Source: Zygnema cylindricum
Lineage: Eukaryota > Streptophyta > Zygnematophyceae > Zygnematales > Zygnemataceae
Assembly: GCA_037447655.1 (NCBI GenBank)
Contig: JBBHKE010001196.1
Location: forward strand, 1-64,000
Length of the DNA: 64,000 nucleotides
Direction: 5' to 3'
In this document: positions 1 through 64,000 of the stretch, one piece after another
Position numbering within the stretch: position 1 is the first letter of the stretch
Layout of the letters: every line of letters begins with the position of its first letter
Made by a program: the position numbers and the translations under genes
Notes under the pieces: model-generated
Databases searched by the model: none
Told to the model about the DNA's origin: nothing
What the model saw: only the letters and a program-made list of their open reading frames with translations

Positions 1-727
1 CAAACGCAAAAAGAATCACTGAATTTGCTCACCCGAGCAGTAAGTTATGGCTGGTCAAAGATGACCTTTATAGTTACAAGCTCTCTTAGAGAGAGAGGTA
101 CCTAAATATTACTAAGTCTCGGTCTGCTTACTCACGACTACCTACTATTAAACCCTAGTCCAATAGGAACACTATAAAGTACAAGAAGGTACAATGGGCG
201 ATGTACTTATTGTACAACCATTGTACGACAAGGTCTACAAGGTGACACCTTTCATATCGGAAGCCATGGTTCCTCCTCCCATCTTCTCCGGTATCAAATA
301 ATGTGGCGCCACGTGGTACCGCGTGACGCTATATCCGTATGCCGCCAAAAAACTCACTTCGCGTGGCGGCTATAATGCCGACCGTTCGATCAAAACATAT
401 TTTATACGGTTCAGATTCGCGTACATGCAGAAATTGCTCATTTTGGTTAGTCTGCTGTTAATTAGCTGTTTCGTTAATGTTTATATATTTATGAAACCCG
501 TCACGTGTATTGTTCCGTAACTCTTTAATGATTAAGGTGTTAGGCTATAAAGAATATAGAGGTCACAAGTTCAAATCTAGACCTAGGCATCATTTTAGCC
601 AAAATACCCTTAACTGCAAAAACTGCCACTTTCTAAATATTGTGGCATCCATGGCGCGCCTTTGATCCTTACTCTCTTTCTTTAAAACAAAACTAAAATA
701 GGGAAGTGAACTATTAATTACCTCTTT
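1..727 (-). repeat. LTR fragment, family F (Copia-type)
   Basis: This stretch resembles the two LTRs of element G (31992-32873 and 37527-38413) and the LTR of N. Shared blocks include the sequence around the AATCACTGAATTTGCTC motif near the start, a GTAC-rich block near 180-235, a CCACGTGG G-box near 309, and the ending TATTAATTACCTCTTT. The left part is cut by the window edge. The right end lacks the usual terminal TTCAACA and runs straight into an unrelated internal region, so both sides are broken. Open reading frames inside it are chance frames of LTR sequence. Confidence 0.75.
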
Positions 728-1520
728 TATGATTAAGAAATGTGAAAGTCAGATATAGGGTCAGATCATATGTGAAAACGGGAAAAATAAAAATAATGAG
801 GATGATATTATAGATATTTTGCAAACCGAAAACTCGTCGGAAAGGGAGACTTCAACGGATTCCGAGGAAAAGGGAGGAGTAAATCTAGAGGGGTTTTTAC
901 AAGATAGGGGAGAAGGGGAATGTTTAATGAAACGTTTAGGTGAGGAGAATTATTTATTGGGAATAAAATTAGAAAGCGATAGTGGAAAGAATTCCATGGG
1001 AGAGAGTGAAAAAATTTCAGAAAATGGGGTGAGTATCATAGATAAAAATATGAGTACGGAAGATGAAGTTTTTATGAGGAACTTAGTGGGGTCTCGTGGT
1101 TTTTGGAAAAATTTGGGGGAGGGTGGATTTGACATCACTTCTTGGTGTGATATCACTAATGAATATGTGCCTGTACAAGGGTTAGCATCTGGGTATGTGT
1201 TGCAGATTGGGGATGGGGCTAGCTGTTTGAACTGCAAGCGGGAAATTGGATTTTGCTCGGATGAAAAAGGGATGAGAAAAAAAAAATAAAAAAAAATTGC
1301 TCTTAGAGCTCAGATTTTTGAAAAGTGACATGTAAAATATAATGTGTGATCAAATGTTTATTTCAGCTCATTTAATACACTTCTTTAAACACATGGGTAT
1401 TCACATAAAGTTTTATGAGAGAAAAAGGAAAGAAAGCGGGGGGGAGAGACTTTGTTATTGTTGTGATTTTTTGTTTGATGAAAGTTGTGAGAAAAAGTAG
1501 ACTAGAAAATAAGGGGAGTG
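728..1520 (+). pseudogene. 3' internal remnant of a pol-deleted Copia derivative
   Basis: The frame at about 800-1289 encodes a charged peptide that matches the 3' internal part of the elements at 5382-7299 and 9700-11605, but on the plus strand. It contains a scar of reverse transcriptase (LGEENYLLGIKLESDSGKN, like the LGEARYILGIQVERD segment of element A) joined to RNase H remnants (DITSWCDITNEY, GYVLQIGDGASC). The protease, integrase and most of RT are missing, and so is the gag start because the 5' side is truncated. The stretch 1290-1503 is A/T-rich untranslated sequence. A polypurine tract (GAAAATAAGGGGAG) directly precedes the LTR at 1521. No function is expected. Confidence 0.7.
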
Positions 1521-2612
1521 TTAAATTTTGGTATTTTACAGGTTTGAATTTATTTTATTGTTTTGTTAGATGGTCTATCTAAGTCATCAATACTTGTCGT
1601 AGTCAATGAAAGACTAAAGATAGCCATGGCTACCTAAATTACAAAGGAGACAGGTAGGAGGGGAGCTGCCTAAGTAGCGAAGGAGACAAGATAGAGGGGT
1701 GTATGTCTAGGCGTTACCAAATGATAACTGGAGAATCATGGAATTGATCCTGGTACATCCAACCTACGAACGTACGGATTTTGGTATCGCGCCTTATCCT
1801 CTAGGTGTAGAGGTGATCGATGCATGTATATGGTTTGTATAAGCTATAAAATGTAATATACCGGTATCATCCATTTAACGACGAAATCAAACTAAATTAA
1901 CATACAAAGGTACCGCACTGTAATAATACGCGGCGCACGAAACAAATATCTAAGACATTTGTTTCCACTGTCGAGATTGAAAGTATGAAATAAAATCGAA
2001 CGGCTTGCGTTTAAGCCGGTTGTACGAAATGGTAATTCCGCCGGTTTTTGGACACGCCGAAACCGGATGACACGTGGCAGCATCTTGGAGGATTTCGCGA
2101 TCTCCGGAACGCAAGATGACAAATTCGGATGTGATAATTGTCACCATTATAGACATGTCGTACAAGTACCATACATAAAGTACTTCGGCACGTGTACTTT
2201 CTTGTACGGTACAGTCTGGTGATTGGACCATTTTTTCAGTACTAGGGGGCTTAGAGAAGGGTTTTATGACTTATAATTTTTTGGGTAGCTAGTCTCCTCT
2301 TTGTGAGAGCACCTTGTATAAAAACGCTAACTTCGGGCAGCCATAACTATTAATTTACTTGACCATTATCAGTGATTCTTTTTGCTGTGAACTCAGAAGA
2401 GTCTAGGTTACACAAGGGTGTAGTTGGTTATAGTTTTTGCCTGCCATGCTGGCTGCATTTTTAAGGGAAATTCAAAGTGGTTGAATGTGTCCGAAACTCA
2501 TATTCTAACTTTGCATTATGTGGTGGAACTGAGCACACAAAAAGTCTTATTTCACAAGGGTGAAGCTATAATGAGTTTTTGATTGTCAAGAGGTCAGTCA
2601 TTTGGGTTTATA
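1521..2612 (+). repeat. 3' LTR of the preceding remnant, family I/J, 3'-truncated
   Basis: It begins TGTTAAATTTTGG just after a polypurine tract and follows the complete solo LTR at 7972-9145 almost base for base, including the TATA-like TTGTATAAAA at 2314-2323. The match stops near 2612, after the TTTATATCACCTT motif, so roughly the last 80 bp of the LTR are absent. Two antisense frames within it are shadows. Confidence 0.75.
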
Positions 2613-3405
2613 TCACCTTACGATTTTTCGTCTGACAAAAAAAAAATTAAGGTACGGCGTGGTACGAATATGTACAAACCTGTACGGCGTCCAGTAACGA
2701 ACCACACTTTTCTTCTAATGGAATTCCACCCTTATTCCATAATTCTAATTTGGGTTTGCAAACGCCTTTGTTGCGAACTCAACTCCACGTTTATTCTCAG
2801 CGCAGTTCTGTCTGCAACAGACATAAGTTAACTACATTATTCGTAGAATTTTTCGTATTGAAGTACATTGTTCTACAAAAAACAACTTCCGTACAACACA
2901 CTATTAAGGAAATGCATACATCATAATTGTTAAGGCTAAATTAGAAGAACCGTAATTAACTTCAAATAAAAATAATTGATGTTAATTCAATTTCAGGTTT
3001 CGAGGTCAATTTTTGGGGGCGCCATAATAGAGTACATAATGCTAATACCGATTCACGGTGTTACTTTCTAAAGAAGGTTCAACCAATAGCGAGGAAATTT
3101 CGGTGACATCTCCCCCTTTAATTTGTCCCTCATTAGGCTAACGAACTAGTTTTTTGGGTTTCCTTCTCACTCTCCCTCTCCATCCCCTTTTCCATCTCGT
3201 CTCATTGTCTCTTCCCTCTCCCGACCCTCCACTTCTATCCCTCCCATTCCTTTCATAGATTTTCCTTTTCCTGACTTCCATTCCATTTCTTCAAATTAAA
3301 ATTCCTCCATTTGATTCTGATCCTTTTCGGATCCTCCATTCTCTTCATTTCCTTTTGCCTGATTTTGTCCTCTTTTCTCTGCTGATCTTTGCCTTTTGAT
3401 TGATT
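2613..3405. other. Unassigned sequence, partly polypyrimidine
   Basis: I recognise no gene or repeat family here. The part from about 3110 to 3400 is a long CT-rich tract (CTCCCTCTCCATCCCC and similar). A few GTAC motifs occur near 2650-2700, which hints at further LTR-derived sequence. This is the flank into which element H inserted. Confidence 0.4.
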
Positions 3406-3805
3406 TGACGCCATAATAAAAGACAAAAAGAATATAAGCATTTGGGAATTGTGTGATTGAGTGATAATTTTATCATGAAACGAGATCATTTAATGCAAAC
3501 TATGACAATTCTTATTATTATAGATAATACTATTCTACGCTACACAAAATAAATTTGGGTTGCTATACAAAGACTTAATCTTTTACACAAAGTTGACCAA
3601 CGAAAGGAAAAAAAAGAATAAGACCAAACGTACAGTTGCGAGATCACATTTGAATAAGTGGAGTACCGTCAAGTTGATTTAGGACAAAAGAGACTAAAGT
3701 GAACAAAGCACTAACAAGTGGAATAAGGCCAAGTACACTTAGATAAATAAGCTAAAGTGGATGTACCTATTCAGTAGAGAAAAAGATTACGCAAAATTAC
3801 CCGTA
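3406..3805 (-). repeat. 3' LTR of old Copia element H (approximate limits)
   Basis: The block from about 3406 is repeated at 43265-43427 plus 44619-44762, as expected for two LTRs of one element split by the solo LTR at 43428-44618. Shared words include AAAGACAAAAAGAAT, GAATTGTGTGATTGAGTGA and AAAGTTGACCAACGAAAG. The outer end starts TGACG, consistent with a TG terminus. The inner boundary is not a clean CA, so the limit next to the polypurine tract is uncertain. Confidence 0.55.
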
Positions 3806-3822
3806 AAACCCCCCCTTGGAGC
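3806..3822 (-). other. Polypurine tract of element H
   Basis: Read on the minus strand this is CTCCAAGGGGGGG, a purine run lying between the end of the H RNase H frame and the H 3' LTR. That is where plus-strand priming is expected in LTR retrotransposons. Confidence 0.55.
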
Positions 3823-3879
3823 TCAAACTTCAAAGGAATATTAAGATGAAAATAAAGGGTAATTTGAAGAATTAGGAGG

Positions 3880-4227
3880 AAAGAGGAGGACGATGGCTGA
3901 AGGAGAAACAATGCTGCTCAAAATGGGGGCGATTAAATGCCTTGGTGAGAAAATCAGCAACCTGATTTGTAGATTTCACATAGAGAAATTGAAGGGTGCC
4001 ATCTTCGACACGCTCCTGAGAAAAGTGGTTTTGGATGTCGTTGCGCTTTTGATGAACTAAATTTTGATCAAAGCGAGGTTACCTTGAGAGTCAGAGTAGA
4101 TGGGAGTGGGACCGAGGGAGGAATACCCTGATTGGTGAGAAGGGATTGGAGCTAAATAGCTTCTTTAGCGGCATAACAAGCACCCTTGTATTTAGCCTCA
4201 CTAATTAGAGCAAGGTGAAGTCGGTTT
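3880..4227 (-). pseudogene. C-terminal RNase H of Copia element H
   Basis: On the minus strand this region reads as the end of a Copia RNase H domain, with blocks such as ISEAKYKGACYAAKEAI and, in another frame, YVKSTNQVADFLTKAF. Stops and frameshifts show it is dead. Its upstream half is not adjacent: it lies at 31580-31991, on the far side of the E array. The segment FMGNGLISSSSEK from that side continues in frame into LALISEAKYKGACY here once the duplicated target site is discounted. This proves that the 27 kb between them arrived by insertion. Confidence 0.8.
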
Positions 4228-5381
4228 TGAAATTCTATGGGGTCCATTTCCCCACAGAATTCGGAGATCTAAAGAAGCTTATCTAAATAGTACCGACTCT
4301 AAGTTGATACAACCCCTAATGACTATAACCCTAATAGTCAGAACCCCAATACAGCTTCAACCTTGTGAAACAATACTGTCTCTGTGCTCAATTCCACCAC
4401 AGAATGCAAAGTTAGAATATGAGATTTAGACACATTCCCCCACTTTGAATTTCCCTTATAAATGCAGCCTCCTTGGCTGGCAAAAACTCTGACCGACAAC
4501 ACCCCTTTGTAGCCTGGACTCCCCTGAGTCTGCAACAAAGAGAATCACTGAAAATGGTCAACGAAGTTAATAATTATGGCTGCTCAAAGTTAGCTTTTTA
4601 TAGAAAGTGCTCTCTCAAAATTGCGACCACCTACCAGAAAAATAATAAGTCTTATTCCCACTCAGAAACCCCTTCTATTGAAGTACGGACCAATCATATG
4701 ACTGTATCGTACATAAAAGTATAGGTGTCAGAGTACTTTGTGTACGAGAGTTGTACGGCATGACAATACCTGTGACATTTGTCACATCTGGACTTGTTGT
4801 CTTGCGCTCCAAAGATTCCGTAAACCTCCATGATGTTGCCACGTGTCATCTTGAGTGGCGACGTCCAAAAAACGCCTAAACGCCCTTTCCATGATATCTA
4901 CTCCTATTACGGCCGTTCGATGAAGACCGTCATTTAATACTAGCCATCGAAATAAAATGTCGTTTCGTTAATTCCGTGCTGTCCGGAATTCGTGCGGTCT
5001 AATTCATTTTTGTGAAGAGTCCTTCCGTGATCTGTTAAATGAAACATATTGTTGTCCATATTTATATAGTTATCGTACTCTATATACTCTAGCACTTGTC
5101 CTAGACTATAGGATAAAGCTATCGGCTATCGCAGTCTTGACGGTCCACAAGACCAGGATCTGTGTCCATCAAGACACTTTTGGTAAACCTACCAAAATCA
5201 ACAGTCTATCTCTCTTTGTGGATTGAATGTTTTGCCATGGCTGTAACATACTCTCCAACCTTAAGTGACTGCGACAAGTGTGGAGGTTTAGAGAGTGAAG
5301 CAAGAAGCAGGCTGCACATGCTCACTTCCTCTTATTAATTTTTCACTTTATTCACTCCTAGAAAACACATACTTTTCATCA
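4228..5381 (-). repeat. LTR1 of array E
   Basis: This 1154-bp LTR starts TGAAATTCTATGG and ends TTTTCATCA (CA terminus). A polypurine tract in minus orientation (CTCCCTTTGTTTTCTAGTC on plus) follows at 5382. It carries a CCACGTGT box at 4838, GTAC cores near 4685-4760, and an antisense tRNA-like stretch near 5110-5190, the shared layout of the related LTR families in this window. Confidence 0.85.
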
Positions 5382-7299
5382 CTCCCTTTGTTTTCTAGTC
5401 TACTTTCCTTTCTACTCTTACACAAAAAAAAATAAAAAAATAACCCCTCTCTTTTTTTTTTCCTTTTCTTTTCATAAATTTTTTCTAAAATACTCTCATA
5501 ATTTAAAAGGTCTATAAGATGAGCTGAAAAAAACATACCATTTTGCTAATCACACATTTTATATAACATCCCAATTTTCATAAATTCCAGATTCATCCAC
5601 CTTTCATAGATTTTATCCACCTGATCTCTTTTCCATCCACACAAAATTCGATTTCCCTGTTGCAGTTCAAATAGCCAGCCCCATCTCTAATCTGCAACAA
5701 ACACCCAGATGCTAACCTTTTTACACACACACCCTGATAAATAACATCACTCCCATTAGTGATGTAAAATCCATCACCCCCCTAAATTTTCCTAAAAACA
5801 AGTGTCCCCACTAAGTTCCTCATAAGATCTACGTCTTTCGTACTCATATTTTTATCCATGATACTCACCCCATTTTCTGAACTTTCCACACTCTCCTTTA
5901 TGAAATTCTTTCCACTATCACTTTCTATTTTGATTTCCAACGAATATTTCTCCTCCCCTAAACCTTTCATTAATTATTCCTTTACTCCCTTATCCTTTGA
6001 AGCTCTTTCTACATTTACTTCTCCCCTTTCCTCGGAATCCGTTGAAGTCTCCCTTTCCGCTGAGTTTTTTGTTTCCAAAATATCTATGAAAATATCCTCA
6101 ATATTTTTAACTCCCTCAAGTATCATCTTTCTCTTTACTTCCTTTATACCTTCAAAAGCACACTATTGCTTTTGTGGAATTTCTGCGTGTTTTTCTCTCT
6201 TCCCCATTCTACCAATATGAAAATGCTCCAAAATATCTGTCTCCTCTTTCTTCTCTTCCCTTTCTTCCTCCTCATTCACATTCCTACTTCTAATTTCTTC
6301 CAAATAAGGACACTCCACCATATAGTGACCCGATTCTCTACAAATTAAGCAAACCCATTTTTTTAAAGCTCCCCTTTATTATCCTCTCCCTCTCTTTCCA
6401 CCAAAGTTCTGATAAGGTTTACCTTTGTCTTTCTTCCTCTCATCACGCTTTCGCCTGTAACCACCATTCCTCTCATTACTCTTCTGCCATTCACCACCCG
6501 TTGTTAATGTATTCACCCTGTTTTTTCCCCTAAGAAGCTCCAAAGTGCTTTCCTTCACATGAATCATCCCCATTGTAATTCTCCAAGTCCATGAAGGGCC
6601 ATCCATTTCTTGCATACGGTTAATAATGTTTTCATACTCATCTGGGAGTTTCATGATTAGTGTGTTAATCTTTCTCTCCTCTGATTCTATTTATCCTACA
6701 CTAGCAAGCTCAACATATAACCCAGCAATATCATTGCAAAACTCTATCACCGCCTTTATAAACTTAGGCCTCTATTTTTTGTTTTACAAACTGTTGCTTC
6801 TGTATTGTCTCACTCTTATAAATCTGAATTAGTTTTTCCCAAATTTGTGAAGACTTGGTTTGGTTTATAGAAGTGATAGCTATGGACTTAGACACGTTTC
6901 TAAGTATATGATGTTTTGCTATGTTGTTTTTGTATTCCCATATTTTTCTCTCATTTTCTTCAGTTTTTGGTTTAGTAATAACCCCTACAAGTGGAGTTTT
7001 AACCGAGAGCCTAGCTCCCCTCACCATAGGTGTTCTTTTTGTTTTCTCCCATTTTCCTCCTTCCATGGTAATGATTTTCCCTTTGCTTTCTGTTGCATCT
7101 GAAATCCGGTACGTTTTTCTGGGCAGCCCCAAATGAATCTATATAGTGAGTTCCACCAAAGCCTGGTGGCGGACACCTCACTTGTTCTAAAATAATTCTC
7201 TACAAGTGCTTTTTGAAAAGGAATCCCTCAATCATAAATCTTCAATAAAAGAAGTCTGTTCCAACAAACATAGGCACCCTAGATGGTGGGCCCATAACT
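5382..7299 (-). pseudogene. Internal region 1 of array E: Copia gag with pol deleted
   Basis: Translation on the minus strand starts at the AUG inside the primer site near 7293. Gag pieces lie at 7132-6764 and 6654-6379 in different frames. They include KIWEYKNNIAKHHILRNVSK and MKLPDEYENIINRMQEMDG, homologous to the gag of element A (TWDYNNMVAKHFILCHL, MKLPEEFENIVNRVQDL). A CCHC zinc knuckle (CLICRESGHYMVEC) is at about 6310-6351. After the knuckle the sequence skips to a short acidic linker, then to an RT scrap (LGEEKYSLEIKIESDSGKN at 5970-5900) and RNase H remnants. Protease and integrase are absent. Stops and frameshifts make it non-coding now. The same deletion is present in internal region 2 and at 728-1520. 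Confidence 0.75.
7285..7299 (-). other. Primer-binding site of internal region 1
   Basis: On the minus strand the site reads AGTTATGGGCCCACC. It has one mismatch to GGTTATGGGCCCACC, the complement of the anticodon stem-loop of plant initiator tRNA-Met, and sits directly next to the LTR end. Confidence 0.8.
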
Positions 7300-7526
7300 T
7301 GAAATTCTATGAGGTCCATCCCCCACATAAAATGCATATCCAAAGAAGCTTATCTAGATATTGCCGACTCTTAGTTGATACAACCCCTAATGATTGACAC
7401 CTTGAGAGTCAACACCTCAATACTACTTCACCCCATTGAAAGAAGACTTTCAGTGTCCTCAGTTCCACCACATAATGCAAAGATAGAATATGAGATTTGG
7501 ACACATTGCCCCACTTTGACTTTCTT

Positions 7527-7630
7527 TTATAAATGCAGCCTCCCTGGCAGGCAAAAACTTTGACCGACAACACCCTTTATAAATGCAGCCTCCGTGGCAG
7601 GCAAAAAATCTGACCGACAACACCCCTTTG
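7527..7630. repeat. Local tandem duplication, two units of about 50 bp
   Basis: The block beginning TTATAAATGCAGCCTCC and ending TGACCGACAACACCC occurs twice in direct succession with a few differences (CCCTGGCAGG versus CCGTGGCAGG). LTR1 and LTR3 carry it once. It explains the extra length of LTR2. Confidence 0.85.
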
Positions 7631-7971
7631 TAGCCTGGACTCCCGTACGTCTTTAACAAAAATAATCAGTGAAAATAGTCAACCAAGTTAATAATTATCG
7701 CTACTTAAAGTTAGCCTTTTATACAAGGTGCTCTCTCAAAGTGGCGATCACCAACCAGAAAAATGCTAAGTCCTATTCCCACTCTAAAACCTCTTTTATT
7801 GAAGAACAGACCAATCATAGGACTATATCGTACATAAAAGTATAGGTGTCGGATTACATTGTGTACGAGAGTTGTACGGTATGTCCATATTGGTGACATG
7901 TGTCACATCTGCACTCGTTGTCTTGCGCTCCGAAGATTCCGTAAACCCGTATGATATTGCCACGTGTCATC

Positions 7972-9145
7972 TGTTAAAATTTGGGTATTTTTTAGGTCTT
8001 AATTTATTTTATTGTTTTGTAAGATGGTTTGTCTAAGTAATCTATACTTGTCGTCGTCACTCGAAGACTGAGATAGCCATGGCTACATAAATTACAAAGG
8101 AGACAGGTAGGAGGGGAGCTTTCTAAGTAGCCAAGGAGACAGGATAGAGGGGAGTATGTCTAGGCGTTACCAAAAGTTAACCGGAGAATCCTGGAATTGA
8201 TCCTTGTATATCTAACCTACGACCGTACAGATTTTGGTATCCCGCCTTATCCACTAGGTGTAGAGGTGATCGATGCATGTTTATGGTTTGAATAAGCTAT
8301 AAAATGAAATATACCGGTATCATCCATTTAACGGCGAACCAAACTAAATTAACATGGAAAGGTACCGCACTGTAATAATACGAGGCGCACGAAACAAATA
8401 TCGAAGACATTTGTTTTGACTATTGAGATTGAAAGTACGAAATAAAATTGAACGGCTCCCGTTTAAGCCAGCTGTACGGAAGGGTAATTCCGACGGTTTT
8501 TGGACAATCCGACACCGGACGACACGTGGCAGCATCCTAGAGGATTGTGCGATCTCCGGAATGCAAGATGACAAATTCGGATGTGACAATTGTCACCATT
8601 ATAGACATGTCATACAAGTACCATACATAAAGTACTTCGGCACGTGTACTTTCTTTTACGGTAAAGTCTTGTGATTTGACCATTTTTTCAGTACTAAGGG
8701 GCTTAGTGAGGGGTTTTAGGACTTATACTTTTTTGGGTAGGTAGTCGCCTCTTTGTGAGAGCATCTTGTATAAAAACGCTAACTTCGGGCAGCCATAACT
8801 ATTAATTTACTTGACCATTATCAGTGATTCTTTTTGCTGCGAACTCAGAAGAGTCTAGGTTACACAAGGGTGTTTTGTTGGTTGTAGGTTTTGCCTGCCA
8901 TGCTGGCTGCATTTTTAAGGGAAATTCAAAGTGGTTGAATGTGTCTGAAACTCATATTCTAACTTTGCATTATGTGGTGGAACTGAGCACACAAAAAGTC
9001 TTATTTCACAAGGGTGAAGCTATAATGAGTTTTTGATTGTCAAGAGGTCAGTCATTTGGGTTTATATCACCTTCGAGTCGCACTATCTAGATTAGCTTCT
9101 TTTGGATCTGCGATTTCTGTGGGCAATAGAGCATACAAAGTTTCA
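7972..9145 (+). mobile_element. Solo LTR I inserted in LTR2
   Basis: The 1174-bp sequence starts TGTTAAAAT and ends AAAGTTTCA. It is flanked by a perfect 5-bp duplication TCATC (7967-7971 and 9146-9150). Removing it rejoins the LTR2 phrase CCACGTGTCATCTTGAG seen intact at 4838. It shares family with 1521-2612. Promoter marks are a CACGTG box at 8523-8528, GTAC cores at about 8619, 8631 and 8646, and TTGTATAAAA at 8766-8775. No internal region is present, so it is the usual product of recombination between two LTRs. Confidence 0.92.
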
Positions 9146-9699
9146 TCATCTTGAGTGGCGATGTCCGAAAAATGCCAAAACGCCTTTTCCACAATATCGT
9201 CTCCAACTACGGCCGTTCGTAATAAACTGGATGAAGACCGACACTTAATACCGGCCATCGAAATAAAATGTCATTTCGTTAATTCCGTGCTGTCCGGAAT
9301 TCGTGTGGTCTAATTCATTTTTATGTAGAGTCCGTCCCGTGATCTGTTTAATGAAACATATTGTGTCTTCCATGTTTATTTAGTTATCATACCCTATAAC
9401 TCTAGCCCTTGTCTTAGACTATAGGATAAAGCTATCGGCTATCGCAGACTTAACGGTCCACAGGACCAGGATCAACTCTTGGTTCTATCAAGACACTTTT
9501 GGTAAACCTACCAAATTCTATAGCCTGTCTCTCTCTCTGCACAGCATGTGCACCCATGGCTTTAGCTTCCTCTCTAACCTTTAATGCTGCGACAAGTGTG
9601 GAGGTTTGGAGAGTGAAGCGAGAAGCAGGCTGCCTTTACTCACTTCCTCTTATTAATTTTTCACTTTATTTAGACCTATAAAATACATACTTTTCAACA

Positions 9700-11605
9700 C
9701 TCCTTTTGTTTTCTAGTCTACTTTCCTTTCAACTCCTATTCAAAAAAAAAAAAACACCCAATCCCCCTTTTTTTTCATTTTCCTTTCATAAAACTTTAAG
9801 AAAATACCCTCATATTTTAAAAGGTCTATTAGACGAGCTGAAAAAAACATTCCATCTTGCTAATTACACATTTTATTAAGCATCCCAATTTTCTTAAATC
9901 CGAGCAAAGATTTTATCCACCTCATCTCTTTTCCATCCACACAAAATCCGGTTTCCCTCTTACAGTTGAAACAGCCAGCCCCATCTCCAATCTGCAATAC
10001 ACACCTCGATGGTAACCCTTTAATAAGCACACCCTGATAAATAGCATCACTCCCATTAGTGATGTCAAATCCATTACCCCTCAAAATTTTCCTAAAAACA
10101 AGTGTCCCCACTAAGTTCCTCATAAGATCTACGTCTTTCGAACTCATATTTTTATCCATGGTACTCACCCCATTTTCTGAACTTTCCTCACTCTCTCCTT
10201 TATGGAATTCTTTCAACTATCACTTTATCTTCTGATTTCAAATAAATATTTCTTCTCCCCTAAACCTTTTATTAAATATTCCTCTTCTCTTATATCATTT
10301 GAAGCTCTTTCTAGATTTACTTCTCCTCTTTCCTCAAAATCCGTTGAATTCTCCCTTTTCGCTGAGTTTTTTGTTTCCAAAATATCTATGAAAACATCCT
10401 CAAAATTTTTACCCCACTCAAGTACCATCTTTCTCTTTACTTCTTTTATGCCTCCAAAGACACACTATTGTTTTTGTGGAATTTCTGTGTGTTTTTCTCT
10501 CTTCCGTATTGTACTGATGTGAAAAAGCTCCAAAATATTTTCCTCTTATTTCTCCTCTTCCCCTTCTTTCTCCTTATTTACATTTCGAATTCTTATTTCT
10601 TCCAAACAAGAACACTCCTCCATATACTGACAGGGTTTCCTAGAAAATAAGCAAACCCTTTTTTTCAAAGCTCCCTTTTCTTTTCTTCTCCCTCTCTTTC
10701 CACCAAAGTTCACTTAAGGTTTACCTTTGTCTTTCTTCCTCTCATCACGCTTCCACACGTCACCACCATTCCTCTCATTACACTCCCACCAATCACCACC
10801 AGTTGTTAGTGCATTCACCGTGTTCTTTCCCTTAAGAAGCTCCAAAGTGCTTTATTTCACAAGAATCATCCCTATTGTAATTCTCCAATTCCATGAGGAG
10901 CCATCCATTTCTTGCATACGGTTAATAATGTTTTCGTAATCATCTAGGAGTTTCATGATTAGTGTGTTAATCTTTCGCTCCTCTGATTTTATTGATCCTA
11001 CACTAGCAAGCTCAACATATAACGCAACAATATCATTACAAAACTCTATCATGCTAACGCCTTTATAAATGTAGGCCTCTATTTTTTGTTTTACAAACTG
11101 TTGCTTATGTATTGTCTCACTCTTATAAATCTGAATTAGTTTTTCCGAAATTTGTGAAGACTTGGTTTGGTTTATAGAAGTGATAGCTATAGACTTAGAC
11201 ACGTTTCTAAGTATGAGATGTTTTGCTAATGTGTTTTTGTATTCCCATATTTTTGTGTCATTTTCTTCATTTTTTGGTTTAGTTATAACCCCTACAAGTG
11301 GAGTTGTAACCAAGAGCCTAGCTCCCCTCACCATAGGTGTTCTTTTTATTTTCTCCCCTTTTCCTCCTTCCATGGTAATGATTTTTCCTTCACCTTCCGT
11401 TGCATTTGAAATCTGGTTGGTATTTTGGGAAGCCCTAAATGAATCTACGTAGTGAGTTCCACCAAAGCCCAGTGGCGAACACATCACTTGTCCCGGAAAA
11501 ATTCCCCACAAGTGCTTTTTTAAAATCAATCCCTCCATCATAAATCCCCTAAAAGTGAAGTCTATTCAAACAAATATAGGCACCCTAGATGGTGGGCCCA
11601 TAACC
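9700..11605 (-). pseudogene. Internal region 2 of array E: Copia gag with pol deleted
   Basis: The gag is better kept than in region 1. A 229-codon minus-strand frame at 11541-10852 carries TKIWEYKNTLAKHLILRNVS, IYKSETIHKQQFVKQKIEA and KLLDDYENIINRMQEMDG, the UBN2-type capsid pattern of Copia gag. Upstream, the region next to the primer site encodes GPPSRVP as in element A before a break. The zinc knuckle near 10620-10660 has lost residues. Downstream frames at 10428-10225 and 10216-9860 encode the acidic linker, the RT scrap and the RNase H remnant (DITNGSDAIYQG, CVLQIGDGAGCFNCKRE). It is non-autonomous and now dead. Confidence 0.75.
11591..11605 (-). other. Primer-binding site of internal region 2
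   Basis: On the minus strand this is GGTTATGGGCCCACC, an exact 15-nt complement of the initiator tRNA-Met anticodon stem-loop as I recall the plant tRNA sequence. It touches the LTR3 boundary. Confidence 0.85.
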
Positions 11606-12216
11606 TAAAATTTTGTGGGGTTGATTCCCCCACAGAATTTGCAGATCTAGAGAAGCTTATCTAGATAGTGCTGACGCCAAGTTTATACAACCTTTAATGA
11701 TTGATAGCGTGACAGTCAGAAACACAAAACAACTTCACCTCGGTGAAAGAAGACTTTTTGTGTTCTTAGTTCCACCACAAAATACAAAGTTAGAATATAA
11801 GATTTGGGCACATTCCCCCACTTTGACTTTCCCTTATAATGCAGCCTCGTTGACTGGAAAAAACTTTGACCGACAACACCCTTGTGTTGCTTGGACTCCT
11901 TTGAGTCCGGAGCAAAAAGAGTCACTGAAAATGGTCAACCAAGTTAATAATTATGGCTGCTCAGAGTTAGCCTTTTATACAAGGTGCAATATCAAAGAGG
12001 CGGCCACCTACCAAAAAAATGTTAAGTCCTATTCCCACTCTAAAATCCCTTCTAGTTAATTACCGACCAATCATAAGACTGTACCGTATATAAAAATACA
12101 GATGCGAGAGTACTTTATACACGACAATTGTACGGCATGTCCATAACGCTGACATTTGCCACATTTGTACTTGTTGTCTTACGCTCCGAAGATTCTGTGA
12201 ACCTGTATGATGTTAA
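11606..12216 (-). repeat. LTR3 of array E, left part
   Basis: The LTR begins TAAAATTTTGTGGGG (TG terminus mutated to TA). It is interrupted after 611 bp by element B and, a few bases later, by element D. It resumes at 31028. The combined length, about 1158 bp, equals that of LTR1. Confidence 0.85.
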
Positions 12217-14874
12217 TGTTGTTTTTTGTAAATTTTTGGATGTTTTAGTAGTAGAGGTTGTGAGAGGGAATTTCCGAACATATAATTTTTTCTAAGTCTT
12301 AGCTTCAGTATGTACCAAAATTACAGTTGACAGCTCTGTAGACTTAATGCAGTATAGAGTCTAAAGCTTTAGGAGAGTGTTGTGATTAGAAAGCTTTAGT
12401 ACTAAGTAAATGGGTCAGTGAGAGAGGGATTAGTACTTAGAATATTTTTGGTGTAAACACTTTAGTACCGACCCCTAATAGTGTTAAAGTAGTAGAAGGA
12501 TAAAAGAGTGTACCTTACTTCTACAAGGACACGCGTCGGCATATGAGGACTTTGCACGTATTTTGGAATGGCGCCGAAACTCACATACACGTGTCGAATA
12601 TCGAACAAGCAAATTCGCAGAATTCGACTGACGAAGTTTGGACGGGACTTCCATGAAATTCAATGGGCTCCATTGCCACACATAATTCGCAGATCAAAAG
12701 AAGCTAATCTAGATAGTGCCGACTCCAAGTTTATACAGAACTAAATGATTGACCCCTTGACAATCAAAACCCCATTAGAGGTTCACCCTTATGAAGTAAG
12801 ACTTTCTGTGTGCTCAGTTCCACCACAAAATGCAAAGTTAGAATATGAGATTTGGTAACATTCACCCACTTTGACTTTCCCTTAGAAATGGAGCGACCCA
12901 GGTAGGCAAAAACTCTGACCGACTACAATTCTGTGTAGCCTGGACTCCCTTGAGTCCGCAGCAAAAAGAATCACTGAAATTGGTTAACTGAATTGATTGT
13001 TATGGCTCGCAAAAGTTTGCCATTTATACAAGGTGCTCTCTTAGAGAGTCAACTACCTACCAAAAATATTCTAAGTCCTAGTCCCTCTCTAAACCGCTTC
13101 TACTGAAGTACGGCGCCAATCACAAGACTGTACCGTACATAAAAGTACAAGCGCCATAGTACTTTTTGTGTACGGCAACTATACGGTAGGACAATACAGG
13201 TGACAAATGTCACATCCAAACTTGTTATCTTGCACTTCGGAGATTCCGCAATCCTCCAGCGCATTTCCACGTGTCATCCGGAGTGGCGGCGTCAAAAAAA
13301 CGCCAAGGCGGCCATTCCGGAATCTCGGCTAGCACCACGGCCGTCGATTAAATCTACTATTCATTCTTACCCATCGAAAATATGTGCGCGGTATTTGTTT
13401 CGCCATCCAAACAAATGCGCGGTATTAGTTTGGAGTAAACTGTACTACTCTAAACTTTGTCTATGTACTAAGAATCTATTCGCGCCGTTAAATGAATTTT
13501 GTCTACGCGTACATATTTATATAATTATCAAACCCTATATGTCCTAGCACTAGTCCTAGACTAAATGGACAAAGCTAACGACTCTATTAACGGACGACAA
13601 TTTCCAAGATCAATTCGTGGGTCCATCAATACTTTTGGTAAACCTATCTATTTTCTGCTACCTGTCTGCTACAAAGCTTTTGGCAGCCATGGCTCTATCA
13701 CCCTACTCAACAATCAGTGACTTTAACAAGTGTGGGGGCTTGGTGAAGGGAGTTAGAGGTAGACCGCCTCTACTTTTTCCTATTATAATATAGACCTAAA
13801 AAATACTCAAATATCAACAATCCGGAAAATGTACTTTAGGAAATCAGTATGGAACGTTGATTCGAATTGTGTCGACAAACGCGATTCGCGCGGGACCACA
13901 AGTGAGGAAACATGCCGTACGCACTCAGGTGTTTCGTACCGCACAGCAGTAGTCAGCTGGACGTATATCAACTATACTACAATACACGACAAAGAATGAA
14001 CAACGGATACGAATCGAGTTGACAGACTCGATTCGAAATGGGACCACATTGGGATAGTGATTTGGAAGCGTGTCGTCCACGGTCAAGATTTACTTTACAT
14101 CTAACGGCGATCTGCGAATTCGGAGCTGACTTGTACAGACGCTTGGACGGATAAGCAAATTGCTGACTTAGCAAGTGACACAATTTATGTACGGATCCTA
14201 TTTGTAAATATCTGAAAGAACATTAATTTGTATGTAGTGAATTACTTTTTAGTGTTGCAAATGTGAAATTAGATAAAAGTCATAATTAAGGTTTGGACGT
14301 ACCTCCGGTACAGTAGATGTACCGTTGAGGTACATTGTCTTTATTTGAGCACAGTAATTAATTACACGTGTAGCTATTTTATTAGTTTAGGGCTCAGTAG
14401 ATAACATTGTGAGTATGAACTTGTAGGACTTAGTTAATTTTATCATCACAGTTCAGCTCATCAAAGTAATGGCAGTCTGTTTTTCTGCAACTTTGACCTG
14501 ATGGTGTGATCACCCTGATTGATGTCTTTTTATGAAACTTTGTGGAGAACTTTGATGACCTAGAAACTGTTTTTATTCTAGTTTCAGTCATTTCTGCTGT
14601 TTCTATAGAATTCTGTGAGGAGTCTACCTGGTTAGTTTGGTAAGCTGTTAGATGTTTTTGGGAAACTCTGCAGCTCATATCTTTTGGATGCCATGTTGGA
14701 TTTGGCTGTAACTTTGAGAGGTTACATTGTTTAGGATATTTTGCATATTGGTGCAGTTTTAGCTGTTTTGGGTAATTGTGGAGTAATCTGTGTTGTTTAA
14801 AACACAGCTGTTTTGAGGTAGTCTGTGAGTGTCTTCCGTGAGCAAACCTAGGCTGAAATAGGCCAAGGACAACA
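12217..14874 (+). repeat. 5' LTR of element B (contains solo LTR C)
   Basis: This LTR matches 16676-17615 plus 24034-24581. It starts TGTTGTTTTTTGTAAA and ends GGCCAAGGACAACA. Without the insert at 12654-13819 it is about 1.49 kb. It is not related to the other LTR families in the window and lacks their GCCATGGC and GTAC-cluster blocks. Confidence 0.88.
12654..13819 (-). mobile_element. Solo LTR C in the 5' LTR of B
   Basis: The 1166-bp sequence starts TGAAATTCAATGG and ends ATATCAACA. B's LTR continues on both sides: GACGGG before it, and TCCGGAAAATGT after it, matching GACGGGGCATCCAGAAAATG in the other LTR. The flanking 5-mers TTCCA and ATCCG are each one change from ATCCA in the 3' LTR, so the target duplication is decayed. 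Its layout, including the antisense tRNA-like segment near 13555-13625, resembles the E and K/L LTR families. Confidence 0.82.
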
Positions 14875-14889
14875 GGTTATGGGCCCACG
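14875..14889 (+). other. Primer-binding site of element B
   Basis: GGTTATGGGCCCACG starts directly after the LTR terminus. Fourteen of 15 bases match the complement of the initiator tRNA-Met anticodon stem-loop. The ATG at 14879 within it opens the gag frame. Confidence 0.85.
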
Positions 14890-15601
14890 CCCATGGCTAC
14901 CCATATGTGATGGATCTAACTATTACTATTGGAAGAGTGTGCTCGAGAGCTACTTCGAGATTGCAGAGCTAATGGATGTGGTGGATGGAACTTCAACCAA
15001 AACATCAAGTGGATGGGAAAAGAAGAACCGTGAGTGTCTAAGGGTTATCAAGAACTCCTTGATAGAGAAACTGGTAATGTCATTCATAAGTTTTAATAAT
15101 GTAGCTGAATTATGGAAGTGCTTAGATTGTACGTATGCAAAGACTTCAGTATATCAATGGCTTAGTATTGTTACAAAAATAGTTGAATATAAGTATGTAG
15201 GAGGTAGTATGGAGAAACACTGTCTTGACCTAGAAGTATTGTTTGTAGGAAATGACTTGGCAGGAGGAAGCTTTACAGATGCTCAACAAGCTCTCTTGTT
15301 AATGAGAAGCCTACCCAAATAATATAAGAGTGCATTAGATAGAGTAACTTTAATTGATAAAACGGAATGGAACTTTACTGTAGCAAGAAGAATTGTTTTA
15401 GATGAAGAAGATTTGAAAAAGCTTTTTGAAGGAAATATAGAGGTCTCTAAGTCTCAGTTTCAGAAAATTAGAAGTAATAGCGAAAATGGACTTAAAAATT
15501 GTTTTTTCTGTAATGATTTAGGGCATACCTTCCGGGTATGTCCATCATATAAAAGTGCATGTGTTACAGGAATTTTTAGAGATGGATGGGACAACAACTA
15601 A
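14879..15601 (+). pseudogene. Gag of element B, one internal stop
   Basis: The frame starts at the ATG inside the primer site and reads MGPRPWLPICDGSNYYYWKS, the typical start of a Copia UBN2-type gag (G-x-N-Y-x-x-W-K). A single TAA at 15320-15322 interrupts it. The same frame goes on through DRVTLIDKTEWNFTVARRIV to a CCHC zinc knuckle, CFFCNDLGHTFRVC, at 15499-15540, and ends at 15601. This gag differs clearly from that of A, D, G and E although the primer site is the same. The product would package RNA; with the stop it is probably inactive in this copy. Confidence 0.78.
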
Positions 15602-15806
15602 GTTCTACCCTCAACAAGGAGGGAACCAAGTGCTTTCATGAGTGAGGGACAAGCTTAAACCGATGACAAAAGGCCTACACATTCGGTCGACAAATATGTT
15701 TACTTGCCGAGTGTTTATGTTTTTCAGAATATGGTGAAAGAGGAACGAAAGGGAAGTTGTGTTGCCATAGAAAATAGAGTGGAGGAAGAAGTAAAAAAAA
15801 AGGTTT

Positions 15807-16310
15807 TTGTCTACTGTTAATGTTTCCAATGACAGATTGGTGAGTGACACAAACTTACAAAAAGAAGGATTTACTGAAATAGGAGAAGTTAAAGGAAGTG
15901 AAGGGCAACAGAAAATGAAACTGGAAGAAACTGAAAATAGTGTAGTCACTAAAGATAGTGTGGAGAAGGAAGAAAGTGAAAAATATTTGATTTTTGTGAC
16001 TCTTTCTTGTGATAGATTGGTGGGTGAAAATGACTTACAAGGGGATGAGATTCTTAAAGATATGGGGGTAAAAGAAATTGAAGTACACTTCAAATTGGAT
16101 GCAGAATATTATTTAGATATAGAACAAACTGAACTGAAATCAAAACTGAAAGAAAGACTGAGAGAAGATGATAAGAAAATTAGAGTAAGGGAGGAGAATG
16201 ATGAGAGAGAAAATGGTGGATTGGCACAAAATGGGAAAACACAAATAGAAAAGAGAAAGAGAAAAGTGTCATTGAAGTGGAATAAAAAAAAAAAATTAAC
16301 TTTAGGATAA
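15807..16310 (+). CDS. Accessory charged protein of element B, function unknown
   Basis: This 167-codon frame lies downstream of gag where pol would normally be. The protein is rich in Lys, Glu and Asp and has no domain I recognise. Two segments are similar to each other: NDRLVSDTNLQKEGFTEIGE near residue 8 and CDRLVGENDLQGDEILKDMG near residue 68, which suggests an internal duplication. The C-terminal third (about residues 105-167) is very basic and could be a coiled coil or nucleic-acid binding tail. It may be the 3' extension of gag after a frameshift. A lysine-rich frame also continues at 16386-16706 but is probably not translated. Confidence 0.45.
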   Translation: MSTVNVSNDRLVSDTNLQKEGFTEIGEVKGSEGQQKMKLEETENSVVTKDSVEKEESEKYLIFVTLSCDRLVGENDLQGDEILKDMGVKEIEVHFKLDAEYYLDIEQTELKSKLKERLREDDKKIRVREENDERENGGLAQNGKTQIEKRKRKVSLKWNKKKKLTLG

Positions 16311-16660
16311 TAACTCCACAGGGGAGTGGTAAAATTACGGAAAAAGACCAAAAGTTAGTGAGAAAAATCACACTTTATACAAGTAATGGGGAGGCAACTT
16401 TTGGAAAAAGCACAGTCTATGAGGAGATCAGAATGTAGTAAGAAAACAAAAAGAAGATACCGATTACGGAAGATCAACTGGAGAAGAAACCAACTCCAAA
16501 GGCGACAACAGAAAAGACCAGAAAAGCTATTTTTGAGGTGGAAAAACCTACACCCTCAATGGGAAATATCATTATTTAAACGGAGGAAAAATTGGAGTGG
16601 CTCAAATTCTGACAAAATATTTGATCTGATACTATATGTATGCTTAAAACTAACACATCC

Positions 16661-16675
16661 AAAACTTAAAAGGAG
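16661..16675 (+). other. Polypurine tract of element B
   Basis: AAAACTTAAAAGGAG directly precedes the TGTTG start of the 3' LTR at 16676. Confidence 0.7.
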
Positions 16676-17615
16676 TGTTGTTTTTGTAAAGTTTTGGATG
16701 TTTTAGCAGTGGAGGTTGTGAGAGGGAATTTCCGAACATATATAATTATTTCTAAGTCCTTGCTTCAGTATGTACCTAAATTACAGGCGAAAGCTGTGTA
16801 GACTTAATGCACTACTGAGTCTAAAGCTTTAAGGGAGTGTTGTGATTAGAAAGCTTTAGTACTCAGTAAATGGGTCAGTGAGAGAGGGATTAGTTCTTAA
16901 AATATTTTTGGTGTAAACACTTCAGTACTGACCCCTTATAGGGTTACAGTAGTATAAGGATAAAAGAGTGTACCGTACTTCTACACGGACACGCGTCGAC
17001 ATATGAGGACTTTGCACGTATTTTCGAATGGCGCCGACACTCACATACATGTGTCGAATATCTAACGAGCAAATTTGCAGAATCGGACGGACGAAGTTTG
17101 GACGGGGCATCCAGAAAATGTATTGTACGAAATCAGTATGGAACGTTGATGCGAATTGTGTCGACAAACGCGATTCGCGCGGGACCAGAACTGAGGAAAC
17201 ATGTTGTACGCACTCACGTGTTTCGTACCGCACAGCAATAGTCAGCTGGACGTATATCAACTATGCTACAATACACGACAAAGAATGAACGACGGATACA
17301 AATTGAGTTGACGGACTCGATTCAAAATGGGACCACATTGGGATACTAATTTGGACACGTGTCTTCCACAACGAAGATTTACTTTACATCTAAAGGCGAT
17401 CCGCGAATTCGGAGCTGACTTGTACGGACGCTTGGACGGATTAGCAAATTGCTGACTAAGCAAGTGACACAATTTATGTACGGCTCCTATTTGTAAATAT
17501 CTGAAACAACAATAATTTGTATGTAGTGAATTAATTTTTAGTGTTGCAATTGTGAAATTAGATAAAAGTCATAATTAGGGTTTGGACGTACCTCCGATAC
17601 AGTAGATGTACCGTT
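16676..17615 (+). repeat. 3' LTR of element B, left part (continues at 24034)
   Basis: The 940 bp here align with 12217 onward, without solo LTR C. The last five bases CCGTT (17611-17615) are the target duplication of element A and recur at 24029-24033, where the B LTR resumes at GACGTACATTG. Confidence 0.9.
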
Positions 17616-18646
17616 TGTAGAAATAAAAGGTTATTTTAGTATTTTGTAGGTTTTGCAAAATGCAGAAAAGAAGCAGAGGCAGTATGCCTCTAACTTCTCT
17701 CTTCAGCTCCCACACTTGTCGTAGTCACTGAAGGTTGAAGAGGGAGCTAGAGCCATGGCTGCCTATGCTGATTAGAGATAGAGTTACGGGTTGTAGATTT
17801 TGGTAGATTTATCCAAAAGTTTAATTGACGGACCTAGGGTTTGAACCTAGTAACTACCGCCCGTCAACTTTGCCTGTAGCCTTAGCCATTTAGTCTCCCA
17901 TCATGATTGAAGATATATAGTTTGATAGGTATTTAAATGTTAACACGTAGTTTATTTCATTTAACGGATCTTTAAACATAGACACAGTTTGTAAAGTACG
18001 GCGTACGAAACATCCGAAACGAATACTGCGCATTTTGTTTAGAAAGCGAAACAAATACTGCGGAAGTATTTATGACGGTCACGATTGTAATCCGGCTTAA
18101 TCGGACGGCCACAAAGCATGCCGAGATCGTGGAATAGGTTTTCGGCGGTTTGCGGTTGACGTCACGTCAATTGCCATGTGGCAAAATCACATTGGATTGC
18201 GACATCTCCTTGGATTCCAAGAACGAATCCAAAAATGGCATGTGTCGACTTGTTGGCCATGTCGTACAATATCCGTACATAAAGTACATCGGCACTTGTA
18301 CCTTATGTACGATACACTATTATGATTGGTGCCGTACTTCAGTAGATAGAGTTTAGAGAGAGATAGGACTTAGAAAAATTTGATAGATTGGACCCTCTCT
18401 CCCAGAGAGCTTTTGTACAAAAGGTCGACTTTGACCCTTCATAACTTACTGCTCAGGGGAGCAAATTCAGAGATTCTTTTTGCTATAGACTCAGGGGAGT
18501 CTTGCCTTTACAAGGTTGAAGGTTGTCAGACTTTTTTTCTGCCAGGGTGGCAGTTATTCTTGCTGAAACACAAAGGGGTCAGGGTTATCCTAGAGGCTTC
18601 GTGTGAGCTGCCTACTCTGAGGTCCTATGGAGGTCTTAGAGTTACA
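17616..18646 (+). repeat. 5' LTR of element A
   Basis: The LTR starts TGTAGAAATAAAAGG and ends GAGTTACA. Features in order are the conserved start block (CACTTGTCGTAGTCACTGAAGG then the palindrome GCCATGGC at 17752-17759), the antisense tRNA-like module at 17837-17888, a G-box position at about 18172-18181 (here mutated to GCCATGTGGC), a GTAC cluster near 18260-18310, and the block ATTCTTTTTGCTATAGACTC near 18472. Confidence 0.92.
17837..17888 (-). promoter_or_regulatory. Antisense tRNA-like A-box/B-box module in the A LTR
   Basis: Read on the minus strand, TGGCTAAGGC (17888-17879) resembles a Pol III A-box and GGTTCAAACCC (17847-17837) resembles the B-box GGTTCGANTCC. The spacing of about 30 bp is like that of a tRNA gene. 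It recurs in the 3' LTR and in Q. Whether it is transcribed is unknown. Confidence 0.5.
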
Positions 18647-21600
18647 GGTTATGGGCCCACCATCTAGGGTGCCCATATTCAATGGAGCTGGATTCATATA
18701 CTGGGAAAGTATGATGAGAGGAGCTCTATGTGAGAAATGGTTTTGGGGAATAGTGAGTGGACGGGTGAGGCGTCCATCGAGTCTTGGGATACCTCCAGGG
18801 TTTACAGGAGGAAAATTCACTAGAGATGCAGATTCATCTTCAACGGAGGAGACAAAGGAAGGAGAGGTGGTGGACAAAGGCAAGGAGAAGGAGACGGTCA
18901 CACCAATAGCAGCCGGTTCGGCATTCATTTCACCTATTCCGAGGAACGAGGAGAATGATATCGATACGTGGGACTACAACAATATGGTGGCTAAGCACTT
19001 CATCCTCTGCCATCTTACTCAAGGGCTTGCAACTCCCCATTTGCAAGTAGAGAGGGCATCCGATCTTTGGATGGCTCTCATAGAGATGTATCGAAGTGGT
19101 ACGATTCAGCAACAACAGTTGGCTGATCAGAAAATTAAGGAGTATGTATACAAAGGGGGGAAGATGTTGGATTTTTGCAATGAGCTTGCTACACTTTTCA
19201 TGGAACTAGAAAGTGCTGGAAAAGTATTTAGTGAAAAGGAAAAGGTTAACTGTTTACTGATGAAGTTACCCGAGGAGTTCGAGAACATAGTCAACCGTGT
19301 GCAAGACTTGGCGGACTCAAGGTGGATTTGGAATTCAGTGGTAGGGATGATTCTCGTTCGCGAGAATACAATTGAGATCCGAAGGGGAGGAAAGAGTGGG
19401 CAAGCTTTAGCAGGCGGGACCGATTGGCGAAACAATGATTCCAGAAAACAGGTTGGAAATTATCGAGGGGAGGGGCAGAAAAATCAGACTGAGGAGTTCG
19501 GACCAAGGACTCGAAAGGGACTGTGCCATTTTTGTAAGAAACCCGGGCACTATATGGCTGAATGCACTAAGTTAACCGAGCGGCGGTTAAAGGAGGGGCA
19601 GACTGGTGGACCCGCGAGAGAAAAGAAAAAGGCCCTTGTGACGCAGGTACATGAGGCGGAATCCAAGGACGAGGACGATGAACTCCTATTGGATGAGGAG
19701 TTGGAAACAAAAAACGAGGTCGAAATTCCACGAAAACAGAAATGTGCTTTCGGTGGATTGAAAGGTGAAGCAGGCTGGATTGTAGATTCAGGAGCATCCA
19801 TGCACATGTGTAAAGATAAACACCTGTTCACTAAGATACGAGAGATTCCCACCGTAGAGATAGAGTACGGGGATGGGAGGATAGTCACTACTACTCTTGT
19901 AGGATCGGTAGATCTAAAAGTGTTAGTAGAAAGAAAGACATCTATAGTTACATTTTCCGATGTGTTGTTTATTCCGGAGCTGAACAAAAACCTCATCTCT
20001 ACGTCTGTTTTAGATGATAAGGGTTTTGATACTAGCACTAGGAAAGGAGTCTTTACTGCTAGCTTTGAGGAGGAAGTTTATTTCACTGCTGAAAAAGGTA
20101 GCCAAGGGATGTTTAGGCAGATTTTAAGCAATGGGAAGAAGAAACTTTATTATGCAGGTGTTCATGATATAATGTTGTGGCATAAGACGCTTGGGCATGT
20201 GAATCTAGATAAGTTAAGAGAGATGAAAAAGATGGGAGTAGTGGAAGGGATTCAGTTCGGTGAAAGTGAGAATCTAAGTGATTGTAGTGGATGTGCTCAA
20301 GGTAAAGCACACAGGTTGCCCTTCCCAAAAACTGCCACCTATAAGGGAGAAAATATTCTAGATTTAGTACACACAGATATTTGGGGACTGGCCAGAGTGC
20401 CATCACCCGGGGGGAAGAGATTTATGATGACTATCACCGATGATTGGTCTCGGTATTCCAAAGTGTATTTTTTGAAAAATAAGTCAGAGGCTCAGGAATG
20501 TTTTAAACAATATAAAGCATGGAGTGAAAAACTCCATGAAACCTCAATCAAGAGAGTAAGGAGTGACAATGGTGGAGAGTATACCTCTAACCAGTTTGAG
20601 GATTTTTTGAGAGAAGATGGAGTGCAACACCAAAAGACAGTTCCTGAAAATCTTGAGCAGAATGGTGTAGTTGAAAGATTAAATAGAACACTGAGTGATA
20701 ATGCTAGTTGTATGCTGTCCGATAAGAATATAGGAAACAAGTTTTGGGCCGAAGCAATTAACTGTGTAAATTATCTAAAAAATAGAGGTCTTACTTCAGC
20801 AGTAAAAGGCCAAACACCTTATGAGAGATGCACAGGCCGAAAACCAGATGTTTCACACTTAAAGGTTTTCGGTAGTCAAGTGTTCAGTTTAGACACAGAT
20901 CGGTCAAACTGGAAGTTAGACCCAAAAGGAAAACCACGATATCTACTAGGATATGATGAGGATGTAAAAGGATATAGAGTCTATGATCTCAAAAGAGAGG
21001 ATATTATTCTAGTGAAGCATCTAGTGGTTATGGATGAAGGAAAATCTATTGATCCCTTTAAGCATACAAGGACAGTCAAGATCAGATTTGAGTCAGAAAA
21101 TTCTGATGACTTTGAGCTTCCTAACTATCCAGGATTTCAAAAAGATGATGATCTTGAAGGTACGGATCAGATCGAGAAGGAACCAAATGTGGAACCCCTT
21201 GTATTAACTCCAACCGAAGCGGAAGACGTGGTGGAAATCGACCCGGAATCAATGGATAGGGAAGAAGTAGAAACTATTCGGAAAAATCCAAGAGAACCAT
21301 CTATTCCGGCAATCGAGATTGAGGGAGGAAGAAGAAGCAGCAAAAGACTGCAAGAGAGACAAGTTAACAATAAGGTAACCAAACTGTCTCACCCTGATGA
21401 ACCTCAAACTTATAATGAGGCAATGACTTGTCCTGAAAGAAACCGGTGGAAAACAGCCATAAATGAGGAGATGGCCTCAATTATGGCGGCCGATACATGG
21501 GAATTGGTGGACTATCCTCCTAACAGGAAGCCAATTGGGTGTAAGTGGGTATTTAAGCTGAAACTCAACCCAGATAACACCATTGAGCGCTACAAGGCTC

Positions 21601-22973
21601 GGTTAGTGGCGAAGGGATTTACCCAAAAAGAGGGAATTGACTACGAGGAAACTTTTGCTCTGGTCGTTAGGTTTCCTTCGGTTCGGATACTTCTCAGTAT
21701 GGCGGCAGCAGAAGACATGGAAGTGCATCAGATGGACATCAAGACGGCCTTCCTACATGGAGAGTTGGAAGAGGAAATTTTTATGCGACAGCCCGAAGGA
21801 TTTGTGGAGCAAGGGGAGGAAAGCAAGGTATGCCGATTGATCAAATCTTTGTATGGGCTAAAACAGGCGCCCACGGAATGGAATAAGAAGCTCGATGAGT
21901 TTCTTACAAGTTTGGGATATATTCGGATCAGCTCAAATCACTCTATATATTTGTTTGAAGATGAGGAAGGAATTATTTTTATTGCAATTTATGTCGATGA
22001 TTTGCTTATTTTAAGTAAATCTATGGATAAAATAAATAAGTTGAAAAATGATTTAAAAGGAAGATTTGAGATGAAGGATATGGGAGAAGCAAGGTATATT
22101 TTGGGAATTCAGGTAGAAAGGGACAGAGACAGAAAAATAATAAGATTAACTCAAAAAGAGGCCATTGGAAACATGCTAGAAAAATTCCAAATGGACAAGG
22201 CTAATAGTTGTACCACTCCTATGGATTTAAAGAAAGGAAGTGAGGGGAGTGAGGAAGAGGGAGTTATAATCTTAGATGATGAGGTAAGCCCGGAAGAGAA
22301 AAGATTTATGCATACCATCCCTTACAGAGAAGTAGTGGGCAGCCTAATATATTTTATGAATTGTACCCGTCCGGACATAGCCGCAGCTGTAGGAGTACTA
22401 AGTAGGAGTCTGAATGCTCCCACTAAGAAAGATTGGGAGGCACCTAAGAGAGTCCTTAGATATCTCATAGGAACTAGGGATCTATGGTTGCATTTGGGTG
22501 GGAAAAATACTGACATCACCACTTGGAGTGATGCCAACTATGGGGATGCTCCTATGAGGAGATGCACATCTGGATATGTATTGTATGTGGGTGATGGGGC
22601 TTGCTGCTGGAGCAGCAAGCAGCAAAAGGTCATTGCTCAGTCCACCATGGAGGCTGAGTACATGGCTTCTTGCTCTGCTGTAAAAGAATTAATGTGGGCC
22701 AAGTCTTTGCTTGGTGAGCTTGGTCAACTTAAGAGTGGTGTCCAAAAAGTGTTTTGCGATAATCAGGCTGCCATTGCCATTTCTGCCAATCCTAAACATC
22801 ACTTTAAAGCCAAACACATGGACATTAGGCTTAGCTTTGTTAGGGAGAAAGTAGAAAACAAGATAATCAGTTTGGAGTATAAACCAGATAGTGAAATGGT
22901 AGCTGATATGATGACCAAACGTGTTCCTTCCCCTAAACTAATTTTCTGCCGAAGAAGTGTGGTCTTAAAATAA
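18627..22973 (+). CDS. Copia Gag-Pol polyprotein of element A
   Basis: The open frame has 1448 codons in standard Copia order. Gag has the DTWDYNNMVAKHF and LPEEFENIVNRVQ blocks. The CCHC knuckle CHFCKKPGHYMAEC is at residues 300-313. The protease motif WIVDSGAS has catalytic Asp387. The integrase has its zinc site (LWHKTLGH...CSGC) and catalytic Asp584, Asp647 and Glu683 (D-D-35-E). RT has YVDD at 1122-1125 and RNase H has WSDANYG (Asp1302). All catalytic residues I checked are present; a Leu replaces the usual Pro in the EETFALVVR block. The listed start lies in the LTR. The likelier start is the ATG at 18651 inside the primer site, giving MGPPSRVP. No frameshift separates gag and pol, so particle stoichiometry must be set in another way. 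Confidence 0.93.
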   Translation: MEVLELQVMGPPSRVPIFNGAGFIYWESMMRGALCEKWFWGIVSGRVRRPSSLGIPPGFTGGKFTRDADSSSTEETKEGEVVDKGKEKETVTPIAAGSAFISPIPRNEENDIDTWDYNNMVAKHFILCHLTQGLATPHLQVERASDLWMALIEMYRSGTIQQQQLADQKIKEYVYKGGKMLDFCNELATLFMELESAGKVFSEKEKVNCLLMKLPEEFENIVNRVQDLADSRWIWNSVVGMILVRENTIEIRRGGKSGQALAGGTDWRNNDSRKQVGNYRGEGQKNQTEEFGPRTRKGLCHFCKKPGHYMAECTKLTERRLKEGQTGGPAREKKKALVTQVHEAESKDEDDELLLDEELETKNEVEIPRKQKCAFGGLKGEAGWIVDSGASMHMCKDKHLFTKIREIPTVEIEYGDGRIVTTTLVGSVDLKVLVERKTSIVTFSDVLFIPELNKNLISTSVLDDKGFDTSTRKGVFTASFEEEVYFTAEKGSQGMFRQILSNGKKKLYYAGVHDIMLWHKTLGHVNLDKLREMKKMGVVEGIQFGESENLSDCSGCAQGKAHRLPFPKTATYKGENILDLVHTDIWGLARVPSPGGKRFMMTITDDWSRYSKVYFLKNKSEAQECFKQYKAWSEKLHETSIKRVRSDNGGEYTSNQFEDFLREDGVQHQKTVPENLEQNGVVERLNRTLSDNASCMLSDKNIGNKFWAEAINCVNYLKNRGLTSAVKGQTPYERCTGRKPDVSHLKVFGSQVFSLDTDRSNWKLDPKGKPRYLLGYDEDVKGYRVYDLKREDIILVKHLVVMDEGKSIDPFKHTRTVKIRFESENSDDFELPNYPGFQKDDDLEGTDQIEKEPNVEPLVLTPTEAEDVVEIDPESMDREEVETIRKNPREPSIPAIEIEGGRRSSKRLQERQVNNKVTKLSHPDEPQTYNEAMTCPERNRWKTAINEEMASIMAADTWELVDYPPNRKPIGCKWVFKLKLNPDNTIERYKARLVAKGFTQKEGIDYEETFALVVRFPSVRILLSMAAAEDMEVHQMDIKTAFLHGELEEEIFMRQPEGFVEQGEESKVCRLIKSLYGLKQAPTEWNKKLDEFLTSLGYIRISSNHSIYLFEDEEGIIFIAIYVDDLLILSKSMDKINKLKNDLKGRFEMKDMGEARYILGIQVERDRDRKIIRLTQKEAIGNMLEKFQMDKANSCTTPMDLKKGSEGSEEEGVIILDDEVSPEEKRFMHTIPYREVVGSLIYFMNCTRPDIAAAVGVLSRSLNAPTKKDWEAPKRVLRYLIGTRDLWLHLGGKNTDITTWSDANYGDAPMRRCTSGYVLYVGDGACCWSSKQQKVIAQSTMEAEYMASCSAVKELMWAKSLLGELGQLKSGVQKVFCDNQAAIAISANPKHHFKAKHMDIRLSFVREKVENKIISLEYKPDSEMVADMMTKRVPSPKLIFCRRSVVLK
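18647..18661 (+). other. Primer-binding site of element A
   Basis: GGTTATGGGCCCACC follows the LTR terminus without a gap and matches all 15 bases of the complement of the initiator tRNA-Met anticodon stem-loop. Priming would use a cleaved 5' half-tRNA, as known for Drosophila copia and yeast Ty5. Confidence 0.88.
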
Positions 22974-22983
22974 AGAGTGACTA

Positions 22984-22997
22984 GAAAATAAAGGGAG
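22984..22997 (+). other. Polypurine tract of element A
   Basis: GAAAATAAAGGGAG lies between the end of the RNase H frame and the 3' LTR start at 22998. Closely similar tracts precede the LTRs of D, G, N and array E. Confidence 0.85.
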
Positions 22998-24028
22998 TGT
23001 AGAAATAAAAAGGTTATTTTAGTATTTTCTAGGTTTTGCAAAATGCAGAAAAGAAGCCGAGGCAGTCTGCCTCTAACTTCTCTCTTCAGCTCCCACACTT
23101 GTCGTAGTCACTGAAGGTTGAAGAGGGAGCTAGAGCCATGGCTGCCTATGCTGATTAGAGATAGAGTTACGGGTTGTAGATTTTGGTAGATTTACCAAAA
23201 TGTTAATTGACGGACCTAGGAATTGAACCTGGTACCTACCGCCCGTCAACTTAGCCTGTAGCCTTAGCCATTTAGTTTGCCATCATGCTTGAAGATATAT
23301 AGTTTGATAGGTATTTAAATGTTAACACGTAGTCTATTTCATTTAACGGTTCTTTAAACATAGACACAGTTTGTAAAGTACGGCGTACGAAACATCCGAA
23401 AAGAATACTGCGCATTTTGTTTAGAAAGGGAAACAAATACTGCGGAAGTATTTATGATGGTCACGATTGTAATCCGGCTTAATCGGACGGCCACGAAGCA
23501 TGCCGAGATCGTGGAATAGGTTTTCGGCGGTTTGCGGTTGATGTCACGTCAATTGCCACGTGGCAAAATCACATTGGATTGCAACATCTCCTTGGATTCC
23601 AAGAACGAATCCAAAAATGGCATGTGTCGACTTGTTGGCCATGTCGTACAATATCCGTACATAAAGTACATCGACACTTGTACCCTATGTACGATACACT
23701 ATTATGATTGGTGCCATACTTCAGTAGATAGAGTTTAGAGAGAGATAGGACTTAGAAAAATTTGATAGATTGGACCCTCTCTCCCAGAGAGCTTTTGTAC
23801 AAAAGGTCAACTTTGACCCTTCATAACTTACTGCTCAGGGGAGCAAATTCAGAGATTCTTTTTGCTATAGACTCAGAGGAGTCTTGCCTTTACAGGAATG
23901 AAGGTGTTCAGACTTTTTGTCTGCCAGGGTGGCAGTTATTCTTGCTGAAACACAAAGGGGTCAGGGATATCCTAGAGGCTTCGTGTGAGCTGCCTACTCT
24001 GAGGTCCTATGGAGGTCTCAGAGTTACA
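22998..24028 (+). repeat. 3' LTR of element A
   Basis: The LTR is 1031 bp, the same length as the 5' copy. It retains the intact G-box GCCACGTGGC that the 5' copy has lost. It ends GAGTTACA, followed by the target duplication CCGTT. Confidence 0.92.
23555..23695 (+). promoter_or_regulatory. U3 control block: G-box plus GTAC cluster (A 3' LTR)
   Basis: A palindromic G-box GCCACGTGGC lies at 23555-23564. About 80 bp further, five GTAC cores occur within some 50 bp (about 23646-23693). G-boxes bind bZIP/bHLH factors; GTAC is the core bound by SBP-box (SPL, CRR1-type) factors. The same pair occurs upstream of TATA-like sequences in the LTRs of D, E, F, I/J and K/L. The regulatory role is inferred from this conservation. 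Confidence 0.5.
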
Positions 24029-24033
24029 CCGTT

Positions 24034-24581
24034 GACGTACATTGTCTTTATTTGAGTACAATAATTAATTACACGTGTAGCTATTTTATTAGTTTAGAGC
24101 TCAATAGATAACACTGTGAGTATAAACTTGTAGGACTTAGTTAATTTTATCATCACAGTTGAGCTCATCAAAGTAATGGCAGTCTGTTTTTCTGCAACTT
24201 TGACGTGATGGTGTGATCACCTTGATTTATGTCTTTGTATGAAACTTTGTGGAGAACTTTGATGACCTAGAAACTATTTTTTTTGTAGTTTCAGTCATTT
24301 CTGCTGTTTCTATAGAATTTTGTGAGGAGTCTACCTGGTTAGTTTGGTAAGCAATCAGATGTTTTTGGGAAACTCTGCAGCTCATATCTTTTGGATGCCT
24401 TGTTGGATTTGGCTGTAACTTTGAGAGGTTACATTGTTTAGGATATTTTGCATATTAGTGCAGTTTTAGCTGTTTTTGGTTATTGTGGAGTAATATGTGT
24501 TGTCTGAAACACACCTTTTTTGACGTAGTCTGTGGGTGTCTTCCGTGAGTAATCCATGGCTGAAATAGGCCAACAACAACA
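24034..24581 (+). repeat. 3' LTR of element B, right part
   Basis: The B LTR resumes after element A with GACGTACATTGTCTTTATTTG, matching 14324 onward, and ends CAACAACAACA at 24581. Confidence 0.9.
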
Positions 24582-24810
24582 GTTACCACTGTTGAAATAA
24601 GTATTTTTTGTATTTTCTAGGTCTAAATTAATAAGCGGAAAACATCTAAAGAAAATGTAGGCAGCCTGCCTCCATCTCTTCTCTCTTACCCCAATACTTG
24701 TTGTAGTCACTAAAAGAGAGAGAGAGCGATGGAGCCATGGTTGCCTCAACTCCATAGGAAGGACTAAAGTGTGACTTTAAGTCACTCTTAACAAAAGGTT
24801 GAGTTCGGTA

Positions 24811-24861
24811 AGACTCGAACCCGCGACCGCTAGAGCGCGGCGTAGCCGTTAGCTCTAACCA
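24811..24861 (-). promoter_or_regulatory. Antisense tRNA-like A-box/B-box module in the D LTR
   Basis: This is the best preserved copy of the module. On the minus strand TGGTTAGAGC (24861-24852) is identical to the D-arm/A-box of many tRNAs, and GGTTCGAGTCT (24821-24811) is a near-perfect B-box. The sequence between does not fold into an obvious complete tRNA, so I call it tRNA-like rather than a tRNA gene. Confidence 0.55.
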
Positions 24862-25410
24862 GTCTGTCGTAGAAGTCCGTTAGGAGATATAGGGTTTCAT
24901 TAATATTTAAACTATTGTGTAATGCAGAAATCATTTAACTAAAACTCTTTACGACACGTATAGATACAGTTTTACGAAATGCGAAGTACTGTACTAAATT
25001 GAAACGGATATTGCACATTTTGTTTTGACAGCGAAACAAATATTTTGCAAGTATTTATTAAGGCTCAAATTTTATTTCGCGTCAAATCTAACGGCGCACA
25101 TCATCGCCGAAATCCCGGAATGGTCACTTTGGCATTTAGTGACGTGGCATGACCTAGGGCCACGTGGAGAGATGATATTTGGTCGCGGGAATTCGAAGGA
25201 ACGTACGGACGAGTGGAAAATAGACACGCGTCCACCTAATGGCCTTGTCGTACAGAGGCCGTACAAAAAGTACATCGGCAGAAGTACTTTCTGGTATTAC
25301 ACAATGTTTTGATTGGTTCGTATGGGCAGTAGATAGGGGTTGTGAGAGAGAACTAGGAAAAACTAAGACTTAGGAAAATCAGGTAGATTGCTCTCTCACT
25401 CATTGAGAGT

Positions 25411-25420
25411 TTGTATAAAA
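25411..25420 (+). promoter_or_regulatory. Probable TATA box of the D LTR
   Basis: TTGTATAAAA occurs at the same relative place in LTRs I (8766), J (2314), K (TTGTATAAAT, 42641) and E (minus strand, 7717-7726). It lies about 120-150 bp downstream of the GTAC cluster. Confidence 0.6.
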
Positions 25421-25616
25421 TTGGCATCTTTGCCACCCTATAACTTATCGGCTGGTTGGCTGTTTTCAGTGATTCTTTTTGCTACAGACCTAGGGGAGTC
25501 CAAGCTGCACAAGGGTGCAGTCAAATTGTCAGTTTGCCTATTTTGGGCAGCAGTGATTGTTGCTTGAAGTGGGTTAGTTAAATAGTATCTAGAGGCTTCC
25601 TGAATTATGTAGTCAA

Positions 25617-28600
25617 ATGGAGGACACAAAATTGCAAGTTATAGGCCCACCCTCTAGGGTGCCCACCTTTAATGGATCTGGGTTTATTTATTGGGAAGCC
25701 ATGATGATGGGAGCTTTGTGTGAAAAACGATACTGGGGTATCGTCAGTGGACAAGTGAAACGTCCACCTTCGGGAACTCCACCAGGATTTGGGGGAGTAA
25801 GGTTTCCTGTAGCAACGGCTGCCTCAGTAGAGGAGGCAGATGATGGGGATAGCAGTGTGTCCGAAAAGGGGAAAGGGAAGGAGACACCCCTTACTCCTAT
25901 TGCCACAGTACCAAGAGCGGCGACCGTTAAGACCACGGAGAACGATACTCAAATGTGGGAGGATGTAAACATGGCTGCTAAGAACTTCTTTCTCAGGCAT
26001 CTCACTCAAGCTTTAGCCACTCCTCATATTCACATTTACAAGGCCGAGGAGTTGTGGGTGAGTTTGGGTGAGATTTATAGAGTTGGAACTATTAAGGAGC
26101 TCTAGTTGGCTGAGCAAAAGCTAGTGAGTTACACTTACAAAGGACGAAAGATGTTAGATTACTGTAATGATCTTTCTTGTTTGTATATGGAGATGGAATG
26201 TGTCGGGTGGACAGGTACAATGAAAATGAAAGTTAACACTCTTATCATGAAGTTACTAGATGAGTTCGAAAACATAGTGTTTCGAGTACAGGAAATGCGT
26301 GATAGTTAATTGAAATGGAACACAGTTGTCAAAATGATACTTGTGCAGGAAAACACAACGGAGATGAGGAGAGGAGGAAAGAGCATTCAAGCTCTAGTAG
26401 CAGAAGGGGACCGATGAGGGAAGGATCCGAAGAAACCGTACAAAGGGGAAAGAGATCATCTTGGAGGACCAAGGCCCCCAAAGGGTCTTTGTCATTTTTG
26501 CAAAAAGCCAGGACACTTCATCGCAGATTGTGTCAAGCTGTCAAAGCTGAGGCTCCAAATGAACCGTGGAGGTGGTTCTTCCGGAGGGAAGAAAAAGGCA
26601 CTTGTGGTTACAAAAGTGACAGGAGAAACCGAGGATGAACCTCTGAGGAGGATGGGGAGCTTCTTCTTGACGAGAGTGTGGAGGAGAAGGAGATCCCTCG
26701 GAGACAGAAGTGTGCCCTTGAAGCAATTCGGGAAGCTCCATAAGAAGAATGGATTATCGACTCAGGTGCATCCATGCATGTGTCGTGATAAAGAACTCTT
26801 CACTAAGTTAAGGAAAATCCCTACTTAAGAGATAGAGTATGGGGATGGGAGAGTAGATATTACAGATCTAGTGGGATCAGTAGATCTGAAAGTCTTAGTG
26901 GAGGGTAAGACCTCTATACTTACATTCTCAGATGTACTCTACATTCCTCAGCTGAGTAAAAATCTTGTCTCTACGTCTGTGCTAGATGACAAAGAGTTTG
27001 ATACCTTCACTCGAAAGGGAGTCTTTACAGCTAAGTATGGGGATGAAGTTTACTTCACGGCAAATAAGTGTAGCCAAGGAAGGTTTAGGCTCAACCTGAG
27101 TAATGAAAAGAAGAATGCTTATTATGTTGGTTTTCGTAAGATGATGATTTGGCATAAGCGGTTGGGGCATGTACATTTTGATAGGTTGAGGGAAATGAAA
27201 AAGCTAGGGGCAGTAGAAGGCATGCAGTTTGGGGATAATGAAATGATGGATGATAGTAGTGGTTGTGCTCAAGGTAAGGCTCACAGACTTCCCTTTCCCA
27301 ATGCCGCCACATATAGAGGTGATAAAGTGTTAGATTTGGTCCACATTGTTATTTGGAGACCTGCAAAAGTACCTTCGGTTGGAGGAAATAGGTTTATGAT
27401 GACAATAACCGATGACTAGTCTAGGTACTCTAGAGTCTACTTTCTGAAAACAAAGTCTGAAGCATCAACTTACTTCAAAGAATATAAAGACTGGAGTGAG
27501 AAGTTGCATAAAACCCCCATTAAGAGGATAAGGAGTGATTATGGGGAGGAATACACCTCTAACCAGTTTGAGGAATATCTGAGAGATGAGGGAGTGCAGC
27601 ACCAGAAAACTATACCATATAACCCGGAACAAAATGGGGTAGCTAAGAGGTTGAATCGAACACTAAGAGATAGTGTATGCAGTATGTTGGCCGACAAGAA
27701 GATAGGAAAGAGAATTTGGGTAGAAGCAATGAACTATGCCAACTACATTATGAATAGAGTCCTTACCTCAGCTGTAAAGGGAGTGACACCTTATGAGAGA
27801 TGGGTTGGGAGGAAACCAAATATCTCACACCTTAAAGTATTCGGTAGCCAAGTTTACAGTCTTGACACGGATAGGAAAAACTAGAAACTAGATGCTAAGG
27901 GAAAACGTGGATACTTTGTGGGATATGATGAGGATTTTAAGGGATATAGAGTCTATGACTTAGCGAAGAAAGATATCATTCTGGTCTAACACTTAGTTGT
28001 CATGGATGAAGGGAAGTCATTTGACCCCTTCATATATACAAAGAAGATAAGAATCAAATTTGAGTGCGAAAGTGAGGAGAACTCGGTCGTTCCCGAAAGG
28101 GACATGAGTGAAACTGTGATTGCAGATTCTGGAGAGATCCAAGATGCAAGAGACTCACCAGAAACCTCACATACTCCTATGGACTTCGAGGAATTAAAAG
28201 AAGCGGAACAAGAACCGGCTAACATGGACAGGGGAGCCGATGAGATAGTGCGAAGAAATCCAAGACTTCCATCTATTCCAACTTCGGAGTTTGAAAGAGG
28301 AAGCAGGAGAAGCAAAAGGATACAGGAAAAACAAGCCACGCATACGGTAACTAAGCTATCTTATCCAGATTTGCCTCAGTCTTACTTGGAGGCAGTGAAT
28401 AGTCCAGAGAAAGAAAGATGGATTAGAGCCATAAATGATGAGATGGCTTCTATCATGGAAGCAAATACTTGGGAACTAGCGGATTGCCCTCGAGACAAAA
28501 AACCTATTGGGTGTAAATGGTTATTTAAACTAAAACTTAACCCATATAATACCATTGAGAGATATAAGGCTCGATTGGTAGCAAAAGGGTTCACCAAAAG

Positions 28601-29962
28601 GGAGGGGATTGACTATGAGGAGACCTTTGCTCCAGTTGTTTGGTTCCCCTCAGTAAGGATTCTCCTCAGTCTGGTAGCAGCAGAAGACATGGAAATCCAT
28701 CAGATGGACATTAAGACAGCTTTTCTTAATGGTGAGTTAGAGGAAGAAATTTTCATCAGGCAACCCAAGTGATTCGTGGAAGAAGGAGAAGAGAGCAAAG
28801 TTTGCAGGCTCATTAAATCCTTATATGGACTGAAGCAGGCTCCCCAATAGTGGAATAAGAAACTAGATGAGTTTCTCACCAATCTAGGATATATCTTTAT
28901 CAGCTCAGACCATTCTGTCTATATGTTTGAAGATGAGAATGGTGTCATTTTATTGCAATTTATGTGGATGATCTACTTGTGTTAAGTAAGTCTTTGGAGA
29001 AGATCAATAGGCTAAAGAAAGATCTTAGGGGCAGATTTGATATGAAGGATTTAGGGGAGGCAAAATATATTTTGGGGAACCAAATTGAGAGAGATAGGGG
29101 GGAGAAGATCATCAGACTTACTCGAAAAAAAGCAATAGGAAATATGCTTGAGAAATTCTAGATGGAAAATGCTAACAGTTCTACTACTCCCATGGACTTG
29201 AAAAAAGTAAGTGATGGGAGTGTAGAAGGAGGTGTGATGATCTTAGACGATCAGATGAGTCCAAAGGAGAGAGAGTTCATGAAGTCAATCCCTTATAGAC
29301 AGGTCGTTGGAAGTTTAATCTATTTTATGAACTGTACCAGGCCCGACATATCGGCAACAATTCGAGTACTCAGTAGGAGTCTTAATGATCCTAAGAAGAG
29401 AGATTGGGAGGCAACAAAGAGAGTCATGAGATATCTAGTGGGAACTAGAGAATTATGGTTGCATTTGGAAGGGGAGCACACTGACATCACTACTTGGAGT
29501 GACGCGAGTTATGGGGACGCACCTATGAGACGATGCACTTTTGGGTATGTGTTGTATGTTGGGGAAGGTGCTTGCTGTTGGAGCAGTAAGCAACAAAAGG
29601 TGGTTGCTCAATCCACTTTGGAGGCTGAGTACATGGCCTCTTGTTTTGCTTTGAAAGAGTTGATGTGGGTCAAGTCCTTTCTGCAAAAATTGGGGTATAT
29701 CAAGGAGGGAGTTTATGAAGTGTTTTGTGATAATCAAGGGGCCATAGCAATTGCAGCCAATCCAAAACACCATTTTAAGGCTAAACATATGGACATAAGA
29801 TTAAGTTTTGTAAGAGAAAAAGTGGAGAATAAAATAGTGAATCTGGTGTATAGATCTGATAAAGAAATGGTGGCTAACATGATGACCAAACATATGCCCT
29901 CTCCAAAGTTAAAATATTGTAGAGAAAAATATGGATTAAAAGAAAAGTTAAAATTAGACTAG
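25617..29962 (+). pseudogene. Gag-Pol of element D, multiply broken
   Basis: The frames follow the order of element A. Gag is at 25617-26105, a TAG follows, then 26106-26309. The knuckle CHFCKKPGHFIADC is near 26489-26532, a protease remnant (SGAS) is near 26755, and integrase lies at 26871-27884 with a stop at 27417. RT starts in 28002-28772, then 28964-29161 with a frameshift before WMDDLLVLSK. The RT end and RNase H are at 29162-29962 (WSDASYGDAPMRRC). The integrase motif RSDNGGEY reads RSDYGEEY and the start ATG in the primer site is mutated to ATA. It cannot encode working enzymes. Confidence 0.9.
25637..25651 (+). other. Decayed primer-binding site of element D
   Basis: AGTTATAGGCCCACC has two mismatches to the 15-nt initiator tRNA-Met complement found in A. 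One of them destroys the embedded ATG. Confidence 0.8.
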
Positions 29963-29975
29963 AAAATAAGGGAAG

Positions 29976-31022
29976 TGTTGAAATAAGTAGTTTTTGTATT
30001 TTCTAGGTCTAAATTAATTAGCGGAAAACATATAAAGAAAATGTTGGCAGCCTGCCTCCATCTCTTCTCTCTTACCCCCATACTTGTTGTAGTCACTGAA
30101 GGAGAGAGAGAGCGATGGAGCCATGGCTGCCTCAACTCCATAGAAAGGACTAAAGAGTGACTTAAAGTCACTCTCAACAAAAGGTTGAGTTCGGTAAGAC
30201 TCGAACTCCCGACCGCTAGAGCGCGGCGTAGCCGTTAGCTCTAACCAGTCTGTCGTAGAAGTCCGTTAGGAGATATAAGGTTTCATTAATATTTAAACTA
30301 TTGTGTAATGCAGAAATCATTTAACTAAAACTTTTTACGACACGCATAGATACAGTTTTACGAAATGCGAAGTACTGTACTAAATTGAATCGGATATTGC
30401 ACATTTTGTTTCGATAGCGAAACAAATATTTTGCAAGTATTTATCAGGGCTCAGATTTTATTTCGCGTCAAATCTAACGGCGCACATCATCGCCGAAATC
30501 CCCGAATGGTCACTTTGGCATTTAGTGACGTGGCATGACCTGGCGCCACGTGGAGAGATGACATTCGGTCGCGCGAATTCCAAGGAACATACGAACGAGT
30601 GGAAAATAGACACGCGTCCACCTAATGGCCTTGTCATACAGAGGCCGTACAAAAAGTACATCGACAATAGTACTTTCTGGTACTACACAGTGTTCTGATT
30701 GGTTCGTACGGGCAGTAGATAGGGGTTGTGAGAGAGAACTAGGAAAAACTAGGACTTAGGAAAATCAGATAGATTGCCCTCTCACTCTTTGAGAGTTTGT
30801 AAAAAATTAGCATCTTTGCCACCCTATAACTTATCGGCTGGTTGGCTGTTTTCAGTGATTCGTTTTGCTACGGACTCAAGGGAGTCCAAGCTGCACAGGG
30901 GTTCAGTCAAATTGTCAGTTTGCCTATTTTGGGCAGCAGTGATTGTGGCTTGAAGTGGGTTAGTTAAATACTATCTAGAGGCTTCCTGAATTCTGTAGTC
31001 CAATGGAGGACAGAGAATAGCA
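29976..31022 (+). repeat. 3' LTR of element D
   Basis: It is preceded by the polypurine tract AGAAAATAAGGGAAG (29961-29975) and ends GAGAATAGCA before the target duplication ACCAC. Length equals the 5' LTR. Confidence 0.9.
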
Positions 31023-31027
31023 ACCAC

Positions 31028-31574
31028 GTGTCATCTTGAGTGGCAACGTCCGAAAAATGGCAAAACACCGTTTCTACCATCTCGACTCCTATTATGGCAG
31101 TTCGATGAAGAACGATATTTAAAAGTAGGTTTTATAATAAAATGTTGTTTTGTTAATTTTGTGGGGTTCGGAATTTGTGGTGTCTAATTCATTTCCGTTT
31201 ACAGTCCTTCCCGTAATCTGTTAAATGAAAATTATTGCATCGTCCATGTTTTTATAGTTATCGTACCCTATATACCCTAGAAATTTCCTACACTTTAGGA
31301 CAAAGCTATCGGTTATCGAAGACTTGATGGTCCACAGGTCTAAGATCATTTTTTGGGTCCGTCAAGACTCTTTTGGTAAACATACCAAAATCTACAGCTC
31401 GTATCTCTCTTTGGACAGCATGTGCATCCATGGCTGTAGTTTCCTCTCCAAATTTGAGTGAGTGCAACAAGTTTGGAGGTTTGGAGAGTGAAGCGAAAAA
31501 CAGGTTGCCTTTGCTGACTTCCATTTATTAATTTTTGACATTATTCAAACTTTGAAAATACATACTCTTCAACA
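31028..31574 (-). repeat. LTR3 of array E, right part
   Basis: LTR3 resumes with GTGTCATCTTGAG, as at 4841, and ends CTCTTCAACA. It is followed by AGTTT, the right copy of the array target duplication. Confidence 0.85.
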
Positions 31575-31579
31575 AGTTT

Positions 31580-31991
31580 CTCGGAAGACGAGGAGATAAG
31601 CCCATTGCCCATGAAAAAACACGAGCAAGTAGTTGAATGGCGGCGGGATAACTTATCCTAGGACTAATCCGAGTCAACAAAGCAAAGGAGGGAAGTTGAA
31701 CTAGAGGAGGGGTAAGTGAGGTTGAGGGATGCACAGATTAAAATACTTGTTTGGCAGCTATAAGATGATTTGGAGAAGGCACCTGAAGAAATTAACTAAG
31801 TTTTCTAATTAAGGTTGCAACATTAGGCCTAGTTGCTTGCATTGCATAAATAAGAGCACCGACCATAAAGCAATAAGTAGAATGGAGGGGAGGGGAGAGG
31901 AGGGTGTCCGTGGAGGGAACAAGTGGAGAATTGGTATCTAAGGGGGTGGTGATAGAAAAGCTGTTGGTAAGCCTAAAACAGTCAAAGAGAT
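31580..31991 (-). pseudogene. RT/RNase H junction of Copia element H
   Basis: The minus strand encodes YCFMVGALIYAMQATRPNVA near 31880-31800, the standard VGSLMYAM.ATRPD block at the RT/RNase H boundary. Toward 31580 it encodes FMGNGLISSSSEK, which continues in frame at 4227. It is bounded on the right by element G and on the left by array E. Several stops lie between the two blocks. Confidence 0.78.
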
Positions 31992-32873
31992 TGAAATTAT
32001 GTGGTCTCTATTGACCCATAGAATGAGCAACCTATGTAAAGCCTATAGGATAATATTTGCCCCTTCCACTTTCCCACTGAATAAGTTCCGCCCAGGCACA
32101 AAAATATTCTGATCACCCTCACCCCTATAAGGATAAGACTCTTTTGAGTTAAACGCAAAAAAAATCACTGAATTTGCTCCCTTGAGCAGTAAGTTATGGC
32201 TGGTCAAAGATGACCTTTATAGTTACAAGCTCTCTTCGAGAGAGGTACCTAAATATCACTTAGTATTGGTCTGCGTACTCACGACTACCTACTAATAAAT
32301 CCTAGTCCAATAGGAACACTATATAGTACAAAAAGATACAATGGGCGATGTACTTATTTTACATCCATTGTACGACATAGTCAACAAGATAACACCTCTC
32401 AAATCGAGAGCCATGGTTCCTCCTCCCATCTTCTCCAGTATCAAATAATGCGGCTCCACGTGGCATCCCGTGACGCTATCTCCGATGGTCGCCAAAATCT
32501 CACTTCGGGTGGCGCTACAATGTTGGCCGTCCGATCAAAACATATTTTACACGGTTCAGATTCGTGTACGTGCATGATTTGTTCCTCTTCTTTAGTTTGG
32601 TGTTAATTAGCTGTTGTGTTAATGTTTATATATCTTTGAAATATGTCACGTGTATCGTTTCGATAAAGCCTAAGTGGATAAGGCTAATGACTACATAGGA
32701 ACTACCTAAGTTCAAATATGGACCTAGGCATTATTTTGGTAAAATATCCTCTACTTCAAAATCTGCCACTTTCTAAATATCGCGGCAGCCATGGCGTGCT
32801 TTTGATCCTCACTCTCTCTCTTTGAAGTGGAAATAAATTAGAGAAGAGAACTATTAATTACCTCTTTTCAACA
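31992..32873 (-). repeat. 3' LTR of element G
   Basis: On the plus strand it starts TGAAATTATGTGG and ends TTTTCAACA. It matches 37527-38413, 1-727 and the N LTR. Confidence 0.88.
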
Positions 32874-32899
32874 CTCCCTTTAATTCCTAGTCACTTTTT

Positions 32900-35800
32900 A
32901 ATTTTAATCCACAGTTTTCTCTGCAAAAAATCAACTTAGGGGAAGGCACTAGTTTAGTCATCATGTCTGCAATCATTTCTTTATCATTTTTATGAACCAG
33001 TTTAATTATTTTATTTTCTACCTTCTCTTTGACAAAGCTTAGTCTAATATCCATATGTTTAGCTTTGTATGATGTTTTGGATTAGCTGCAATAGAGATAG
33101 CAACTTCATTATCACAAATAACATTTTGAGTTCTAGACTTCATTAACCCAAGTTCTTCAAGAAGAGATTTAGCCCACATTAATTCTTTAGTGGCAGCAGA
33201 GGAAGCCATGTATTCAGCCTTTATAGTGGACTGAGCAAATACTTTTTGTTGCTTGCTATTCTAACAACATGCACCAGATCCAATTTGCAACACATATCTA
33301 GTCGTTCACCGCCTTAAAGGCACATCTCCGTAATTGGCATCACTCCAAGTGGTGATGTTAGTGTGCTCCCCTCCCAAATGCAACCACAATTCCCATGTCC
33401 CCACCAAATACCTCATCACCCTTTTGGCAGCCTCCCAATCTCTCTTTCTTGGTTCATTTAGACTTCTACTAAAGACACCTACAGCTGCAGCTATATCTAG
33501 ATGGGTACATTTCATTAAATAGATTAAACTTCCTTCAATCTACCGAGAAGGGATATTTTCGATAAATTTTCTTTCTATCTCATCCATCTCATCATTAATG
33601 ATCAATGCTCCTCTCTCTTCTCTCCCCTCAAACACTTCTCTTCAAATCCATGGGAGTAGTACATCCATTTGCTTTTTCCATCTGAATTTTTCTAGCATAT
33701 TATTGATTGCTGCTTTCTTAGTGAGTCTTATAATATTATTCCCTCTATCTCTCTCCATCTCTATTCCCAAAATTTACTTGTTTCGCCAAGATCTTTCATA
33801 TAAAAACGGCTTATAAGATCCCGTTTTACTTTGTTAATATTATCTAACGACTTACTTAAGACCAACAAATCATCCATATAAATAACAATAAATATCACTC
33901 CATTCTCATCATCAAATAAATATATGGAGTGATCTCAACTTATTATAACATACCCCAAACTGGTCACAAAATGGTCTAGCTTTATATTCCATTGTCGGAA
34001 GGCTTGTTTAGGCCCATAAAGTGATTTTTATCAATTTGCATACCTTGCTTTCTTCACCACTTTCCACGAATCCTTTCCGTTGCCTCATGTAAATTTCTTC
34101 TTTCAACTCTCCGTGCAAAAATGTCGTTTTGATATCCATCTGGTGTATTTCCATATCATATGCTGCGGCTAAACTTAAGAGGATTGTAACAGAAGGAAAT
34201 CTGACTACAGGTGCAAAGGTTTCTCCATAGTCTATCCCCTCTTTTTGAGTATAATCTTTTACAACCAACCTAGCTTTGTACCTCTAAACGAAATTGTTAG
34301 GGTTTAATTTAAGTTTAAAAACTCACTTATATGCGATCGGTTTTCAGTTCGGTGGGCAATCTACCAACTCCCATGTATTGGCTTCCATGATGGAGGTCAT
34401 TTCTTTATTTATAGCAATGATCCACCGACTACTTTCTTGGATGTTTATGGCGTCTAAGTATGTTTGAGGTTCATCTGGGTGAGACTTCTTTGTGAGTTGG
34501 TTATTAACTTGTGTTTCTTGAAGTCGTTTACTACTTCTTCTTCCCCCTTCAAAATCAGACGTCGGTATAGAGGGCATCCTTCGTTTTCGTTTAGAAAGAT
34601 TTTCAGCTCCCCTATCTTTTAATTGTGGTGTCTCATCGGTTTCCACTTCGTATTGTGACGTTACGTTGAATGTTGTCCTTTCTTCCTTCTCTTTTGGTAG
34701 AATTGCAGATTTTTCCTTTTCTCCATCTTCATTCTATTGATTTTCAAAGTCAAAGTCAGAAAACTGATCCGTTTCAAATCTGATTTTGACTTCCTTATTA
34801 TATTTGAATGAACCAATGGTCTTCTCTTCATTCATCACCACTATGTGTTTTATCAAAATGATATCTCTCTTTTTCAAGTCATACTCTCGGTATCCTTTTG
34901 TGCTCTCATCATATCCTACAAGATATCCTGGTTTCCCTCTCCCGTCTAACTTCCATTTAGTTTTATCGGAATCCAAATTGTAGACTTGACTTCTGAACAC
35001 CCTCAAACTAGACAAATCAGGCTTTATTCCTGTCCACCTCTTATACAAAGTTTCCTCCTTATTTGTTGAAGTTAAGACTATATTTTTGATGATATTAGCA
35101 TAGTTCATAGACATGGCCCAAACCTACAACCATATCCACTTATCAATTAACATACTTCTGGACATATCTCCTAAATTTCTATAAACTCTTTCAGCAACTC
35201 CATTTAATTCCGGATTATAGAGAACAGTTTTCTCATGATGAACTCCTTCTTCTTTAACATATTATTCAAATTCCTTTGAGGTGTATTGTTTCCCATTATC
35301 ACTTCTTATCTCTTTTATTGAGAGTTTTCTCTTTATTTGTTGAAGTTAGGACTCTATTTTTGATGAAATTAGCATAGTTCATACACACTGCCCAAAACTG
35401 CAACCCTATCGTCTTATCAGTTAACATACTTCGGACATATATCCTAAAGTTCTATTCACTCTTTTTGCTACTCCATTTTATTCCGGATTATTGGGAACAG
35501 TTTTCTCATGATGAACTCGTTCTTTTTTAAGATATTCTTCAAATTCCCTTGAGATGTATTGTTTCCCATTATCACTTCTTATCTCTTTTATTGAGGTTTC
35601 ATATAGTTTTTCACTTCATACTTTATACTATTTGAAACATCTCAATACCTCTAACTTATGTCTGAGAAAATATACCTTGGTGAATCTAGACCAATCATCT
35701 GTGATGGTTAACATCCATCTTTTCCCCCTATGTGAAGCATACCTAGCAGGTCCCCAAACATCAGTGTGAATTAGATCTAATACTTTCTCTCTCCTAAATG

Positions 35801-37522
35801 TGGTTACTTTTGGAAATGAAAGTCTATGAATCTTCCCTTGGGCACATTCACTAGAATCATCGAAGGTCTCATCAACCTCAAAAGTAATACCCTCCACTAT
35901 TATTTTTTTCTTCATTTTCTTGTATCTATCTAGATAAATATACCGCACACGAGTAGAGAACACTATTTTCATTGTAAAGAACAATTATGAACATTCATTG
36001 ATAGCCTTTCTCAGCTATGAAATGAACCTTATTGTCAAAGCTTGCTGTGAAGATTCCAATCTTAGTTCCTATTTCAAACTCGTTTTCATCTAAGGCAATT
36101 GTTAAGACTAGGCTTTTGCTAAGCTGTGGAATGTAAAGAACATATGAGAGTGTTAAAATTGAGGCCTTTCCATCAACTAGAACCTTCAAGTCAACAGGTC
36201 CAACTAAACTTGTGGTTTCTACTCTACCATTTTCGTACTCTATCTCAAATGGTGGGATTTTCTCAATTTAGTGAACCACCTTTTATCTTTGCACATATGC
36301 ATTAAGGCCCCTGAGTCTATGATCCACCCATTCTCGGGTGGATCCCTCTTACTTGTGAAAGCACACTTTTATTTTTGTGGAATGTCGACATGCTTTCCAC
36401 TGTTTTTCAGATTAAGAAGAAGCTCCTCAAGCTCTTCTTCCGGTTCAGTTTCTTTATCCTCTTCCTCCTCGTGAACTTGAGTCAGAAAAGCATTTTTCTT
36501 TCCTCCATCCTTTAAGGTTCCGTGTCTATCTTCCATTCGAAGATTTGCAAGTTGACACACTGTGCTATATAGTGTCCCGGTTTTTTGCAGAAGTGACATA
36601 ATCCTCCTCGAGAAGTTCCTCTCCCTTGTCTTCAAATCTGCCACCTCTTTGTCCTCTTCCACCAAAGTTTCAATAGGGATCTTTCCCTCTCTCCTCATCA
36701 CGCTTCCGCCAATGAGCTCCTGCAATTAATTCTTGAACACTTGGACTCCCTCTCCTAAGCTCTATGGTGCTTTCTTTCACTAAAATCATTCCCTCTATGT
36801 CATCCCTATTCCCATTGCTATCTCCTATGTCTTGCAATCGGTTAATGATATTCTCATACTCTTTAGGTAGTTTCATCATTAATGTGTTCACTCTTTCTCT
36901 CAGACCATGAGTTACGTGCACTCTCTAGCTCTCCAAAAAATGCTCCTAAATCATTGGAATAATTATTAATGCTTCCTCCCTTATTGGTATAAAATGCAAT
37001 CTTATTTTCTGCCAACTGTTGATGCTGCAATGATCCACTCTTATATTTGTTAACTAGTGATATCCAAATATGAGATGAAGATTTGACATGCATAACGGGA
37101 ATGGCAATGCCAATTGCTATATTTTTAAAAATTAAGAGCTTAACAACCTTGTATTTGTAGATCCACTTCTTATATTTTGATTTGTCGATCTGAACCCTTG
37201 TCACCGTTGCTAATGTTGTTGCTGTCGGTATCGCCTTCGGCAATGGTGTTATTTGAGTTGCAACTTCTCCCTTTCCTCCTTCTATGACGATTTCCTCTCC
37301 TGCCTCACCTTCATCCTCCGTGATGGTGGCAGTTGCTCTGGCTACTGTAATGGCACATGTGCCAAAAAAACATGTCCCTCCAAACCTAGGTGGAGGTTGG
37401 TATCAAAGTTGTCCGGACACTATGCCCCATAGATGCTTCTTACATAGTTCTCCCTTCATCATCATTTCCCAATATAAAAAGTCTGAACCATCAAATATCG
37501 GCACCCTAGAGTATGGGCCCAT
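32900..37522 (-). pseudogene. Gag-Pol of element G, multiply broken
   Basis: In minus-strand order: the start AUG in the primer site (37522-37520) encoding MGPYSRVPIFDGSD; gag at 37243-36863 and 36921-36670; a knuckle remnant near 36560-36610; protease near 36330; GAG-pre-integrase and integrase at 35984-34734 (HTDVWGPARYASHRGKRWM); RT at 34646-34008 (QMDIKTTFLHGELKEEIYMR); a YMDD-type motif near 33880; and RNase H at 33515-33306 (ITTWSDANYGDV). A second, partial copy of the integrase stretch lies at about 35110-35330 versus 35330-35600, a local duplication of some 220 bp. Many stops and frameshifts show it is inactive. Confidence 0.85.
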
Positions 37523-37526
37523 AACC
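37512..37526 (-). other. Primer-binding site of element G
   Basis: On the minus strand it reads GGTTATGGGCCCATA. The first 13 bases match the initiator tRNA-Met complement exactly, and it contains the ATG that opens gag. Confidence 0.82.
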
Positions 37527-38413
37527 TGAAATTATGTGGTCTCTATTGACCCACAAAATGAGCAGCCTATGTAAAGCCTCTAGGATAATATTAGCCCCTT
37601 CCACTTTCCCACTGAATAAATGCCTCACAGGCACAAAAATACTATGACCACCCTCACCCTTGTGAGAAAAAGACTCCATTGAGTTAAACGCAAAAAAAAT
37701 CACTGAATTTGCTCCACTGAGTAGTAAGTTATGGCTGGTCAAAGATGACCTTTATATTACAAGCTCTCTTAGAGAAAGGTACCTAAATATCACTAAGTCT
37801 TGGTCTTCCTACTCACGTCTACCTACTTCTAAACCCTAGTCCAATAGGAACACTATATAGTTTAAAAAGGTATAATGGGCGATGTACTTATTGTACGTCT
37901 ATTCTACGACATAGTCTACATGGTAACACCCCTCAAATCGGGAGCCATGGTTCCTCTTCCCATTTTCTTCGACATCAAATAATGTGGCGCCACGTGGCAC
38001 CGCGTGACGCTATGTTCGATGGCCGCACAAATCTCACTTCGGGTGGCGCTATTATGTTGGCCGTCCGATCAAAACATATTTTACACGATTTAGATTCGCG
38101 TACGTGCATGACTTGTTCCTCTTCGTTAGTTTGGTGTTAATTAGCTGTTGCGTTAATATTTATATATCTTTGAAATCCGTCATGTGTATTGTTTCAATAA
38201 AGCCTTAGTGGATAAGGCTAATGACTACATAGTGAACCACAGACTTAGGTTCAAAATTCGGACTTAGGCATTATTTTGGTAAAATATCATCTACTTCAAA
38301 ATCTGCAACTTTCTAAATGTGGCGGCAGCCATAGCGTGCCTTTGATCCTCAATCTCTCTCTTTAAAGTAAATCTAAAATAGAGAAGTGTTATATTAATTT
38401 CCTCTTTTCAACA
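37527..38413 (-). repeat. 5' LTR of element G
   Basis: The LTR starts TGAAATTATGTGGTC on the plus strand and ends TTTTCAACA. The tRNA-like module is on the plus strand here, which is antisense to the element: GTGGATAAGGC near 38209 and AGGTTCAAAATTCGG near 38247. Confidence 0.88.
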
Positions 38414-38418
38414 AAGAT

Positions 38419-41400
38419 AAGAGATGTAAGTTTCCTAGGTTGGCAATGTGTCTTAGTGGAGCGATTACGGAGGACTTGGATTCCAAGGTTGTAGGTGAGT
38501 TCACCTAGTTCACTCACGTCAATATGACGCTAAAGAAGGAGTTAACGGTGGAAATCTTAGAGAGAGATGGACCTACAAGGATGAGGTCATAAAAAAAAAT
38601 AGGAAAGATGATTAAGGAAGCACTTGAGCCATAGGAATAGTTGCTAAAGTCAACGGCAATACCACTAAAATCTTCTTTTTCCATAGTGGCATCAATAGTA
38701 TGGTTCCGAAAAACAAACGGACTGTTTACAACCGTAGATTGTTTTGATGCGGTGGCATACTAAGTGTTCAGAGCTAAGGGACACATACCTTTCATGTTGT
38801 TGCATATAAATATTTTGTGAGAGGACACTGTTCAAAATGGCATTTTGCACATCCATCTGATGAACTTGGAAATCATGTACAACAGCCAATGCAAGGAGAG
38901 CGCTCATCGATGTGAGACGAGAAACTGGAGTATAAGTTTCGGTGAAATCAATACCTTCAATCTACGAAAATCCTTTGGCTACCAAGCGGGCTTTGTATTT
39001 GTCGACGAGCTTTTTTTTTAACGTGGAAAACCCACTTTGAACCGATGGCTTTGTGACCTGAAGGAAGAGGAACAAGATTACAAGTGTTGTTGGAAAAAAA
39101 AGTGGAATACACTACATCACTAACACTTTTCCAAAGGTGTGAGTCAAGACCTTTGAGAGCGGATTTGAGAGAGAGGGGAGTGGATATGAGAGAGGCAAAG
39201 GCGCAAGCTGAATAAGTGCAAGCGTAGGATGCATGACCCATGGTTCCATTGAGGCGGGTAAGAGGGCCACGAGATCTGGTCGCGTAACGACAAGAAGGAT
39301 CAAAAGGAAGAGCTATAGGGGATAAAAGAGGGTGGAGACTAGAAAGGAGGGAAGTGCGAGAGAGTGTTGTGCTTGGAAGGGAGGTAATGAGAAGATCGTC
39401 GTCAAGGCGAAAGGGAGAGGATTGAGATGGGGGGAGAGAAGGATCAATTGAGATAATGGGGGCATTCATAAATGGGGTGAGAGGAAGAGACAGGATTGGA
39501 GGTGGGGAAAGTGGGAGAACTGAGAGAGAAATAAAGTCGGGTGGTGATAGGATGGGGGGGAGGAAATCACAAAGAGAGGGATAAGAGGAAAGGTCAATGG
39601 GAGAGGAGAGAAAAGAAAGACGGGTGAGTGTTGAGAAAAGAGGGGATTCGTTGAAAGCAACGTCACGTGTGGTGATCACACGATGACGGGAAGGGCACCA
39701 AATGTGGTAGGCTTTTAAGTTAGGGGCATACTTTACAGTCGTTCCACAAAGGGCACGAGCACCCCATTTTCCAGTGGATTTAGTGAGGTCCTTGTACCAC
39801 ACTCCACAACTAAAGGTACGAAGGTGGCGGACATCGGGTTTTATAGAAGAACACGCTTCCATGGGGGTAATGTTAGGCGTAGCACTTGTTGGGCACAATT
39901 TACGAAGGTAATTAGCGCATATGGTTGCCTCACTCCAAAAGGAAAAAGGAAAATTCGCAAAATACAACATAGAGAGAGCCATTTCAGCTAAAGTACGATT
40001 ATACCTTTCGAGAACGCTGTTCTGCTGAGGAGTGTATGGCACGATTATACCTTTCAACAACGCAGTTCTGCTGAGGAGTGTATGGTGCACTCAATTGGTG
40101 TGAGATGCCATGGTGAGCGAGGAGGGTGGAAAATTGGTGAGACATAAACTCGCCACCGTTTTCAGTCCGGAAAGTTTTTTTTCCTTGTTGTTGAAATTTT
40201 CAACAAGCGCTTTAAATTCCTGAAAACGTGCAAAAGCGTCAAAATTTAAAACCAATAGTGTGCACGTGGGAAAAGAGGGTGGCATGATCGATGAAAGAAA
40301 CAAATTACAAGGAGCTAACAAAATTGGGTGTGTGCATAGGATCTCATACGTCGGCGTGAACAAGAGCGAGGGTTTCAATGAGAATGGTGTTACTGATAGG
40401 AAAACTTTGGCTTGGCATTTTACCTTGAATTCACTCATGACAAAAATCCACTTTTTCTATAGATTTGATTTTGGTTACAAGAGTTGGCAAAGAAGTAAAA
40501 CTAGCTCTATTCAAATGCCTAAAACATAAATGCCAAATGGATAAGTCGTTTACAGTAGTATTTAAAGCAAAGGAGACGTTAACATTTGATGCACAATAAT
40601 TTTTAGGATAGTAACACTGTAAAAAATACATAATGTCTTTTGCTATTCCAAAACGTGCGCTATGTTTTTCTTTTTCACTTAAAAATTGAACGTTATCCTC
40701 ATCAAATTCGGCTTTGACGTCGTAAGTCATAGTAAAGATTTCGAGTTAAGCCAAGTACTAAAAATACATTTTCGATATCAATTAAGGAAATTCGAACGCG
40801 GACGTGGCCGCTGTGAGTAGCCAAAAGTATTCAATCGTCCCCTAAACGAATATGCATAGGGGAGAGTAAAGGAGTTAAATAAATAAACTAATCAGATGAA
40901 AGAAAGAGGTGATGACTAGCACCACTATGAATGATCCAATCATTATACGTAGTATGAGATAAAAACGCATACCGGGGTGTAAAAGAAACGTCCACACCAG
41001 CGTGGGTGAGATTTCTGTAGCTGAATTCCAGAGACGAGGGAGGACCGGAAGGATTTGAGGATGCGACAAGAGGATTAGACGAAAAAGAGGAGAGAAGTGG
41101 AAAGACCCAATGGGGATTGTATGGCGCAAAATAGGAGTCGGCAAAAGGGGTGGAGTGATGTGGCAATTGGCGTGGAGGAGGATAGGGGTAAAGATACGGA
41201 AAATTTGGATGAAAAACAGGTTGGGGGGAGAATACGGGAAGTGGAGTAGGCATAGGGAGAACGTGAGATGTTTTGGAGTTACCTTTGGAATTGGAATTTG
41301 TCGCTTCAGCCATTTTTTTGTGTGCCAGCTTGCGACAGTCGGTTGCCGTGTATCCTTCCTTTTTAAAATATTTGCAAATCACAAACGGCGCCCCCCCCCC

Positions 41401-41836
41401 AAGCTTGTTTTAAGATAGGAAGCAAATTACGCGGTGACGTGAGAAGGGTTAGATGTAGAAAAAGACAAGTTTTTTGTTTTTTCATGCAATAATTTTGTAA
41501 GGATCAAATTTTCAAGATTGTCAAAAGATGAGATGAAAGGGGAAAAAGATTTTTGCAAGCCCCTTAATAAAGTGGATGACAAATCTTCATCAAAGTAGTG
41601 GACGCCAATTATTTCACACTTTCCTCAAGATCAACTATACTTATCCAATCCAATCCCGCAGCATTTCCGTCATTTTCTTTATTAAATTGAAAAATAATGC
41701 GCTTTTGAATGCGACGAGCCACCCAACCAGTTTGTACGTACGCGGCCGTCAAACGAGACCAAGTGTCGGCCGATATGGGGGCGCCTCGAATGAGTCGCGT
41801 TTTTTTTGTCGTTACCGCCATTACTAAGCTCGCGTG
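38419..41836 (-). pseudogene. Gag, protease, integrase and RT start of Copia element H
   Basis: On the minus strand, gag ends near 41400 and is followed by a knuckle-like CKYFKKEGYTATDC that lacks the second Cys and the His. The protease motif reads WIIHSGASHH, where the catalytic Asp is His. Integrase core pieces (ALVHADVWDP near 40380, PYTPQQNSVLERYNRTLAEM near 40030) follow. A Ser/Pro-rich linker comes next, then the start of RT (AIGSKWVFHVKKK, HQMDVQNAILNSVLSQNIYM at 38850-38800). The 377-codon frame at 40090-38957 is the longest surviving piece. This Copia is of a different lineage from A, D, G and E. The element continues at 31991 and 4227. Confidence 0.82.
40010..40095. repeat. Short tandem duplication in the H integrase
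   Basis: Two adjacent copies of about 46 bp share GGCACGATTATACCTTTC and GTTCTGCTGAGGAGTGTATG. It repeats the PYTPQQN...ERYN region of the integrase and breaks the frame. Confidence 0.8.
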
Positions 41837-43019
41837 TGTTGATATTTGAGTATTTTCTAGGTGTGTATTTGGATAGGAAAAGAGCAGAGGCAGTCTGCCT
41901 CTGACTCCCTTATCCAAGCCCCCATACTTGTTGTAGTCACTGAAGGATAGATAGGGAGACAGAGTCATTGCTGCCTAAGTTCTCCAAGAGAGACAGGTAA
42001 ATTAAGAAGGTTCATAAAAAGGATTGAAAAATAAATGACTGGTGCAAGATTTGATCCTAGTACCTGCCGCCAATCAAAGTAGCCGTTAGCTCTTACCGTT
42101 AAGTCTAGAACAATGCTAATATATGTAGGGTTTGACAAATATTTGAATAATAACACGTAGACTAGTTCGTTTAAGGGGAAATAGATATGTACTACATGGA
42201 AACAATTTTAGGTAGTACGGAGTACGGTTTTGATGTTTTATGAAACGGATATCGCGCACTTGTTTCGACCGCGAAACACATATCGCGTGTCGAATTTCAG
42301 CTGCTAGGTTTATATCCAATTTTGATCGGACGGCCGCAATAGGCAACGCGATCACAAAAGAGGTACTTTTGGCATTTTGCGGTCATTGCCATGTCAGATG
42401 ACACGTGGCGTGATACCATTAGATTACGGGAACTCCGGAGATTACGGGAAACAAATCCTGATTTGACACGTGTCGACATTTTGGCCATGTTGTACAATGG
42501 CGGTACAGAAAGTACACCGGCACCTGAACTTTTCTGTACGACACAGTAATTTGATTGGTGCCTTACTTCAGAAGATAAAGTTTTAGAGGGGTAATAGGAC
42601 TTAGGAAATTTTGGGTAGGTAGCCTCTCCCAGACAACACCTTGTATAAATGGCAAACTTTGGCCAACCATAACGATCAATTTACTTGACCATTTTCAGTG
42701 ATTCTTTTTGCTGCGGACTCAAGGGAGTCAAAGCTACACAAGGTTGTAGTTGGTCCGAGTTTTTGCTTGCCAGGGTTTCACTTATTGAGTGGGAAAGTCA
42801 AAGTGGGTGAATGTGTCTAAAACTCATATTCAAAATTTACATTCTGTGGTGGAACTGAGCACACAAAAAGTCTTATTTCACAAGGGTGAAGCTATAATGG
42901 GTTTGTGATTCTCAAAGGGTCTGTCATTTGGGTTTATATCAACTTGAAGTCGGCACTATCTAGATAAGCTTCTTTTAGATCTGCTTACTCTGAGGGCCAA
43001 TGGAGGTCTTAGAGTTTCA
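41837..43019 (+). mobile_element. Solo LTR K inserted in the 5' region of H
   Basis: The 1183-bp sequence starts TGTTGATATTTGAG and ends GAGTTTCA. It has no internal region. It is the same family as the minus-strand solo LTR at 43428. The flanks GCGTG and GTGTC are only partly alike, so the target duplication is doubtful. It has CACGTG at 42413-42418, four GTAC cores at about 42492-42538 and TTGTATAAAT at 42641-42650. Confidence 0.82.
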
Positions 43020-43264
43020 GTGTCCGCGGTTTCGTCTTTCACTTTCCATTCCACAATTTCCTTAGTTTTGGTTATTTGGTCGCCTAGTCATTAGTAGTAT
43101 TAATGAATAGTGGTTTAGATGCACCAATAAAAAGATCCCAAATTTTCTCTAACATAAAAAGATGCAGGCAAAAAATGACCTATCTTAGAAATGTGAACCA
43201 TCGAACTTCTACATATTATTAGAAGTTCTGTGGTTTGGCTCATAACATAAAGGTGTAGGATTAT
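43020..43264 (-). other. 5' untranslated region of H (between K and the H LTR)
   Basis: This 245-bp stretch should hold the primer site of H next to about 43264. I could not match it to a tRNA with confidence. No coding sequence is seen. Confidence 0.35.
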
Positions 43265-44762
43265 TGGACGTTATAATTAAAGACAAAAAGAATCAAAGTT
43301 ATTAGGAATTGTGTGATTGAGTGAGAATTTCATTATGAAACAAGATCCTTTTAAACAAAGTATGACAATTCTAACTACTATGGATAATATTGCATTACGC
43401 TACACAAAGTAGATTTGGGCAGCTACATGAAACTCTGAGACCTCCATTGGCCCTCAGAGTAATTTGATCTAAATGAAGCTACTCTAGATAGTGCCGACTC
43501 CAAGTTGATATAAACCAAAATGTCTGACCCCTTGACAGTCAAAACCCCAATATAGATTCACCCCTAGGAAATAACACTTTCTGCGTGCTCATTTCCACCA
43601 CAAAATGCAAAGTTAGAATATGAGATTTGGACACATTCACCCACTTTGACTTTCCCTTAGAAATACCGCCATCTTGGCAGACAAAATTTTAGACCCACTA
43701 TTCTCTTGTGTAGCCTACACTCCCCTGAGTCCGCGACAAAAATAATCACTGAAAATGGTCAAGTAAATTGATAGTTATGGTTGGCCAAAGTTTGCCGTTT
43801 ATACAAGGTGCGCTCTGAGAGAGGCAGCTACCTACCCAAAATTTTCTAAGTCCTATTCCCCCTCTAAAACTCTATCTACTGAAGTACGGCACCAATCAAA
43901 TTACTGTGTTGTATAAAAAAGTACAGGCGCCGGTGTACTTTCTGTACCGCCATCGTACTACATTGCAAAAATGTCGACACGTGTAATAGCCGGATTTGTT
44001 CCCGCAATCTTCGGAGTCGCCGCAATCCAACATTGTCGCGCCACGTGTCACATGACGTGGCGATGGCTGAAAAACGCCAAAAGTACATATTCCGTGATCG
44101 CGGCGCCTATCGTGGCCGTCTGATCAAACTGGATACATTTGTAGCAGTTGAAAATACACGCGCGATATTTGTTTCGCGTTCGAAACAAATGCGCAATATC
44201 CGTTTCATAAAATACATTAAATCGTACTCCGTACTATACAAAATTGTTGCTATGCATTACGTATCTATTTACCGTTATACGAACTAGTCTACGTGTAAAA
44301 ATATAAATATTTGTCAAACCTATTATACTCTAGCATTGGATTTAGACTTATTGGTTAAAGCTAACGTCTAGTTTGACGAACGGCAGGTACCCGGATCAAA
44401 TTATGGGTCCGTCAAACCTTTTAGATAACTCTATCAAGATTTGCCTTCTTGTCCTCTTTGGAGAGCCTAGGCTGCCATGGATCCAACTCCTCTTCAAGTC
44501 TTCAGTGATTGCGACAAGTGTGGGGACTTGAGTGAAGAGTTAGAGGCAGGCTGTCACTGTCCCTTTTTTGCCTTTTATTTTATAATCTCTAGACCTAGAA
44601 AAAACTTAAATTTCAACACTACACACAGACCAAATCTATTAGTCAAAGTTGACCAACGAAAGAAAAAAAAGAAAAAGACCAAATGTACAATTAGGAGACT
44701 GCACATGAAATAAGTGGAGTACGATCATGTTGACTTAGGATAAAAGAGACTAAAGTGGACAA
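43265..44762 (-). repeat. 5' LTR of element H, split by solo LTR L and cut by N
   Basis: The segments 43265-43427 and 44619-44762 align with the LTR at 3406-3805. The LTR is interrupted after GACTAAAGTGGACAA by the start of element N, so its outer part is beyond the window. Confidence 0.6.
43428..44618 (-). mobile_element. Solo LTR L
   Basis: The 1191-bp sequence starts TGAAACTCTGAGACC and ends AATTTCAACA, flanked by a perfect 5-bp duplication CTACA (43423-43427 and 44619-44623). It has no internal region. Its tRNA-like module lies on the plus strand near 44345-44415 and a CCACGTGT box is at 44041. Confidence 0.93.
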
Positions 44763-44988
44763 TGCAATTCTGTGGTCTCCATTGACCCACAGAATGGGCA
44801 ACCCATGTAAAGCCTCTAGGTTATCTTATGCCCCTTCCTCTTTCCCAATAAATAAGTGCCGCCCTGGCACACAAGTATTCCAACCACCTTTAAGCTTGTG
44901 AGGACCCGACTTTGTTGAGCTAAACGCAAAAATAATCACTGAATTTGCAAGCAGTAAGTTATGGTTGGTCAAAGATGACCCTTAAAGT
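44763..44988 (-). repeat. 3' LTR of element N (family F), left part
   Basis: The LTR starts TGCAATTCTGTGGTC and follows the F family to CCCTTAAAGT. It is interrupted by element M and resumes at 57654. The total is about 896 bp, close to the 882-887 bp of the G LTRs. Confidence 0.85.
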
Positions 44989-46232
44989 TGTCATGCACGA
45001 TTACATTTTATTGCCTATGGAGGAATTTCGACCCTATTATGACTTCATTGGATGCGGTTTCGGACCAATTTTGGAGTTAGTTATTATTGGGCCGGCAGGG
45101 CACCAAAAGCTATTTTTGAGAGACGATTTTGACTCCACCGTTTATTGTTTTGATCTGGAATCAAACGTCCTATTACATTCTATGTAGCGTAGCTGATAGA
45201 ACTTTACTTTACTTAATTTGGATAATTAGGCTACGAGATATGTTAGGTCAAAGTAGTCTTTTGGTACAGTTTTTGAAAACTTTGATGTACAGTAACTTTG
45301 CAACGGATCATTCAAATACGCTGTATTTTATATTGGTAGATAGAACATTTTAATACCTTTGCAATAAGATTTGGTTTGTATTAATCCAATAGATATTTGG
45401 AGAGATATGGCAGTTTCTGTAAACTGCATAATATAGGTTAATTACTGACTTTTTGAAGTAATGATTGCTTTGGTCGGTTGGAAATTGGTACAGGCTGTCC
45501 AACCGACGGTTCATAAGTCAAAGGTTCTGACGTTTTCGGGAATTAAACATAGAATAAGTCCCGTAGTGTCAGTTTTTGATGCTAAGTATTAGTTCTAAGT
45601 GTTTTAGGTTGTTGGAACTCAATATTGCATTGGAAATGTAGGCTCAGAACTGTCTCTCAGTTCTGTCGCCTTCCAAAACCTGAACTCACCAGAAAAGAGC
45701 TATTTTGCCAGCCTCCCTTTTGCCATCTTTGGATCATGTTGGAGTTGCCTTCCAGTTAGTCAATTTGTGTCTTGTTTGGCAACCAGGATACTTGGGGCTT
45801 TTTGATTGCAATAGTCCTTGGGATTCTAAAGGAGGGAGTTGGACGGATCCCTGATTGGGAGGGATCCGTGGGGTTTCTGGATCTTTGGATTCTGATCACG
45901 GGAGTTTTTCCGTGGCCTCAGTTTGCTCCTCTGGGTGGGTCAAAACCCTTATTAAGTTAGCATTTGGGGACGCTTGAATGTTACTTATTTTGTGCTTAAT
46001 TATTTGGAATATGTTTATGTATTGTGGTGAATGGCTGCTGTTTGAGTAGGGTAGGAGGCAATATTGTTAAGTCTGCAGAAATCACTGTCATAAATGTTAT
46101 GGCAGTCTAAATTATTTCCATTTTGATTTGATTTGTTAATTCCCAGGATTACGGTTATGGTTGACTTTCTTTTGTTTAAAGTTGTTAGCATAGCCCACCG
46201 AGCTTGATGATATTAAAGCTCGCGGTTAGACA
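44989..46232 (+). repeat. 5' partial LTR (segment Y) of M
   Basis: It is 1244 bp, starts TGTCATGCACG and ends GGTTAGACA, identical in extent to 56191-57434. The normal LTR start (TGATTCAAG, segment X) is missing here and is found instead at the far right end. The several short frames in Y (for example 44993-45187) occur in both copies and have no recognisable domain. Confidence 0.9.
45653..45667 (+). promoter_or_regulatory. Probable RNA 5' end and self-primer of M
   Basis: TCTCTCAGTTCTGTC is the exact reverse complement of 46229-46243, which spans the LTR end and the bases just after it. In Tf1-type elements the transcript's first 11 nt pair with the primer site in this way. If the RNA starts here, its first 11 nt pair with 46233-46243. 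The start is inferred from this pairing. An AT-rich AATATTGCA about 30 bp upstream could act as TATA element. Confidence 0.55.
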
Positions 46233-46243
46233 GAACTGAGAGA
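46233..46243 (+). other. Putative self-priming primer-binding site of M
   Basis: GAACTGAGAGA directly follows the LTR terminus TTAGACA. It does not look like the complement of a tRNA 3' end (no TGG start) or of the initiator tRNA-Met half site used by the Copia elements here. It is complementary to 45653-45663 in the LTR. Confidence 0.6.
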
Positions 46244-46377
46244 CCGTGCATTGTTGTATTTCTTATAAGGTGCACTTGTGTCTTTGATTTCAGTTTATTT
46301 TATTTAAAATGTCAAAAAAATAAAATATAGATGGATGTTGGAATGGTAGGGGAGGTGGGGGGGCACCTCGTAGAGAC

Positions 46378-47851
46378 ATGTTTCAAACCCCGGAAATGGG
46401 TGAAACTAGTTCTTCTTCCCGCAGGGCTGGCCAAATTTCTGCAGATTCGGGGAAGCCATCGTTGCCATCGGTTTCTCCTACAGGTGGAGGACAAGACCCT
46501 CCAAATCTCCCAAGTCCTTCCCCAATTTTTCCTCTTCCGTCCACTCCTCCCATTGGGATGTCAACTGAAGATTTCCCCACTCTAGCAGAATCCGTTGAGC
46601 GAAGACGAGCTTCTCGGCCATTTCCACCAATTAGGAGGGCTTCACATTCTCCTTCTTCTTATTCGGCAGCTTCCACTCACTCTCCTATAACTGGACCAGC
46701 TACCCGTGCTAAGCAACCTCACCTTAAGTTCCCAATTCCACCACCAGACTTACAGGAAATCGTTGGGAGGAACGAGCTTAGGGCTTTGTATGGGCAACAA
46801 TCACGTGATCGAAGGGGTCCTAAAGATACTAATAGAGGAGCTAGGTCGAGAGCAGACGTGTCCGAATCATGGAGGAGCCAGGGGAAGGAAAAGCCGAAGA
46901 TTTCTCCGCTACCACATTCTGATTTTTCGACCACCGAATCCGTTACTTTGGGGAGCGGTTATGGAAGACGAAACCCAAGGGATCTAACAGCTAGGAGGCC
47001 TACATTGGACCTAGGGGATTCCTCAACATTGAATTTTCCCACATCTTCACCACCTTCTCCCAATTTTGGCAAGGTTTCGTCGAAAGAGGGGAAAATTGCT
47101 GACTTTCCTTCACCCACGGGGGGGGGGGGGAAATCAAGAGCAAGGAGGAGTAATTTCGGAATTAGTTGTAGAAGGGGTACAACTTGATTTACCGGTCCAG
47201 ATTTCAGAGTTACATGAGGTAGAGGGAAAAATTGGAATACTCGGAGATCCAATTTTGGGGGAAGTAGAGGAAGGGGGAGCAGATGCTACACCAGAGGTTG
47301 AACAACGAGATTGGAGTCTTTTCTCAAATAAATCGGCAGGGATTGAGCCTATAGTGGAGGGGGATTTGGGAGTAGGTGGAACAGGTCCAAGGGATGACTT
47401 ATTTCCTATTCCATCGTTGGTACTTACTCCGACCAACAATCCAGAACTAGACTCCCTCCTTTTTCGATATAGATCTGCAAGGGCTCCTGATCCAGGAGAA
47501 GCACCTTTGGAGGAGGTCCCGGATATAGATCAGATTCCGACTCCCATTCCTCGACAGTTTGAGCATCTCCTTCCCATTCCTCCCCCTATTGATCCTATTT
47601 TTCCTCCCATTATGCGTTCCGTTGGACACCAACGGTTTGATTTAACTGGGCTGATGTCTGCCATTCAAGCGGAATTAAATGTTGGGGTAGAGAGAGATGC
47701 TTCCACAGGGTTAGGGAAGAGTGGAAAGGGACAGATTGGGATTCGAAGGGTCACGAAAATTAGAAGGGAAGTGGGGGAATCGTCCAGGGCAACAACTAAA
47801 CCATTGGGGGTTGGGCGATTGTCTTGGAAAAGACCACGAGGGGTTAGATAG
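46378..47851 (+). pseudogene. N-terminal Gag region of M, frameshifted at a 13-G run
   Basis: The frame opens at ATG 46378 with MFQTPEMGETSSSSRR and is rich in Ser, Pro and Arg, apparently disordered. At a run of 13 G (47118-47130) it shifts: one frame ends at 47187, while the frame that continues to 47851 (PTNNPELDSLLFRYRSARAP) is in register with all later M frames up to the methyltransferase. Either the G-run length differs from the active element or slippage is used. A TAG at 47849-47851 ends this piece; reading resumes at once in the same frame. The role is unknown, probably a matrix-like Gag arm. Confidence 0.55.
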
Positions 47852-48484
47852 ACTGATGATACTCTCTCTGGATCTGATGCATTGGTACACGAAAATACGG
47901 GGACGGAAGCAACACACATTTCATCACCAAATGGAACTGACAATCGGAGAGTTAGACTTCGAGTGGATCCAGGGGTGATTTTCAAGGAGAATTTTCAAAA
48001 AGTACAAGAAAATTTGGAAATTAGATTACAACAACTCTCACCCACTCCTGTAGCTATATCCCTTATCATTCCCCATATCAGAACAAACCCCTCTCCTTCA
48101 CCTCCTTCTCCCTCTAGCTCCTCCACCTCGTCTTCTGCACCGTCTTCACCCATTTCTCCTATTCCGCCTACTAGAGACTTAGACCCCAATCCCACCTTTA
48201 GCTCATCTCATTCCCATCCTCCACCTATTGAGGAAGAGGAACATGTGCACCGACAGGGTGATGGAGGTAAAATCATAGAGAAATCAATTTCATCTCATTC
48301 CCCTCCTTCTTCACCATCCACCCCTTCTTCCCTTTCCTCTTCAAAATCCTCGTCAGTTGTTCCTGATTCTTATAGCCCTTCAGGGCCACCCGATCCTCCT
48401 TCACCGGCTGGGAGTGTGCCATCTTCTGGAAATCCCCTTTCTCCTATCTTTGATACCAGTACCAGGGAAACCAAGGGGTTTTGA
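47852..48484 (+). pseudogene. Ser/Pro-rich Gag linker of M
   Basis: This is the same frame as the previous piece, between single stops at 47849 and 48482 (TGA). The protein has long Ser/Pro stretches (PSPPSPSSSSTSSSAP) and no recognised domain. It is likely a flexible part of Gag upstream of capsid. Confidence 0.5.
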
Positions 48485-49369
48485 TTGCCGTTTGAGGACG
48501 GTTTCCGGATGGGGGATAACTCGAGGTTATTTACAAGGGATGCATCGGGCATTTCTTTTTCCTTGTTTAAACTCCAATGGGAGTCTTTTTATGCCGCTGA
48601 AGTTAAGAAGTATCGAGGAGGTGTTGTACCGATAGACTTAGAGCGGATGTTATTTCCCATGATGGTGGATCGATTGGCAGGAGGGGCTTTATCGGATTAC
48701 ATGGAGAGGAAGACGGGTTTAACTTCTCCAACCATCAAAATTTCGGATCCGACCTTAGACCACGCCCATGTTACTGCGGTTGCTGATCTAGAGGCAACTA
48801 TCCGTCACCCAATTTCAGCCACGTACACGTTTGATGATAAGTTACGTGATGAGACATTCGCTTACTCCCAGATGAAGAGATCAGAGTATGTCGCAATTGC
48901 TGCTACAAGGATGGAGGCGAATTCCCAACCTTGTACAACATTATTGGGTATATGGGAGACTCAGTATACCGAGCGAAATGAGGCTTCCATGCGAGAGTTC
49001 CATGAATTTAAACGAAAGCCAGATGAAACTCCTCTCACTATGTACAACCGCCTTGCTAATCTTTGTGTTCGGACTCAGCAAGATATTAAGAATCCGTTGA
49101 TAATTGCTAAGTTTGAACATGCATTATCAAAATCCCTTGATCTGAAAACGACCCGAAATTTAGAGAATTGGACAGCCCAAAAGGCTCTCAATGGACATCC
49201 TATCACTGCTTTTGATCTTGCTACCGTTGTTCAAAAATACCATGATCATTTTGCAGATCGAGAAGCTCAAGAGAGGACCATGACAGGGAAAATTCGAAAA
49301 GAGGAAGCATTTGCTGGATCCAACACTCCTTTTGTCACCATTGTTGATTTAAATGCTGCCGTATCTTGA
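48485..49369 (+). CDS. Capsid-like Gag domain of M
   Basis: The frame continues from the preceding piece after a single TGA. The 294 codons are largely helical and contain FHEFKRKPDETPLTMYNRLA followed by a conserved F..ALS, the pattern of the gypsy Gag capsid domain (a flexible K...E.......L..L run after a long helix). It would build the particle. It ends at a lone TGA (49367-49369), after which the same frame goes on with the nucleocapsid. Confidence 0.65.
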   Translation: MPFEDGFRMGDNSRLFTRDASGISFSLFKLQWESFYAAEVKKYRGGVVPIDLERMLFPMMVDRLAGGALSDYMERKTGLTSPTIKISDPTLDHAHVTAVADLEATIRHPISATYTFDDKLRDETFAYSQMKRSEYVAIAATRMEANSQPCTTLLGIWETQYTERNEASMREFHEFKRKPDETPLTMYNRLANLCVRTQQDIKNPLIIAKFEHALSKSLDLKTTRNLENWTAQKALNGHPITAFDLATVVQKYHDHFADREAQERTMTGKIRKEEAFAGSNTPFVTIVDLNAAVS

Positions 49370-51364
49370 GCAATGAAGGGGAAAGGAGTGGCTGAACCGA
49401 ATCCGCAAGCTCACGGAGTGGATAGACAAATCTTATTCTCATGCAACAATTGTGGACAAGTTGGACATGGGTGGCAAAAATGTCCGAGACCTTTATCAGT
49501 TGAGTTAGCAGCAAAGAGGGCAAAGATTGACAACGAACGAGATGCTTGGAATGTGGCACGTGGAATTGGTGATCAGAAAAACGGAAAGGATGGTGGAGGT
49601 CGAGATCACGGGAAAAGAGGTGATACATCAGATGCACAGCAGGTGGAATTTCAGAGAATTCGTCAAATTAAGCTTCCTCAGTTGGACCATCGGAACATTC
49701 CTGATGATTTGCGGGCAAAGTTCTCTACTCCCAACACGACATGCGAGGCGTGTGGATATCAGAGCCATACGGCGGCTCAATGTTTTCGGAAACACGGGAT
49801 TCCGAAAGAATTGCTTAAATATGTGAAAACTAATCCTGCTACCGGGAAGGCATTTATGAGTATTCCGACATTTTGTCAGATTTATCTTCCTCGTGGGACA
49901 TTTCAACCCGAGGGGGAGAGGAATGAACCCGATCCGGTTTGGGGGGCACAATTCGGAAAACCAACAGCTTATGAAACAAAATTACAGAAAGAGTTGTCGG
50001 AAGTTAAACTCAAACTTGATTTATTGATGAGAGAGAACGCAAGCAAAGGTGCTTCTTCTTCAAAGTCGACCAAGAAATTAGAGAAAGAGGCACGGTTGGC
50101 TTACCTAACTCAACAAATGGCAGCTTTACAGACAGAAGATTCAGATTCAGAGGAGGATCCGGAAGGATGGGAGAGTTCAGACCACTCTCGGATGAGTGGA
50201 TTGTTTGCAGGTGATCCGATTTTGTTTAATGTTGGCATTGGAGAGAGTAGGAGACAATTAAGAAAAACCATTGAGGATCAAAGGAAAGACAAGTTACCGG
50301 CGAAACCCATTGATCATGAGAGGAAGGGGCAATCTGACATTCTTTCTTTTACCCCTCGGCAAGTCATTTTGAAGACGAAAGTCGGTTTGGGGGTTAAGGC
50401 TGATTCTCCCCCACCACCTCTACCAAAGATGACCCCTTCTGTTGATCCAACCTCTGATCCAGTCCCACCAGACACAACAGAAGACAAATCGGACAAATCC
50501 TCTACTTCTCCTCTCACCATTAAGGTGGAATCTCATCCTACTTCGGTATCGAATCCGCCTGTCCCACCTTCTCGGCCCTCCGCCATGTTGGTGGATCTTC
50601 TCATCCCACACTCTATAGAGTTAGTTCGCACTTTGGCTAACTCCCACCAAATTTCGGATGAGGAACTCATTTCGGCATTAGGATCTAAGATCACCGGCAG
50701 GGTGACATCCACAGATGCCTTTAGAGCACCCATTTCATCTTCCGATTCCAGTTTCGGTAGCTCGGCAAAGGTGCCAATCGCCGATAGGGATTACTCCTCT
50801 TTAGCCGTTGCATATATTGGAAATTCTACTAGACACTTTAAGATCAATAGTTATGGTGGTTTTCTCCAGACAGTGGTTGATACTGGTGCCCTTCCTAACC
50901 TTATATCTACTAGTGCTTTGGAGAAGTTACCACCCAATTGGAGGCCGAAAGTATTCCCAAGCAAGGTGTGCCTAAGTACAGTTAGTAGTGGTAATCAACC
51001 AGTTTTTGGTATGGTGAAGGGCATGGACATCGAATTTGGGGATGATGTAGGTCAGAAGATTTCTATTCGCCTTCCTTTCCTCGTGGTCGAGGGCAACCAG
51101 TTTGAAATTTTATTGGGAACACACACTTGGACCCGATTGGGAGCCATGGTAGATTTTTGGAGCGAACAAATCTGCATTCGGGATTTGCCAACTTCACCGG
51201 CTCGCCGAGTTTTTGTCCCTCTCACCTTGTGGGGACGTCACCATTCCCAAGAGGCAGCAGCAGGCTGCTACCCCGTTTACACTAGCAATGTGTCCTCAAT
51301 TCATTCTTCTAAATTTTCTGTGGAATCGGAGGATGAATCTACCGACATTGCACCGCTTGTATAG
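49370..51364 (+). CDS. Nucleocapsid and aspartic protease of M
   Basis: The 663 codons from ATG 49373 start with a CCHC zinc knuckle CNNCGQVGHGWQKC at residues 24-37 and have a second, CEACGYQSHTAAQC, at 124-137. A coiled-coil-like segment (KLQKELSEVKLKLDLLMREN) lies near residues 203-222 and a Pro/Ser linker near 345-410. The retropepsin motif VVDTGALPNLIS has catalytic Asp503, and a second conserved ILLGTHTW block follows near 582. The protein would bind genomic RNA and cut the polyprotein. It ends at TAG 51362-51364, directly followed in frame by the methyltransferase region. Confidence 0.82.
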   Translation, partial: AMKGKGVAEPNPQAHGVDRQILFSCNNCGQVGHGWQKCPRPLSVELAAKRAKIDNERDAWNVARGIGDQKNGKDGGGRDHGKRGDTSDAQQVEFQRIRQIKLPQLDHRNIPDDLRAKFSTPNTTCEACGYQSHTAAQCFRKHGIPKELLKYVKTNPATGKAFMSIPTFCQIYLPRGTFQPEGERNEPDPVWGAQFGKPTAYETKLQKELSEVKLKLDLLMRENASKGASSSKSTKKLEKEARLAYLTQQMAALQTEDSDSEEDPEGWESSDHSRMSGLFAGDPILFNVGIGESRRQLRKTIEDQRKDKLPAKPIDHERKGQSDILSFTPRQVILKTKVGLGVKADSPPPPLPKMTPSVDPTSDPVPPDTTEDKSDKSSTSPLTIKVESHPTSVSNPPVPPSRPSAMLVDLLIPHSIELVRTLANSHQISDEELISALGSKITGRVTSTDAFRAPISSSDSSFGSSAKVPIADRDYSSLAVAYIGNSTRHFKINSYGGFLQTVVDTGALPNLISTSALEKLPPNWRPKVFPSKVCLSTVSSGNQPVFGMVKGMDIEFGDDVGQKISIRLPFLVVEGNQFEILLGTHTWTRLGAMVDFWSEQICIRDLPTSPARRVFVPLTLWGRHHSQEAAAGCYPVYTSNVSSIHSSKFSVESEDESTDIAPLV

Positions 51365-52711
51365 CAATTCCCGATCTCCGCTGAGTGGGAGGAATCCCAC
51401 AAACGGAGATTGGAGGTAGCGGCTTCTTTGAGACGAAGTCACGAAAAAGTGTTCAAGGTTTTGATAGATGAGGAGACATTGCCTTCTACGACAAAAGAAT
51501 GTAAAAGAGGGACCGAATTTCAACATTTTATTCAGGGCCAAATTTTGAAGCCACTTCCTCGGAAAGTGGTTGATTTGACACCGGAGCCGGCAGGGTTAAC
51601 AGTGGTCTCCTTATTTTCTGGCATCAGTACGGATTTAGAAGCTTTATTGATGAACGGCCACCAGATTAGAAGTTATTGGGCCGTGGAAATTTCATCTTCA
51701 ACTCGGGCAGCGAGCGAATTTCGACTATTAGAGCTTCACCGATTGTACCCTCTCCAATTACCTGTTTCTGCTATTTCACAATCTCATCATCGACTCCCAC
51801 AAAATGTTGACTTGATTACCTCGCAACACATCCGAGATTTGGGGGGGGTAGATTTAGTGATAGCCGGCTGGCCTTGTCAAGGGTATTCTCAGGCAGGGAA
51901 GGGAAGGGGAAATTGTGACAGTCGGAGTCGTTTATTCTATCAAATGGTTTTTATTCTCAATCTTTTGCAACTACATCAGCACAAACCGTTGGGATATTTG
52001 TTGGAGAATGTCTTTCCTGGTGCGGATCAACGTAGTAAGGTAGTTACTGCTTGGCAAGAGACAATTCACTATTTAGGGGAGCCTTTGGTGTTTGATGCAG
52101 CTCAGATGGGGTCTCGTGCTTATCGTCTTCGCTCGTATTGGACCAATCTTGCTCCTCTTTCACTGTTGAAAGCAGCCGTGGGATTACAAAAGCGTCCTCC
52201 AAACCTCACCGTCGATCAGATTTTGGACAAAGGCCGTACAGCTACTCCTGTCACGTCTACACCTCGACAACCATTTTATGACTGCAACAAATCCGGTCAG
52301 CCGAGAGGCGCACTCCCCACTCTTGTTTCTTTTCCCCGGAGCCATGCTTATCGCTTAGGTTCCCCTGGCATGATCTTTGACACCAATACACAGAAATGGG
52401 ATGTGCCTAACATCAATGAACGAGAACGAGCCATGGGTTTTCGCACCAATACTACCGCTGCTCCTAGCCTCTCCCTTGACACCCGTTGCCGTTTGATTGG
52501 TCAAGCTATGGATTTACATGCATTACGGTGGTTAGTTGGACTTTCACTATCTTATGGTCCCTTGCATTCTCACCAGCATCGCGCTTCATTTTTACAAGCT
52601 CCAGCTCGCCTGGCTATGCAGGTCACACTAGCGCTTGGGGGGGGGAGAGATAGAAAAATTCATCAAAAAATCCAACAACAGAAAACCCGGGGGGGGGACC
52701 AAAAGAAATAG
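51365..52711 (+). CDS. C5-cytosine DNA methyltransferase domain of M
   Basis: The frame continues that of the protease after one stop; the first ATG is at 51410 (433 codons). Motifs in the normal, non-permuted order, numbered from that ATG: I, SLFSGIST 67-74 (AdoMet binding); II, AVEISSSTRA with the AdoMet-contacting Glu; IV, AGWPCQGYSQAG with catalytic Cys156; VI, LLENV with Glu199; VIII, SRAYRLRSYW 235-244; IX, RGALPTLVSFPRSHAYR from 299; X, RLIGQAMDLHALRWLV from 361. The pattern is closest to DNMT3-like enzymes. Retrotransposon-borne enzymes of this type are known from charophytes and dinoflagellates and can methylate CG de novo. It could methylate the element's own DNA. The 3' end shifts frame at 9-G runs (52637-52645, 52689-52697). 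Confidence 0.9.
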   Translation, partial: QFPISAEWEESHKRRLEVAASLRRSHEKVFKVLIDEETLPSTTKECKRGTEFQHFIQGQILKPLPRKVVDLTPEPAGLTVVSLFSGISTDLEALLMNGHQIRSYWAVEISSSTRAASEFRLLELHRLYPLQLPVSAISQSHHRLPQNVDLITSQHIRDLGGVDLVIAGWPCQGYSQAGKGRGNCDSRSRLFYQMVFILNLLQLHQHKPLGYLLENVFPGADQRSKVVTAWQETIHYLGEPLVFDAAQMGSRAYRLRSYWTNLAPLSLLKAAVGLQKRPPNLTVDQILDKGRTATPVTSTPRQPFYDCNKSGQPRGALPTLVSFPRSHAYRLGSPGMIFDTNTQKWDVPNINERERAMGFRTNTTAAPSLSLDTRCRLIGQAMDLHALRWLVGLSLSYGPLHSHQHRASFLQAPARLAMQVTLALGGGRDRKIHQKIQQQKTRGGDQKK

Positions 52712-52740
52712 GGAAGCAAGTTTATAGGGTAGAGGATGTT

Positions 52741-55700
52741 GTGTGGGTGTCTAGTAGGGTGTTACAGGAAGGAGATAGAGCAAAGGGGTTGGGGGGGGAC
52801 GAGTTTGATCCGTCCCAGTGGACGAGGCCACCGGAGAGTTTTGCAGCTGTGGAACCGGGGAAGATGGATTGGATTATTGGGGAACAGTTAGAAGAGAGCC
52901 AAAAGTCTAAAATTGTGGACCTATTGGGAAGGAATCGGGATGTGTTTTCATGGGCTGATACAGATGTTGGAATTTACAAGGGCACACCATTTAGGATTGA
53001 CTTGGTGGACGAATCAGCGACGGTTTGGCAAAAACAATATCCTTTGAGCCACTCGGAGAGAGAATTTGTGAAAGAGAAAGTCCAAAGTTTGGTTGATTCA
53101 GGATTAGTACAGGAGAGCACTGGTCTTCATGGATTTGCTTCACCAACGGTACTTCCTCCGAAGAAAGATTCTGCCGGGAAGACTGTAGATTTCCGAATGT
53201 GTGGAGATTATCGAATGTTGAATGCAGCCACTATATCGGATAAGTATCCTATGCCCACCCCTGAAGAAATATTTGATGCCTTGGTTGGAGCAACTATATA
53301 TTCAACCTTGGATTTGAAGCAGGGATTTCACCAAGTGCCAATGGAACCTAAGCATCGAGAGAGGACCGCATTTTGGGCAGGTAACAGGTTATACGAGTGG
53401 CTTTATATGCCTTTTGGATTGAAAAATGCACCCGCCAAGTTCCAACGAGTAATGGATGAAGCTTTACGAGGGATTGAATGTGCTCGGTGTTATATTGATG
53501 ACGTGATCATTTTTTCTAACAATTTTGAGGATCACCTCCTTCACTTACAAATGGTGTTTGATGCTCTGAGAGCGGCAGGCTTAAAGTGTCATCCAGGTAA
53601 AGGGATATTCGGGGTGGACAAGATTTTGTATTTGGGACATGAGGTCACCCCTGGAACAGTAGGTCCACATATGGTCAAGGTCGCCGCTTTGGATGCATTG
53701 CCAGCTCCTGCAGATGTTTCTTCACTTCGCACATTTTTGGGGCTAGCTAACTATTATAGACGATTTGTTCCAGAGTTCAGCAGCCGAGCTCAGGCCCTCA
53801 ATTTACTCTTAAGAAAAGATCAAGAGTGGCAATGGAAGGAAGAGCAAGAAGAGGCATTCCAATTTTTGAAGAATGCGCTTAAAGAAAGTCCGATTCTTCG
53901 TATGCCGGACCATTCTCGACCATTTATTCTTTACACCGATTGGAGTAGATTTGGATTAGGGGCCGTATTAGCTCAGCTTGATGATTTGGGAGCCGAATAC
54001 GTAGTAGCCTATGCGAGTCGGAGCAACAATAAGGCGGAGGCCTCATACAGTAGCTATCATGGGGAGCTTCTTGCAGCCGTTTGGGCCATCCAACACTTCC
54101 GACCGTACCTTTATGGCATTCGTTTCACCCTCATTACCGATCACCAACCTTTGAAATGGATAATGGAGAATAGCAAACTTACAGGAAAACTCGCTCGATG
54201 GGCTTTGATATTGCAAGAATATGATTTTGAGATAATTCACCGAGCGGGTGAGACCCATGGTAATGCAGATGGTCTTAGCAGAAACCCTGATCCATCCTCT
54301 GTGGATGCAACTGGAGCAAGGTATGATGAGGATCCGATTTTAGGGGTTGGAATTGTCATGGCAGCTACAGCATTTTCTTTGCTACCTAGAAAAGAGGGGG
54401 AACTTTTTGCATTAGGGGCGGAGGTGGAAGGGCACGCTCCATTGTCAGCTGGTAGGGTTGACGTTTTTGATGATTTAGACACCTTGAAATCCATTCAGCA
54501 GGGGTCAATTTTACCACATTTGGAGGGGAGCCAGAAAGCTAGAGTTTTGCAAAGGATGTCTGCTTATAGTTGGGATAGAGGGGTCCTCTTAAGGGTTTGG
54601 CCCGATGGCGTCAGGAAGGTAGTTCCACCACCCGGTGATCGAGAAACCTTGGTCACTAACCTCCATGAGCAATGTGGTCATTTTGGTCAGAAGCGTACCG
54701 CTTCTTTGGTTGCAGCATCTTATTGGTGGCATGGTATTCGAGCACAAGTGAATCGAGTTGTTCAAGCATGCCTAACATGCGATCGAGTGAAAGCGGCCTT
54801 TGACAAGAAAGGTGGTGCCGAATTACATTCTCTTCCCATCCGGGGAATGTTTTACCGTTGGTCATTAGACTTGCTAGGGCCTCTTCCGACTAGTCGACGA
54901 GGAAACCGCTTCGTGCTTGTGATGATAGAGCATTTTTCTAAGTGGATTGAGCTCGTGGTGTTACCTCGGAAAGAGTCTAAGTCCGTGGCCGATGCCTTTT
55001 TACAGAGAGTTCTTGCTCAGTTTGGGGCCCCAGCGGAGGTTTTGACCGATCAGGGTTCCGAATTTGCTGGCGATTTTTCGACTTTGATGGAGCAATGTTT
55101 GATTGATCACCGACTTACTAGTAGAGATCATCCTCAAGCTGATGGGTTAGCCGAACGTTGTGTCCAAACAGTCAAGAGAGCACTTCGAAAATATGCCCTC
55201 GAGGAGGATGTGGGGGATTGGGATCGGAGAGTGCCTTGGATTGCTATGGGCTACAGGTTTAGTAGACAGGCTTCTCTTCACAGTCACAGTCCTTATTTTA
55301 TGTTGTTTGGTAGGCATCCAATTCTTCCAGGATCTGCCTCGGCCCAAGCCACTGTCTTACCCGAGATGGATAGTAAAGGAACAGTGGAGAGGCTAATTAC
55401 TTCTCGAGCACAGGTTTTTCATCGGGAGATTCCGATAGCCATGGGCAATTTGCAAGCGGCCCAACACAGAGATCAGCTTTGGTATTCCCACCGTAGGAGT
55501 GGCTCTTATGTTCCTCGACAACGACGTTTTCAGCCCGGGGATTTTGTTTATCGGATGCGGCAGAAAAAGGATACTTTGGATATTTCTGCAGGCCGGATTA
55601 TTTTGAAGGTGGTTGAGGTTTCCCCTAAAGGAGTGCTAACTTTGGAAGGGGCTGACGGCAAGAGAGTTAAAGATAATCAAATTAATGTGGCTCCTTGCCA

Positions 55701-55926
55701 CCTTCGAGGGCTCGAGGACGAGCCAACATTACATTTCACTTATTTCCCCTCTCCTCCCATTTGTTCTAATTCTCCCTTGTGTGCCCCTGGTTACGAAACT
55801 ACAGACATTTTATTATGTGAGGCATGCAATCGAGCTTGGCATTCTTCTTGCTTGCCTACGGATTGGGCAGGTCGGGACCAACTTGGCCGACCTTGGTTTT
55901 GTGGGGAGTGTGAAATGGGGGTTTGA
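52741..55926 (+). CDS. Gypsy Pol of M: RT, RNase H, integrase and PHD finger
   Basis: The open frame has 1061 codons; it is open upstream to about 52696, so the true start is fusion with the methyltransferase part by frameshift. RT: DFRMCGDYRMLN, STLDLKQGFHQV, and YIDD at 251-254. RNase H: Asp400, Glu442, Asp467 (LITDHQPLKW). Integrase zinc site: His642, His647, Cys677, Cys680. Catalytic core: Asp710 (SLDLLGP), Asp770 (LTDQGSEF) and Glu805. After the C-terminal barrel-like segment comes a PHD-type finger with Cys1008, Cys1014, Cys1026, Cys1029, His1034, Cys1037, Trp1052, Cys1054 and Cys1057. In chromoviruses this position holds a chromodomain; here the PHD finger may steer integration to a histone mark. 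Confidence 0.93.
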   Translation: MWVSSRVLQEGDRAKGLGGDEFDPSQWTRPPESFAAVEPGKMDWIIGEQLEESQKSKIVDLLGRNRDVFSWADTDVGIYKGTPFRIDLVDESATVWQKQYPLSHSEREFVKEKVQSLVDSGLVQESTGLHGFASPTVLPPKKDSAGKTVDFRMCGDYRMLNAATISDKYPMPTPEEIFDALVGATIYSTLDLKQGFHQVPMEPKHRERTAFWAGNRLYEWLYMPFGLKNAPAKFQRVMDEALRGIECARCYIDDVIIFSNNFEDHLLHLQMVFDALRAAGLKCHPGKGIFGVDKILYLGHEVTPGTVGPHMVKVAALDALPAPADVSSLRTFLGLANYYRRFVPEFSSRAQALNLLLRKDQEWQWKEEQEEAFQFLKNALKESPILRMPDHSRPFILYTDWSRFGLGAVLAQLDDLGAEYVVAYASRSNNKAEASYSSYHGELLAAVWAIQHFRPYLYGIRFTLITDHQPLKWIMENSKLTGKLARWALILQEYDFEIIHRAGETHGNADGLSRNPDPSSVDATGARYDEDPILGVGIVMAATAFSLLPRKEGELFALGAEVEGHAPLSAGRVDVFDDLDTLKSIQQGSILPHLEGSQKARVLQRMSAYSWDRGVLLRVWPDGVRKVVPPPGDRETLVTNLHEQCGHFGQKRTASLVAASYWWHGIRAQVNRVVQACLTCDRVKAAFDKKGGAELHSLPIRGMFYRWSLDLLGPLPTSRRGNRFVLVMIEHFSKWIELVVLPRKESKSVADAFLQRVLAQFGAPAEVLTDQGSEFAGDFSTLMEQCLIDHRLTSRDHPQADGLAERCVQTVKRALRKYALEEDVGDWDRRVPWIAMGYRFSRQASLHSHSPYFMLFGRHPILPGSASAQATVLPEMDSKGTVERLITSRAQVFHREIPIAMGNLQAAQHRDQLWYSHRRSGSYVPRQRRFQPGDFVYRMRQKKDTLDISAGRIILKVVEVSPKGVLTLEGADGKRVKDNQINVAPCHLRGLEDEPTLHFTYFPSPPICSNSPLCAPGYETTDILLCEACNRAWHSSCLPTDWAGRDQLGRPWFCGECEMGV

Positions 55927-55961
55927 GCTTCGGTCTTTATGGCTTCTTAGGACAAGGACCT

Positions 55962-55976
55962 AAGAAGGGGGGGGAA
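55962..55976 (+). other. Polypurine tract of M
   Basis: AAGAAGGGGGGGGAA abuts TGATTCAAG at 55977. This fixes the 3' LTR start at segment X rather than at TGTCATG of segment Y. Confidence 0.85.
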
Positions 55977-57434
55977 TGATTCAAGAGTGAACTCGACGGT
56001 CCCAACATTGGGACGGGGTGGGTAACTTTTATGTCTTTTCATTGTTTTTATCATTTATATGTCCACACTAATGTTGTCAGGATGATCATTGTATTCCGAC
56101 GTATGGAATTCTACACGTGGAGTGTTATTTGTCGCCAAATTTCTATATTATTATTCTTGCATGAAGCATCACAGCCATGGGCTCGACAGCTGTCATGCAC
56201 GATTACATTTTATTGCCTATGGAGGAATTTCGACCCTATTATGACTTCATTGGATGCGGTTTCGGACCAATTTTGGAGTTAGTTATTATTGGGCCGGCAG
56301 GGCACCAAAAGCTATTTTTGAGAGACGATTTTGACTCCACCGTTTATTGTTTTGATCTGGAATCAAACGTCCTATTACATTCTATGTAGCGTAGCTGATA
56401 GAACTTTACTTTACTTAATTTGGATAATTAGGCTACGAGATATGTTAGGTCAAAGTAGTCTTTTGGTACAGTTTTTGAAAACTTTGATGTACAGTAACTT
56501 TGCAACGGATCATTCAAATACGCTGTATTTTATATTGGTAGATAGAACATTTTAATACCTTTGCAATAAGATTTGGTTTGTATTAATCCAATAGATATTT
56601 GGAGAGATATGGCAGTTTCTGTAAACTGCATAATATAGGTTAATTACTGACTTTTCGAAGTAATGATTGCTTTGGTCGGTTGGAAATTGGTACAGGCTGT
56701 CCAACCGACGGTTCATAAGTCAAAGGTTCTGACGTTTTCGGGAATTAAACATAGAATAAGTCCCGTAGTGTCAGTTTTTGATGCTAAGTATTAGTTCTAA
56801 GTGTTTTAGGTTGTTGGAACTCAATATTGCATTGGAAATGAAGGCTCAGAACTGTCTCTCAGTTCTGTCGCCTTCCAAAACCTGAACTCACCAGAAAAGA
56901 GCTATTTTGCCAGCCTCCCTTTTGCCATCTTTGGATCATGTTGGAGTTGCCTTCCAGTTAGTCAATTTGTGTCTTGTTTGGCAACCAGGATACTTGGGGC
57001 TTTTTGATTGCAATAGTCCTTGGGATTCTAAAGGAGGGAGTTGGACGGATCCCTGATTGGGAGGGATCCGTGGGGTTTCTGGATCTTTGGAGTCTGATCA
57101 CGGGAGTTTTTCCGTGGCCTCAGTTTTCTCCTCTGGGTGGGTCAAAACCCTTATTAAGTTAGCATTTGGGGACGCTTGAATGTTACTTATTTTGTGCTTA
57201 ATTATTTGGAATATGTTTATGTATTGTGGTGAATGGCTGCTGTTTGAGTAGGGTAGGAGGCAATATTGTTAAGTCTGCAGAGATCACTGTCATAAATGTT
57301 ATGGCAGTCTAAATTATTTCCATTTTGATTTGATTTGTTAATTCCTAGGATTAGGGTTATGGTTGACTTTCTTTTGTTTAAAGTTGTTAGCATAGCCCAC
57401 CGAGCTTGATGATATTAAAGCTCGCGGTTAGACA
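55977..57434 (+). repeat. Full 3' LTR of M (X + GC + Y)
   Basis: The LTR runs from TGATTCAAG to GGTTAGACA, 1458 bp. The joint between X and Y (56185-56194) is the perfect 10-bp palindrome GACAGCTGTC. The element's ends at 44989 and 57649 correspond exactly to the two halves of this palindrome without the central GC. Confidence 0.9.
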
Positions 57435-57649
57435 GAATGATTCAAGAGTGAACCCGACGGTCCCAACATTGGGACGGGGTGGGTAACTTTTATGTCTTTT
57501 CATTGTTTTTATCATTTATATGTCCACACTAATGTTGTCAGGATGATCATTGTATTCCGACGTATGGAATTCTACACGTGGAGTGTTATTTGTCGCCAAA
57601 TTTCTATATTATTCTTCTTGCATGAAGCATCACAGCCATGGGCTCGACA
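57435..57649 (+). repeat. LTR-LTR junction bases GAA plus second X segment of M
   Basis: GAA (57435-57437) separates the 3' LTR end from a new LTR start TGATTCAAG. The internal region begins GAACTG and ends GGGGAA, so GAA can be the leftover bases of a two-LTR circle joint. X here is 212 bp, as at 55977-56188, with two differences, and ends CTCGACA. Confidence 0.85.
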
Positions 57650-57653
57650 AAGT

Positions 57654-58323
57654 TAAAAGCTCTCTTAGAGAGAGGTACCTAAATTTTACCAAGTCTTGCT
57701 CTACCTACTCTCAGCTACCTACTATTAAACCCTAGTCCTATATGAACATTGTATAGTAGAAGAAGGTACAGTGGCCGAAGTACTTATTGTACAAAATTTG
57801 TACGACATGGCATTGAAGGTGACGCTTGTCAAATCGAGAACCATAGTTCTTTACGCCACGTGGCATTGCGTGACGTTATCTCCAAAAAGGAGCCAATAGC
57901 TCATTCCGGGTGGCAGCCGCAATAACGGCCGTCCAATCAAATATATATTTACACAGTTCGGATTCGCCTCCGTGCATGAATTGTTTTATATGCACATCGT
58001 CGTCAATTAGGGTGAATTAGCCGTTGCGTCATTCTTTATGTATTTATCAATTTTCATAAATGTACCGTTTCTTTAACGACTAAATGGTTTAGGCGTCAAA
58101 CTATATAGGGTTCCCATGATATAGGATCAAATCCTGGTCAAAGCGACGTTTTGGTAAAACGCCATCTACTTAAGTCTGCTTGCTTCTAAATAAGGTCGCA
58201 CCCATAGCATGTCTTTGATCCTCTCTCTCTCGTTTTAGAGTCTAACTAAAATAGCGAAGTGAACTATTAATTACCTCTTCTTTAGACCTAGGAAATAATC
58301 AAAGAAAACCATTAATTTCTACA
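57654..58323 (-). repeat. 3' LTR of element N (family F), right part
   Basis: It resumes after M with TAAAAGCTCTCTTAGAGAGAGG and ends TTTCTACA. It carries CCACGTGG near 57847 and the tRNA-like module (TAAATGGTTTAGGCG at 58081, AGGATCAAATCCTGG at 58123) antisense to N. Confidence 0.85.
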
Positions 58324-58438
58324 CTCCCCTTATTTTCTAGTCACCTTTTAATTTGAGACCACACTTCTCCCTGCAGAAAATTAACTTAGGAGAGGGTACA
58401 AGTTTAGTCATCATATTTGCTACCATCTCAATATCTAG
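58324..58438 (-). pseudogene. RNase H end of Copia element N
   Basis: The minus strand encodes EMVANMMTKLVPSPKLIFCREKCG and KLKG before a stop, the usual Copia C-terminus (compare VADMMTKRVPSPKLIFC in A), and a polypurine tract lies at 58324-58340. Upstream sequence is displaced by element P and lies outside the window. Confidence 0.82.
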
Positions 58439-59268
58439 TGTTAGTCTTGAGGCAACAGGTGCCCCGGAAGAAAAAGAAGAAGCAGCGGCTGTTGCCATAA
58501 TAATCGATAACACAAAGTGGAAACTCTCACGAAATCCCACAAAATACCAACTTCACAATGAAGCCCCAAGCAAACCAAACACACCCTAAGTTTGCAAATA
58601 TGCTACAATTTAGATTACGCAACAAAGAAACCTTATACAGAATTTCAGATGGTTTTGCCCAAAGATCACAATGATCTTGTAATTCAAAGACACCCAAAAA
58701 ACTGCTTCGCAGTTTTGCATACAAGGAATTCCTAACTCCAAAACATTACAAGTCCTATATATACAAGTGAACCTGCAGCTGATCTTCACCATTGATCAAC
58801 CGGTACACTAAACCTTATCAAAAAAAATTGTTTAAACCCGCGGTCAATCGTACACAAATATTTACAACAAACCTAAAACTAACAGCCGCTAAAATAAAAT
58901 AGTACAAAGTCAAAGCTCGCTTGTGAAATGACTGCGTAGTCAATATTCCTCTTCCAAAAATAACGGTGAACTCCGTCCGCCGTCCGCGCATTCTTTCATC
59001 ACCAAATGTGAACCTCCACGTGTAAACCTGGTCCCCAAACGAATCTGAACTTTTCATCATCCGGAACACACAATCTTCACTTCTTCACAGACGAACATGT
59101 GTGTATGGAGTGTAGTGAACCCGCGTACTCCCTTCGTACTTACATACCACACTAAAAAACTTTCTACGACAAATCAGTCTGCACACAAAAACACACAAAA
59201 AAGACTAAGTTTGGAATCCTTTTCTCACACACGAGATATAGAGAGAACTAAAGGTTTCCAAAACAGCA
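58439..59268 (-). repeat. 3' LTR of element P
   Basis: The sequence starts TGTTAGTCTTGAGG and ends AAAACAGCA; both termini are TG...CA. On the minus strand the purine tract GGTTTAGGGGAG lies just before it. The LTR family is unrelated to the others and lacks their shared blocks. The left target site would be TCTAG (58434-58438); the right one is outside the window. Frames inside it are chance. Confidence 0.7.
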
Positions 59269-62133
59269 CTCCCCTAAACCTTTATACTCTCTTTGCCATT
59301 AAGTTCACATTCCTCTTTGAAAAACTTCAATTTAGGTGCCGGTAAAGCCTTAATCATCATATCGGCTACCACCATCTCATCTGGCAAATTACTGAGTTTG
59401 AAAATTTTGTTCATCACCTTCTCTCTCACATAATGCAATGTGTTTTCTTTTGAAGTGATGACCCGTGTTAGATGCAATCGCAATAGCAGCTTGGTTATCA
59501 CACCACACCATTTGAGGTCCGGATTGCATAAAATGAAGTTCTTGAAGGAGAGACTTTACCCACAGTAATTCCTTGACAGCTGAGCTTGCCGCCATATATT
59601 CAGCCTCCATTATAGATTAAGTTGTTACCTTTTGAAGCTTGCTACTCCTATAGCATGTTCCACTTCCAATCTTCAAAATGAATCCGGTGGTGAAACGACT
59701 GCTCGGCATGTCTTTGTAGCTATCATCGCTCAAAGTCTGAATTTTTACTTCGTCTCCACCAAGAGCAAGTTGAAGATTCTGTGTCCGTGCAAGGTATCGA
59801 AGAACCCTGTTTGGTGCCTCTCAATCCGTTTTCCTCAGATTTTGCAAACTCCTTCTCAAAGCACCAACTGTTGTCGCAATATCCGGCCTCGTGAAGTTCA
59901 TGAAGTAGATTAGGCTGCGGACAATCTACCGGTTTGGAATGGTGGCTATAAAATCTGCCTCCCTTAACTCCAAGGTATTGTCAAAAATTACTCCTCCATC
60001 GGGCTCCATGCTTTGAATTTTGTGCTTAAATTCCATGGGAGTGGCACTTCCCTTTGCCTCTGCCATGCCGATTTTTTCAAGCACATTCCCTATCGCTTCC
60101 TGCTGCGTTAGATAGATTAATCTCCTATCTTTATCCCTTTCTACTTGAATTCCAAGTATATACTTTTCCTCCCCTAAATCCTTCATCTCTAATCTTGAAT
60201 TCAAGGCTGCCTCTATTTTATTAATCTCATTCAGTGACTTACTAAGCAACAGCAAATCATCTACATATGCCGCAAAGTAGATAATTCCATCTTCCCTTTG
60301 TATAACATAGACTGAGTGATCTGAACTAATCCTTACGAAGCCAAGACTTGTTAGAAACTCATCTAGTTTCAAATAACACAGACGTGGAGCCTGCTTTAGA
60401 CCGTACAAGGATTTCAAAAGGTTATTGACCAGATTTTATTTTCCGGTCTCTGCATACGTTTGAGGCTGGTTAATATAAATCATTTCGTCTAAGTATCCAT
60501 AGTAGAAAGTGGTCTTAACATCCATTTGATGTAATTCCATATTCTGAATGGCCTCTAGAGGTAACAAAATTTTAACAGTTGGAAACTGGACAATAGGAGA
60601 GAAAGTCTCTTTATTGTCAATTCCCTCTTTTTTACTATAGCTTTTTGTAACAAGCCTAGCCTTATACCTTTCAATGGAATTATCCGGATTTAACTCAACT
60701 TTGAAGACCCCCTTATAGCAAATTGCCTTTCGGTCCGGGCGGAAGTTCCACAAGCTCCCAAGTGTGAGCCTCCATTATCGATCGCATTTCATCGTTCGCC
60801 GTGAAGATCCATTGATCTTTTTTCGGAGCTGAAAAAGCCTCCTGTATGGTAGCCAGTTCCATCTTGTTTGCAAAAAATTGAGCATGCTCCACCGGTTCAC
60901 CTCGTAGCCTGCTGGTTTTCCTTCTTCCCCCCAGAAAATCTAAGGCTGGAACTATCGGATTCGTATGTGGCCGCCGAGGAGTAAGAGGAGGAGGAGGAGG
61001 AGGATGAGTATCTTAGACAAATGGAGAAGCCGGAGTGTCCGGAGTAGGAATAAGAGATGTTCCACCACTGATAGATGAGAAATAGGTGGTGGAAGATGTA
61101 AAAAGAACACTTTCAAAAATTACATTTTTTTGGATTTTGTCATTTTTCTCTAAAACTGTCATGCCAAACAAATCAAACGATTGAATTTCTTCTTTAACGT
61201 GAACATTCCTAGCAACTTGAAGAGTATTTATATCCGTATTGTATACTTTATAGCCTACGGACTCATCATCATATTCCATAAAAATCGTGGGAACCGATTT
61301 CGGACTAAACTTAGAAATATGGAGATTATCCAAAATAAAACATTTGCTCTCAAAAACCCGAAAGTGACTAACATTAGACTTTCTTCCGGTCCACACTTCA
61401 TATGGTGTATTCTCTTTCACGGCTCTAATTTCTATTCTTTTTCTTATATACGAAGCACAAGAGAAAGCCTCACCCCAAAACTAGAAATCTATCCCTTGAT
61501 CTGATATCATAGATTTTGCACTTTCTGTTAAAGTTCGGTTAAGTCTTTTCGATACTCCATTTTGCTCCGGAGTATTAAGAACTGTAAATTGCCGAGATAT
61601 GCCGTTTTCTTTGAGATAGTCCGAAAATGCATGGGAAATATATTCACCTCCGTTGTCGGACAGAAGGGAGAGGATCGACTTCCCATGAAGCTTTTCCGGC
61701 CAAACCCGAAAGTGCTTGAAGTGAGTGAACACTTCACTCTTCTAGTTCATAAAGTAAACTCTGTTGTACCCGGAGAAATCATCGGTAAAAGTGACCAAAA
61801 ACCAGATGCCAGTGAGGGAAGGTACTTTTGACGGTCCCCACACATCCGAATGAATGATTGGCATTAAATCCGTAGCCCGGTTATCCGCGGCCTGAGGTAG
61901 GGTATCTTATGAAGCTTTCCCAAAGCATACCCATCACATACATGAGAGTCCTTTTGTTCTTAATTATCACTATCTATTATATTTTGTTTTACCATTTTAT
62001 CAAGTCTCTCATGATGAAAATGACCAATCCTCTTATGCCACAAAACATTATCCGGAAGGACTGTAGAGTATGCAAAGTCAATTTCATTAGCCAAGTCCAT
62101 CTGGTACAACGAGTTTGGGCCTCTAGTTCTTAC
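59269..62133 (-). pseudogene. 3' part of Gag-Pol of Copia element P
   Basis: Minus-strand order: GAG-pre-integrase (LWHKRIGHFHHERLDKMV near 62045), integrase pieces at 61737-61481 (LSDNGGEYISHAF, EQNGVSKRLNRTL), the integrase end at 61420-61013, the RT start at 60753-60436 (HQMDVKTTFYYGYLDEMIYI), RT at 60417-59926 with AYVDDLLLLSK, and RNase H at 59610-59389 (MEAEYMAASSAVKELLWVKS, WCDNQAAIAIAS). The YVDD motif and Asp of the LSDNGGEY motif remain, but stops and frameshifts separate the blocks. A GGA microsatellite is at about 60975-61005. The gag half is missing because element Q cuts P at 62133. Confidence 0.85.
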
Positions 62134-63163
62134 GGTAGAAATAAAAGGTTATTTTAGTATTTTCTAGGTTTTGCAAAATGTAGAAAAGAAGCCGAGGCAG
62201 TCTACCTCTAACTTCTCTCTTCAGCTCCCACACTTGTCGTAGTCACTGAAGGTTGAAGAGGGAGCTAGAGCCATGGCTGCTTATGCTGATTAGAGATAGA
62301 GTTACATGTTGTAGATTTTGGTAGATTTACCAAAATGTAAATTGACGGACCTAGGGTTTGAACCTGGTACCTACCATTTGTTAACTTAGCCTGTAGCCTT
62401 AGCCATTTAGTCTGCCATCATGCTTGAAGATATATAGTTTGATAGGTATTTAAATGTTAACACGTAGTCTTTTTCATTTAACGGATCTTTAAACATAGAC
62501 ACTGTTTGTAAAGTACGGCGTACGAAACATCCGAAACGAATACTGCGCATTTTGTTTAGAAAGCGAAACAAATACTGCGGAAGTATTTATGACGGTCACG
62601 ATTCTAATCCGGCTTAATCCGACGGCCACGAAGCATGCCGAGATCGTGGAATAGGTTTTCGGCGGTTTGCGGTTGACGTCACGTCAATTGCCACGTGGCA
62701 AAATCACATTGGATTGCGACATCTCCTGGGATTCTTAGAACGAATCCAAAAATGGCATGTGTCGACTTGTTGGCCATGTCGTACAATATCCGTACATAAA
62801 GTACATCGACACTTGTACCTTATGTACGATACACTATTATGATTGGTGCCGTACTTCAGTAGATAGAGTTTAGAGAGAGATAGGACTTAGAAAAATTTGA
62901 TAGATTGGACCCTCTCTCCCAGAGAGCTTCTGTACAAAAGGTCAACTTTGACCCTTCATAACTTACTGCTCAGGGGAGCAAATTCAGATATTCTTTTTGC
63001 TATAGACTCAAGGGAGTCTTACCTTTACAAGGGTGAAGGTTGTCAGACTTTTTTTCTGCCAGGGTGGCAGTTATTCTTGCTGAAACACAAAGGGGTCAGG
63101 GTTATCGTAGAGGCTTCGTGTGAGCTGCCTACTCTAAGGACCTATGGAGGTCTCAGAGTTAGA
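62134..63163 (+). repeat. 5' LTR of element Q (family of A)
   Basis: The 1030-bp LTR starts GGTAGAAATAAAAGG (TG mutated to GG) and ends GAGTTAGA (CA mutated to GA). It is closely similar to the A LTRs and keeps the intact G-box near 62693 and the GTAC cluster near 62780-62826. The left target site would be CTTAC (62129-62133). Confidence 0.9.
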
Positions 63164-64000
63164 GGTTATGGGCCTACCATCTAGGGTGGCCATATTCAAT
63201 AGAGCTGGCTTCATATACTGGGAAAGTATGATGACAGGAGCTCTATGTGAGAAACGGTTTTGGGGAATAGTGAGTGGACGGGTGAGGCGTCCATCCAGTC
63301 TTGGGATACCTCCAGGGTTTACAGGAGGAAAATTCACTAGAGATGCAGATTCATCTTCAACGGAGGAGACAAAGGAAGGAGAGGTGGTGGACAAAGGCAA
63401 GGAGAAGGAGACGGTCACACCAATAGCAGCCGGTTCGGCATTCATGTCACCTATTCTAAGGAACGAGGAGAATGATATCGATACGTGGGACTACAACAAT
63501 ATGGCGGCTAAGCACTTCATCCTCCGCCATCTTACTCAAGGGCTTGCATCTCCCCATTTGCACGTAGAGAGGGCATCCGATCTTTGGATGGCTCTCATAG
63601 AGATGTATCGAAGTGGTACGATTCAGCAACAACAGTTGGCTGATCAGAAAATTAAGGAGTATGTATACAAAGGGGTGAAGATGTTGGATTTTTGCAATGA
63701 GCTTGCTACACTTTTCATGGAACTAGAAAGTGCTGGAAAAGTATTTAGTGAAAAGGAAAAGGTTAACTGTTTACTGATGAAGTTACTCGAGGAGTTCGAG
63801 AATATAGTCAACCGTGTGCAAGACTTGGCGGACTCAAGGTGGATTTGGAATTCAGTGGTAGGGATGATTCTCGTTCGCGAGAATACAATTGAGATCCGAA
63901 GGGGAGGAAAGAGTGGGCAAGCTTTAGCAGGGGGGACCGATTGGCGAAACAATGATTCTAGAAAACAGGTTGGAAATTATCGAGGGGAGGGGCAGAAAAA
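63144..64000 (+). CDS. Gag of element Q, cut by the window end
   Basis: The frame is open for all 285 codons to the window end, and is nearly identical to residues 1-285 of the A polyprotein, with changes such as GPPSRVPIFNGAG to GLPSRVAIFNRAG. It includes DTWDYNNMAAKHFILRHL and EEFENIVNRVQDLADS. The more likely start is the ATG at 63168 in the primer site. The zinc knuckle and pol lie beyond the window. Mutated LTR termini suggest an old copy even though this part is open. Confidence 0.85.
   Translation, partial: MEVSELEVMGLPSRVAIFNRAGFIYWESMMTGALCEKRFWGIVSGRVRRPSSLGIPPGFTGGKFTRDADSSSTEETKEGEVVDKGKEKETVTPIAAGSAFMSPILRNEENDIDTWDYNNMAAKHFILRHLTQGLASPHLHVERASDLWMALIEMYRSGTIQQQQLADQKIKEYVYKGVKMLDFCNELATLFMELESAGKVFSEKEKVNCLLMKLLEEFENIVNRVQDLADSRWIWNSVVGMILVRENTIEIRRGGKSGQALAGGTDWRNNDSRKQVGNYRGEGQK
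63164..63178 (+). other. Primer-binding site of element Q
   Basis: GGTTATGGGCCTACC differs at one base from the 15-nt initiator tRNA-Met complement and contains the gag ATG at 63168. Confidence 0.85.

Follow-up and report, generated by a model that had tools for sequence, protein, structure and literature searches.

Organisation of the locus

The window, by which we mean the whole stretch of 64,000 nucleotides analysed, contains a transposable element whose coding region runs from a gag-like segment through a protease, a DNMT3-type methyltransferase (DNMT), a reverse transcriptase (RT), RNase H and a DDE integrase to a PHD-like finger. Self-comparison of the window showed that this coding region is framed by split direct repeats in the layout A-coding-B-A-B. 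The features are as follows.

44985..44988, no strand: target-site duplication AAGT, left copy
44989..57649, + strand: whole element, 12,661 bp, ends TGTC...GACA
44989..46235, + strand: repeat A, copy 1
48485..49369, + strand: gag-like segment, closed by TGA; weak similarity by blastp (best 7.5e-6) to the N-terminal region of polyproteins from relatives
49370..51364, + strand: two zinc-knuckle-like motifs (49442 and 49742) and aspartic protease (VVDTGA at 50873), closed by TAG
51365..52711, + strand: DNMT3-type C5-cytosine methyltransferase ORF, 448 codons, domain at about 51593-52540
52654..55926, + strand: pol open frame, stop to stop, with RT (YIDD at 53491), RNase H, integrase and PHD-like finger (55780-55911)
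52689..52697, + strand: stretch of nine G where the DNMT and RT frames overlap, which might be a -1 shift site or a hot spot for indels
55962..55976, + strand: purine run AAGAAGGGGGGGGAA directly 5' of repeat B copy 1, a putative polypurine tract
55977..56188, + strand: repeat B, copy 1
56185..56194, no strand: internal B/A junction, palindrome GACAGCTGTC, consisting of the right end, GC and the left end
56191..57437, + strand: repeat A, copy 2
57438..57649, + strand: repeat B, copy 2, the right end of the element
57650..57653, no strand: target-site duplication AAGT, right copy

Between repeat A and the gag-like segment (46324-48484) lie three open frames of 210-287 codons, partly proline- or serine-rich, with no match at E 0.001 among the proteins collected from relatives. 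The window is rich in transposable elements, with ORFs of Ty1/copia type as assigned by eye; a copia-like element at 17616-24028 has a 1450-codon ORF and flanking repeats that are 96% identical, and a second copia-like copy (62135-64000) is cut by the right end of the window.

Reading frames of the coding region

The order RT, RNase H, DDE integrase is that of Ty3/Gypsy elements, and the integrase in the pol frame has both HHCC and DDE motifs. Pfam scans of four ORFs found an rve integrase and no phage-integrase match of the kind expected from a tyrosine recombinase. The gag-like segment had no Pfam match. For the protease the match to Asp_protease_2 (E 0.0059, 17.7 bits) lies below the cut-off of 24.3, and the region matches the relative P0135 by blastp at 1.7e-21. 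The PHD-like finger at the end of pol (55762-55911) scored 23.9 bits against a Pfam cut-off of 24; the finger is strong in the relative P0018 (39.7 bits) and is also present in P0069, a polyprotein of Klebsormidium nitens in which no DNMT match was found.

The gag-like segment, the zinc knuckles with the protease, and the methyltransferase share one frame, which is cut by two in-frame stops (TGA at 49367-49369, TAG at 51362-51364). A preliminary description of this DNA had placed the methyltransferase between protease and RT, in frame with the former and joined to the latter. The ORF does lie 3' of the protease and 5' of the RT, and the frame shared with the protease is real, except that the TAG separates the two; the joining to RT in one frame, on the other hand, does not hold, as the RT-bearing frame is -1 relative to that of the methyltransferase and overlaps it by 58 nt.

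The stops in the present copy may be damage or may be leaky, and the copy is probably either defective or reliant on readthrough and frameshifting. The TAG and the G-run could be sites of programmed readthrough and -1 frameshifting that set the ratio of Gag-Pro to methyltransferase to Pol, which we consider possible, if on the doubtful side. A TAG followed by CARYYA is a leaky stop context, and the CAATTC found here fits it in five of the six following bases; G GGG GGG in the overlap also fits the slippery pattern X XXY YYZ. Moreover, in Marchantia Mp_4g09160 (P0137) and other proteins the DNMT is not followed by RT within the same protein, which suggests that a break between the two may be normal. 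The nearest relatives argue against programmed recoding, since P0005 reads protease and DNMT in one frame, P0001 and P0015 read DNMT and RT in one frame, and P0135 is uninterrupted from the zinc-knuckle region and protease through the DNMT into RT; the additional TGA upstream in the window copy points the same way.

The methyltransferase domain

That a C5-cytosine methyltransferase resides in a Ty3/gypsy element had been proposed together with a DNA_methylase profile search as a check. The ORF at 51365-52711 matches this Pfam profile with E 3.8e-12 (46.7 bits, cut-off 22), which together with the DNMT3 folds described below and the Gypsy-type pol confirms the proposal. The match to NCBIfam dcm has a similar E-value of 2.5e-12, but its 47.1 bits are below the cut-off of 100.65. 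The motifs, numbered as we assign them, occur in the canonical order that had been noted, namely I (LFSGIST, aa 83), IV (GWPCQG, aa 168), VI (ENV, aa 214-216), VIII-like (SRAYRLR, aa 250-256) and X-like (GQAMDL, aa 379), with both the catalytic PCQ and ENV present; the catalytic cysteine, given as Cys156, becomes Cys171 if residues are numbered from the first codon of the open frame. The canonical order rules out identity as a DRM enzyme, in which the motif order is rearranged (PMC5890265).

The best sequence match of the ORF among solved structures is DNMT3A (7.9e-11). A family profile built from 15 sequences (the window and 14 relatives) ranked DNMT3A first (1.4e-22), followed by DNMT3C and DNMT3B, and next 4onj (1.7e-12; titled only 'DNA methyltransferase', and which we take to be a plant DRM), DRM2 (4.7e-9), HhaI (7.1e-8) and two of DNMT2 type (2.3e-4 and 3.4e-4); neither DNMT1 nor CMT is named among the 57 sequences listed for this profile. 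The AlphaFold model of the domain, from a 31-row alignment, has a pLDDT of 84.1 and a pTM of 0.84, and in a fold search of the PDB the best 50 of 199 matches at E <=0.001 are all of the DNMT3 family (best 5.4e-17, rmsd 4.8). By profile ranking and fold, the domain is nearer to DNMT3 than to DNMT1, CMT, DRM, DNMT2 or bacterial enzymes. Pfam found neither ADD nor PWWP in the window ORFs scanned. A virus or bacterium as the source is disfavoured by the profile ranking and by the weaker viral fold matches (best 2.6e-15, rmsd 15.2).

The window copy keeps PCQ. Glutamate replaces the proline before the catalytic cysteine in 26 of 96 related domains, in several separate clades (for example P0003, P0045, P0059, P0124 and P0160), and the motif IV pattern was not found in 4 of the 96; the canonical catalytic motif is thus not always kept across the family. 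Such GxEC in place of GxPC would suit an enzyme that acts on RNA of the element or host, or on the host genome, for instance to silence competing elements or to hold down its copy number, and not on the element's cDNA. RNA methylation, with regard to LINE-type elements, and a slowing of retrotransposition are among the options discussed by de Mendoza 2018 (PMC5890265). We nevertheless regard these targets as unlikely, since profile and fold are those of DNMT3 and not DNMT2-like, since an enzyme located next to RT in the precursor is well placed to reach cDNA, and since DIRS-type retrotransposon DNMT3s methylate DNA de novo (PMC5890265). It is to the latter, dinoflagellate enzymes that the de novo CG activity cited in the preliminary description applies; for the Gypsy enzyme of K. 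nitens expressed in yeast no methylation was detectable, a result its authors called inconclusive (PMC5890265). The CpG observed/expected ratio was considered as a footprint of self-methylation, and is similar in the element (0.65) and its left and right flanks (0.65 and 0.75), so that there is no clear sign of additional methylation-driven decay. New cDNA is the substrate that we favour.

Repeats, ends and insertion of the element

The two copies of A (44986-46235 and 56188-57437 in the self-comparison) are 99.4% identical, with 7 mismatches in 1246 bases compared, and those of B (55974-56188 and 57435-57649) are 99.1% identical, with 2 mismatches in 215 bases, three shared junction bases counted in. 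Recent activity had been proposed from near-identical LTRs; this stands as regards the age of the insertion, with the reservation that the repeats are split in the DIRS-like manner and that the copy is interrupted by stops and a frame change. The element therefore lacks the two plain LTRs of Ty3/Gypsy elements and has split direct repeats instead, whereas its AAGT duplication is within the 4-6 bp of Ty3/Gypsy target duplications. To our knowledge, DIRS elements have no target duplication; they would also be expected to encode a tyrosine recombinase, where this element has an rve integrase.

A starts with TGTC and B finishes with GACA, forming an inverted end pair with AAGT on either side. With AAGT counted once, the joined flanks can be aligned to a related unoccupied site at 32150-32300 with no gap where they meet. 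A second related repeat, at 37690-37840, aligns with a single 1-base gap that falls among the duplicated bases, and a 6-base gap further left is common to the two alignments. The 4-bp duplication and the gapless fit indicate that A-coding-B-A-B was inserted as a single unit. The internal B/A junction, GACA-GC-TGTC, is a palindrome composed of exactly the two element ends. About one such 10-base palindrome with at most one mismatch (mean 1.16) is expected by chance per 64-kb window, so it is noteworthy for its identity to both ends and not for its rarity; repeat layout and palindrome are known here from one copy of the element. As to priming, no TGG occurs between 20 nt upstream and 40 nt downstream of the A/coding boundary, and a scan for iMet-type primer sites, the one type scanned, gave six matches in the window at <=2 mismatches, none near that boundary.

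A plain LTR element, in which A is the LTR and B was added at the right end by tandem insertion or recombination, would account for the fact that A by itself resembles a 1.25-kb LTR pair, and tandem arrays with a deletion could yield the layout observed. This origin is nevertheless quite improbable, given that copy 2 of B stops exactly at the GACA beside the target duplication, that the flanks rejoin without a gap, that the inverted end pair is formed by A and B together, and that this layout of the repeats has also been reported from K. nitens (PMC5890265). Insertion of the whole A-coding-B-A-B unit is the reading we retain.

Relatives of the element

With the DNMT as query, 14 proteins were obtained at E 0.001 from 7998 candidates scored; the pol search gave 1084 relatives, 120 of them listed, and the DNMT part of P0015 used as query gave 74 polyproteins, P0015 itself among them. 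Viral contigs searched with P0001 and genome contigs searched with P0015 gave no match; with A1, weak matches at 16 loci were obtained in viral contigs (E 8e-9 to 1e-3). A DNMT match is present in 106 of the 207 sequences compared, which include both window ORFs, and spans 230-380 residues in 96 of the 106. Two layouts occur, with the DNMT either before RT (or after protease) or between RNase H and integrase, and homologous polyproteins have the methyltransferase at the same place as the window element. Named sources of DNMT-bearing members are Marchantia polymorpha, K. nitens (P0186) and Closterium spp.; in P0074 and P0090, whose label 'Tetstr1' probably stands for Tetraselmis striata, a 216-residue DNMT match starting at residue 1 was obtained solely with a profile built for this analysis. 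The species named among the higher-ranked pol relatives listed are of Closterium, Calypogeia, Klebsormidium, Marchantia, Chara and Tetraselmis, which makes it likely that the host is a streptophyte.

Other domains were observed in some of these proteins. In five of the 207 (P0048, P0051, P0052, P0056 and P0065) the motifs DPW(A/C)GxG and TSPWF occur C-terminal to the PHD finger and resemble a second, amino-type methyltransferase; of the two scanned with Pfam, which are also the two among the five that bear a DNMT, P0048 gave no more than a weak D12 MTase match (E 0.16) and P0065 gave none. The related Gypsy polyprotein P0092 has a deoxynucleoside kinase domain (PF01712, 8.7e-23) and a PHD finger between RNase H and integrase.

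The DNMT tree comprised 96 of the 106 rows, after matches below 230 or above 380 residues had been dropped, including both Tetraselmis rows, and the RT tree comprised 120 of 140 rows, the 20 dropped being DNMT-less rows numbered above P0113. Both were quick searches with SH-aLRT support only, and long branches were flagged. On the DNMT tree all 39 rows of the RNase H-integrase layout, a label that here includes proteins without RT but with integrase after the DNMT, fall to the same side of a single branch, which has 98% SH-aLRT support; on the RT tree this layout, with 29 rows, needs two changes among the 120. The before-RT layout requires 8 changes on the first of these trees and 14 on the second, partly because a DNMT in a separate ORF goes unseen. 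For the same reason the 70 of 120 RT-tree rows labelled DNMT-less were rejected as evidence of loss, since an ORF further upstream may encode the domain, which is the case in the window.

Among 44 elements with single, long matches to both DNMT and RT-RH, the distances in the two regions are correlated with r 0.83 overall, 0.90 for the 15 before-RT elements and 0.82 for the other 29, values reached by none of 2000 permutations in each of the three sets. Judged by these distances, the methyltransferase is co-inherited with RT in the family. P0015, the nearest relative among those compared, is 58% identical to the window element in the DNMT and 79% in RT-RH, and by this measure the DNMT changes faster than RT. 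That the domain is a roleless passenger captured by the present copy, as the stops and frame change of this copy might suggest, is hardly credible in view of its presence in half of the sequences at two positions and mostly over 230-380 residues, the correlated distances, and the purifying selection (Ka/Ks under 0.2) reported for the K. nitens family, KnitGypsy-Dnmt3 (PMC5890265).

Proposed mechanism

Overall, we consider it rather probable that the element is a young Ty3/Gypsy-type copy of the KnitGypsy-Dnmt3 kind, with a packaged DNMT3 that methylates cDNA, PHD targeting, and ends regenerated at the junction. The methyltransferase would be packaged as part of the Gag-Pol precursor and would methylate newly made cDNA no later than at integration, giving a copy that already bears its marks when it enters the genome; the PHD-like finger that follows the integrase would direct insertion towards a histone state. 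As the purine run lies directly 5' of copy 1 of B, the repeat of reverse transcription would be B-A and the integrated form would be permuted. The boundaries of reverse transcription (purine run, then B...A) and those of integration (A...B) would thus be offset by the length of B, which would require the integrase to use ends regenerated at the palindromic B/A junction, whether by way of a circular intermediate with joined ends or with the junction serving as template. The palindrome, being made of both ends, suggests integration from a joined-end intermediate, and the finding that the integrase of HIV-1 can cleave in vitro a palindrome formed by the two joined ends of its own virus (PMC1905944) indicates that the opening of such a circle is possible in principle. 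It is tempting to speculate that a widespread green-lineage clade combines DNMT3, PHD finger, DDE integrase and permuted repeats, and that a DNMT3-methylated joined-end circle is opened by the integrase at the palindrome, but this wider proposal is doubtful.

If this wider proposal is true, one precursor protein both integrates new DNA and marks it epigenetically. The unusual repeat layout and the many relatives suggest an old partnership of DNA copying and DNA marking, in which the DNMT3-RT association seems to have been kept over much divergence, and the capture of DNMT3 by Gypsy elements appears to be broad across green algae and liverworts and not a peculiarity of Klebsormidium. The element also provides concrete ends, a junction and domain pieces for testing self-methylation of cDNA by retroelements, and the same pieces bear on how a DDE integrase works with DIRS-like repeats.

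Comparison with known systems

The resemblance to the elements of de Mendoza 2018 that had been noted for this DNA is well founded. KnitGypsy-Dnmt3 of K. nitens is a Gypsy element with Dnmt3 in Pol and DIRS-like repeats (PMC5890265), and the Gypsy pol, the DNMT3-type domain in Pol and the A-coding-B-A-B repeats of the window element are the marks of that already described kind. The K. nitens protein KFL_009030040 (P0186), which we infer to belong to KnitGypsy-Dnmt3, has the DNMT before RT and is 41% (DNMT) and 49% (RT-RH) identical to the window element. Unlike KnitGypsy-Dnmt3 as described in the main text of PMC5890265, the window copy has in-frame stops and a -1 shift before RT, and a PHD-like finger ('PHD' has no occurrence in that main text); target duplication and palindromic end junction are, relative to the same text, resolved in the window element. 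The literature searched, largely the main texts of open-access papers, yielded no report of Gypsy-DNMT elements in Marchantia or Closterium and no further report beyond PMC5890265, and Tetraselmis has no occurrence in PMC12344493; with this scope, the absence of reports is weak evidence of newness. The scope of the family and the structural detail may be new.

SymbioDIRS-Dnmt3 of Symbiodinium likewise has DNMT3 in a Pol polyprotein and A-coding-B-A-B repeats, but encodes a tyrosine recombinase, in contrast to the DDE integrase and target duplication found here, and the DIRS and Gypsy acquisitions of Dnmt3 are regarded as independent (PMC5890265). With chromoviruses of the Ty3/Gypsy type, as described in PMC3605345, the element shares RT-RNase H-integrase followed by a domain of chromatin-reader type, and differs in having a PHD-like finger for the chromodomain, a DNMT3 domain and split direct repeats. 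Finally, host DNMT3 and DRM give the best profile and fold matches of the window domain, which is distinguished from them by its non-DRM motif order, the lack of an ADD or PWWP match, and its being encoded by a mobile element.
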